Positions 1-64,000 of a DNA stretch of 64,000 nucleotides are shown one piece after another. Each line of letters begins with the position of its first letter. Position 1 is the first letter of the stretch. The notes beneath the pieces are model-generated. The model saw only the letters and a list, made by a program, of their open reading frames with translations, was not told the DNA's origin and did not search any database. This DNA comes from Haliclona indistincta (taxonomy: Eukaryota > Porifera > Demospongiae > Haplosclerida > Chalinidae): contig OZ024792.1 of assembly GCA_964017065.1 (NCBI GenBank), positions 4,955,754-5,019,753 of the forward strand, written 5' to 3'. Position numbers and translations under genes: made by a program.

Positions 1-1980
1 GATCGACCTGATGTTTCGCTTGAGGAGAAGAAGAAGCAAGTCGATGGAATCCTAGGGCTTGTCCTGCCCTGCAACCATGTACTTCATGTGACTTTCCCGA
101 TCCACATGGATAACGGAGAGATGAAGCCAGTGCAAGCCTGGAGAGCACAGCATTCTCACCACAGAACACCAACCAAAGGAGGTACCAGGCTGTTCTTGTT
201 ACTGATTCATAACTCACTGTTTTTCACAGGTATTAGATTCAGTTTGGATGTGACCGAGGATGAGGTTAAGGCACTCTCAATGCTGATGACCTTCAAGTGT
301 GCTATGGTGGATGTACCATTTGGTGGAGCCAAAGGCGGAGTCAAGATTAATCCTCGTGAACATTCTGTGAGTCATGTCTCTGCAGCATTGCACTAATTCT
401 GTTTCTCTCGTAGGACGGGGAACTTGAACGTATCACTCGTCGATTTACCATGGAGCTTGCTAAAAGAGGCTTCATTGGACCGGGACTGGATGTACCAGCT
501 CCTGATATGGGTACTGGGGAAAGAGAGATGAGCTGGATAGCTGATACTTACTCTATGACTCATGGTTTGTGCATTGTCACATGTTAGTATGATAAGCTAC
601 TGTCCTACTAGGTCACTCTGATATCAATTCTCATGCGTGTGTCACTGGTAAACCCATTGCTCAAGGTGGTATTCATGGACGAGGGTCAGCCACTGGAAGA
701 GTAAGCTTCTGCCCATCTATTAGTTGTCTATGCCTTGTTGCTCTATTAGGGAGTGTTCTACTCTATTAGAAGTTGCCTCGATGAACCATACTACTGTTCA
801 CAAATTGGTTTAGAACCTGGGATCAAAGGAAAGACATTTGTTGTACAGGTACGGTCATACAACTACTACTGATAGTAGAATGATTGTGATGCTTATTTAG
901 GGATTTGGCAATGTTGGGATGCACACCATGCGCTATTTACATCGCAATGGAGCCAAGTGTGTTGGTGTCATGGAGTATGATGGCAACATATATAATCCTG
1001 AAGGAATTGATCCCAAAGAACTAGAGGAATACAAAAAGGTTGTTTATTGTTGCTTGTACACGTACTGGTATGTACTTACTGTGTTTTATTGTACACAGTT
1101 GAATAAAACCATCATGGGATTCCCTGGTGCAAAACCCACTGAAGAGAATCTTTTAGAAGCAGATTGTGACATACTTGTACCAGCAGCTGGTGAGAAACAG
1201 ATTACTGCTGCAGTTGCTCGTAATATCAAGGCCAAGGTTTGTGTTCTGTTTATAGAACGTCACTGTGAGTGTTAACTGTACTCCAGGTTATTGCAGAGGG
1301 TGCTAATGGTCCCACTACCATTGCAGCTGAGAAGATCCTTCAAGATAAGCATGTGCTCATCATTCCTGTTAGTAGGATCTCAGTGGTGTGTACAGCTCAA
1401 TAATGGTCCATTGCTTTCTCAGGACATGTTCTGCAATGCTGGTGGTGTCACTGTATCCTACTTCGAGTGGTTGAAAAATCTCAATCATGTCAGCTTTGGT
1501 AGACTTACCTGGCAGTATGAAAAGGACTCAAACTATTATCTTCTAGGTTAGTAGCTGATATACCGCCATAATGTGTGATGTGTTGCGGCCCATAGATAGT
1601 GTACAGCAGAGTATCGAGCAGCGATTGAAAGCTGTAGATCCTCGATTTGGCAATATTCCTATTGTTCCCTCTGATGAGTTCAAGAAGCGAATTGCTGTGA
1701 GTATTATTATTGCATGGTGATCTCTATTGTAGCTCCTTGTAGGGGGCATCTGAAAAGGATATTGTCAACTCAGGGCTTGAGTATACAATGGATAGGTCAG
1801 CTAAGGTATGTTATTCTTTGATGTGGTATGTGGTTCACCTTGCTATGATTACTTCCACAGCAAATCATGAATGCTGTTAGAAAGTACAATCTTGGACTTG
1901 ACTTACGCACTGCAGCCTATGTTTGTTCGTTGCAAAAGATCTATGAAGTATACCGCTGTGCTGGAATTACCTTCTCATGA
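1..1980 (+). CDS. GLUD1: Glutamate dehydrogenase, mitochondrial (3' part, multi-exon)
   Basis: Oxidative deamination of glutamate to 2-oxoglutarate with NAD(P)+ in the mitochondrial matrix. The N-terminus lies upstream of the window. About 11 short exons read through in one frame. The nucleotide/substrate core includes [16 protein letters not shown] (glutamate-binding lysine region, near 310-350), [19 protein letters not shown] (near 500-550) and the Rossmann motif GFGNVGMHT (near 903). The animal-type antenna segment follows ([18 protein letters not shown] at about 1491-1545, then IPIVPSDEF and GASEKDIV). The C-terminus is [14 protein letters not shown]...GITFS with TGA at 1978-1980. The antenna marks the hexameric, allosterically regulated animal class rather than a bacterial enzyme. 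Introns of about 50-90 bp separate the exons. Nothing looks broken. Identity is very secure; only the 5' end is missing. Confidence 0.95.
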
Positions 1981-2338
1981 ACTGTTCCAGCCGCTATTAT
2001 AATTATAGTGCCACCATGCACTGCTGAACATGTGGCATCAGTCATCCGTCAGTTCAACTAACTCAGCTAGTATTAATTATGTTTTAGACAGATCTATTAA
2101 ATATTGTTGTATCATAGTGGCTTGAATAATACTTGTTCTCTTCTCTAAAGAACTGTTACACTGTATAGCATCGATGCTGCTTTGTTGTTGCAAGTAGCTG
2201 CGCAGCCCGTCCCTCAAAGCAAGAACAGCGTTTACGGAAATCACACGATGGTCTGTTCACGTGACAAATTTGATCGCTCACGTGCAACTGTAAACCATAC
2301 AGTACACCTACTCGCCCGTACTCAACCTGGAGACCAGA
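1981..2338 (+). promoter_or_regulatory. Spacer between GLUD1 3' end and MAP3K start, with two E-boxes
   Basis: The 358-bp gap holds the GLUD1 3' UTR and the presumed promoter of the kinase gene. Two palindromic CACGTG E-boxes lie at 2258-2263 and 2279-2284, two helical turns apart and 55-80 bp upstream of the kinase ATG. No TATA box is obvious. E-box function is inference from sequence only. Confidence 0.4.
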
Positions 2339-5569
<3,231 letters not shown>

Positions 5570-5845
5570 TCAATTATTATTTAATAATCATACACTGCCA
5601 ACTGTCACTGTATTATAGAATCTTTCATTATTATAATCACACGCAATGTAACAATAGCAGTAGCTCATTCATTTGTATGTTTTATAGACCTGCTCTCTCC
5701 TCAGTCACTTGCTGTCAATCACGACAGCTTCTCAATGTTTTGATATTTGCAGTATCTTTTTAACTAATCCTATACATTGTAATGCTAGTGAGGGAATACA
5801 TCAAAATAAGACTAGAATTAATGTCAAAATGATGCAGCAGTCTTG

Positions 5846-8429
5846 TCACATCTGCACAGAGCAAGATTTAGCAGAAGCTAGGGCTGTTGGAGGTCCTGCA
5901 TGTTGAGAGGAATAATGTAAACTATGATAACTAGTATGGATATGGAATGCTGGACTGCATTGTGTGTGCTCAATTGTACTTGACTCCTTACCTAAGTAAG
6001 ATACTAGTTTTTTGGTGAAGTCAGCTTCTGGTCGTACAACCGGCCAGTATGTTATTTTGGTCTTTAGCTTGCTTGGTACGCCATCTTGGTCCAGCACTAT
6101 GGGGATTATGCAGCTGGTCTGTGTGTGTTGCAGTCGATCCAATGCCCTTGCTAGCTCAGCCATACAGTATTCACTCTTTGAAAAATCTTTGGAGAACACG
6201 AATATGATCTTTCTGCTCTTATCGACTGCTTCATTGATGTTGTCCAGTATAGTTCTACCTGCTAGGAAGTCGACATGGTGCCAGCAGATACTGTAGGCAG
6301 GTTGGTGAGACTCCAGCGGCATCTTTACATGTGTGAGGACAAATTCTTCGGCTTCAGTATGGTAGCTTAGGAACACGTCCCACTTGAAACCCTTCACTGT
6401 GTACAACAAAGGTGTTGATTAGAATATGCATTTTCAATACAACTCACTTGGAGGCTCTTTAAGCCTTGCGTAAGAAACACCAAATCTTTTACTGGCTAGC
6501 ACAAGCCCAATAATACTTGCCACAGCCAATATAGCCAGTACAGCTACCACACTACCCGCAGAAATAGCTGCAACATTACCAGATCCTGAGCAATGAAAAT
6601 GAATCAATGAGATACAAATATTATGATAATGTTTAACCTTGTAATCCCAGTGTGATGTTCTGTGAGTGGTTTGTTCCTGGTATGAAGCAGCTGTACTCTC
6701 CTTGCATGTCTCTACTGAACAAGGGTATTTCCAATCGAGAAATCCATTTACAGTTGTCAGCGTCGAAGGTTGTTAGATTTTGAGAGACACCATCAATATT
6801 TTGCACTTCAATGCATGCTGTTCCATTGTTTCGACACCAGTGTGGTGGATGCGACCTGTCCACTCTTTCCGCTAGACAGGTTACAGTGACTAGCGATCCC
6901 TCAGAATGAACCGAATTATTGAATCGCTGAATCAGGAAGTCTTCTTTCGTGTTTATAGTGCAAGCTGTAAGAGATCAAGATATAATGGTTGTAAAAATGA
7001 AATGTAGTGCATCTTTACCGTCAATAGTCACTGTCCTTTCCACGCCGATAGTACTGTGTTCACATCTGTATAATCCGGCTCGCTGCCTCGTCAAGTTAGT
7101 TATTGTTAACTGTGAGATCCAAGCACATGTATTATTATCGTGTCGGAAAGTCTCCTCATATCCATTTCTAGCACCATTCACAAATTGGTATCTTCCATTC
7201 GTCCAATAGAACCATAACGGAGGTGCATGAAACATTGCTAGGTTATTGAATCGGCAGTGCAATGTGACATTGGCTCCTAGAGGATATTCAGTTCTGCTAC
7301 TACCAAGAACAGAGATGGTACCAGTCGCTTTTGCTGTGGTTTCACATTCTATATGACGCAAACAAACAATGATAGAAATCTTACACCAATACTTACTGTC
7401 AGCACGTAAAAAGTAGTGCATTGCATCTCTAAAGCAAGTCTTTCCCAGTGCATTGCTAGCACAGCACACATAGTATCCATTGTAGTCAGTAGACCACACG
7501 TTCACTAACCAACTGCGACGATTTTCACTCAGGTAAACTAAACTTGTAGGCAGCTCTTGCTGTCGAAACTCATCGATGGTTTCAAACGCAGTCCAATTGT
7601 ACAGTGCAGGAGGATTAGCATCAATTGGGCATGACAGTGTTAGGGGCTGTCCCACAACAGCTGAGGGTACTCTTGTCAGGTCAATTTGCCGTGGTTCATC
7701 TGTTGTTTACATATTAGAAAGGATGCTCTTAATAAACATGGAATGTAGAAAGTTTAGTAACACTACTTTGTATGGAGATCTAATCTACTAGGGTTAGTTG
7801 TTGCTAAGCACTCACATGTTATATTGAGTCTGTAATAGTATTCTGAAATAACTGAAGTGTTGGTCGTGCACCTCACCAAAGAGTTGTGATCTGCTATGGT
7901 TACATTTAGTTCAAGAAATTGTGTTTGCTGGGCAATTGGTCTAAAAATAGAATTGGGGAATTGTTGTGAATAGATAAACTCCACTCCAGTAGTGTTCTGT
8001 GAATGGTTTCCACATGGTATCGTGAGTGAATGACCAGAAACTCCCTCACAGATTATGATACCACTCCCTTGCTCCTCCATGCATTGTGGTGAAGGAGGGA
8101 TGGGCTTCTCCAAGTGTTCTGTAAGTGAATAAGTAAACTGGACATGCTTTATATAATAGCAGAGGGAGGTGCTATGGAACCCATGATATCCTCATTGTTG
8201 GGAGTCGGCTGGACTGGATTTAATACTACTGTCCTGCATACATTGTTACATTGCAATATACAGAGCTATTACATTTGTATAATATTATTATTTGCGCTTT
8301 ACAGCGAGTGCATACACAAAGATGTATGCTAGTACATTACTCCACACACTCTCAACACTTACCAGTTCTGCAGCAATTGGCTAAGAACAACAGCAATGTT
8401 AATACCGGTGCCGCAACTCCAGTCTTCAT
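5846..8429 (-). CDS. Ig-domain/TIR transmembrane receptor (sponge Ig-TIR family)
   Basis: Putative innate-immune receptor resembling IL-1R/TLR signalling proteins; sponges are known to have Ig-TIR proteins. The ATG at 8429 opens a signal peptide (MKTGVAAPVLTLLLFLANCC). Four exons each encode an Ig-like or degenerate Ig module: about 8113-7803 (LTIPC...SLVRC), 7700-7398 (LTLSCPID...GYYVCCAS), 7353-7018 (VTLHCRF...AGLYRCEH) and 6962-6640 (VTVTCLAE...GEYSCFI). The next exon (about 6585-6446) gives a TM helix (AISAGSVVAVLAILAVASII). The last exon (about 6396-5846) is a TIR domain: WDVFLSYH (box 1), the CIIPIVLDQDGVP region, and SEYCMAEL containing the conserved Glu. The stop is just after a short Ser/Cys tail. 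Many NxS/T sites occur in the Ig part. The gene is divergent from PNPO, 158 bp away. The number of canonical Ig folds (3 or 4) is uncertain. Confidence 0.85.
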
Positions 8430-8587
8430 TATAAACTCAGCTAATCAGACAAAACTCTGGCCGTATTACAGTCCCTCAATGCAGTCGTGCAAGTGTGCGA
8501 TGCATGCTTGCTTGCGCGCTCCAGCTCCGATCGTAAACGCCACGCCCTCATTATGTGAAGCATGCACGTGGCCACACCCGTACCAAG
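8430..8587. promoter_or_regulatory. Bidirectional promoter between Ig-TIR (-) and PNPO (+)
   Basis: The 158 bp separate two divergent start codons. They are GC-richer than their surroundings and contain a CACGTG E-box at 8565-8570. No other gene fits. That it drives both genes is inference from spacing. Confidence 0.5.
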
Positions 8588-9247
8588 ATGTCTTCTCTGG
8601 GAAATCTGAGGGTTCCTTACAGTTCCACAGTTTTCACTAAAGATCATCTTGTTTCAACGACCGATCCTTTTCTTCAGTTTCGAGCTTGGTTTGATGAAGC
8701 ATTGAAGTGTGATCAGATTACCCAGCCCAACGCAATGAGCCTAGCCACTAGCACTATTGATGGCAAGCCATCTTGCAGGATTGTGCTGATGAAACATTTC
8801 GACGAGAATGGTTTCAACTTCTTCACCAATTTACAGGGCCGAAAAGCCAATGAGCTGGCTGAGAATCCTTTTGCCTCACTGTTGTTCTTTTGGTCTCCAC
8901 TTCACAGACAAATACGGATCGAGGGTCGTGTAGAACCACTTCCTGAAGCAGTGTCTACAAAATATTTTCAATCCAGGCCCATTTCAAGCCAAATTAGTGC
9001 GACTATCAGTCAACAGAGCAAAGTAGTAGAGAGCAGAGAGGAACTGGAGAGGATGCATGCTGAGTTGCACAGCAAGGTTGAGCAGTCTAACGAGCCACTA
9101 CCTCGACCACTGCACTGGGGAGGATTTTGTTTAGTGCCATTTAGCTTCGAGTTCTGGCAAGGACAGAGTAATCGACTACACGATAGGCTTGTGTTTGTGA
9201 AGAGTGATGATGATGATGGTTGGAGATTAAAAAGACTAGCACCTTAG
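8588..9247 (+). CDS. PNPO: Pyridoxine/pyridoxamine 5'-phosphate oxidase
   Basis: FMN enzyme that oxidises PNP or PMP to pyridoxal 5'-phosphate in the vitamin B6 salvage pathway. It is a single exon. The chosen start is ATG 8588 (MSSLGNLRVPYSS). The in-frame ATG at 8555 would add 11 basic residues and lies upstream of an E-box. Family landmarks in order: AMSLATSTIDGKPSCRIVLM (FMN-binding strand), FNFFTNLQGRKANEL, HRQIRIEGRVEPL (phosphate and FMN contacts), RPISSQI, PLPRPLHWGGF, FEFWQGQSNRLHDR (substrate site) and the diagnostic C-terminus RLKRLAP. Length is about 219 aa, close to bacterial PdxH and shorter than mammalian PNPO, which has a longer N-terminus. An acidic DDDD run sits near the C-terminus. 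Confidence 0.94.
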   Translation: MSSLGNLRVPYSSTVFTKDHLVSTTDPFLQFRAWFDEALKCDQITQPNAMSLATSTIDGKPSCRIVLMKHFDENGFNFFTNLQGRKANELAENPFASLLFFWSPLHRQIRIEGRVEPLPEAVSTKYFQSRPISSQISATISQQSKVVESREELERMHAELHSKVEQSNEPLPRPLHWGGFCLVPFSFEFWQGQSNRLHDRLVFVKSDDDDGWRLKRLAP

Positions 9248-10416
9248 CTGCACTTTAGTAGTGTTTAACTACACATGTATAGCTTATTCATCTGTTTCTA
9301 TGAATAATAATTGATTATTAGGCGTGTCTCGATGAGAGTACATGTAGTAGTACATTAATGTGCTGTCTGTAGATGAGAGTGTGTGTGGTTATCTATGAAG
9401 TTTACTGCATTGATAGCTATTGTAAGTGCACTAGCTATACTATCATTTGCTAGCATCACATATATTTTCTGTTCCACCAGTGCCTGACTGTGCAAGACCT
9501 GCTCTGCCTACCAGACCTCTTTAAGTCCTAATACTAGTTCTCATCCCTAGAAGTCTGTTAGTTTATCTTCTTTTAAAAGAGTATCCATCATCTAGTTATT
9601 TAACAAACAACTTTTATATCACCCGAACTCATAATTGTTTTGTCTTAAATTATCTGTTCCTACTATTATTATTATTGTTCTTGCTGTTGTATTTTTATTT
9701 TTTTTGTTATTGTTGTTTTTTGTCCATTTGTTTTTGTTGTTATTGTTGCTTTTTTGTCTGTTTGTTTTGTTTTGGTCTTGTTTTTGTTTTGTTTTTGCTT
9801 TTGGGCGTCTGGCCCTCGTTATTAGCCTCTGGCTATTTGGTCATTGTCCTGCACTATTCTTGTAAACTTGCTTAAAGAAAAAAATCCCTATCGGGCTTGG
9901 GACGCACACTGCAGCAAGGATGTGGTGAGTAAGACAGCCTTGATGTAAAGCAGCTGGAGTAAAATTAGAGATAGAGGAATTAACACTTAGAACAAGTACA
10001 GGAGATGTGAAACGAACATAAGACAGATGATTATGTGGTCTGTAAGTACACTTTCCCAAACTAGGTCAGATTTTTGTATGATCAAATGTGCTGTGGGCTA
10101 GGCTGGGTCAGGCAGTGAACAACTCTTTTTGTCATGCAGCTAGAATTGGAAACCAAAAATCTCTCTACTGACAAGTGACAACTACACCACTGAACAGCCT
10201 GAAATAAATGTTCAAAACATTAAGTGTGCTTCTATGTCGATTTTTTTATCCAGCTAGCTCTATCATACTGTTAAATTTACTAATAAATTCTCATTCAGAG
10301 TTGCTGCGAGCCTGAGCGAGCCCCGCATTGCACACGTTCATCAAGCCTCTCCGTTTCACGCGTGCGTGCGTACGTATACAAAATTCAGTTTTTTGTGCTA
10401 ACATACACAGTTTGCA
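9248..10416. other. Intergenic, low-complexity
   Basis: About 1.17 kb between PNPO and the glycosyltransferase. It contains a T-rich simple-sequence tract (about 9660-9800, TTATTATTGTT and TTTTTGTTGT variants). No credible exon was found; ORFs here are products of the T-rich tract. Confidence 0.6.
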
Positions 10417-11391
10417 ATGGGCTTCTCTCAGGAAAAAAATGTTACAAGAAATCGGTGCCGCAAGATCAAGATAGTTTTGCTGGCGACTGCAATAGCATTT
10501 GTATACGGCGTGTCTGTACTGCTACTCTCTGGTGTATTGGATAGGGACCAAAATCCAGGGTGCAGTTCAGGTAATCTACTTTCATATCGACCTAGAAGAC
10601 CCGGCCCAGAATACTTCCATCCCAACGTGGTGCACTACATGAAACTAGCTGCTGACGTCAAGCAAGGAGACCACGGGACTATAAACTTTATAGAGTACGT
10701 GTCTATGCTGTCTTTTCACTCTTTCCTGAATCCTGACAAAATAATCATACACTCAAACTTGGAGAAATTCTCCGGAAAATACTGGGACATGGTGCAGAAA
10801 TGGACAACCAGTAGAGTAGAATTGCGTAAAATAAGCATACCTTCTACAATTGGTGGAAAGAAATGGAAGTATGTGGAACATGTGGCTGACTACCTGAAGC
10901 TGGTGGTTGTCAAGGAGTACGGTGGAATTGCAACTGACTTTGATGTCTTTGTGCTAAATGGTACAAACATCATTGAGCAGCGGAAAAGAGCTGAATGCTT
11001 TCTCTCATGTGAGGGACTAAACTGTATTACCATCAATGCAGGCTTTTACTCGTGTTCAAAGCAGTCTAAGTACATTGAGAGCTTGATGAACAAGTATGAT
11101 GCTGATTATCATCCTGAAGAATGGCTGTACAATGCTGGCTATGTCCCTACCGAGATGCTGGTACGTGGAAATGAATGTCACAATGTGTACGTTGATTACA
11201 CGATCGTTGGTGATCCATACGGTGCTGACGATGCCAGCCATTGGCTGAAATCTAATGGTGTTGACTGGAAAAATCGATCAATACTTCACATCATTGTGAG
11301 AAATATAGACATAAAACTTGATAGAGAGACCATACTGAATGGGAATTCATCCTTTTCAGAACTAATCAGAACCATCGTTTCTAACAGTTAG
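10417..11391 (+). CDS. Type II membrane glycosyltransferase with DXD motif (Gly_transf_sug-like)
   Basis: 324-aa single-exon gene. A short basic N-terminus is followed by a TM anchor (KIVLLATAIAFVYGVSVLLL, about residues 15-40), typical of a Golgi type II enzyme. The luminal part has HVADYLKLVVVKEYGGIATD followed by FDV. This is the layout of the sugar-binding DXD region of PF04488-type transferases (YLR...GGIYxDxD), here with D-F-D as the metal-binding acid pair. Downstream are NAGFYSCS and NAGYVPTEML blocks. The substrate cannot be inferred. A single exon among multi-exon neighbours could reflect retroposition. TAG is at 11389-11391. Confidence 0.72.
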   Translation: MGFSQEKNVTRNRCRKIKIVLLATAIAFVYGVSVLLLSGVLDRDQNPGCSSGNLLSYRPRRPGPEYFHPNVVHYMKLAADVKQGDHGTINFIEYVSMLSFHSFLNPDKIIIHSNLEKFSGKYWDMVQKWTTSRVELRKISIPSTIGGKKWKYVEHVADYLKLVVVKEYGGIATDFDVFVLNGTNIIEQRKRAECFLSCEGLNCITINAGFYSCSKQSKYIESLMNKYDADYHPEEWLYNAGYVPTEMLVRGNECHNVYVDYTIVGDPYGADDASHWLKSNGVDWKNRSILHIIVRNIDIKLDRETILNGNSSFSELIRTIVSNS

Positions 11392-11450
11392 TATTTTGTA
11401 TGCAAAGTTGTATTGTATCTTTTAACACTTCTTTCATTAGCCACAACTAA

Positions 11451-11596
11451 CAGTGCGTTTACACTATCAACTTCAGAACTGTGCCAGACTGGTGGTTGAT
11501 AGGTTGATAGTACTACAACGACTCTATCAATATCAAACTTTGATTAAACTACAAAAGTCTGGTCCATTTCTAAAGTTGCTAGTGTAAACGCACTAT
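11451..11596. mobile_element. MITE-like inverted repeat, about 146 bp
   Basis: The ends are near-perfect inverted repeats (left AGTGCGTTTACACTATCAAC, right the complement of AGTGCGTTTACACTAGCAAC), enclosing a short AT-rich middle. There is no ORF. A target-site duplication could not be recognised. It lies between the 3' ends of the glycosyltransferase and tafazzin. Confidence 0.75.
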
Positions 11597-11775
11597 GTTA
11601 GCACAATAGCACTGATTTGAACAAACGGTGCACTGATTGTTCACACCAATATCTATGATGAATTATCTCCGAGATTCTAATATTAATTTTGACTAAATTC
11701 TTTTTGGAAGTTAGAACTCAAAGTCGGTGAATAATTTATTGTAGTAAAAATGCAAAAACATTGTAACCAGTTGTT

Positions 11776-14700
11776 CTACAAAGTTCTTCTAGCAACTCGT
11801 GATGTAATGTTCCACTGGTTGTGCAGCTGTTCTGTGTGATGTTTCAGCTCGGTCAGCTTCTCTTGAATGGTGTCTGTGATTTGCTTGCGTATCACGACTG
11901 CACTTGCTTGAGCTGCTTTTTGATTTGCTACCCACTGAGTGAAGTCAATAGGCTCCCCCACTGTCACTGTGAGTTTCTGTGTAAGGGAGGAAACTGATGA
12001 ACATTAGTTAGGTTCCTTTTTACTAAACAAATTTCCTGAACTATCCAATGTTAACTGCTAGAAAAAAAAATAGTGTCATTTTCTAAATCAACCTCAGGAA
12101 GTTATCGTTTGGCGACAATTCAAGCCATGTTGAAAGATTGTGTATGACATTGAGAAAATGACTACATGAAGTTGCTCACTTACAGCTGCTAGCACATACC
12201 TAACTGGATTAGATACTCATAAGTAATAGTCAATACAGCACAAGTTATAGTATAGATCCAGTCATTACATGTACTGTGCAATACATCAGGTGGTAAGTGG
12301 TCAGTTTCTTGAAAATATATTATACAATAGTAAATTCCTTTTCTTCCTGTTGAACTAATCAGTGAAGTGGCTTACTCTATCTTAACAAATCATAAAGAGT
12401 TGGGCAACATCAAAAGTAGTGTTGGCAAACAACACCTTGTCTACCACACTATACTATCAATTACATCATGTATTGAGACTAAGTAACGTCATGAGTGTGT
12501 AGTAAGAACTATAATTTTATTATTAGATCAAAATAGGTAACAGCAATTTCAGGTTACTTAGTAGAGTGTCGTCACTGATGATCAACTGACATTGTGTGAA
12601 CAAGACTACAAAGACTCCATTTTATTAGCTGTTACTCTTTCATCAACGATTCTAAGAAGCCCGAAACTCGCTGAACATGTACCCTATTGGTGTTAACTAC
12701 ATGTATTCAAGATGTGTTTAACTCACTTTGAATAGTCTCGGTATGTACGGAGCATAGTTTGGTAATATCTTGTCCATGCCTGTGTGCCACAGGGGTATTA
12801 CAATGGGTGTGGTCTTGGCTTCAGCTATAAGTCTACTCACACCTTCAGTTGGAGAATGAACATTGAATGATAATAATCAATACTGACCCCATTTTAGTCT
12901 GATATATTCTCCTGTGAGGTTGACTTTTCCTGAAACAGAAATAAAAGTCATTATTATAATGCTGAAAGAAGCAAGTAACTAACATGTACCTTCAGGAAAA
13001 ATATGGACCCACTTCCCTTCATCGAGCTTCTGTAGACAGTAGTTCATAGCTCTCTGGTACACTCCGTCACCTTAGCAACACAATGAGAACTTAACAATGT
13101 TTACCCTGTGCAATAAAGCACCAAAGCAATGCTTTTGCCTCGGTGGAATTTCAAGCAGCTAGCTTAGTGCAGTTTATTTGACAATAGACACTGCAGTGAA
13201 TGTAGCTATAATAGAATTCTGTAGCTATGGAAACTAACTGTCTTGACCACAATGTTGTGACACCTTCAGCCCTAGAGTTGCTGATAACTAGAGTGCTGTA
13301 CTCGATATAAAGTAAAGCTGCAGCAAGACATTAATACTGAGAGACTAGCTGTAAATTTAACAACACAGTAACTACAGCTATATAAATTATTACAATGCTA
13401 CGGGATTCTGATTCAGCTGAGTATATTCAATTATCACACAGCCTACACTAAGCAGGTAGAAGGCCTGAAACAATTTTTAGTATGCAATCAGAAGCCAACA
13501 GTGCTGACCATGTACCACACCTGTCTACATGCAATGTCAGCAGACCATGAGTGGAGTAGCTGCTAGCTTCTTCTCCATACTTGCGCTGCTATACTGTAGT
13601 ATACAAGTAGCTGTGGGCAGTTTTGTCTTCAGAGAAGTCTGCATCACCACCAACATGCAGCCACCCAGGTGAGCAATTCACGCGGTAACTAGCTTTAAAA
13701 TCAAACTTCAAATCCGAGCAAGTATCAATTTCTACCAGTGTTGCTTGTTTCAGTGAATAGTTTTCAGTGAGTGACGAGAAATCGTTGTGACAGACTGACT
13801 GACAGAAATATCACACATAACAGCACTTGCAGCAATTTAATTATGCAATCAGAAGCCAAACAGTGCTGACCACATGGCAGATATTGCACATGTATACACG
13901 ATATACCACGAAGAACAAGGCTGAAAGTAGATAGATGTAGATACACGAGGCAAAGGAAGTTACACGAGAAATATTTCGTGTATAACTAGTTTGACAGCCA
14001 CACCCATTTTAAACATGGCGATCTCGAACTGGACGATTTCTTTTTGCTCTTCCTGGTGTTGCGCCAACAACAAATGAAAGTTAAGTGCAAATTTTTACAA
14101 AGCATACGTGAACAATGAAGGGAAAAACTAGATTTGTGCTTGATCATGGAAAAACAACACTTTTTATGTGTTAATTTCAGTATAATTATGAAAATACACG
14201 AAAGTAGTAAAGTAAATACAAGTATATACACGGATAACATTGATAAGTAAATGTAAAATAGAGAAAAAAGTGCAATGTCTGCCACATGGTGACTTTAGAC
14301 GTGTCTACAATGTCAGGACAAGAGTGAGATTGCCCTAGCCTGCTAGCTTATTCATGTATTTTCTCTGGACTTGTGCTGCTATCATGTAGCATAAATCTAA
14401 CGTACAAGCTACTAGGCAGTCAGCTGTGGGTAGTTTCATCTTCAGAAAAGTCTAGATCGCCATCCCGCCATAACTCGCAAAACAGCTTAGAACTAAATTC
14501 TTATAATAGGGTAGTAATAGTACAGAGGAGAAACACACTAAGATTTAAATAGAAGGAAAAAGACAAAAATAAAACAAAAAAATTCTTACAATTGCTTTTT
14601 TAAAATAATGTCAATTTCTTCCTGTTAAGTAAGTTTTAGCACTTAGTGTTTAGCAAGTGTTGCGCTATACTGCTAACAGACAGAATGACACACACATACA

Positions 14701-16321
14701 CAGACTACTGTATCTGTATGCCTCCGCCCACCGAGGCATAACAAGCAAGGGTTAGATCAAGTCTGAAATATGACCTAACCACTTTAAAATAATACACTTG
14801 ATTGGTGAGCTACATGTATGTATTTTATAGTAGTACTAGATCTTTGATGTTTCAGTCTACTCTCACTAATACATAAGCTCACTCATTTGAATGATTCGTA
14901 AGACTCACCTCTGATCACAGGAACATTCTGTACTCGTGCTGAAAATGCAGATACGAATTTTGTAGGGAAGCAAATATCCTTGGCAGCTGGAGCCCTATCA
15001 AGACCAGCAATATAGAGATAAACATACAGACTGGTATACTGACCATCTGGCTAGAAAGAAAGTGGAGGGAGTCACCATCGGTAACAATCCTACAGAGGAT
15101 ATAATATTAAATACTAAATATTGTTGTAGCTGCCATAAGGTTTGTCTAAAGGACAGCACAAATACATTGTATAGATGAATACATACCAATGATGTAGGCA
15201 CATGACAGTGACAATGATTACTTGTTTTGTCAGTAGGTACATGTGTAAATCTGATTGTATACGACAGGATTTATATACACAGCAGAGATCTCTCAGTTGC
15301 TAGGCACTATACAGACCTTCTAGTTACGTGAAAGGCCGTATACTTGGTAGGTAAGAATGTACAGTATGATTGGAAGATAGTCTTTCCTCATACTGTCACA
15401 CTGCATGAAAGGCAACGACACCCAACAAGGCATGCAGGTTTTGTTTCTCTGTGACAAAGCTACAAACTCGGCTGTGTGTCCTACTGCAGAGTCCCACTGC
15501 CCATCGCGTACCCAACAAATCGCTGTACAGGCCTTCTATCCCACATGGCAGCGCAAATCCATATTATGCTGATTCCTTGTGGAAACTACAGTTGTAGTAT
15601 GAAAAACAATTAACTCTGTATCACTTGTTTCATTTTGCAACTTTGGAACCTCAAACGAGGCCAAAATAACTAACAAACATGTACATACATGTTGTTGACA
15701 ATCAATGTGAGGATCACTCAATATAAAGTCAGTAAGCCAGTTACAGTGGTTTATTACTTCTTGCAAGGGTAAAGTGTAAACTGTAGACCGTAAAGTGTAG
15801 AGCACTAATGCATTAAAATGCTTTGATCAGTGTGAATAAAATAATACCAGTGACTCGACACATTAGTGACTTCAAGGTGACGCTTTACACTCAAATCTTC
15901 CTTGCAAGAAGTAATAAACCTCTGTATTTTAGTAAAATAACCAGAAAATAACTCTGAAATTATTCTGGTACTACTTAGAACCTCAAGCAAGAGACTGCTA
16001 ACTAGCCACACAGTGTAACATACCCCACACTAAAGGGTCATCAATACATGAAGCATGATTGCATACAGTGACCAACGGAGTTCCTGGAGGCCTTTCATAC
16101 ACAGCAGCTCTTAAAATCTCCCAGTTCTTGGTTTGCACACGTTGACCAAACCCTAAAATCAAAAAGGGGGTTTCATGTATTTATCGTATCGTAAACTCAC
16201 TCATCCATGCCTTGCACAGTATTTGAGCTGTTGCCATGCAAAGAAAAGAAGAAACACGCCATGACAGGCGAGGCCTGTAAGGAAGTGGCCAATCTTTGAG
16301 CGTCAACGACATGTTGGTCAT
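11776..16321 (-). CDS. TAZ: Tafazzin, cardiolipin-remodelling acyltransferase
   Basis: Mitochondrial CoA-independent transacylase that remodels cardiolipin. Start ATG is at 16321 ([19 protein letters not shown]); another ATG at 16312 is possible. Exons read from high to low coordinate: about 16321-16197 (N-terminal membrane segment), 16156-16021 (catalytic HX4D box NHASCID, then DPLVWG), 14999-14911 ([11 protein letters not shown]...VPVIRG), 13074-12991 ([20 protein letters not shown], then WVHIFPEG), 12931-12887 ([15 protein letters not shown]), 12840-12725 ([20 protein letters not shown]) and about 11978-11776 (GEPIDFTQW...ITDTIQEKL...EQLHNQW). Each block matches tafazzin order, so the assignment is firm. 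Both the NHxxxxD and PEG-type acyltransferase motifs are intact. The intron at 13075-14910 is unusually long for this window. The gene is divergent from mitochondrial SSBP1. Confidence 0.92.
13480..14470. repeat. Diverged direct repeats inside the long tafazzin intron
   Basis: TGCAATCAGAAGCCAACAGT at about 13482 recurs near 13844 with one inserted base. The segment around 13575-13660 (CTTGCGCTGCTATACTGTAG, then GCTGTGGGCAG and a CTTCAGAGAAGTCT-like stretch) recurs in diverged form around 14365-14455. No coding potential was seen. It is probably decayed transposon sequence; the family is unknown. Confidence 0.5.
15742..15926. mobile_element. MITE in tafazzin intron, TACAGnGGTTTATTACTTC ends
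   Basis: The terminal inverted repeats are about 27 bp, starting TACAGTGGTTTATTACTTCT on the left and TACAGAGGTTTATTACTTCT on the right (reverse complement), with TGCAAGG following in both. The inner arms share GTAAAGTGTAAA-like sequence. The element is about 185 bp with no ORF. A relative sits at 45813-45970. Confidence 0.78.
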
Positions 16322-16426
16322 AGCTATATTAGCCACGCCTACTATTATAACCACACCTTCTAAATTTTAGATCCAGACCAAACGGGATCCTGGCTAATAA
16401 ATACACGTGGTCTACACGTGGTGAAA
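16322..16426. promoter_or_regulatory. 105-bp bidirectional promoter, tafazzin / SSBP1, with tandem E-boxes
   Basis: Two CACGTG sites (16404-16409 and 16415-16420) are spaced exactly 11 bp apart, next to the SSBP1 ATG. Both flanking genes encode mitochondrial proteins. Coordinated expression is inference. Confidence 0.6.
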
Positions 16427-18472
16427 ATGTTCAGGCACTGTGCTCTCAAGGTTTGCTTCAGAAAGATCTTGGTGGCTCAAAACTTGTCTTCCACAGGTTT
16501 TGGTTCCATCGAGTAGTGGTCATATTGGTGTTAGAGCCATTAGTTCATCATCTTCTCTTTCATTTGAGAGATGTATGTTTTTTTTGATCACCTGTCTCTG
16601 ATCATTATTCACTATTTTAACTCTCCAGGTATTAACGAAGTGAGGCTTCTAGGACGAGTTGGCAAAGATCCTGTTGAGACAGAGGATGGAGTATTCTTCA
16701 GTTTAGCTACAAATTATGTTAAGAGCACCAGCACTGCACCGGATGGCACAAGTAATTTCAAACACTCGTCTTTGTATTATTTTCTCCACTATCTCTCTAG
16801 GAATAAGAGACAGAAAAGTTTGTTGGCACAATATTGTAGCATTCAGACAACCCAACAAAGAATACATCATGAAGAACGTCACAAAAGGGTGCGTGGATTA
16901 TAAACAAAATTCATGTTCAATAGCTAGACAATTATTTTGTCGTGTTTAGATGATCACAATTTCTTCATTTGTATGGGTGTAAAACTACGTTTTTATTATT
17001 CGTCTTCCCCTATAGGTGCCGTGTGCTAATTGATGGAAATTTAGTTTACTCTAGATATAAGGGCGGTAATGATGAATGGGTCACTAAATGCAGTGTTGCA
17101 TCACGTTAGTAAAACACACATCTTGTACACTACTGTATCTCACATTTTGATTATTGAGACACCGTACAGCAATGCATGATTAAATTCTGTGAGCTCTAGA
17201 TTCGTGAAATTATTAATGTAATGAACCAATAATCGGTCACCATGCATGTATATTCAGCACTTCATTACAGCCAGCTAGAGGAGGAGGCGATGCCAGCTAT
17301 ACACTGGTGGGATTCGGTTTGAGTTTATGCGAGACACAGCTCAGAAAATGTAACAATCGGCCGAAAGTGTCAGTTTTTGAACAACTGGCCCGTACTCTCC
17401 TGCTTCAAAAAGCAGGAGCACAACTTCTACATGAAAAATATATAGCAAGAGCGGTTACCTTCGTTCAATAATCACAGCCAACATCTACGGCCCAGCTCAA
17501 CTCAAAGCTAGTCTGCAAGCAGCATGAAACTGGGCTGTGCCTAATAATCATCTTTTTGCACAAATTAATGCCGATTATTGACAAATTGGCACCGCCCAGT
17601 TTCATGCTGCTTGCATACTAGCTTCGAGTTGTAGATGTTGGCTGTGGCTATTGAACGAAGGTAACTCTTGTTATTATGTAGAAGTTGTGCTCTTGTTCTT
17701 TGAAGCAGCAGAGTACGGGCTAGTTGTCCATAAAACTGACACTTTCGGCCGATATTTTAATTTTCGGTTCACTCTCATCTTCTTGGCTGTGTCTCGCGTA
17801 AACTCAAACTGAGCACTTCGAATCTTTGGTTGTATGCAGGCCTACAACAGAGTCATACACCAGTGTATACCTGAGATCGCCTCCTCCTCTAGCTGGCTGT
17901 AATGAAGTGCCGAATATATATGGTGACCGATTTATTGGTTCATTAGATAAGACACTTCTGCATATCCATGCCAAGTTACAAAGGTAATCTGCTGTGAAAA
18001 TAAGCATTAAGTGTTAAAGTATTTTTGTAGGCTGTCGTCTTACGAAAGTTTTTCAATGCAAAATTTTTTCAACACAGCGAAATCTAATAATCTGTATTTC
18101 TTTTTTATTCTTCTGCTATACAAGAAGCTGACAATACTTACCACTATCAAAATGTATGCATACATTCTGCTTTGATTTTTTAATATATACTGTTTTTTTG
18201 GCAGTGCTCTGACTCACTAAAAACAGAATTATTGAAATTGTAACTAACTTCCGGAGCTGATTCGTATGTTTTATGTGTTGTAATCTCCTGCAGATAGTCT
18301 CATATTAATGGATAACCCACAGTTAAGAAAAGAGAAAACAGTTCTTGGTGGTGATGCTGTTGAAGCGGCTTTGAGCAATGATGAACCAGTTCTCGACAAC
18401 GATGAACCAGACATGGACAACAGTGAATTTAAGAATGAAGATCCATCGAGGGATACTGTACAGAGCTCGTGA
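16427..18472 (+). CDS. SSBP1: Mitochondrial single-stranded DNA-binding protein
   Basis: OB-fold protein of mitochondrial DNA replication. ATG 16427 opens a 24-bp exon (MFRHCALK). Exon 2 (about 16497-16572) gives a basic/Ser-rich presequence (VLVPSSSGHIGVRAISSSSS). The OB fold then reads CINEVRLLGRVGKDPVETED (from about 16629), VFFSLATNY, KVCWHNIVAFRQPNKEYIMK (about 16811), and CRVLIDGNLVYSRYKG followed by VTKCSVASH (17016-17105). The last exon, after a roughly 1.2-kb intron holding a palindromic transposon, gives DSLILMDN and an acidic tail with repeated DEPxLDN/DEPDMDN units, ending at TGA 18470-18472. The acidic tail recalls that of bacterial SSBs but is longer than in vertebrate mtSSB. 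Confidence 0.9.
17221..17943. mobile_element. Near-palindromic foldback transposon, 723 bp, TA target duplication
   Basis: The two arms of about 340 bp are inverted copies of each other over almost their whole length. The left end is ATGAACCAATAATCGGTCAC. The right end is the complement of ATGAACCAATAAATCGGTCA. Inside, each arm carries CACTTCATTACAGCCAGCTA and CTGACACTTTCGGCCGAT-type blocks. Flanking TA at 17219-17220 and 17944-17945 is consistent with Tc1/mariner-like mobilisation. No transposase is present. It sits in an SSBP1 intron. Confidence 0.88.
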
Positions 18473-18594
18473 ACACTTATCTAATCAATTTAATTCCCAT
18501 CTATTGTACACGCCCACGATTGACTTTAATTAATAATAATTATTTTACTATGTATAGTCTGGTAACTGCACACATGTCACGTAATTCGCTACAC

Positions 18595-21500
18595 ATGGAG
18601 ATGAAAGCGACCATACTGTTCGCCGTAGTGCTGCTACGGAGTGCTGGAGTGAATGCTGTCGCACCTGGCGACCAACAGAGCTCTTGTTTTAGTACAGAAT
18701 TGCCCACTTCTCCCGGTCATGGATTGATCAATGCTTACACGAGCACGCAGAGACCTCTGATGGATTCTTACTGGTACGATAGAGTGGTAGGAACAACCGG
18801 AGTGTGGGATTTCATAGAGGGAAATGTCGACGATAACGGAGTAAGTATGATATTACAATGATACTTTTGTGACTATCTACATGCTTTTCATCATCAGTGG
18901 AGACGAGGACAACTTGCATCATGTCGAGGTACTGTCGTATCTAGCAAATCCAACAACCCTGCTGAAAACAACTGGTTTGCAACTCAGTTCATCTCCAGGA
19001 GCACTGCTCAGGCTCCTACTCATGCCCTCCCCATCACAGTGAACGTATCACACACCTTCCTCTCGTGTACTCCCAACTTATTCAGACTGCACTACTACCC
19101 AAGTGCCTCTAATCCAGGGAGCAACTCAGGAACTAGTAACTACATACATATTGGAGATGTAGACACTAGTGATAATTCACAACAGACGTCAACCTTCAAT
19201 TTTAATTTAGCCTCTCAGTACAGTGGCTTCTATCTTGGCTTCCAAGATCAGGACTCGTGTGGTACTGTAGAGAGAGTGCGGGTGTATCGTACCATATGCC
19301 CCTCACGTACAGAGGGGTTGGTGATGTATCCTGAAACACCAACTGGTACTAGTGCTGTCTCCGTAACTCATCAGTGTATAGCTAATGCTGGAGTGAGTGG
19401 AGGTGGACTGATGTGTAATACTGATGGCTCATGGAGTGGTTCACCATCATGTAGCTGTGCATCAGGACATGTACTAAATGGAGGAAATTGTCAAGGTAAG
19501 TCCTTTGTTTAAATTGTAACAATAGTCTGTAATTCTACCCATTTGAAGCTATAGATAATTTTTACTATTGCTAGTATATCATACTACTGACTGCGGTACT
19601 TTCTTGAGCTCTAGGAGTTTACTGCAACCAGTGTTATGTTAGCCGCTCTGTACTGTTTGTATTCTCATTCTGTAAACAGAGAAGAATTACTTGTTGTATA
19701 TAGGTTATGGTTTATACAAACAGATCATCTGCTGTTGTTGGTCTTTCTTTGATACAATACTAAGAATAGTAAACTGCTTTACATATTGTAATAACGAATA
19801 ATTATGAGAACATCACAACTGGTAAAAACATATTTTACGAGCCATGTCTCAGGCAAGTGATTCTTACTAGCGGTGTGCCTTAATAAGATTATTATTTTGT
19901 CAACAGTCAAATTGTAATTTTAGTTTTGTAAAATATAAAATTGTAAAATTGTAATTTTAGTTTTGTAAAATAATATTGGGCTTCATTTGTACTATTACTA
20001 CTAGTTCCTATTTGTAGTGGTTTTGCTATTCTTGCACAAGTGTCAAGTGTCAAGTGTAGAGTATAAGGTAGCATGTACTCCTTTCTAACCTGGTGTTGAC
20101 CAAACATAGCCATGTACACCTACCTCAGCTCTGACCTCCACCTACATCATGCACTGTTGTCAGGCTTGTGTTTATGTTGCTAGTTCAAATAGAGTGGGTC
20201 AGGTGTTCTACCTTCTGTCAGATCAACATTTCTTGCCCACTTTTTCATTGAAGCCTCCTGTTGTTAGTCAGATAAACTCCTGATACCATATAGGCATGTT
20301 ATTGCAACTGATAATCTGACCATGCCTCTATCTCCTCCTCCCTCAGCTTGTACTGCTGGTACCTTTCAATCAGGTAGCTCTTGCCTGAGCTGCCCAGCAA
20401 ACACTGTGGGCACCAGTGTGGGAGTGGCAGTGTGTCCCTGTCAGGCTAACTTCTACAGAGCACCTTCAGACAGTCCATCTATGTCTTGCACTGGTACAGC
20501 ATCATAATGTGTATTGATAGCATGTACTGTTGTCCACTGCAGTACCTCCATCAAGTGTTCAGAACCTGCAAGCACCTGATAATGATCGTACTAACACCAG
20601 TATCACAATCCAGTGGACTACACCAGCCACTACTGGTGGTCGCAGTGATCTAGTCTATCAGATTAGCTATCGTAGAATAGGAACTGAACAATCCATCATG
20701 AAGAACACTACTCAGACTTCAGACCAGCTGACTGGACTGCAGCCATTATCAGAGTACACCATCATGGTGGTGTCAGCTAATGGAATCACAGAGGGTCTAC
20801 CTAATGTTGCTGCTGTCACTCTACAGGGCAGGACAGCCACATTATCAGCCAGTACAAGAGAAGGAGGTTGGTACCACTAATTTTCACCTTCTTCCATCTT
20901 TTTAATTTGTGCATTGCATCATAGTTCCAGGACCACTAGCAGATGTAGCTGTATTGGGTAGAAATGATACAATTGTTATAGTCTGGCGACCTCCTCAAAA
21001 CCCCAATGGAGAACTCTTAGGATACTCAATTCGATTTTATGAATTGGGAATGGTTGACCAAGCTAATAATGTGGACAAGGAAGCTAGTGAGTATTACCAT
21101 GTGCTCACTGATGCTGATGTGCCCAGCGGATCTAACATCCAAGTACAGGTGTGCTGAATCCTTCAATATTGGCTGTTAACCTAGTTATGTTACTTGTTGA
21201 TTTTGATTCAATTAGATTCGAGGTAGGACTGCTTTGGGTGGTGGAACATGGAGTATACCACAGCAGCGTATGTGATATTATGTAATCAAGTGTTTCAGCT
21301 AGCTATTGATATCTATTCCACAGCCAATTCAACAGTGCTATTGGCTTGCTCTGGCCCTTATCATGGTAAGGGTTGCTATTAGTGCTAATGTGTAATCGCT
21401 CTGTGTTGAATTGTGATTGTGGCGTGTTTGCAGTAGTTTAGACTGCTGCTAATGCAGCTATTACTTTAAGCGTGAGTTGTTCACTACACTGTGTGGGCTC

Positions 21501-21615
21501 CACTTTTGTCCATAAGGGACAAACACATAACTAAGTGATTCTGTTCCTTGTAGGCTTCTCGGTTGCAGTACTCATCATTTGTGCAGTGATTTCACTTGCC
21601 TTCTTCTTGCAGTAG
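18595..21615 (+). CDS. Eph-receptor-like ectodomain protein A, kinase-less, probable GPI anchor
   Basis: Signal peptide from ATG 18595 (MEMKATILFAVVLLRSAGVN) or ATG 18601. Exons 1-3 (to about 19494) encode an Eph-type ligand-binding jelly roll: ENNWFATQFISR, FLSCTPNLFRLHYYPSAS and GFYLGFQDQDSCGTVERVRV, then TICPSRTEGLVMYPET, the region linking the fold to the Cys-rich part of Eph receptors. A CCP-like piece (GLMCNTDGSWSGSPSCSC) follows, then the Cys-rich module (ACTAGTFQSGSSCLSCPANT...CPCQANFYRAP, about 20346-20490). FN3-1 is at about 20544-20868 and FN3-2 at about 20925-21267. Two small exons then finish with SGPYHGFSVAVLIICAVISL and AFFLQ-stop at 21615. A small-residue site plus a C-terminal hydrophobic stretch and no cytoplasmic tail is the layout of a GPI signal. 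No tyrosine kinase follows; gene B lies tail-to-tail 427 bp away. Confidence 0.8.
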
Positions 21616-22042
21616 AATATAATCAAGACCAACATTGTACAAAATGACAATACACAAATCAATTATTGTACAAATTGTGCAAATAATTTATTTTCTTTTT
21701 TACCCTTTTGTAAATTCAGTGAAGTTTATTTTACTCTGTGTATTTTTGAAGACAATGATGTTTTTAGATAATTAGCACCATAAACTAAGGTTACCATAGG
21801 GAATAAATAACATTTGTTATAGTGATTGTTATTGTGTACTTAGTGTGTAGCTCAGTTGCTTCACACCATTCTACAACAACAGGCCTGGTGTTTTCTGAGA
21901 ACACTAACATTGAAATTTTGTTGACAAAAAATGATTGCTATGATACACGATGAGTAAAAAATGAGACAGATGATGATGTTACTATCACAGGCAAGACACG
22001 GTTAGAAAAATACAAGTTTGCAGATCATCACGCATGTAGTCG
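21616..22042. other. Convergent 3' ends of Eph-like genes A and B
   Basis: 427 bp between two stop codons. AATAAA at 21802-21807 is the likely polyadenylation signal of gene A. No ORF or kinase-like exon is present. Confidence 0.6.
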
Positions 22043-22818
22043 TTAGGATTTAGTGTCATAGTAATTGCTCATCTCGTATCTCCTGCAAAAAGACAAAAAA
22101 TCACAAGATTATTAATACAACATTTAAATAGACTCACTTGGAGGTTGCTGTAAAGATGATCGACAAGAAAGGAAAAAATAGTATCAGTGCAGTATTATAA
22201 TCTCTACTTGTAAGTACCTGATGATCTCTTCCGCTGCCAGCAGCACAGTGAGACAGTGATGAGGACAACTACAATGATAGCTACTATTATTACGGCAATT
22301 ATGACTCCGACAGCAATCCAGATTGAGCTACTACCAGAGAGTGAGTCAGAAACTATAATTGCAGATTATAATGAAATTATAACTGAAGTATTTTACTAAC
22401 CATTAGGTACCACGGAACATGAAGGAGTTTCTGTAACTCTGATTGTTGTAGCATCAGCTTTACAAGAAGCTAGAGGATAAGGAGTTTTTGTAACATATAC
22501 AATGCTAGTACGTCCATCACACGATAATAATGGAGAGTGAGTGACTGTGGTTGCCACACAAGGTGAGCTTGGTGAAGGTACGAGTGAGGGACATGATGTG
22601 GTAATGAATGGAGGAGGTGAAGAACAAGTTGGCATAATGGGTGATGGAGTTTGAGTGACTATAATCGTTGTTGCAATATTTGCGCAAGAGCAGGCAGGAG
22701 AGGCTGTAATGGTGGTGGTAGTACCTGGACACTGAGAGGCAACAGGAGTCATCATGGCTACTGGCATTTGTGAGGTTAGTGTACAGGAGATGAAAGCGGC
22801 TCCTACAATAACAGTAGA

Positions 22819-22873
<55 letters not shown>

Positions 22874-25058
22874 AAATCATTGTTACAAAAGTACTACTAA
22901 CTTGATAGTGGTTGTGGCGTACTCCATTCACCTGCTCCAATCATCGTCCTACCACGAACCTATTAGGAAGACTAATAATTTCCTGACTAATAATTTTCAA
23001 CATGTAGTACCTGAACTTGCAGGTTGTTGCCATCTGGTAGATTGCTGGTAGTTAGTTGGCGGTAAAAGAGATTCACATCAACATTGATGATCTGAGCTTG
23101 TCCTATGTTACCATCAGAATACACTCTGATAATATAGCCAGTCAGTATGCCATTAGGAGACTGTGGAGCCTGCCAGATAACAGCACGATCAATCACTGCT
23201 ACACTTGCTGGAGGACCAGGTACTGCAAAATATTAGGTTCAGTCGGTGAGTCCAGTGCTTGTAGTGTACACACTAGTGGTACCAACCTCCTTCTGTTGTA
23301 CTGGCTGATAGTGTGGCTGTCCTGCTCTGTAGAGTGATAGCAGCAACATTGGGTAGACCCTCTGTGATTCCATTAGCTGACACCACCATGATGGTGTACT
23401 CTGATAATGGCTGCAGTCCAGTCAGCTGATCTGAAGTCTGAGTAGTGGTCTTCATGATGGATTGTTCAGATCCTATTCTACGATAGCTAATCTGATAGAC
23501 TAGATCACTGCGACCACCAGTAGTGACTGGTGCAGTCCACTGGATTGTGATACTGGTGTTAGTACGACCATTATCAGGTGCTTGCAGGTTCTGAACACTT
23601 GATGGAGGTACTGCAGTGGACAACAGTACATGCTATCAATACACATTATGATGCTGTACCAGTGCAAGACATAGATGGACTGTCTGTAGGTGCTCTGTAG
23701 AAGTTAGCCTGACAGGAACACTCTGCCACTCCCACACCAGTGCCAATAGTGTTTGCTGGGCAGCTCAGGCACGAGCTACCTGATTGATATTGACCAGCAG
23801 GGCAAGCTGAGGGAGGAGAGTTTGGACAGAATTTTGACAGAAACAATACAATGTTTGTGTTGTGGCATGTTATCATAGTAACTGACTAGACACCACAGAC
23901 CTAATTATTTTGTCAGTTAGCTATACCAGGAAAACACCAAACATCTACATGTATGTTGCAAGAACCAGTCTGTGTTAGTTTTGGCACAGGATGCATTTAA
24001 CTCATGTTACATTATCTGTATCAAAAGATGCCTCTGGCTAGGTTGTTTACAATGAACCTTTGAAAAAAAGATGTTGTTTACCATGCAGAGTAAACTAAAC
24101 CAATCACATTATCATGCATTGGGACTAGCAATACATTATCAATTTCACCTTGGCAATTTCCTCCATCTAGTACATGTCCTGATACACAGCTACATGATGG
24201 TGAACCAGTCCATGAGCCATCAGTATTACACATCAGTCCACCTCCACTCACTTCAGCATTAGCTATACACTGATGAGTGACAGAGACAGCACTAGTACCA
24301 GTTGGTGTTTCAGGATACATCACCAACCCCTCTGTACGTGAGGGGCATATGGTACGATACACCTGCACTCTCTCTACAGTACCACACGAGTCCTGATCTT
24401 GGAAGGCAAGATAGAAGCCACTGTACTGAGAGGCTAAATTAAAATTGAAGGTTGACACCTGCAGTGAATTAGTACTAGGGTCTACATCTCCAATATGTAT
24501 GTAGTTACTAATTCCTGAGCTGCTCCCTGGATTAGAGGCACTTGGGTAGTAATGCAGTCTGAATAAGTTGGGAGTACACGAGAGGAAGGTGTGTGATACG
24601 TTCACTGTGATGGGGAGGGCATAATCAGGAGTCTGAGCAGTGCTCCTGGAGATGAACTGAGTTGCAAACCAGTTGTTTTCAGCAGGGTTGTTGGATCTTG
24701 TAGCTCCGACGGTAGTTCGACATGATGCAATTTGTCCTCGTCTCCACTGATGATGAAAAGCATGTAGATAGTCACAAATGTATCATTGTAAATATCATAC
24801 ACTTACTCCTTTATTGTCAGCATTTCCCTCTATGAAAGCCCACACTCCGGTTGATCCTACCACTCTATCGTACCAGTAAGAATCCATCAGAGGTCTCTGC
24901 GTGCTCGTGTAAGCACCGACCAATCCATGACCGGGAGAAGAGGGGAATTGTGTAGTAAGACAAGTGCTCTGTTGGTCGCCAGGTGCGACAGCATTCACTC
25001 CAGCACTCAGTAGGTGCAGGATAGCAAACACGAGGATAAACGCCTTGTAGTACTCCAT
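22043..25058 (-). CDS. Eph-receptor-like protein B: ectodomain, Thr/Pro/Cys stalk, TM, short tail, no kinase
   Basis: ATG 25058 (MEYYKAFILVFAILHLLSAG) gives a signal peptide. The Eph-type ligand-binding domain spans about 25010-24160 (FLSCTPNLFRLHYYPSAS, GFYLAFQDQDSCGTVERVQV). The Cys-rich module follows (about 23810-23665), then FN3-1 (about 23610-23290), FN3-2 (about 23222-23010) and its last strand (GRTMIGAGEWSTPQ, about 22968-22903). A stalk exon (about 22767-22405) has TIIVTQTPSP, IVYVTKTPYP and TIRVTETPS units with regularly spaced Cys. TM is at about 22352-22215 (SSSIWIAVGVIIAVIIVAII), then CCWQRKRSS. Two small exons finish the tail as ATSKRYEMSNYYDTKS, stop at 22043. The tail is about 25 residues with three Tyr. 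No kinase exons exist before gene A. It is very close to A in the N-terminal half. Confidence 0.8.
22821..22870. repeat. (AG)n microsatellite in gene B intron
   Basis: About 50 bp of AG dinucleotides in the intron between the stalk exon and the last FN3 strand exon. On the minus strand it reads (CT)n. Confidence 0.95.
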
Positions 25059-25224
25059 TCTCAAAAAAATTGTAGTTCTGCAGCTCTGTCGCGAAATGCG
25101 CACTTTTATAGCGGAAGTTACTTACTAATCACGTGATACCCAGACTGCATACTAAAAAAATATTATCAATACATGTAGTAGCAATAAAAAAATATTAAAA
25201 TCACTTCCCTGAGTTAATGATATG

Positions 25225-25430
25225 ATGAAAACAATGGCACATCAGTGTGGGCGAAACTTCTGAAGTTTGCAATCATGTGATAGAAATAATTTCTTTGCCT
25301 GCAAAATTTTTGAGATTCATAATCACACTATTATGTGTACTATCTATAATCTGTATGTGGTACTGAATCTCACATTCATTGTTTGATGAAAGAAGTGAAT
25401 GTACAGAGAGATTTTGTCTGTGCAATAATC
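25225..25430 (-). pseudogene. Relic of the CUB-encoding 3' end of a C-type Eph-like paralogue
   Basis: The minus strand near 25281-25225 reads YHMIANFRSFAHTDVPLF. This aligns with gene C's terminal exon (CNYLVANFDNFAHTDVRFLY) through the shared ANF..FAHTDV. Further on (25385-25412, plus strand GATGAAAGAAGTGAATGTAC) it resembles 26752-26780 in the CUB-1 exon of gene C (GATGAGTGGAAATGGATGTA). Order and orientation match gene C, but the reading frame is broken and exons are shortened. I infer a fourth, decayed family member between B and C. Confidence 0.6.
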
Positions 25431-25499
25431 ATTTGATACAGATTATGCTTGCTTATTATCATTGCTCTGCCTACTTCTCTTTATCCAGATCTTGACTAC

Positions 25500-25762
25500 C
25501 ATGGGGAGACACCACCAAGTCACCCTCTCTACTGTGTCCACCTGGTCTTGAACCATATGTAGCTATTGCTGAGCTAGTTGACAAGGTACAGTATTGTATA
25601 CACAGAGGTCAATGTGTCACTGCTGGAATCTGCAGGTGTTTGAACAGCGTTCTCAAGTCAGCATGCAGCGTCGCACACAGCTTGGTGTGACAGCTGTACC
25701 AGCTACCTCACTGCAGATACACGCACTGAGAGCACGAGGCAGTATCGATCCATCATCAGGTA
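25500..25762 (+). other. Two exon-like open segments of unknown origin
   Basis: The plus-strand frame TKSPSLLCPPGLEPYVAIAE (25516 on) ends at AAG|gtacag. A second segment (25637-25761, VFEQRSQVSMQRRTQLGVTA and onward) is bounded by ctgcag| and |gtataa. Frames join in phase, but no start, further exons or recognisable domain were found. It could be a remnant of another gene. The rest of 25059-26260 shows nothing else coding. Confidence 0.3.
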
Positions 25763-26260
25763 TAACGCACTACTGTATTGCTACATCACTTCCTCACTCT
25801 CCTTGTAGGATACTCTAAACTGATTGGGTACTTATACCTCTCTTCTAAAATAGTGTTTTTGCTGATGATCAGGTGCAACACTGTTCTACTGATGTTCTAC
25901 TCTATCACATACTGCTATCAAACTGTTTAGTACTTGATCATGTGATACCCTGTATAAGAACAGAATTTTAAATGTAGCTGAATGGTGAATAAACCTGCTG
26001 TAAGCCGTACAAATTATTTGCTCACAGTAAAAATTTTTGTGTACGATCATATTTTTGTGTGTACAATGCATCGAATGTTCCCATTGGATAAACAAATTTT
26101 TCAGTGTGAACACAAAAATTATATTACGTTTGCTATAGTCTGAGTGAAATAGAAAAATAATATACAATAGCAGTCAAATAAGACATTGTTCTACTATCAC
26201 ATCATAACGCAAAATTTCAAAACAAATTGTCAATCGAAAGTGAAACAAACGACATACATC

Positions 26261-29200
26261 CTATACGCAATTTCCGTTTCTTGATAGCTCTTTTCCATTA
26301 GCACATTTATCTCTCCAGACTGCAGCAAATCCTCTCAATCCTGGTACTTTGACAGTGTATCTAATGTCAAACAGAAAGTCTTCTACGTGAAGAACTTTTT
26401 GGGCATCCTCAGCATTGCAAATGGTAGCAATAGGTCCACGATGTGTGAGCACCTCAATCATTCCTTGGGTGCAGTTTTTCAAATCAGTGTAAAGAAATCG
26501 CACATCTGTGTGTGCGAAATTATCGAAGTTTGCAACCAAGTAATTGCAGGTGTGTGGAGTAGTTCTAGTAAATGGTGAGGGGAATCCTGTCGAGGAAAAC
26601 CTTGATTTGGTGACTAATGCAGAGCAATCTTCACCTAAAATATTGATATCAAAGTAATAACAAAGTTATGTGTTAAGATATTCACTTACTCCGTATTGTT
26701 TTTATTGATTTGAATGTGGCGTTGAATCCAGTATTGTTTGCTTGTCTGCTTGATGAGTGGAAATGGATGTACAGAGAGTTTGTGGAGGAGCTGATAGATG
26801 AAGGTACTCTAGTGCCGCAATACCTTCCCACTAGCACAGAATCTGAACCGTCTCCGTCTCTAATTTCAAGATATGATCCAGAGCAATTTCTGGTGTGTTC
26901 GATATCAAATGTTCCATGGAAAGTGAGTTCAACTGCTCTGTTTTTGTTTGGAAGATTAATTGTCCAGAAATAGTCGGCATTTCTAGGGTAAGCTTGCGAT
27001 GGATGAGATGGAGTCTTGATATTTCCAACTGCAGTTGTTATCTCTTCACGAATAGTGATAGGTTCGCTGGGAGAAGGGCAAGATGGTGTTGGTGTGAGTG
27101 TCTCAGTAACCACTACCGTGCGTGGTTCTGTAATTGTTTCAGTCTGAGTTGCTGTGATTGTACTTGTGATAAAGGTGGGTACTTCTATCATGCTGCAGCT
27201 GGGGACTGGACCAGGTGCTAGAGTGCGTGTTACAGTAACGGGTGATGGAGTACGAGTTACAGTAACTGGTGGTAAAGTGCGAGTTACAGTAACAGGGGGC
27301 GGAGTTTGAGTTACAGTAACTGGTGGTAGAGTGCGAGTAACAGTTACAGTAACAGGAGGCGGAGTTTGAGTTACAGTAACTGGTGGTAGAGTGCGAGTAA
27401 CAGTAACAGGGAGTGGAGTCTGAGTTACGGTAACTGGTGGTAGAGTGCGAGTAACAGTGACTGTGACTATTTCTGGCTCTTGAAGATCAGGATTAGGTAT
27501 ATCTGTAGTATGCAAAAGATAATTGGAACTACGTTAATTTGGTAGACTCACTTATTGATAGTTCCACGAGTCGCTGAGGTAGAGTACTCCATTCACCTGG
27601 TCCAACTTTTGTATTTCCACGTACCTAATGCAATAATGCATTAGCATATGTATTCCATATTAATAACAATAGTCACCTGAACTAGTATATCACCAGCACC
27701 ATCTGGTATATCACTACTGGTTACTTGGTAGTGCAAGGGCTTCACACCAACATTGATGATCTGAGCTTGTCCTACATTGCCATCGCGATACACTCTGATA
27801 GTGTAGCCAGTCAGGTCACCATTAGGAGATTGTGGAGGTTCCCAGATAGCAACTTGGTTAACCACTGCTACACTTGCGGGAGGACCAGAAACTATGAGAT
27901 AGGATAAATTCAAATTAATATTAATTGAATATTAATAGTCACTAACCTCCTTCTGTTGTTCCGTCTATTATCAAGACTGTTCTTTTTGATAGAGTAATTG
28001 CAGCAATATCTTCCATCTCTTCTGTAATGTCGTTTGATGACACCACCGTGATCTTGTACACAGATAATGGCTGCAATCCAGTCAACTGATATGAGGTCTG
28101 AGTAGTATTTCTTATTATTGGGTCTTCACTTCCCACCCTACGGTAGCTAATCCGATAGAATATATCATCTCGACCAGTCGTGACTGGTATGCCCCACTCA
28201 ATGGTGATAGTTGTATTAGAACGGTGAGTTACTCGCAAGTTCTGAACTTTTGTTGGAGGTACTGTAGTGGACAATATTACAAGCTATCTATACACATTAT
28301 GATGCTGTACCAGTGCAAGGATCAGATGGACTGTCTGAAGGTGCTCTGTAGTAGTTAGCCTGACAGGGACACACTGCCACTCCACCACTGGTGCCCACAG
28401 TGTTTGCTGGGCAGATCAGGCAAGAGCTACCTGATTGAAAGGTATGAGCAGGGCAAGCTGAGGGGGACGGAATATACAATCTCATAAATTATTTTGTGCT
28501 ATTATTATTACCTTCGCAATTTCCTCTATTTAGTATGTGTCCTGGTACACAGCTACATGATGGTGAACCACTCCATGAGCCATCAGTATGACACACCAGT
28601 CCACCTCCACTCACTTCAGCATTAGCTTTACACTGATGAGTTACGGAGACAGCACTATTACCAGCTGGTGTCAGAGGATATGTCACCAATCCCTCCGTAC
28701 GTGAGGGGCATATGGTGCAATACGCCTGCATTCTCTGGATAATACCGCACGAGTCCTGATCTTGGAAGCCAAGATAGAAGCCACTGTACTGAGAAGTTAA
28801 ATTGAATGTGAAGGTTGACATCTGTAGTGATTTTGAATCAGTATCGACATCTCCAATACTAATGTAGTTGTTAGTTCCTGAGCTGCTCCCTGGATCAGAG
28901 GCACTCGGGTAGTAGTGCAGTCTGAATCTCTTAGGAGTACAAGAGAGGAAGCTGTATGTTACATTCACTATGATGGGCAGAGGGTAGGTGGGATTCGGAG
29001 CAAAGCTCTTGGAGATGAACTGAGTTGCAAACCAGTTATCTTCAGCAGGATTCCTGCTGTATCGAGATACAATCGTATTACGACAAAGTGCTATTTGTCC
29101 TCGTCTCCACTAAAAAGAAGAAGCGAATAAATAATATTATTCACTTTATAATGCACTTACTCCATTCCTGCCGTCATTTCCTTGGATAAAATCCCACACT

Positions 29201-29406
29201 CCGGTCGATCCTACCAGTCTAGTGTACCAGTACGAATCCATCAGCGGTCTTTGCGTGCTCGTGTAGGCTCCGACCAACCCATGCCCCGGATCAGTAGGTA
29301 GCTCTCTCTTGGTACACTGGTTCTGTTGGTCATCAGGTGCACTAGCCGTCACTAGTCCAGCAGCACCTAAGAGAGCGAGCGTTAAAATGATTGCCTTCAG
29401 CTCCAT
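26261..29406 (-). CDS. Eph-receptor-like protein C: ectodomain, Thr/Pro repeat stalk, two CUB domains, probably secreted
   Basis: ATG 29406 (MELKAIILTLALLGAAGLVT) gives a signal peptide. Ligand-binding domain covers about 29340-28500 (FLSCTPKRFRLHYYPSAS, GFYLGFQDQDSCGIIQRMQA). The Cys-rich module (ACPAHTFQSGSSCLICPANT) is at about 28460-28310, FN3-1 at about 28260-27945, FN3-2 at about 27893-27675, last strand GNTKVGPGEWST about 27625-27570. The next exon (27515-26690) has a Thr/Pro stalk of PVTVTRTLP/PVTVTQTPP repeats, then a CUB domain (YFWTINLPNKNRAVELTFHG, GSYLEIRDGDG, LYIHFHSSS). A second CUB-like module follows in two pieces (about 26637-26261: STGFPSPF, CNYLVANFDNFAHTD, FAAVWRDKC) and the protein stops without a TM or GPI-like end. 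It is the most diverged of the three paralogues except in FN3-2, where it is close to B. Confidence 0.78.
27222..27480. repeat. Coding VNTR in the gene C stalk
   Basis: About eight imperfect tandem units of 27-36 bp encode PVTVT(R/Q)T(L/P)P. Units are nearly identical in DNA (GTTACAGTAACTGGTGGTA and close variants), so copy number is likely to vary between individuals. The Thr/Pro content predicts an O-glycosylated rigid stalk. Confidence 0.85.
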
Positions 29407-30531
29407 TTTTGCAGCAATACTGTGCTAGCAGAGGGTAATCTTTGTTCGAGTCGTGATCAACGCTTCTTTTTATAGAAAGTGATCAAATTATTCATAGCTA
29501 GTCGATCAATTAGTAGCTCAGATCCGGTTTTCGTCCGGTAACTCGGTGAGCAGTGAAGTGAGCTGCATAGCTGACCAGACTTTTCACAGCTGCATAACTG
29601 CATTGCCAAGCTTGCACAATAACCAGAATTTTGTTTATAAAGAAAAATAATGTGCAGAGACTAAAACACAAAACTAAGATTTCATAACAAGAGCTGGTCT
29701 GAGAGTCTCTGCAGTATAAATATTGTCATGTGGTTGGTTTTGTTGGTGAAATGTAAAGGTCATTTCAACCAAACCTATTCAGGGTTTCTCATGGGTTTCC
29801 CAGTAACGTACTGGATTTAGGTTCTTTTTAAGTGTAGGGTTTGGGTTTCAAGGTTTCTCAGTATTAAGTTACAGGGAAATGTTGAAACCTTGTCACTAAC
29901 TTTACTGGATTTGTAGTTTCTATACCAGCTGTTGACAACATACTGGCAAATATAGCCCAAAAACAATTTTAAAACTGGAACTATTAGTTCATAGTCTTTT
30001 ACCAATAATCTTTTTCTTTCAAGTGGGTGACCAGTTTATACAGTAGATTGCTATGACTACCGTACAAGTCGTTTACCAATTATTATTGTCTGCTTATCTC
30101 TTTATGTACACTGAAGGCTCACTATCAATGCCATGATGTCATGTCTGCTTTGTTTGGCACTGTAGCCTGGCAACTCACCATATTGAGTTGCAGAGGATGT
30201 TGCGTGCAAAATGGACCATTAATTCAGACAAACAGAATTCCTAAAACCTCGCCCTGTTAGCTTGGTTGTACATCGTTCTTCTCCCAAGACATTTAACGAA
30301 TATTTGCAGGTGTGTGAGCTATGAAATGCACCAGTTTGTACTATGATGGTGATAGTTATAATCACTGCACGCTCACTTGACACCAGGCATTGCACGTGTC
30401 AAAATGTAGCTTTCTAATAATAAAGACGCAGGTAAATTTTGTCAGTAAGTGATGAATAACAAACACATGCATACAAGTGAAATATTACTGATAATAGTCA
30501 ATAAGTGATATAAGTTGGTATCTACACATGA
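29407..30531. other. Intergenic region upstream of gene C and downstream of the SYCP1-like gene
   Basis: About 1.1 kb. A TTTTTATAG motif about 65 bp upstream of gene C's ATG could be a TATA-like element. No coding exon, repeat or RNA gene was recognised. Confidence 0.5.
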
Positions 30532-33500
30532 CTAGTCCTCAGGCCCAAATCCAAACACTGGATCCAGGTCAAACCAAGATATCTCCTGCTCAATCTTTTT
30601 TGAGGAGCTTGCTTTGGTAGTTTTAGCTCCCTTTTTGACTGAGGATCCTCCCCTAGTGTTGGATCGAGGAGTATACATTTTCTTTTCTTGCTTCTTAGCA
30701 GCTGATCGAGACTGAGAAAGTGTCTAAGAGAGAAAAAAATAACGATTCCCTCAAAAATTAAATTTTAAATTTTGAATTGGAATTTTAAAATAAGGCTTCT
30801 ATCAGCAGACAAACTGCAAACCTTTCCTCTAGGACGCTTGAATACAGCTTCATCTTCAATAATGATGTCAGGATAGAGCTCCTTGAACTGACGCTTCTCC
30901 AAATCGCAGCTCGGTTCAACCTTTCATTGAAAAGACATCAAAGCAGTTTGTTGGACAAACTAGCCTAAAATATTATTGTATGTACACAGACAGAGTCTCT
31001 CACATCAGAGGGTTTGGTAGTAGATAATGGAATGTTAGCTGCAGTCAATCTTGGTCGTGTTCGAGTCGGAGTAGATACAACACAGGGTGAAATGGGAACC
31101 TGTAAAAGATGGTGTGAACAAAAAATCGAACATTTTCGTTATTTACCTCAGAACTAGTTTCTCTGCTAGTTGGTGTCATTGTACAGCCAACTCTTGGTCT
31201 GCGAAGTGGTGGAACCCTTCGTGAGGGAGTCCTGGTAACTGGTGTGCATGCTACTCAAGAGCATAATGAATAGCATTAGCAGTACTAGTAGTAGCTTGCA
31301 TACCTTCCTTAAGAGAATAGCTATGATATTTTGGAGTAGATGGAGGAGAGGTTGTAGTGACGGGTGTCTTGAGAAAAAAACGTACAACACATAAATTCCA
31401 TGTAGATTTTGTTTTACTCATTACGTAGTTGTACTAGAAACACACATTCCATGAAGATTTCTATTTTAATAACATTCCATTAGAAAAATTAAATTTTCAC
31501 CGTATCAACACTTTGCTTCTTGTCAGCTGCCTCTTTTACACTCAGCAATTCCGATTCAATAGACTCCTGGGAACAAAAGTATCATCAGAATGCAGTACTC
31601 AGCGATTAACCTTCTGAGCTTTCAACTGCTGTACCATTCCTTCAGCAATTTCCAGAGAATCCTGCAATATTTTATTCTCCAGTGCCTAAAACAATTATAT
31701 TTTTACTAATTTTTAAATAATAGCAGTGTGCATACTTCTACTGCTTGTCTTTCCTTTAGGTTGTCTATCTCTTTGTCTCTTTGAGACACAATACAGGCAT
31801 TCTCTTCCTGAGACGTCATAATTGCTTGTTAGACACTGTTGGATGTGGTTTTCATTTAATTGACTACCTTGTATTTTTCCAGCGTCTGACACAGTTCGCT
31901 AATTTGTTCATCACACATTGATTTTGCCTCAAGCTCTCTTTTCTGAGCTGCCTCGAGTTCTGCGGTCATCTTTGAGACTTGTGTTTGCAGCAGCAGATAT
32001 TCATTCTGCTTTTCTGTCAGCTTCTGCTGCAACTAAAAACAGAGAGCATGGGAGAGGGGAGCAAGGAAGGTGACAAATAATTATTAGTTACAGGAAGTGC
32101 ATACTATGGCTGCTGCTGAAGTACTATTGAGCTCCTGTTGACACAGCTGTTCTTTCATGTTTTTGACCTGAAATGGTGTTGAGATACACCACATTGTGAG
32201 TGTGTGGGTTATTAAATGTTAGCTGTGGGCGGATGTTTGTGTCATCGAGGGATTACCTCAGCCTTGAGTGTGGTTAGAGAGTGAGTTTGTGTCTGAGCAA
32301 TGGCTTCCAATTCTGTGTTCTGAGTGGTATACAAAATTGCCTTTTATGTACATAATACGATGCTTTACTACCTTTTCATTCTGCGTCTTTATAAGTTCTT
32401 CTTGCAAGTGAAGCTTGTCTTGCAATTGAGCAAGCTACAGTATTATTATGGTAAGTTACCAATAATGTATTATTATTATTTTAATTTTAATAATGACGAA
32501 ATGTCTTACCTGATCTGTGAGTTCATTCTGGGCTACCATACTGCTACCAATCTCATTCTGAGCTAATTTCAGCTAACAAAGCACAACCACAATAATAACT
32601 ATAACTATGATGGCACAAGTGCTTGCTAACCTCATTTTCTACACCACACTTCTTTTGAGCAGATTCATTTAGTTCTGCTTCAAGACCTTCCGTCTGGAAA
32701 GAGTTGACGTGTGTAGAGGAAAGATGACATTGCCTACCTTAGCCTGCACTTCCTCAAGTGACTTTTCCTTGCTACATAGGGCTGCTTCCAGTTCCAATTT
32801 CTACACCAAATAGAAATTTTGATAGCAGAGTTCAAATTTGGAAATTGCATTTTTAGAGGTGACAGTCTCACCTGTGCTAACAATGTTTTGACAGTGTCAT
32901 TAGACTCTGTCAGCTGGCTGGTTAGGTCTGCAACCTGTACAGGATGGTTCACAGACAGATAATGGTTCAGTGCTAATTAATTTTGTGGTGACAATTCTAG
33001 TACAACTTGTGGGCTACATGAGAGTGGAAGTAAATATTATACTGAGTAGATGAAATCACTACTAGAGCATCATAACTTGGATAGCTTCTTCTCACAATAA
33101 ACAATTTACGTACAGTACATGTATTTTTAATTCTGTGGTCAGCGTACCTTAGACTGCTCTTCCTCAACACTTGTCGTCATTTTTTGCTGAAGTACCTGCA
33201 GTAGCACCAATATCACTAAACCATAGGGCAGGGTCGTTCTCAGATTACAATTGTGATGAAACACTACACAACTTTGTTCCCTGGAATAGAAGGCCTATTT
33301 ACTTGCGTGCAAGAAAGTTTCAAATTTTGAACTTGATTTTGTTGCAGGCAACATTGTTGCTTAGTTGTGTGCTACAAGGTTGCCTAGCCTCACAGGTTTT
33401 ATTAGCAGTGATAAATTTATTTTACTGTTTCCATAAACCTCAATATCAGCCTCCTTCTGTTGCAGCATTTTCTGAGCACCAGCTAACTGTGACTTGTACA

Positions 33501-36500
33501 ATGCAAGCTCATCAGTCATGCTCTTATGCTCCTGTGTGAGCTGATCCAAGCTCCCTTGTAGCGACGCTACACCCTCCTCTAGCTTGGTACACTGGCTAGT
33601 TGAGTGGGTCAAGAGATCTTGCAACTCATCACATTTGCTGTCTGCAGTTGTCTGAAAGATGAAGTCACTCAAATGTCCTCATGTTACATTATGTAGAACA
33701 CCATTAGATGTACCTTTTGTTGTTCCAGTTCAGCTTTTATTAGATTAAACCTATTTAGTGTACAAGGTGACAACATAATCACTGAGACTCACACAGCACA
33801 CCTGTTGGACTCCTCTTCCATGCACTGCTGTAGGTTGCCCAGCTGGTCCTTGAGCTCACCAAGTTGTTGTTGATAGCACTGCTCACAGGATTGGTACTCA
33901 CACAGCTGGGTCTGCACTTGTTCTCTCAACAGCACTATCTCTTGCTGGCTGTTCACACACTGGCTCTGAAGACTAGAGACCTCCTCCTGAGAAAAAAATA
34001 ACAATTATTATTATTTGATGATGTTTGGGTTTAAAAATTACCTTTATTTGTGATAGCTCTTCTTGGGATTTATCCATTTCTCCCTGTTTAGTTATGATCA
34101 CTTCGTTCCTTAGTTGCAGTTCACTCTCTAATGCACCTTTTTAGGAGAAGAACAAGAAATGAGTAGTGGTTAAGATGCTCATGTGGAGTAAAGCTAATGA
34201 GCCACCACACCTAACATTCTGCAGATACCTGGTCCTCTATGATGTGTGGTACTGGTGTACTTACATTGTTGATTGCTCATTGTAGCAAACTGGTCAGCTT
34301 TCTCTTGAGTGAGGTGCTGGACCTGAACCTGTAGCTGGCTATTTTGCTGCTCCAAGCATGATACCTAACACAAGGATCATGTGCATGTGTCCTGTAGTTG
34401 TTGTGCACCTTAGCATTGCTCTGTACTGTATGATCCTCCAGCTGACGAACAAGGTCTGCATTCTTTGTTCTTTCTTCTGACACTGTAGCAAAACAAACAT
34501 CTCTTGTGATTTTTTAACTTGCTACCAACTACCAGTACCAGTACCAGTAGACAGTAGTACTTGTCGTTCACTTATTAAAATTTCAAACAAAACTACAGCT
34601 TGGTTGTGTGAACCATAGCACTTTCTTTAGCTCCGCCTACTGTAACTAGCTGTGTACCTGTTCTCTTCAGAGAGCCATGTGTCTCGGTCTGTCTCAACTG
34701 AAGCTGCTCAAACCTCTCAACAAGCTCCTACACAGAGCATGGGTCAGATGCTGTGTGAGTATACCACTCTCTTGTATTGTCTACCTGGTACTCGCTAACT
34801 CTTTGGTGGTTAGCTTGAGATAGTGTATTTCTATCAGTCTCTCCTTGAACAATGAGTTTCTCTACTCTTTCAATGTGCATTTTTAGAGCATGGCATAAAT
34901 CCCGTGTTGCAGTGATCCTGTGAATAATGAATGAACTATTGTCTAATCAATAGACACAATAGCTCACTTCCTCTGAATATCCTTCTGGTTTGATACCTCA
35001 TCTTGCAGTTGTGTACTCAGTGAGTCATTTCGCAGCTAATACATGTACATATAAAACATTTTATTGGATGTATTGTATAACTAATTTCTGAGAAACATTT
35101 TTTTAAATCTGCCAAAATTTTATTATGTAAGTGAAGCATTTGGACTACATGCATCTCTGGAAAGCTCAAAAACTATTACCGTAAACATGTCAATCACGTT
35201 TCAGGGTCCAGAAATAACCTTTATAAATCCAACTATAGTTGAGGGTATACGTATTTTATGAGCGATTTTCCAGAAAAATGTGCATTTATTTACACAACAA
35301 ATTTTTAAAGCATTCTTTAGTGTTGTTCCAGTTCTGAGAACTACCATCTTTTTTATTTATAAGTACTTGTTTTCTAAAGCTAGAATCATTACTTAAACTA
35401 ATAAACTAATAGTAATATTACTATTGGTATTATTGTATAGCGGGAAATTTTGGAGGGTCAAAATTTTGGCAAGTGACTCAAAATTCGTGTTTTGGCTTGG
35501 TAGTTGGTGCCAGGAGCTTATCATTCTAAGGAATGTACAACTTCAAATAGCATAGTGGTAATAGCACAAAATAAATCCTCCGCTTGGCGCATTGAAAAAA
35601 GTGCGAGCCGTATGTCCATGTATGCACGGACGCTGTACTAGGGCTGCATAAATCTCGCGCGTAATAGCAGCGCATTTTTTTCTTGCTGTTTCACAGTTGT
35701 ATAGTCCTTGGAATAATAAGCTCCTGCTGGCAATTATTACAGATTTTAGCGGAGTGATAGCTTGAAATTATTCCTACTACAGTCCTTTTCAATTAGTGGA
35801 CAGGTGTTAAAACAGATTGTTTGACCATAGTACGTGTGAAACACTGAAACTAAAATGTGAAATAAATGTTTTGAAAGTCAAACTAGAACTACAAAGTATT
35901 CGAAATTGTGTTCTAAAAACTAAAATTTCTAAAACTTGAATTATTTCACTGTGAAAAAAAATAAAATCAGTAACAATGCTATGTTGCTGCATCATGTGAT
36001 GATGTGTCAAGAGGTTTACGTTGCTGGCCTTTTGTGTTTGGTTGTACGGGTAGCTATGAACACAGGTTGTATTTTAGAGCTGCTCATTCTATTTTTGACA
36101 AGGGGTGCGTCAAAATTTAGAAAAGTCTTTATTTCTGATAGCACTGCTAACAAGGTGAGCAACAAAATAATTGCAACGAGCATGAACAAGCACATAATGA
36201 ATTCCACAAAACATTGCTAGGTATTTTCCTGTGAAGGAACCTAACAAGCACAAGAAAAATAGTTATGGTAGCCTTGGTAGAATTTTCATGAAAGTTTGTC
36301 CCTTTGTTGACGACTTAAAATTTTTTCTTCAGCAGTAATACACTTAAACAAGGTGACTGACTACATGTATAACTGCCCACATATGACACCAAACACACTT
36401 CTCACTTGTGTTTCCAAGAGAATTTTTTGTTTAGAGTTTGCTAGTTGTTGAACATCCTTGAGTTGCCGATCTTTCTGCTGCATTTCCAGCTCAATAGCAT

Positions 36501-36805
36501 TTTTCCACTTGCGAATTTTATCAGCTTCTTGTTGCAGACGACAGTGAAGTACTGACAACTTATCATGCTGCTCTTGTTGATGAACTTCCTCTGAGATAAA
36601 ATAGAGTAAAGCAGCGTTGAGTATTGGTCATACCTCGCTGCTTGTCCTGCTGTTTGTACGCTGTCTCTTGCAGCTGCTGTTGTTGCTTTGTTTGTACTTG
36701 TCGAAGCGGATGGTGTTGCTGCGAGAAGGAATGGTGTCTGGGAGTTTTGAGGGACGGAACTTGCTGAGGCAGTTTGAAAAACGGAGCGTGTTGCTGGGCT
36801 TGCAT
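30532..36805 (-). CDS. SYCP1: Synaptonemal complex protein 1-like coiled-coil protein
   Basis: Some 25 short exons on the minus strand encode almost continuous coiled coil rich in Gln, Glu, Lys and Leu. Proposed start is ATG 36805 (MQAQQHAPFFKLPQQVPS), followed by a Gln-rich stretch and, across an intron, EVHQQEQHDKLSVLHCRLQQ then EADKIRKWKNAIELEMQQKD (about 36593-36400). The EA(D/E)KI(R/K)KWK block plus following heptads matches the conserved N-terminal coiled-coil segment of SYCP1, the transverse filament of the meiotic synaptonemal complex. The C-terminal exons (31400-30532) are basic, Ser/Thr/Pro-rich (TPVTRTPS, KRPRGKTLSQSRSAAKKQEK) and end with WFDLDPVFGFGPED. The central coiled coil alone would not identify the family; the call rests on the N-terminal block and the coil-then-basic-tail layout. 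A 1.3-kb intron lies at about 35040-36360. Confidence 0.65.
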
Positions 36806-37250
36806 TTGGAGTTTTATTGGTGTTTCTTTCTTGCAAATTGTTTAGCACTAAGAGACCAAAACCTCTTCTAAGGAGCAAAGACGCAGCATGGACTGAGGTG
36901 AGCTGAGCTGCAAAGGCGCACGTGTTGTTAGGGAGACGAGATACGAGAAGCCACATTGGGTCATTTTTACTGGCGGGAAAATTTCCCCCAATAGACACAC
37001 CTTTCATGAATAATAATTATTGTGCGTTACCACGCCTTATCGATTGAACAGCCCTGAAGCTAAGACAGCTGAGCAGGAAACTACTTTTCCTATTCCAAAA
37101 GAGAAAGCCAGGACAAAATCTACGGTGAGTTACTAGTCAATACTTCGGCTGGTAGGCTTAGCTGGTGTACGAGCAATTTAGAGACTCGGCCACTGATTTT
37201 AACCCTGTTTGAACATACACTACTGTACTCCTTGTTTGCAGCACTGAATC
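36806..37250. promoter_or_regulatory. Divergent promoter region, SYCP1-like / transaldolase
   Basis: 445 bp between the two start codons, holding the 5' UTRs. A CACGTG E-box sits at 36919-36924. A plus-strand donor-like site (acggtgagttac) near 37118 fits a spliced 5' UTR for transaldolase. Confidence 0.45.
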
Positions 37251-38770
37251 ATGGCTAGCGCACTAGAGCAACTGAAGCAATTCACCACAGTGGTGGCTGA
37301 CACTGGAGATTTCAAAGGTGCTTAGTGCTAGTTTTTAAACCATTGCAGATGACAGTGAACACACTCTATTCTCCTAGCTATCAGCCAGTATAAGCCCACT
37401 GATGCTACTACCAATCCTTCCTTGCTGTATGCTGCTGCTCAAATACCTGATTATCAGAAACTGGTGGATGATGCTATTGCTTATGGTAAAGCTCAGTCAA
37501 GGTGAGTTGCTACAGCATCAGCCCTGCTGTTTCCTGCTTCAAGGAAGTAACAACTGTATGGTTGTAAAAGCTACTAGTTTAGTTGGTTACATCACTCTGC
37601 TAATGCTATAAGCAGAGAGCTTCTTTGCAATTTTCCTTGCTATCTACAAGAGCAACTAAGTATAATGTGTAAATAACTTGTTGTTTATTTTGTAGTGATG
37701 TTGATAAGCAAGTTGAAGCAGCTATCGACAAAATGTACGTCGATTTTGGTGTGGAAATTCTGAAGCTAGTTCCAGGACGAGTTTCTACTGAAGTTGATGC
37801 TCGGTTAGTTTGTCCATACTAACGTTCTCATTCAACTCTTATTTCTTAGCCTCTCATTCGATAAAGAGAAGTCCATTGCAAAGGCCTTGCGATTTATCGA
37901 ACTGTATGAACAGGCTGGGATAAGCAAGGAACGTGTACTTATTAAACTCAGCTCTACTTGGGAGGGAATCCAAGCTGCAAAGTAGATTGTTTGGTTTACT
38001 TGAGTACTTTTTAACTGTGTTCAATCTTCTAGAGTTTTGGAAGAGAAGCATGGAATCCACTGCAACCTCACATTGCTGTTCTCTTTCTGTCAGGTACAAT
38101 GCAGTTGATAGTTGGTCTGCAATGCAGTCTGTCTGGTTATCTTGCAGGCTGTGTCATGTGCTGAAGCTGGTGTCACTCTCATCTCACCATTTGTTGGACG
38201 TATCTTTGACTGGTACGTCAAGAATACTGATCAGAAGTCGTATGCTCCTTCGGAAGATCCTGGTAGGAAATTAATGATCATTACTTAGCATCCATTATTA
38301 TTGATATCTTAGGAGTCAAATCTGTGTCTCAAATTTACAATTACTACAAGAAATTTGGCTACAAGACCATTGTTATGGGTGCTTCGTTCCGTAACACTGG
38401 CCAGATTACCGAGCTTGCTGGCTGTGACAACCTTACCATCTCGTAAGCATAGTATTATGGTCATAATGTAACTGACACTTGCTTTACTCAGACCCAAACT
38501 ATTGGACGTGCTACAGAAATCCAATGAGCAGGTCACCAGGAAGCTCTCTGTTGAAGCAGGTAAGATAGCAAAACCACTCTTCTACATTAGTTGCTTTTCC
38601 CTATAGCTGAGAAACTGGAGCTCGAGAAGGTCTCTCTTGATGAGCAACAGTTCCGTTGGATGCTAAACGAGGATCAAATGGCCACTGAGAAGCTTTCAGA
38701 AGGCATCCGTAAATTTGCAGCTGACACTGTTAAACTGGAGAAGCTAATCAAGGACAAGATTACAAAATAG
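37251..38770 (+). CDS. TALDO1: Transaldolase
   Basis: Pentose-phosphate-pathway enzyme of the cytosol that transfers dihydroxyacetone units. ATG 37251 ([20 protein letters not shown]). Motifs in order: [13 protein letters not shown] (family signature), [33 protein letters not shown] (Schiff-base lysine region, about 37938-37985), [14 protein letters not shown] (38055 on), [29 protein letters not shown], and [20 protein letters not shown] near the end. TAG at 38768-38770. About eight exons with short introns. All conserved blocks are intact and the length fits the family. Very secure. Confidence 0.95.
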
Positions 38771-40097
38771 ACACAAGTGACTTGCCAGAATTCCAAATGA
38801 CATTTGTATTAGACCTGTCAGTTAGTAGTTAGTACCTTATGTAGATTTGATGATTATAACCTACAAAATTAATAATCATAAAGCACTCCAGTAGTGTTTC
38901 ACTGAGGGTGTGTATCTGGTAGGCTAGCTGTCATTGAGGTTTCAGCACCAAAAATTGCTCATAACTACATTTTCTGTGTTATGACAATACTGTCAATGAA
39001 TGATACCCATTAATAATTAATTCCAGCTTGAAGATGAATGTAGTTACTGACTGGGTCTTAGATATTGAGAGGCAAGACAGAGATCGTTACTCATAACAAA
39101 CGGAGAATACCAAAGTGAAGTACTGTAACACAGATTTCTCACAGGTCACTGATAATTTGACACAAATTTTGTGAGTTCTAGTGTCATTCATGAAAATTAA
39201 GATTCGCGAAAAGTTGATTCCAACAAAATTATCTTATACAGTACTCAAGCATTTTGAAGAGATTTTTTTACAAGACACAATACAATAGCAACAAATTATA
39301 ATTATGCCAATTAACAGAAAAAGTGTTAATGGGACTAATGTTATTGTTAGTCCAAGTGAAAATGTAAGTCAAAACAAGGTTATGTGATTTGTGATATAAA
39401 GTGTGGTCATAAAGTGAAAGGAAAAAAACGGGTTAATTTTAACTACCAGCCTAACCAGCTGTGCGAATTTTACAACAGGACTCCAAATCATAACACTAAA
39501 GTTACAATGCTACTATTCAATTCACAATGCTGATTATGTAGCAAATGAAGAATTGTAGCAAATTCAAATTTAAAATGACTTAGCTAGGGCTGTACTATTG
39601 GCTACATCCTGGCTGCATTAGCTTGAATTTACTGCTTGGTTGTGGATCTAGAAGACCAGTTCCAGAGAGGACAACAGGAGGAGGCACAGCCCCTCAGGAT
39701 GATGTACCAGCAGAGATATACATAGTCACTCCCAGTTTTTATTGCTAGTAGCTACAGTGATCTGGTGATCTATATTAACCAGTGTAAGGGGATTCTCAAA
39801 ACCTCCTCTACATGTAGTTCATCCCTGTTACGTAGTATTACTGATTATACAATGCACACACGATTTCTCGCCCACGCACTATATACGGACTGCCTCGGTA
39901 GACGCATGGTTGACGTTACGTAATGAATTACACAATCGCACGCTCGGTTCAGCAAGTGCATCGAAATGAGAGCGTGCACGCCCAGCCTCTGTATACAGTA
40001 CAGTACAGTGTTCAGAAGCCGCTTGTTACAAGTTCCTCAAAAGCTGCTTTAAAACTCACTTGGGTAAAGCTCTTTCTCAGATCGGTCTATTATCAGA
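38771..40097. other. Intergenic region, transaldolase to cryptochrome
   Basis: About 1.3 kb with AT-rich sequence and no convincing exon. ORFs near 39923-40147 overlap the cryptochrome 5' region but the annotated start gives a better splice model. A D-box-like site is listed separately. Confidence 0.5.
39916..39923. promoter_or_regulatory. D-box-like TTACGTAA upstream of cryptochrome
   Basis: A perfect palindromic PAR-bZIP/E4BP4-type site 174 bp before the cryptochrome ATG, embedded in TGACGTTACGTAA. In vertebrates D-boxes mediate light and clock control of cryptochrome and photolyase genes; activity here is inference. Confidence 0.5.
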
Positions 40098-41863
40098 ATG
40101 GATTCACTGCAAGCCACCACATGCAATTCAATGCAATCTCATTCTGAAGACAGTAAGTTTTCTCATTGTGCCTAGCTTATTTTTACTATAATCTCTCTCT
40201 ATCTCTCATAGGTATGGACGAGGTTTTCTACGATCCATTGAGACACTCTGAAGGATACCATAGTGAACTACTTTATGCCTCCTCGTCTGCTCCTAACTCT
40301 CCACTAGGTCCCGCCAAGCATCCCACCAGTCTCCACTGGTTTCGAATCGGTTGCCTACGACTGCACGACAACCCAGCTCTGGTTACGTCGCTGCAACAAG
40401 CAGGCACACAATTTCGCGGGATCTTTATTCTGGATCCATGGTTTACAAGCGGGGAACATAAATTCGGCGTCAACCGATGGAGATTCCTCTTAGAATGTCT
40501 CCATGATCTCGATCAGCAGCTGCAAGCTCTTAATCTTCAGCTGTGTGTTGTCCAAGGTCCCACTGCTGTTGTTCTATCTGAGGTCTGTGCTGAATGGAAC
40601 GTCACTCATCTCACCTACCAAGTCAGTCCAGAGCCACATAGTATGATCGAAGAGAGTACAGTGGATCAGATGGCATGCGATGGCAACATTAAAGTCGAGA
40701 AATTCTACTCGCACACTTTATTCGAGCCTGCCTACATGCTGTCCTTGAGCAATTCCAAGCGTGTCGTCACGACAAAAGAATTCAAAGCCTTGGTCCCCAA
40801 ACTTGGAAGCCCGCCAGATCCACTCCCTGCTCCCACTGCTAAATCGCTTGCAGTTGATGACATCTATTTCCAGCACAACTCAGCTAATTATCGCATACCA
40901 TCACTTGAAAATCTTGGCTTCTCTGGTGCTTCTCTGTACACCAACTATTGGATCGGTGGGGAAAAAGAAGCCCTCAAGAGATTACCGGTGTACTCAAATT
41001 CGCGGCGCCATCCACCCAACAATATTGTTGACGTTCTGTTCGACAAAACATCTCTGAGCCCTTACATCAGATTTGGTTGTGTCTCTGTACGGAGACTGTG
41101 GCGTTACATATGGGATGAAGCGCATAAAGATGAAACCTTGCAACCACTGGCCAGGGAGCTCTCGGAGAAGCTACTCCAACGTGACTTTTACATCTTAGTT
41201 TCAACCCAGATCCCAAATTTTGATCGTGTAGAAGAGAACGCTGTATGCTTGCCTCTACCCTGGCATACAGATGACGATCTGCTTCACCTTTGGCAGACAG
41301 CACAAACAGGCTACCCTTGGATAGACGCAGGAATCAGACAAATGCGTCAGGAAGGTTGGACCCATCACATTGTAAGGTAAAGTAACCAATTAGAGTATAA
41401 GCTCACATTATTAACTGTGTATCTTCCTGTTAGGGAGTCTATCGCTGCTTTCCTGACACGTGGTGATCTGTGGCTGAGTTGGGAACATGGAAAGAACACT
41501 TTTGAAGCATTCATGCTTGATTTTGAGCCCAGTGTCAGCTGCGCCTGTTGGATGCACAGCTCTTGCTCAGCCTTTCTGACCGGACCAGTAGAGCATTACT
41601 GTCCTGTCACTTATGGACAGAAGATTGACCCTCAAGGAAAATATGTCAAAGCCTTTGTCCCAGAGGTCAGAAATTTTCCAGACGAGTATCTCTACTGTCC
41701 TTGGACAGCACCACTCGAGGTCCAAAAGGAGTGTGGATGCGTCATCGGAGTAGACTATCCCAATCCGATAGTGAGTCACTTAACAGCTGGTATCATCTGT
41801 GTAGAAAGATTGAAGACAACCTTCTCTGCACTTCATTCATCATCAAGACAACGTGTTAATTAA
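40098..41863 (+). CDS. Cryptochrome / photolyase family flavoprotein
   Basis: FAD-binding blue-light receptor or photolyase-fold protein. Exon 1 (40098-40152) encodes MDSLQATTCNSMQSHSEDS; the frame joins MDEVFYDPLRH in exon 2 (40212-41376); exon 3 is 41434-41863. The N-terminal alpha/beta domain starts LHWFRIGCLRLHDNPAL. The FAD domain has TSLSPYIRFGCVSVRRLWRY, QTGYPWIDAGIRQM, EGWTHHIVRESIAAFLTRGD and LWLSWEHGKNTFEAF, then the adenine/flavin region. The tryptophan-triad positions appear kept (LPW, LSW, CWM). The loop normally reading DxDWSxNAGxW here reads DFEPSVSCACW, so the residue beside flavin N5 seems to be Ser and the usual Trp is Pro. The C-terminal extension is short. Class (animal CRY versus 6-4 photolyase) needs a tree. 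AATAAA follows at 41889-41894. Confidence 0.88.
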
Positions 41864-41888
41864 AATTTATGACAGTTTCCTTTTGTTC

Positions 41889-41894
41889 AATAAA
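41889..41894 (+). terminator. Polyadenylation signal of cryptochrome
   Basis: AATAAA 26 bp after the stop codon and about 55 bp before the convergent GEN1 stop. Confidence 0.6.
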
Positions 41895-41949
41895 CACATG
41901 TAACAACAATACATTGTATTTCTAATGAATTTTTTATCAAATAATAATA

Positions 41950-44900
41950 TTAGTCACTCAGTACAATAGGACAATCCTCTTGTCCTTTTAATTTCTGACT
42001 AGCCTTCTCTGACTTGAGCTGACATTGGCGCAGTCGTTCAAGTAGTGGAAGAGGCTCTTCATCTGATGATGAGCTACTGTAGTCTAGAATGGTACGGAGG
42101 TTTGCAGTGAGGGCAGAATGTTTTGAAGGTGAGTTTTGCTTTAGTGGAGAGCTAGATGACTCTGAATTACTTGATCCTGTGCAAAAATCATGGTTTGCTG
42201 TGGCGGCATAGAGCTTTGAGGGAGAGTTACGCTTCGAGGGAGAGTTTCTCTTCAAAGGAGAGGTTACAGGTGAAGTGATGGGAGAGACAGACTTGTGATC
42301 ATGTGAGAGAGACGCCATTGCTTTCACAAGGACCTCAGACTCCTTGCTCACAGCTGCCGATACCTTTTCTGTATAAAATACCAATAAAATTTGACTAATG
42401 AAGTTTTCCGACAGCTAACTGGACTTGGTTGATTTCTTCCGCAATTTTTGCTTGTCTTTGAATTCCTGACACAAAATCGGCCAGTGCTCCTCAATGTGCT
42501 GTTAAAAAAATAAACTCATACTCATCTACTAAAATGAAGTTGTCACCTCATTTCGTTGTAATGTAGTGAACACCCACTCACAACTAGTGACAATACCGTC
42601 ATCCACTATAAAATGAAAATGACCGAAACCTGCAAAAAGTTGGACCACACACACATACCTCGCGGTAAAGATGATCTCCATTCGATCGAGTAGTGCCTGA
42701 CACCGTGAACAATCCTTTGACCGCTAATGCTAAACAAGAATTGACACTGTTTACGACATGAAAATTAAGATGCCGGCACTACAGCCCATGTTGTCTTGAC
42801 AACAGAGTGGGATATCGAAAAATGCAAAATAATGCTTTTAGACCAGACCAGAAGCCAGATAAATGGTAACCGATTGAGAAAACAGAGATCACACACACAC
42901 ACAAAATTAGATTATTTCAAATGATATTCATGTATCGCACTTATTTTTCCTCAAATGTTTCAATTGCGCACTGTGGAGAAGTTTACAGAAGCGGAGTTTA
43001 CAGATGTGTACAGAGTCTGACTGATATCAAAAATACTCCACTGCTCAATCTCACCTAGTGGGTAAAATGATATCTGTTGTCTCTCCTTTGCTCTTTACAA
43101 CTAACACCCAATGTGTCAACAGCAGGTAACTCTTACCCAGCGTATACTGGTACGACCAGTCCATCAGCTTATGACAGGCTTCCTACGTGAGATACGAGTC
43201 GGGTAACACATGAGTATGCGTGGGAATGTACACCATGGAGACCTAGAAAGTGGCGGCATAATGCCAGCAATATTAATCATTTGCCAGGAATTCGATTACG
43301 CAAATGGAACTGCACAGTTCACCAGCTGAAGAGTTATGCAATTACGCATCATATGGGCTGTACAAACAATGATTGTGCTGTTAGTGATTATAATACCTGT
43401 AGCACTACCAGATTGGGCTGTCTGGTGGTTGCAATAGAGGAATAGCTTGGTAGGGTCTCCTTGGGGAAAAGAAACTCATCTATAACCATATCCTAAGAAT
43501 GGGAAATAAATAATTGAATTAAAAAGCTATAATAATAACAAGAGTTTAATGGACACATACCCTGTGTGCTATGCAAATGTGCAGAAATTGATGTAAATGC
43601 TATCCCTAGTGACTTCGATGTGAACTATTATATTAGACTGAGTTCAGTGATTGAACGTGTTCGCTCAGTCTCACAATTGTGGCACACCCACATACCGGAA
43701 TGTTCTAATCAGCAATGTTGCTAATACGAATACATGGCCATAGCACGTGACAGGAGACTTTCTCGACTTAGCAGGCGTCTTTCAAAGAGTAAACATTCAA
43801 CAATCAAGCTGTTGAGAGCTATTTCATGACAATCTCCCAGCAGTAAGGCAGTAAACAGCCGTGTTTTTTGTACACACACATAATACATACATACATACAT
43901 ACAGACGAAGCCAAACACTTAACCCTCCCGTGCCTATATTAACAATATCTGTGGAAACAGCTTAATCCACTGTTGACACTACTATTTGTTAAACCCAGAC
44001 TACTAAACCTACTGAGGATAATATATTACATAACATTTACTGAACAACACTCACAGCATTCTGCTTCCACGATGGGATGTCCATTGCTTTCCTGGTAAAT
44101 TCACAAACAAGCTACAAACACACACACATACATGACACACCTTATTAGTCTAACAGCAGATGAAGAAGAGATTGGTAGTTTATCTAGTGAAAAAATTGAA
44201 GCCATTAACTATCAATAACTATCAGTCACTAACCTTCACTCTTATCTTGTAACATGCCTAGCAGATCCACTCCTTCTCTTACTAACTGGAGCACCTTTTC
44301 TTTCCCTATTCCAGGAGCTCCTTGCGGCAGGTAGTCACAACCTAGAAGCACAGCCATTGCTACAAGATCTCTTCTAGTCAATCCTGATCAACAGGAACCA
44401 AAATAAATGAACAATTTAGTCCGATAGACTCTAACCTAAAGAGTGTGATATAGAATCCATTGTATACTTATCGACATGAGAGTCCTGTAAAAAAGATACT
44501 GTACCAGATCAGTAGTGGATAGCTGACTATACTACTAATACTGTACCAGTTCAGTAGTGGATAGCTGACTATACTACTAATACTGTACCAGTTCAGTAGT
44601 GGATAGCTGTCTATACTACTAATACTGTACCAGTTCAGTAGTGGATAGCTGTCTATACTACTAATACTGTACCAGTTCAGTAGTGGATAGCTGTCTATAC
44701 TACTAATACTGTACCAGTTCAGTAGTGGATAGCTGACTATACTACTAATACTGTACCAGTTCAGTAGTGGATAGCTGTCTATACTACTAATACTGTACCA
44801 GTTCAGTAGTGGATAGCTGACTATACTACTAATACTGTATCAGTTCAGTAATGGATAGCTGTCTATACTGCTAATACTGTACCAGTTCAGTAGTGGATAG

Positions 44901-46349
44901 CTGACTATACTACTAATACTGTACCAGTTCAGTAGTGGATAGCTGACTATACTACTAATACTGTACCAGTTCAGTAGTGGATAGCTGACTATACTACTAA
45001 TACTGTACTCGTTCAGTAGTGGATAGCTGTCTATAGACCACAGTAGCTCCATACAGTAGTGTATCACTGTCCTGTGTTAGTATACCATCAACCATCTATG
45101 AGAGAGAGAGTGTAATAATTTATCATAACACAAAATGGTGATCAATAAAAAAAAGACTGACTCCATTTTGGTTCAGAAGAGCACACATAGCCTCAGCTTC
45201 TCCCTGGCTGTTGATGTATGGTATACCCATGGCATCTAACAGCTCACAGCACTGTAGAGAACAAAGTTTCAGAATCTACTAGTATCTGAATCAGTACTTA
45301 GCATGTGTAGTGACAGATTCATGGAAAGAACTAGCTCTTTGGGACAAAAAGACTTAAGTTTTATTATCATAATTATTGTAAACACTCTCATGTGACTTGT
45401 TGAGTTTATAAATTCATACAAGATCTCATTGCTTGCCAAATGATCATGCTCTATACATGAAACAAATGAAAGAATGTGTTCAAACTAGGCCACGCCCACT
45501 GGTGGAATTTTCGTGCATGCTAGACCTTCAAACAGCAACATTGCTATAGCTTGTACAGGATTTGTGGGGTTCTTGCAACAAGTCTGTGGTAAACGACGCT
45601 GACCAATCAAATTAGCGAATTGTTCAGACACACATGGAGCAGCTGTGATTTGATTGGTCAGTGTTTACTTCTGGTTCCACAGACTTGCTGCAAGAACCCA
45701 GCACAAACCCTGTACATATGATTAGAGATGAATGTAAAAAGGTGAATATCGAGAAGTGTCGCAACATGTCTTTTAAATATTAAGTGTACACATTCCTTTT
45801 ACATGAATCCATGTACAGCGGTTTTATTACTCCTTGCAACAGCCACAAAAGCGTAAAGCGTCATCCGTGCCTTATTTGGAAGGTTTATTACATTGCATGA
45901 TTAGATTGAACACGGTTTACGCTCTACGGTTGGCGCTTTTAGATTGCAAGAAGTAGTGAAACTGCTGTACTTAACATATTAGTGGGGAAGGTGCAAGTAA
46001 CCTCTCGAGCTTTGCTGTTTAGCTGATGTCGAATCTTTGTTGTCCTTCCTCCCTCTTTGCCTTGTCCACTGGCAGCCATTCGGCGATCCATGGTTGCCCA
46101 TTTCATAGGAGTAGCATCTCCATCTATCACAAACACCAAGCCCACTCCATAGTCAACATGCAAGCGAAGTATCCGATAGAAAAGATTTCTCAGGTAGGGC
46201 TTGAGTACAGCAGCAGCTAAAGCTTTAGTCTGACTGAGCTCACATATCCACGCGCTTAAGTCGACAGCTAACCTCTTCCCACGCAGTTCCTCTAGTGAAC
46301 ATCGCTGGTTCACTGAAGAAACGATCTGCCACAAGCCATTCACTCCCAT
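41950..46349 (-). CDS. GEN1: GEN1 Holliday-junction resolvase (XPG/Rad2 family)
   Basis: Structure-specific nuclease that cleaves four-way DNA junctions. ATG 46349: MGVNGLWQIVSSVNQRCSLE, then LAVDLSAWICEL (active-site Asp) and LVFVIDGDATP in the XPG-N domain. After a roughly 750-bp intron with two MITEs, the XPG-I domain reads CELLDAMGIPYINSQGEAEA (about 45253-45165; both Glu present) and MVDGILTQDSDTLLYGATVV (about 45099-45040; both Asp present). Next are DSHVDKYTMDSISHSLG (about 44489-44440) and LLGCDYLPQGAPGIGKEKVL (helix-2-turn-helix, about 44370-44300). Later exons give FTRKAMDIPSWK, DMVIDEFLFPKETLPSY (about 43490-43450), EACHKLMDWSYQYTL (about 43190-43145) and the chromodomain: RIVHGVRHYSIEWRSSLPR (about 42730-42665), VDDGIVTSCEWVFTTLQRNE, HIEEHWPILCQEFKDK. 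The Ser-rich tail has RNSPSK/QNSPSK repeats and ends at 41950. One exon near 43250-43350 is unresolved. Confidence 0.88.
44499..45036. repeat. 42-bp minisatellite, 13 copies, spanning a GEN1 exon-intron junction
   Basis: The plus-strand unit is CTGTACCAGTTCAGTAGTGG followed by ATAGCTGWCTATACTACTAATA. Copies begin at about 44503 and every 42 bp to 45003, differing mainly at a G(A/T)C position. The highest-coordinate copy overlaps the GEN1 exon encoding VYRQLSTTER and its splice donor gtacag (exon end 45009). Confidence 0.93.
45553..45715. mobile_element. MITE in GEN1 intron 1
   Basis: About 38-bp terminal inverted repeats: GTACAGGATTTGTGGGGTTC on the left, and GTACAGGGTTTGTGCTGGGT as the complement of the right end, both continuing to CAAGTCTGTGG. 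An inner inverted repeat (CTGACCAATCAAAT) extends the fold. No ORF. Confidence 0.82.
45813..45970. mobile_element. Second MITE in GEN1 intron 1, related to 15742-15926
   Basis: The ends are GTACAGCGGTTTTATTACTC (left) and GTACAGCAGTTTCACTACTT (complement of right), each continuing to TTGCAA. Inner arms contain GCGTAAAGCG- and CGGTTTACGCTC-type sequence. It shares its TIR with the tafazzin-intron element but is more diverged, so it is probably older. Confidence 0.75.
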
Positions 46350-46409
46350 CCCGCGTTTTGAGTGACAAGGCGTGGTTTACCACGTGGGCATGCAGAAGGG
46401 CGGGGCAAC
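46350..46409. promoter_or_regulatory. 60-bp interval between GEN1 and TYSND1 start codons
   Basis: Divergent start codons lie only 60 bp apart with CACGTG at 46381-46386. Unless the 5' UTRs overlap or lie upstream, this must hold both core promoters. Regulation is inferred. Confidence 0.5.
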
Positions 46410-48204
46410 ATGGAGAAAGTAGGTGCTGTTATCTCTGCAACGAGTACTACGGGAAATGGGGAAGAGCTAAGCGCCAGTGGGTTTCTTCTTGATGTACAGA
46501 GAGGATTAGTAGTGACCACAGCATCGTGGCTGCAGCACGTCATCAGTATTCAGCCATCACATTCTGTCACCAATCCAGCATGGAGCTTGACTCCTGATGC
46601 AAGTTTTCGAGTACTTCTAGCTGGATCACGTGATTCAGAATGGCTCGAAGCGCAAGTGGAAGGTGTATACTTTGTAAAGCAAGTATACAAAACATTAGTA
46701 GACTTCATCTGGTCTTGCAATGATGGATCAAACCAACCCAGTGATGATAGCATAGTGTATCTATCTAGTGCAGTATTGCTACGAGTAACTCCGCCCACAC
46801 AACTCAGGTAAAATGTAAACCTTAGTACTATCTATATGTTCTTTGTCATGCAGCTATCCACAACTTACCATCACCAACTCTACTGAACTATCTCTTGGTC
46901 ATCCACTCTTTCTTGTTCACACTCCATTTGGTAGCCTCTTTCCTGAGGCATTCCTAACCAGTCTCTCACAAGGTTGTCTTGCTAACCATTGCGGCAGTGA
47001 CGTATTCCTCACTGATGTTCGTTGCGTCAATGGTAGTCAAGGAGGATTGGTCCTTGACGAGTCTCGGAAAAGGTCAGCTATCATCTAGTGCAGTGTGTTA
47101 CTCTCCTGTGACCTCTGGTAGTGGTGTTGGTATGATTGTATCCTTGGTTACTGATCTCACTGGAGCTGCTATAGGAATGAGTTTCTGCATCTCTCTTGCT
47201 ACTGTCATGCAGTCTATCTCTCCTCACATACCATCACTGGTAAACAGCAATCTGGTGCCGCAAGGTATTCTACACATTGGTTGTCAAGTTTATCCTCAGT
47301 TCTGTCATTAGCTTATCACTGTGTGTCGTCAACCCGCCCTCCTCCAGTAAGGAGTGTTGTCATGGTAACCAGTGGTACATCATGGGCTTCAGGAGTGGTC
47401 CTATTCGACGATATTGTCCTCACATGCTCTCATGTAGTTCTTGATCATGGTAACATTAGCATGTTAGCAACATGTATCTAATTTTATCCACAGAGGATGT
47501 AGCAGTTAGACAATGGTCAGGAGGTACCACCCATCCTGCTAGAGTGCTGTATGCCTCTCCTTCATCAGTAGCACCAGATATTGCTGTACTGAAACTCATC
47601 AATCGCTCACATCAAGTAGCTCCTTTATTCACCAGTCGAGCTCAAATGCTGTCACTGGCTAAATCTAGTGATCTGCATAGAGGAGAGGAGGTCGGTAGTG
47701 GAGTCATGGCTATTGGTTACTGTTGGAAAGGTCCATCATCAACTGTGTTGAACAGGACTGAAGGAACTGGGCCCATGGTGACAAGAGGAGTTATTGCTAA
47801 GCTAGTAAATGCAGAGCAGCCAGTAATGATCCAGTCCACAGCTGGAGTGTATAATGGAATGAGTGGTGGATTGCTGTGGTCATGTCATCATGGGGTACCT
47901 GTTGGTCTCCTTGTATCTCATGCTAGGTAAACACATAATGCTCTCATTATTAACTACTGCACTTGATCAGAGAGGACTCCACTGGTTTGGTTCATCCTAA
48001 CGTCAGCTTTGCACTACCACTCTCCTGGCTTTGTGGTCCTATAGCAGAGATTTGAATACAAAAAGTGGGTGATTTTATCATCAGCTTTATACAGTTATTC
48101 TTCTGTGTGCAGGTAAAGATGTGATGAAGAATATGGTGACAAAGAAGATATCACAGCTGTGGCAATTACAGCACCATCACAAGCAACTAGTCAGTCATTT
48201 GTAA
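46410..48204 (+). CDS. TYSND1: TYSND1, peroxisomal trypsin-like processing protease
   Basis: Peroxisomal protease that in mammals trims leader peptides of matrix enzymes. ATG 46410 (MEKVGAVISATSTTGNGEEL). The N-terminal half follows the family layout: FLLDVQRGLVVTT, then LGHPLFLVHTPFGSLFPEAF, QGCLANHCGSDVFLTDVRCV and NGSQGGLVLD. The protease domain has GTSWASGVVLFDDIVLTCSH (catalytic His in TCSHVV, about 47430), SSVAPDIAVLKL (Asp, about 47575) and AGVYNGMSGGLLWSC (Ser, about 47860), then VPVGLLVSHAREDSTGLVHP and NVSFALPLSWL. The direct frame stops at TGA 48052-48054 (GPIAEI). An alternative terminal exon (48113-48204, acceptor gtgtgcag) is open in one phase only and ends KQLVSHL-stop; SHL fits the PTS1 consensus. 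AATAAA at 48222 and 48232 lies beyond that exon. The required weak donor is near 48031-48036 (gtggtc or gtccta). Confidence 0.85.
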
Positions 48205-48424
48205 ACAGTTGAATCTGAAATAATAAATATTAATAAATTTTTAATACATTTTTCTTACATGGCTCTCAGTCACATGATGAGATCAAGTTAGTTGAAGGCC
48301 TAATATATAGGCGATGGAAAGCAAGAGGACGAGGTTGCTATGGTGCGATGTTTGAGGTACGGGTCAATGGTCACTATTCTAATTCACTTTATCTAAACAG
48401 TCTGGTTCTTGACCTGGTAAATTC

Positions 48425-48800
48425 TTTCAGGTATAAATATCTCTAATGATCTTACTTGGTCTAATCATAATTATTAGTAAGATTTGTGGCAAAGCACATC
48501 AAACTCTGGGACTACTCTAGCCACAGACAGTTTTTGGTAAATGTGACTCGAGGTCTCTTCGTTCTCAAACTTTATATCTCTTTGGTTAGACCTCGTCTAT
48601 AGAGTATGCTTGCCCTGTTTGGGCTCCTTACTCACACAAGGATATTCATTTAATTGAACATGTTCAAATGCTCGGTACTAAAATTATTACTGGTGAGTGG
48701 AATAAGTTTATGCCATGACTGCTTAGATAAGCTTGGCTTGGTTACTCTTGATGCTATTGTGTGTCCTTGTCAACATAACAATACTACATGTAAAAATTTG
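48425..48800 (+). pseudogene. Degenerate LINE reverse-transcriptase C-terminal fragment
   Basis: Frame-broken plus-strand translation gives ISNDLTWSNH, KICGKAHQTLGLL and LVRPRL.SMLACPVWAPYSH-like pieces, then KDIHLIEHVQMLGTKIITG and LGLVTLDA. This order is the familiar C-terminal part of non-LTR retrotransposon reverse transcriptases (LGV.IS..L.W..H...IC.KA...LG, then LVRP.LEYA..VW.P). Stops and shifts in several places show it is dead. No 5' portion was found. Confidence 0.65.
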
Positions 48801-48997
48801 ATCACATTAATTTATCAATAATAATTTTAAGAATATCAGTTTTGTCCACTAAGCCATGAATCTTTACAAATAAAGCAAGTGAGGATGAGAAGAAATAGGT
48901 GATTTAAAGAATTAATGGGATTACAAGGGTCCTATATAAAATTACTAAGAGTTATAATAGTGACAAAGACAAGATTAAGAAAAGCCAATTAAAGAAA

Positions 48998-51900
48998 TTA
49001 TATTTTTATTCGAATAGGAGGTAGTCCATTGTCTTGTCTTGCAATTTTGAAACATTTAATTGTATCATCCATTTCCTCTTCCGTTTCCTCATACATGTAC
49101 AGTCTCGATAAGTGTAAAGATGAGTTCAGCTTAAGTGAGTCAAGAATGCGAGAGATGCTTTCAATGCGATAGCAAGTGAAAGAAAGATCGAGTGTTTCTA
49201 AAGAACAAAATGGCAATGCTTGAGTAGCACATTCCATATCATCATCTATCATACTTATGCAACTAATGTTCAAGTGTAGCAAGGTTGTGTTGTGTTTAAG
49301 CCCATGAAAAGTATGTGAAATGATTGAATTTGCACTTGTACCGTCATGGTCATTTTTTTGAAACATCAAGATGAGTAAGTGACTTGTTGACCTGAAGCAT
49401 TTTAGTGAGAGACCTAGCAGTGTCTGTGTCTGCAGCTGTTATACCTGTATTGCTTAGATTCAAGTTGACCAGAGTAGTATTGCTTAGAAGACCTTCAAAG
49501 ATGCAGTGAGCTCTAGAATCACATAATACTTCATTTTCTGAAAGATCAAGATGAGTAAGTGACTTATTGACCTGAAGCATTTTAGTGAGAGACCTAGCAG
49601 TGTCTGGGTCTGCAGCTGTTATACCTGTATTGCTTAGATTCAAGTTGACCAGAGTAGTATTGCTTTGGAGAACTTCAAAGACGTAGTGAGCTCCAGAATC
49701 ACATAATATTTCATTTTCTGAAAGATCAAGATGAGTAAGTGACTTGTTGACCTGAAGCATTTTAGTGAGAGACCTAGCAGTGTCTGGGTCTGCAGCTGTT
49801 ATACTTGTATTGCTTAGATTCAAGTTGACCAGACTCTTATTGTGCTGTAGACTTTTGAAAATACTAAGACCTTCTGACATTGAGAAAAATCTCGTTTTTG
49901 AAAGATCAAGATGAGTAAGTGACTGATTTACTTGAAGCATTTGACTCAATGATCTGGAAATGTCTGGACCTGTGTTTGAATATCGATTATTGTTGCTTAG
50001 AGACAAGTGAGTAAGAGTGGAATTGTGTTGGAGACCATCAAAGACACAGCTACCTTTCAAGAGTAAAGCGTTCCCTGAAAGATCTAGATGTGTCAGTGTC
50101 TTGTTCACTTGAAACATTTTACTGAGAGACGTATCAGTGTCTGAATCCGTACTTCTTAATCCTGTTGTGCTTAGATTCAAGTTAACCAGAGTATTATTGT
50201 GTTGAAGACCTTCAAAGACGCAGTGGGATCCTGAATCTATGAATGAGTTCTCTGAAAGATCAAGATGTGTAAGTGATTTGTTCACTTGAAGCATTTCAGT
50301 GAAAGACCTTGCAGTGTCTGGATCATAACATGGAAATCCTGAGTTGCGTAGAATCAAATGAGTAAGAGTAGTGTTGTGTTGAAGACCTGCCACGAAATGG
50401 TAAAATATTCTCACTGATTCAACAGGCCATGCTGTCAATGTGTTCTGTGAAAGTTCAAGATATTGTAGTGACTTGTTCACCTGAAGCATTTTGATGAGAG
50501 CTAAGATATTCTTTTCAGTGTATCGCATATTAAGTAGACTGAGTTTAGTAAGGGAGGAGTTTGTTTGTAGTGCTGTTGCGATGTGCAGCAACCGGTCAAA
50601 GTGGATGCAACCATTAGTTATACGAACTTCACTAATGGCAGGAGACAGTTTAAGGTGAGATGCTATAAGTTTTACTCCTGACCCAGTAATGGATGTTTCA
50701 AATACATTTTCTCCAACTTTATAATACGGTCCATAATCATCGTCGTCACTATCAGTAATCTGCTGTACTGTAAATACCAGTTTACGTGAGAAATTACCAG
50801 CTGTGGGAAGTTCTTCAACAGGATATTTTGAGAGTTCGGTTAGCAATAACTTCAATAGGTAGTAGTCATTAATCCCAACAACAGAAAGGTGCACAGGTGG
50901 CACATTGGCACTATGACACGGCATGGACAGTAGTGAGGTTATGAAGTAGCCAATTGCTATGTAATCTGATGGATTATGTATTTTATAGTTCAATATCATG
51001 TTGGTTGAAAATTCAGGATCAACTAGTTGGCATAGAGAAGGTTGTTGTGTTTCAAAGAAACAGTGTAGCAAAGGTAGGATCTTCTCTAGACTTGAAATAT
51101 CATGCTGATAAGAAGAAATGAATTCTTGTATCGCTGGATTGTTCAGTTTCGTGAAGCCGCAATAGTAAAGAAATACAGCTTGAAAACGAGAGCTTTCAAA
51201 AAATTCCTTGAACACTTTTATTTGTTCACTTGAGGCCATCTGGGAAATATGATAGGCAGCAAGAAGCTCTTGAACTGAGAGATGAAGAAAGTTGTATGAG
51301 AGAAATTTGCTAGTAAGTGTAAGTCCCTGAACAGCCTGGAGTAGCCCTAATGAAGGGAGATCATTTGGCAGGTGAGACGATTGCAAATCCTTGGAGTAGA
51401 ATATAACTTTGTCCTGCATTACTCCATTGTAAGCTAATACACTGAGGTTACTCAGTGAAGACTTAAGGTCATCAGGAAGGTCATCAAGTGAGGATAATTC
51501 AGATAAACTCGTGTCTGGCTCATGTGTTGCATGTTCACGGACTATGCTGCAGAGTACGAGAAGACAGAAAAGCTCATGGCGTGTGGTAGGTAGGGCACCC
51601 TTCAGTGTCAGGAATGCATGCACTAGTATTGCTGAATGTAGAGGTATATAACAGTATCCTTCTATAACAGGGTGCTCTTTAAGATGCCGAAGAAGTTTCT
51701 GAACTTGAGTGCCATCGTCACCTATAGCCTTCTCAATATACTCACGGATCTGGTGTGGGGTGAATCCCATAATCTCTACTCGTCGATCAGCTATGTTGAG
51801 TAGGTTTCCTGATGCCACTGGTCGAGAGGTGATAACAACATTACTTTGCTGAAGAGACAGCTTATGTGGTTGTCGAATGATTGTGGAAACAAGTGAGTCA

Positions 51901-52945
51901 CTCATTAGGCTGTGTGGAAACTCATCCCATCCATCGAATATAAAAAGCACTCTTGCTCCATGTAAAGCTTGAATTTTAGAGACGATCATATGTTGAGATT
52001 GAGACGAGGTAGTATCAGATGGTAGAATGTCAGCCAAGGTCAAAGCTTTCTGAATGGCTTCATCTCGCAAGTAAGCTAGGACTACGATGTCAAATCTCGC
52101 TAACCAAAACGCACCTTGTGCCCATTGGTGGCAAAGGTGTAGAGCAAGTGTGCTCTTCCCTCCTCCAGGGGCTCCTTCAATAAGACATACTCTACCTTGT
52201 GGTTGTGGCGGTGGTGGTAGTACAACTAAAGGTTGTGCTGGAAGTGGAAAGAGGTCATGGAGATCAACGGAGGATTTCTTGTGATCAAGAATTGTTTCAA
52301 TCTTTCCCTGCTGTGCTAGTCTGATCATTTCCTCCTCTGGTCCCCCACGTCGTAGCCCTTTAGCTCCGATCATTGCTAGTTGTATGAACTCACATTTTGG
52401 GAGGTGGGCCCAATGTTGGGAGCTCGAGGTGTGGCTTTGAGAGAGTGAATTGTACAATTCTTCAAGGTAGGAAGCATAAGAAGCGAGAGTATCAGGATGA
52501 GATGGATTGGATAGAGAATCTAACAATAAATTTTTAGAGTTATTTAGTGTCGTTAAATGAGACAAGCGTACTTACCATCCTCAGTGTCTGAAGAGCTGCT
52601 GCTATTAGATGACTTTGTCAGCATTTTTTGGACTTTTAATCCAATATCAAACTTCCCACATTTTCTAAACACTCTGCACAATCGCTTGTACGTGGCTTTT
52701 GCTCCTCGTTCCTTTTTCCACTTTCTTAGCATCGCTATCTTCTGTGGGAGTACAGAATGAGGGGCAGATCCTAGTATTTCGTGCTCTTCTGCTTCTGTTA
52801 GACCGAGGGATGGCGATATCTCTCTCCAATCTGTAACCAAACGAGCAATTTCAGCCAAATGTTCCTCAGAGCATAGCTTGTCCCAGCCAGATGGTTGCTG
52901 CGCTGAGTCATCTTCATGATGATCTTCTGCTTGTCTTTCTGCCAT
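48998..52945 (-). CDS. NLR-type receptor: DEATH-NACHT-LRR, frameshifted near the 3' end
   Basis: Cytosolic pattern-recognition receptor of the sponge NLR family. Exon 1 (52945-52570, MAERQAEDHHEDDSAQQPSG) encodes a DEATH fold (LAEIARLVTDWREISPSLGL, LRKWKKERGAKATYKRLCRV). Donor g|gtaagt; exon 2 starts about 52519 in phase. The NACHT domain has Walker A GAPGGGKSTLALHLCHQW (about 52185) and Walker B ARVLFIFDGWDEF (about 51960), then TSRPVASGNL and the GFTPHQIREYIEKA helical part. LRRs run from about 50600 downward with the NKSLTHLDLSEN/TTLVNLNLSNTGI pattern. At about 49358-49364 a run of seven A ends the frame (DVSKK-stop at 49350). In the next frame LRR-like sequence continues without a break (NDHDGTSANS, LKHNTTLLHLNISC, LETLDLSF) to a stop at 48998 overlapping an AATAAA. 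Either a sequencing indel or a real truncation. DEATH-NACHT-LRR is the architecture reported for sponge NLRs. Confidence 0.88.
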
Positions 52946-53018
52946 GACGCCGGGCTTGCCAGCTCTGGACGATTTGAGCCTCCAAAAGTGAGCCTCGAAA
53001 ATTAAAAGTGGGGCGATA

Positions 53019-54506
53019 CAGTCGAACCGCAAGCGTCCAAAAATACACGATTTTATTTGCCACGGAAGTGGGCGGTACCCTCCACAGTCGAGGAGAAAAC
53101 ATGAACGCCAGTCTCTGCAGGAAACTTCGCTTTTATATCGGTTGTATGCTGACCTGTTTGTTCAGAATATGGATTCCAGCTTTTGAACGTCGGTTCTTTT
53201 GTTATGTTAAAGCTGGGGCCAGTTACATTTTCCAGAGAAGATGTATGACGATCACAACTCGGCCGTGCTCAAGATTCATCGAGTTCACTAGCCGCTTTTA
53301 GAGTGGCTTACTCCTAGACGGTAAGACAGACACCTCTAATAAGATACTTTTTGTGTACACTAGAGTGTTAGCCATAGTGTAGGGGTATTCCTGTCTACGT
53401 AGAGATGGAAAAACGAAAGTGTCCCACTGTTTTGTATAGTTATTTGACGTCGCCATTATGGTCTAACCACAGTGGGTATATAGTTTGCAGGAAAAAGTAT
53501 GTTTATGATTATTCTAATCAGCAATAATAGTTACTATAGAATCAGGGATAGAATAGTAGTCATGAATGAATCAGCCAGGGAAAGTAATGGATAGAAAAAA
53601 TCAACAAAGGAAATAGTTGATCTTACGATAGAAATAGCATTTATGTGTACCAGCAAAATGTCTATGTCATCATTGATAAGCATGTCTGTCACTATCTCTG
53701 TCTGTATCTCTTCTTCCTGTTCACAGTCTCCTTATTCTTGCTCTCCACACTAGCTGTGTGCGCCATGCCTCTGTGTCTGTAACACAGCATCCTCATTTTC
53801 ACCGCCTTTTTCCATGTAGGAATTTTTTCATGTTGTGAACCAAGGTTTCGCTTTTCCTACAAAGACAGCTATCACCAGGTATGCTACTGGTACTGTATTG
53901 CCCTATGTATTGCTGCACATAATGCTGTGAGGCCTTTGAAGTGATAATACCTTGCTTGTTGTCTTCCACACAGAAATCAAGAAACACAAGATCTTTCAGG
54001 GTGGTACTGTGATGTCACCTTTGCCCAGGCAGTTGTAGCTGCCTGACTCTGAGAACTTGCCATAATTATTGTTCTTCGTAACAGTATTAGTAGTATTAAA
54101 GCACTGCTATATTCATGTTATGATAAAAATACCTCTGGCTGGGTAAGTTATGGCAAGACAGCACTAATTTTGCAACATAAAACAGATAGGTGGCTTCTCT
54201 TATTGATGTGCTATAGAATGAATCCACAAGGTTGCAAAAACGAAAGTGTCCCACCTTTTAGCTTTTAATACATTTTGCACAAAAACTAGAGAATTACTGG
54301 AAGGATTTTAGTCGGATAAACATCAAATTATGTAGAAAAATACTACGTTTGGGTGCTCGCAAATTTCAAAGCAATATCGTTTACGCGCGCAAAGATATGA
54401 CCGTTTGAAAACTAAAGGCGGCAAACTTTGTCTTGGTGTGCGTTAATTAGAGTGGAAATTGTAACTCTGGATTTCTACGTATTTCGGGACGCTTGCGGTT
54501 CGACTG
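53019..54506. mobile_element. TIR transposon 1, 1.49 kb, GATA target duplication
   Basis: The ends read CAGTCGAACCGCAAGCGTCC (53019 on) and its exact complement (to 54506), with similarity for about 10 bp more. GATA flanks both sides (53015-53018 and 54507-54510). Inside, an AAAAACGAAAGTGTCCCAC block occurs twice in direct orientation (about 53408 and 54238). No intact transposase was recognised, so it is probably non-autonomous. The left end is 74 bp from the NLR start codon. Confidence 0.8.
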
Positions 54507-54507
54507 G

Positions 54508-56244
54508 ATAGACCTTTTTACCCAGAGAGCTAAAGAATGCTAATTGACCTGACGTCACGACTGGAGTAAGGTAACTCGGGGTATTTTGGAATACCGGGTA
54601 ATTCGGAATGATTCCGGTATTGACCCCAGCTACTGCAAAACTACAGATCGCCTGGATGAACTATTTCACCACGAGGTAGGTGCATCTGTTGGCTCTGCAA
54701 CGAGCACTCGCTTGGCTGCAGTACGCAGTCATTCACGGTGTAAGAATGGAAAGTGTTGACACGACTAGCCACGCCTCCATGCTAGCTACCAAGTGAAACT
54801 TTGCTGTGTACTGGAGTCACTGGTATCTCTTGAAGTTATACAAAGATCAAAGTGTGCACCAGGTAGCAGAGACTCTACAACGGCGATTTGATGAAATTCT
54901 GTTTGCTAGATTATTAGAAAATATTGCATTAACACAAATATTTAATGCAGAAACCATATAACACTTGTAAACAAAGGCGTGTGGGGAGTTGAAATTCGTA
55001 TTCATAACAATCCAAAAAGCAAAGCAGACAATACTGCAGCTTGAAACAGCTGTCAAGATATTCAAGGAGTGGCAAAATATCCTCTGCAAGATGTACAACA
55101 TCCCAGCAACCATTCTACACGGGAAGTGAATTATGGAGCAACCTAGGACAGAAAGAAACGCACAAATCACAGATCCATCATCATGCAAACATGTACAATA
55201 CCTGAAATTATGCTGAACACAGTCACAGCTGAAGTCACATCACTCGTGGCTGCACTAAAACCAGGTTACACGGGAAATACACGGACTATTCCGAATTACC
55301 CTAAATAACGTATTTTCTAGTAGCACTTGCTCTGACCGCTCTGGAGAACAACAGCAAGAACGGATAGCTACCAAACTCAGTATGCACATAGTCCGAAGGT
55401 GGCCGAAGCTTGCTGTGTAGTTAAAGTTTCCGAAACATTACACAGCATATTTACCAGCGAAGAATTCCAAAGAGTATTCCAAAATACCCCGAGTTACCTT
55501 ACATTCTTCCGCCATTTTGTTACGTTAATACATTGTGGCAATGGGAAAAACAGCGTTTTGCGTAACTGTGTAACTCTGCAACGCGGCCGAATATTCTAAT
55601 TCTACTGATATCCATGGAAAGTTGAAAACTTGCTCTACACAACCCAGAAGAAAACGAGCAGCAAACTCATCCAGACGCCGAGTTGCAATGCTGGCAAACA
55701 AGTAGGTGGCGGTCGTAATAATGGCTGTTTGTTAGCACGCACAGCTGATATCACAGTCATTGCCGTTTGTTAACTAGTGTGTTGTCATGGTTGGATAGTA
55801 TTCGATTAGAATGGACGACGATGAGGACTACAAGTTCGATAACATGTCCTCTTCAGATAGGTTAACCACACCTTTGCCGATTACATGCACTGCCGTGTTC
55901 CAGTCGTCGTCCATTCTATTGAAATACTATCCACCCATGACAGCACACTGGTTACGACCGCCACCTACTTGTTTGCCAGCATTGTAACTCGGCGTCTGGA
56001 TGAGTTTGCTGCTCGTTTTCTTCTGGGTTGTGTAGAGCAAGTTTTCAACTTTCTATGGATATCAGTAGAATTAGAATATTCGGCCGCGTTGCAGAGTTAC
56101 ACAGCTACGCAAAACGCTGTTTTTCCCATTGCCACAATGTATTAACGTAACAAAATGGCGGAAGAATGTACTCCAGCCGTGACGTCACGTATAATTATTG
56201 ATTACCGCAACATTCCAGCTCTCAGGGTAAAAAGGTCTATTTGT
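54508..56244. mobile_element. Palindromic foldback transposon 2, interrupted by element 3
   Basis: The ends match as inverted repeats: ATAGACCTTTTTACCC then (A/T)GAGAGCT, with the complement at about 56216-56244. The right arm (about 55900-56244) is a near-complete inverted copy of 54508-54568 plus 55500-55830. Shared blocks include TGACGTCACG, ATTCTTCCGCCATTTTGTTA, GCAACGCGGCCGAATATTCT and CATCCAGACGCCGAGTT. Without element 3 it is about 800 bp. No intact coding sequence is seen. Confidence 0.78.
54569..55499. mobile_element. TIR transposon 3, 931 bp, TA target duplication, nested in element 2
   Basis: Perfect 26-bp terminal inverted repeats beginning AGGTAACTCGGGGTATTTTG. TA duplications sit at 54567-54568 and 55500-55501. 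Subterminal GGTAATTCGGAAT motifs occur near both ends (about 54597 and 55290, inverted). It contains only a 113-codon minus-strand ORF with no recognised domain. Confidence 0.88.
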
Positions 56245-56996
56245 ATGGCGCCATAGATTTGAGCATGCGCAGACAGTCTGTACCATACATGCATATACAG
56301 TATAGTACCAGGCTTTTTCTAAAGTAAGAGCCTGGGAACTAGGCTAGAGTGCGCTGCAGACAGCAGCTTTGATTGTTGAACAGTACTATGGACACTGCTG
56401 TAGTGACAATGTGCATCGCTAATGTCTATATGGAGTAATAATTATTTGTAAATTGTAAACTTCCGCAATCGTATTCATGGACACAAGACTGACAACCTTC
56501 ACATGTACCCTAAAGCAGCTTCTCTAAATGGAATCTAAATTGGAGAGTGACACAATGACTGTTTAAAAAACAAAATAGTAAGATGGGCACTACATTCAAT
56601 GCACATGTCTTCATACAAAGAATTTCAATTAGAGATAGCAGCAACGTGTATTGTGATCTTCAACTACATACTGAAGCAGAACTATATATCACTTCAGTCA
56701 TTAGGGTAAGTAACTGTTACATGTAAGCTTAGTGTGGGACAAGGCTGAGTTTATGAGTTCTTTTTGCTTTGTTGACACAGGACCAACAACAGCTGACAGG
56801 GCGGAGAGACAACAACAAACACATGTACATGTACTAGCTTGCTTATAATACAAAGTACAACATAGATAATAAATTATGTGCCCAATCATCTAATAATAAT
56901 TATACACACTAACATACCAACAAAAAAAAAACAATGCAAAAATAATATAATTTATAATCGTTCGCCGCTAAAAATTGTATGTTGATGTTTGATCTC
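56245..56996. other. Intergenic region downstream of USP47
   Basis: About 750 bp, AT-rich, with the USP47 3' UTR on the minus strand. No exon, repeat or RNA gene recognised. Confidence 0.5.
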
Positions 56997-62364
<5,368 letters not shown>

Positions 62365-63033
62365 CTGAAGAATACAGTAAAGCATTGAAGGTACTGCTAT
62401 TTTGTAAAAACTTTCTTATTCAAGTTTTCACAAATAGTAACATACAAACAAACAGTAAGAAACAACAGAGACATTAAATAAAGTGTCCAAGCGATTTTTA
62501 AAATCTACTGCAGGAGATTAGTTTCTATTGTTGCTTTGTTCTCTCTAATTCATTACGAATCGACTGCAAGTCAAACGACTAAAATCGGTGAAGAAACTGC
62601 AGAGATATTCTTGAAAAACTTTTAGTAATTGGCATAAATTTTTCAAGAGATTTTCAATTGGAAATACATTATCTTCAGTGTCCACCCTTCGTCACGTGAG
62701 CAATAGCTTTGTACTGAAAAAGAGAAGACAGCAGAAAAAAATCAACCAAACTAATAAGATAATGGATGCATGAAACTAAATTTATAATTATTTTATCTTT
62801 AAAAATAGTAACAGGAACCAGATTATATTTTTTCACAAAAAAACTAAAATAAAGTGTAATGCAAAATGAGCAATATGTACACTGAGATGCAGCTGAGATG
62901 TAATACAAAGACACTTATATGTAACAATATATATACAAAACAGTTACTAAATTATTTATGCTAAAGTTAATACTAATAATAATAATTACAACAAAGAAAC
63001 AACAACAAAAATACCGAAAAGAAACAGAAATAG

Positions 63034-63497
63034 TCAGGCCACCAAACAGGCAGTTCCCAAGATGGAAGCCGCATTGCCTCTTTGAACTGCCACAGACAAA
63101 CGCTGGACCAAGTATGAACGGCTGAGTGGGTCACCAGTTTGTAATGCGATCCTCTTGCCCAAATCCTTGATGAATTTAAGAGACCTCTCACCAAAAGTGC
63201 CCATGGTCTCAATCGCAATTGGCACAAACATGTACAGTGACCGATCAAGTCGACTGTACTTAGCAATTTTTCTGTTCTCTGCCTGAGCTGCCACAGTGCC
63301 CGGTGCAATAACAGCAGCTGCTCTATACGAGGGAGCAAGAGTGTCAGGGCACGTAAAATCCCAGACGACACACTTGCCACGTTCCCAGGGCACAACTGAA
63401 ACCCCATCAGGTCTCTTGCCATCTGTTCGAGAAAGACCGAGTGGTTCAAGACGAGCAGGAATTGCTGCTGTTGTGAAGGCTCGATGGATTATTGAAT
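63034..63497 (-). mobile_element. LINE-type retroelement C-terminal fragment
   Basis: Open minus-strand frame from about 63497: RAFTTAAIPARLEPLGLSRT, DGKRPDGVSVVPWERGKCVV, WDFTCPDTLAPSY, AQAENRKIAKYSRLD, FVPIAIETMGTFGERSLKFI, LVQRLSVAVQRGNAASILGT, stop at 63034. This RPDG...W..GK...WD.T..DT...A...K..KY followed by an ALQRGNA end is, to my knowledge, a widespread C-terminal block of animal non-LTR element polyproteins. The open frame suggests a fairly young insertion. No upstream reverse-transcriptase domain lies in the window. It sits beside a truncated-looking USP47 5' region. Confidence 0.6.
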
Positions 63498-64000
63498 AAT
63501 AAAAGTTTTAATAAAATTATGAGCGTTCAAATTGCGTTAGTGTATTTTATAGCTTAATACAAGCTTGACAAACTATTATTAATATTTTGCGAGTAGTAAT
63601 TCACCATGTAACAGGCTAGTTTGGATCGATGTATAGGCAACAAAGGGCGCTGGATCGTTCTATGATATCATGCGATGTTGGTATGTAGCTATAGACGATC
63701 TAGTTAGCAAAAAGCATCCATACTTTATTTAATAATACTATACTTTAACTCAAGACTGTCATAAACGAAAAGATCAGTTTATTGCGATTAGAATGGTACC
63801 TGATTTGTCCATTATGCGCCTATCAATGTCACGCTCCACCCCCCCCAGTACGGGACAGAGGTGGGAGTTGTACGGGATTATACAATGCAATTTTGCCCGA
63901 GGGTCGGGCATTTGACCAACTCCGGTTACGCTTGGATTTTATGGTATACGTATAGCTGAGTCATTCTTCTTTATATATAAGGTCAAATCCCGTATATAGG
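63498..64000. other. Unassigned end of window
   Basis: About 500 bp with a C-run at 63839-63846 and no recognisable exon. The USP47 Cys-box exon (expected motif like NQxxTCYLNSLLQ) was looked for here and from 62365 on and not found. Confidence 0.4.

Follow-up and report, generated by a model that had tools for sequence, protein, structure and literature searches.

What can an Eph ectodomain do once it stands alone? The kinase is the defining feature of Eph receptors, and the question is raised by three adjacent genes of the sponge Haliclona indistincta, which lie in a stretch of 64,000 nucleotides of contig OZ024792.1 (the window; positions below are counted from its first letter). The three genes, A (+), B (-) and C (-), occupy positions 18595-29406, precisely the span given in the first-pass annotation: gene A starts at 18595 on the forward strand, gene C starts at 29406 on the reverse strand, and gene B (25058-22043, -) lies between them. 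A and B are convergent and 0.43 kb apart, while C and B are separated by 1.2 kb; no kinase exon was detected in either gap, consistent with the annotated kinase-free gaps of 0.4-1.2 kb. All introns of the three genes are shorter than 1 kb. The gene models, of which every intron was predicted from splice sites, comprise canonical GT-AG introns, open exons and an end of its own for each gene.

Each of the three genes encodes, in the Eph order, a ligand-binding domain (LBD), a Cys-rich module and two FN3 domains. The Pfam profile Ephrin_lbd passed its cut-off in the proteins of A, B and C (E-values of 9.3e-9, 1.7e-8 and 1.6e-6, respectively; barely so in C, with 28.8 versus 27 bits), and fn3 was found in all of them (6.3e-18, 4.5e-18 and 1.8e-14) as two stretches in A, two in B and one in C, the second FN3 of gene C being recognised through the alignment with gene B. 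The profile Ephrin_rec_like matched gene A only, with an E-value of 0.019 that is under the cut-off, and the Cys-rich module of gene B aligned to EphA4. Moreover, the ectodomain of gene B was collinear with the solved EphA4 ectodomain over residues 102-527 (E 3.6e-44), and the top 11 of the 50 matches in this structure-sequence search were Eph chains. The domain order read in the first-pass annotation was thus borne out by both profiles and the EphA4 match. The structure prediction recommended there was of mixed value: all 50 PDB matches listed in a fold search were Eph structures, but the query, an AlphaFold model of exon 2, was of low confidence (pLDDT 57.8). The EphA2_TM profile gave only matches under its cut-off, and a protein database search with gene B, in which the 7,993 candidates with most words in common with the query were scored, retrieved a single eel Eph but nothing from a sponge. 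Two LBD disulphides, C105-C115 among them, are described in the available part of Krishnan et al. (2019; PMC6485061), whereas the window LBDs keep, as judged by eye from alignments, just one cysteine (C57 of exon 2) near the C105-C115 pair. Altogether, we regard the Eph-ectodomain anatomy of A, B and C as nearly certain.

The three genes begin alike and are predicted to end differently. Exon 1 of gene A (18595..18840, +), which aligns with exon 1 of B and C, carries an ATG, a hydrophobic leader and a GTAAGT donor, and encodes the signal peptide and the first part of the LBD. Exon 2 (18898..19495; AG/GT sites) encodes the remaining LBD, including FRLHYYPSAS and GFYLGFQDQDSCG, and the opening stretch of the Cys-rich module; in six frames, Ephrin_lbd matched it with an E-value of 1.0e-7. 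The splice model continues with exon 3 (20347..20493), which holds the Cys-rich module and the sub-cut-off Ephrin_rec_like match, followed by exon 4 for the first FN3 (20543..20866; fn3 at residues 335-417), exons 5-6 for the second FN3 (20925-21148 and 21216-21267; fn3), and exons 7-8 (21324-21365 and 21554-21615), which supply the C-terminus CSGPYHGFSVAVLIICAVISLAFFLQ before the stop codon (hydropathy of 2.73 over 19 residues). This hydrophobic C-terminal segment is predicted to be a GPI-signal-like or tail-less membrane anchor, the GPI reading being made by eye.

The splice model of gene B (all exons -) starts with exon 1 (24807..25058; signal peptide and first LBD part) and exon 2 (24149..24746; remaining LBD and the start of the Cys-rich module; Ephrin_lbd E 1.5e-7 in six frames, EphA4 match). 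The Cys-rich module and both FN3s are covered by exons 3-6 (23660-23806, 23287-23610, 23011-23222 and 22902-22959; fn3 and EphA4 match), and exon 7 (22401..22802) encodes a Ser/Thr/Pro/Cys-rich stalk. Exon 8 (22218..22352) contains the transmembrane helix IAVGVIIAVIIVAIIVVVL, with a hydropathy of 3.67, and the start of the tail, which exons 9-10 (22138-22147 and 22043-22082; a predicted splice model with a 10-base exon) complete; the cytoplasmic part is short, has three tyrosines (KRYEMSNYYDTKS and the stop codon) and includes no kinase. Gene B is thus predicted to end with a stalk, a single transmembrane helix and a short tail. No second near copy of exons 7-8 appeared in a genome-wide DNA search, which skipped common words and does not imply rarity.

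In gene C (all exons -), exon 1 (29161..29406; splice model) encodes the signal peptide and the first LBD part, exon 2 (28512..29109) the remaining LBD and the start of the Cys-rich module (Ephrin_lbd E 2.9e-5 in six frames), and exons 3-6 (28311-28457, 27947-28261, 27677-27891 and 27597-27624) the Cys-rich module and the FN3s. For exon 6, the donor site is uncertain: an end homologous to that of gene B exon 6 was rejected, as no in-frame GT donor is found there, and CAG|GTGAAT was therefore taken as the donor. Exon 7 (26690..27502) encodes Thr/Pro-type stalk repeats (TVTVTQTP) and a CUB domain (Pfam, E 1.4e-24), and exon 8 (26261..26634) a CUB-like domain, recognised by eye and not as a Pfam hit, with the stop codon; 12 further matches to exon 8 were found genome-wide. 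By hydropathy, to which the comparison of the three ends is confined, a single transmembrane helix is indicated in B, a C-terminal hydrophobic segment in A and no transmembrane helix in C, so that the product of gene C is predicted to be secreted. Between C and B, 49 bases at 25233..25281 (-) are left of a last exon of the gene-C type (79.6% identical, blastn).

No kinase exon was found behind A, B or C with a kinase HMM built from the sponge's own genome or by tblastn with the kinase of its canonical Eph gene (L009, the positive control), and tblastn with the juxtamembrane and SAM pieces of L009 detected no such exons in the window. At L009, the same searches recovered the kinase, juxtamembrane and SAM pieces (E-values between 2e-42 and 4e-55), but they detected none of these downstream of A, B, C and the related genes D-J. 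The earlier statement that neither a kinase nor a SAM follows these genes therefore stands, and we rejected a kinase exon hidden nearby. The only kinase-HMM matches in the window were three pieces at 4419-5107 (+), which we rejected as a kinase of gene A because they lie 13 kb 5' of it and the best piece fits the Pkinase profile better than that of tyrosine kinases. Outside L009 and the window, two weak pieces (E 0.0014 and 0.0027) were found in locus L031, upstream of the C10 cluster and on the opposite strand. A, B and C do not look like kinase-less splice isoforms of an Eph gene, as no kinase exons were found within them and each has its own stop. Compared with canonical Eph receptor tyrosine kinases (EphA4 and L009), the window genes share the LBD, Cys-rich, FN3, FN3 order, but the juxtamembrane tyrosine segment, cytoplasmic kinase and SAM were not found and other tails take their place.

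Genome-wide, we identified 16 Eph-LBD loci, of which only L009 (C2:12.84 Mb) combines the LBD with a kinase and SAM; besides A, B and C, there are 12 further kinase-less loci. The first-pass proposal of a kinase-less family with alternative membrane or secreted ends agrees with these 15 of 16 loci and with the GPI-like, transmembrane and secreted-CUB ends predicted here. Four additional LBD loci are likewise kinase-less by HMM, one of them (C6:3.636 Mb) with a 21-residue kinase remnant, and a partial juxtamembrane piece of 20-21 residues survives in two copies of the canonical gene on C6. The LBDs of the window group are 28-30% identical to that of L009. When exons 2-4 of A or B are paired with their closest counterparts in D-G, the CUB-ended genes of a cluster 1.7 Mb away, identity is 91.8-98.6%, and exon 5 of gene B is 99% identical to that of gene G. 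Near-identical exons 2-4 with different ends point to one ectodomain cassette joined to different tails. Individual members vary further: Calx-beta-like repeats were seen by eye in J, and Ig-like and vWD-like segments in one LBD gene; the member at C1:2.25 Mb bears an inserted retroelement-like sequence, exon 1 of gene G is 10 bases short, and CUB fragments are scattered through the clusters.

Among A, B, D, E and F, in which exons 1-5 are free of stops, omega of the LBD was 2.48 (190 codons; 2dlnL 10.5 against omega of 1), and 2dlnL ranged from 5.9 to 10.7 in five leave-one-out runs; these are five close copies within one genome with low dS, and gene conversion could distort the estimate. G, with its short exon 1, and the more divergent C and H were omitted. 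LBD exon 1 alone gave an omega of 1.19, not significant. For the exon-2 parts, exon 3 and FN3-1, A, B, D, E, F and G were used, and for exon 5, B, D, E, F and G (A is saturated): omega was 0.79 and 0.98 in the Cys-rich parts and 0.93 in FN3-2, all indistinguishable from 1, and 0.52 in FN3-1, not significantly below 1 (2dlnL 3.2). The CUB and stalk exons were excluded from all runs. Nonsynonymous and synonymous steps numbered 79.8/14.2 in the LBD (five genes) versus 17/14 in FN3-1 (six genes; Fisher p 0.001). Variable LBD sites were concentrated in the DE, GH and JK loops (18 of 35 versus 21 of 97 elsewhere; p 0.0012), but of the three loop sets tried, with borders partly placed by eye, only that with GH was significant (DE and JK, p 0.089; published interface, p 0.051). 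As loops are less conserved across Ephs generally, according to the available text of PMC6485061, loop variability alone is not special. What would be expected of a germline-diversified recognition family, namely clustered copies and excess LBD amino-acid change, was found here among five genes and between copies.

How, then, might these proteins act? The first-pass annotation offers ephrin decoys, adhesion molecules and self-recognition molecules as candidate roles. An ectodomain with no kinase and with anchored or secreted ends would likely bind a partner minus the usual receptor signal, and the LBD, with its surplus of amino-acid replacements, suggests a ligand that itself changes, be it another individual, a microbe or a rapidly evolving protein of ephrin type, and not a single constant ephrin. 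Thus, we tentatively favor, a little short of an even chance, ligand-capturing recognition proteins in which the binding domain is likely diversifying under selection and the predicted tail sets whether the protein is cell-bound or secreted. A protein ligand would be bound via the LBD face, members with transmembrane or GPI-type ends may tether or co-present it, CUB-ended members may capture it outside the cell, and any signal would be only indirect, via partners or the short tyrosine-bearing tails. Alternatively, the secreted and anchored ectodomains may bind the sponge's own ephrins and damp or shape its single kinase-bearing Eph, as decoys or co-receptors. The Eph ectodomain retained whole, the presence of L009 in the same genome and the predicted ends would all suit this role, as would the published sponge ephrins (PMC6485061; PMC10176882, in the parts available) and, in the portion of PMC6993872 at hand, vertebrate kinase-less Eph splice isoforms with altered activity. 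The low identity of the window LBDs to the canonical one argues against it, and an LBD omega above 1 is unexpected for one fixed ligand; we consider it possible but rather doubtful. The genome search proposed in the first-pass annotation helped here by half: it yielded the canonical Eph kinase, while the ephrin profile, with no match in the genome even at E 10, was silent in every control genome too and is uninformative.

Could the ectodomains instead bind one another or the matrix through their FN3s and CUBs, with no ephrin role? The FN3 and CUB domains, the transmembrane and GPI-like ends, and the Calx-beta-like, Ig-like and vWD-like segments seen by eye are compatible with adhesion molecules, which we nevertheless find unlikely, as the excess change falls in the LBD and not in FN3, the CUB domains being outside the comparison. 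Relaxed selection after kinase loss would also raise dN/dS, and an omega near 1 in the Cys-rich parts and FN3-2, with FN3-1 not significantly below 1, would suit weak constraint as well; members such as C1:2.25 Mb, G and C6:3.636 Mb, together with the CUB fragments, look damaged. Nevertheless, relaxation alone predicts an omega of about 1, significantly exceeded in the LBD, and the stop-free exons 1-5 of the five genes, together with open exons that have canonical splice sites and ends in each of A, B and C, led us to reject plain pseudogenes for A-C, although weak constraint elsewhere remains compatible. We judge decaying, functionless copies quite improbable, slightly more so than adhesion molecules. 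Finally, the models were predicted from DNA, and at some loci reading stopped about 9 kb past the LBD, which would leave room for ordinary Eph kinases with a distant or trans-spliced kinase exon. Their own stops and ends, the convergence of A and B at 0.43 kb and the short introns of A-C oppose this; furthermore, with the Eph kinase piece as query, the runner-up to L009 among the 150 candidates scored was 47% identical. Such an illusion of annotation is highly improbable.

Kinase-less Eph ectodomains are known elsewhere. The vertebrate isoforms, in the available part of PMC6993872, likewise possess an Eph ectodomain with no kinase, but arise by alternative splicing of a kinase gene, whereas the window genes are genes in their own right, in which no kinase exon was found and which bear their own CUB, transmembrane or GPI-like ends. 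From the portion of Krishnan et al. (2019; PMC6485061) at hand, an LBD+fn3 protein with no kinase, like the window genes, occurs in the choanoflagellate Salpingoeca urceolata, albeit as a single model regarded by its authors as a fragment, whereas a multigene family is seen here. The same text gives 100 sponge Eph-LBD models, 15 of them full length, with sponge clade numbers that differ between the LBD and kinase trees; it treats domain-lacking models as partial or fragmentary, and contains no genomic ends, Eph CUB or GPI-like tails, or selection test, all of which are reported here. Sponge LBD models lacking a kinase are thus already in print as partial models; kinase-less LBD genes with ends of their own and a selection signal are new.

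In a contiguous assembly, domain-lacking sponge Eph models appear as separate genes with their own ends, and counts of sponge 'Eph receptors' would need re-reading. More speculatively, and with considerable doubt, the Eph ectodomain may have been freed from its kinase into a germline-diversified repertoire for self/non-self or microbe recognition, with about 15 kinase-less LBD genes, interchangeable GPI-type, transmembrane and secreted CUB tails and a binding face under positive selection, beside a single conventional Eph kinase. Ephrin control and self/non-self recognition can now be tested against each other directly. Provided that these proteins are produced, the Eph ectodomain would be an independent recognition module in an early-branching animal.

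In the window (C10:4955754-5019753), exons read via splice sites predicted three Eph-like genes, namely gene A (18595-21615, forward strand, 564 aa), gene B (25058-22043, reverse strand, 725 aa), and gene C (29406-26261, reverse strand, 911 aa). The introns of these models, which are predictions from genomic DNA, have GT-AG ends, the single doubtful junction being the donor of gene C exon 6. A and B are convergent with a gap of 0.43 kb, and C lies upstream of B, with 1.2 kb between the stop of C and the start of B. Ephrin_lbd and fn3 (Pfam) were above cut-off in all three. The solved EphA4 ectodomain (residues 102-527) matched the B ectodomain collinearly (E 3.6e-44), and Eph chains were the first 11 among 50 matches to the latter. 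The AlphaFold model of exon 2 was poor (pLDDT 57.8, pTM 0.52); searched with it, Foldseek gave Eph structures as all of the best 50 of 1,504 matches (E 10). Given the Pfam, EphA4, and Foldseek matches, the Eph order proposed in the first-pass annotation, ligand-binding domain (LBD), Cys-rich module, and two fibronectin type III domains (FN3-1 and FN3-2), therefore stands.

The three genes end differently. A terminates with CSGPYHGFSVAVLIICAVISLAFFLQ and a stop, a hydrophobic segment without a tail, which by eye could be a GPI signal or else a minimal anchor. B continues into a stalk (48% Ser/Thr/Pro), one transmembrane (TM) helix, and a short tail bearing three tyrosines. In C, a stalk (57% Ser/Thr/Pro) is followed by CUB (above the Pfam cut-off) and CUB-like domains, and no hydrophobic segment was found other than the signal peptide. 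Three tandem copies of this CUB-like domain occur at C2:12370006-12372665, outside all LBD loci found and 0.2 Mb from the LBD genes H and I (see below).

To search for kinases, we built an HMM on ten kinase frames taken from this genome and ran it against the window, L009-L017, and later stretches. Kinase exons were found behind an LBD solely in L009 (C2:12.84 Mb), a full canonical Eph with LBD, Cys-rich module, FN3, FN3, TM, juxtamembrane segment (YVDP, by eye), kinase (VAIK, HR+DLAARN, and DFG, by eye), and SAM (E 4.8e-14). None of the remaining HMM hits lies behind an LBD: three pieces fall at window 4419-5107, and L031 holds two weak ones. By tblastn, the juxtamembrane, kinase, and SAM pieces of L009 were each recovered in L009 (E 2e-42 to 4e-55) and were absent from the window, L010-L015, L017, L030-L032, and the C1:2.25-Mb stretch (L016, L028, L029). 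With both searches positive in L009 and blank behind A, B, and C, the claim that this cluster lacks a kinase was borne out. When the Eph kinase piece was used to score 150 candidates, the one ranking next after L009 was 47% identical, giving no sign of a second Eph-type kinase among them. Dense tyrosine-kinase exon arrays at C5:10.66-10.88 and 12.17-12.33 Mb (35-49% identical to this piece) suggest a large tandem RTK expansion.

The 144-Mb genome contains 12 LBD exons by PF01404 and at least 16 LBD loci by gene B exon 2, such counts being lower bounds. A kinase is present in one of the 16 loci (L009) and missing from 15 within the stretches read, which cover no less than about 9 kb past every kinase-less LBD. 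Of these 15, which include A, B, and C, genes D, E, F, and G (C10:6.69-6.71 Mb) bear C-like CUB ends. Exon 1 of G (L014 1684-1982) has net 10 bases fewer than that of B, which may reflect a frameshift, or another start or exon. H (C2:12.603) comprises LBD, Cys-rich module, one FN3, TM, and the tail KIRAMKSEASY. I (C2:12.572) has a TM and a 43-residue tail (L011 7708-7995, reverse strand) with VRYTDV, which we take to be ITIM-like, such a short motif possibly arising by chance. J (C8:9.54) carries Calx-beta-like repeats (by eye) and a TM. Five kinase-less relatives of the canonical gene lie at C1:2.25, C1:2.18, C6:3.64 (two), and C6:8.24; in the last, the LBD (63% identity) leads into segments that by eye resemble Ig, FN3, and vWD domains. 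Both C6:3.64 copies retain partial juxtamembrane pieces, and one (L048/L049, C6:3.636 Mb), truncated, also keeps a 21-residue kinase remnant, 95% identical, as if caught mid-loss of the kinase. At C1:2.25 Mb (L016), a gypsy-like element (by eye) separates the LBD and Cys-rich exons, and the Cys-rich and FN3 exons are triplicated; the triplication recurs at C1:2.18 Mb, where we noticed no gypsy-like element.

The best blastn matches of exons 2-4 of A or B to D-G were 91.8-98.6% identical, and exon 5 was 99% identical between B and G. No second copy of the B stalk and TM exons was found by DNA search of the genome. The LBD tree united A, B, and D-G to the exclusion of C (support 87/98), the branching within the former being unsettled. 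Since C and D-G carry CUB ends, the ends of A and B look derived. The tree also recovered the window group plus H (80/69, weak), I plus J (100/99), and the canonical group (99/96); with forks unsettled and the eel row on a long branch, the deep LBD relations are unsure. According to Krishnan et al. (PMC6485061), demosponges have three LBD clades versus one kinase clade, and 15 of 100 sponge LBD models are full length, those lacking some domains being termed partial or fragmentary. The kinase-less genes may bear on this mismatch in clade number. Our search of the main text of open-licence PMC papers turned up no account of a sponge family of Eph genes lacking the kinase.

Per site, pairwise counts put amino-acid change above silent change in the exon-2 part of the LBD (ratio 1.36) and below it in FN3-1 (0.38). 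Under MGK codon models (kappa picked from a grid; 2dlnL against omega = 1), the LBD without leader of A, B, D, E, and F (190 codons) had an omega of 2.48 (2dlnL 10.5; 5.9 to 10.7 when each gene was left out in turn), and the exon-2 LBD of six genes 1.93 (2dlnL 4.1). Exon 1 alone (1.19, not significant), the Cys-rich parts (0.79 and 0.98), FN3-1 (0.52; 2dlnL 3.2, not significant at 5%), and FN3-2 (0.93) complete the series, so the LBD alone departs clearly from 1. Minimum nonsynonymous:synonymous steps were 79.8:14.2 in the LBD versus 17:14 in FN3-1 (Fisher p 0.001; p 0.003 against Cys-rich plus FN3-1). We regard the excess of amino-acid change in the LBD as fairly firm and its concentration on the ephrin face as suggestive. 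With EphA4 residue numbering placed by eye from the B/EphA4 alignment, variable sites made up 10/23 of the DE and JK loops (borders from PMC2832735) versus 29/109 elsewhere (p 0.089), 18/35 versus 21/97 with GH added (p 0.0012; GH border also placed by eye), and 13/30 versus 26/102 for the interface described in PMC6485061 (p 0.051).

The neighbours of the cluster include a TIR domain (window 5846-8191, reverse strand, E 1.8e-16) adjoining Ig domains, probably one Ig-TIR receptor gene 10 kb from the cluster, and an NLR-type gene (49350-53161, reverse strand; NACHT 2.8e-20 plus LRRs), immediately upstream of which is a Death-domain exon; immune-type genes thus lie on both flanks at 10-20 kb. 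Open frames at 40157-41863 (forward strand) are cryptochrome/photolyase-like by eye.

Sponge ephrins are reported in PMC6485061, and PMC10176882 describes one in Spongilla found by a PF00812 proteome search; a blank ephrin search of this genome cannot show absence. Decoys for the animal's own ephrins are a rather unlikely reading, ranked behind diversifying recognition, as the surplus of amino-acid change in the LBD fits a changing ligand better than a single fixed ephrin. Adhesion molecules seem improbable, and decaying copies marginally more so. A kinase-less ectodomain could still bind its ligand, the tail setting the outcome: the ends of A, B, H, I, and J would tether it at the cell, and C-G would capture it outside. 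Judged from sequence, we tentatively place diversifying recognition first, in which this family would face a changing ligand.
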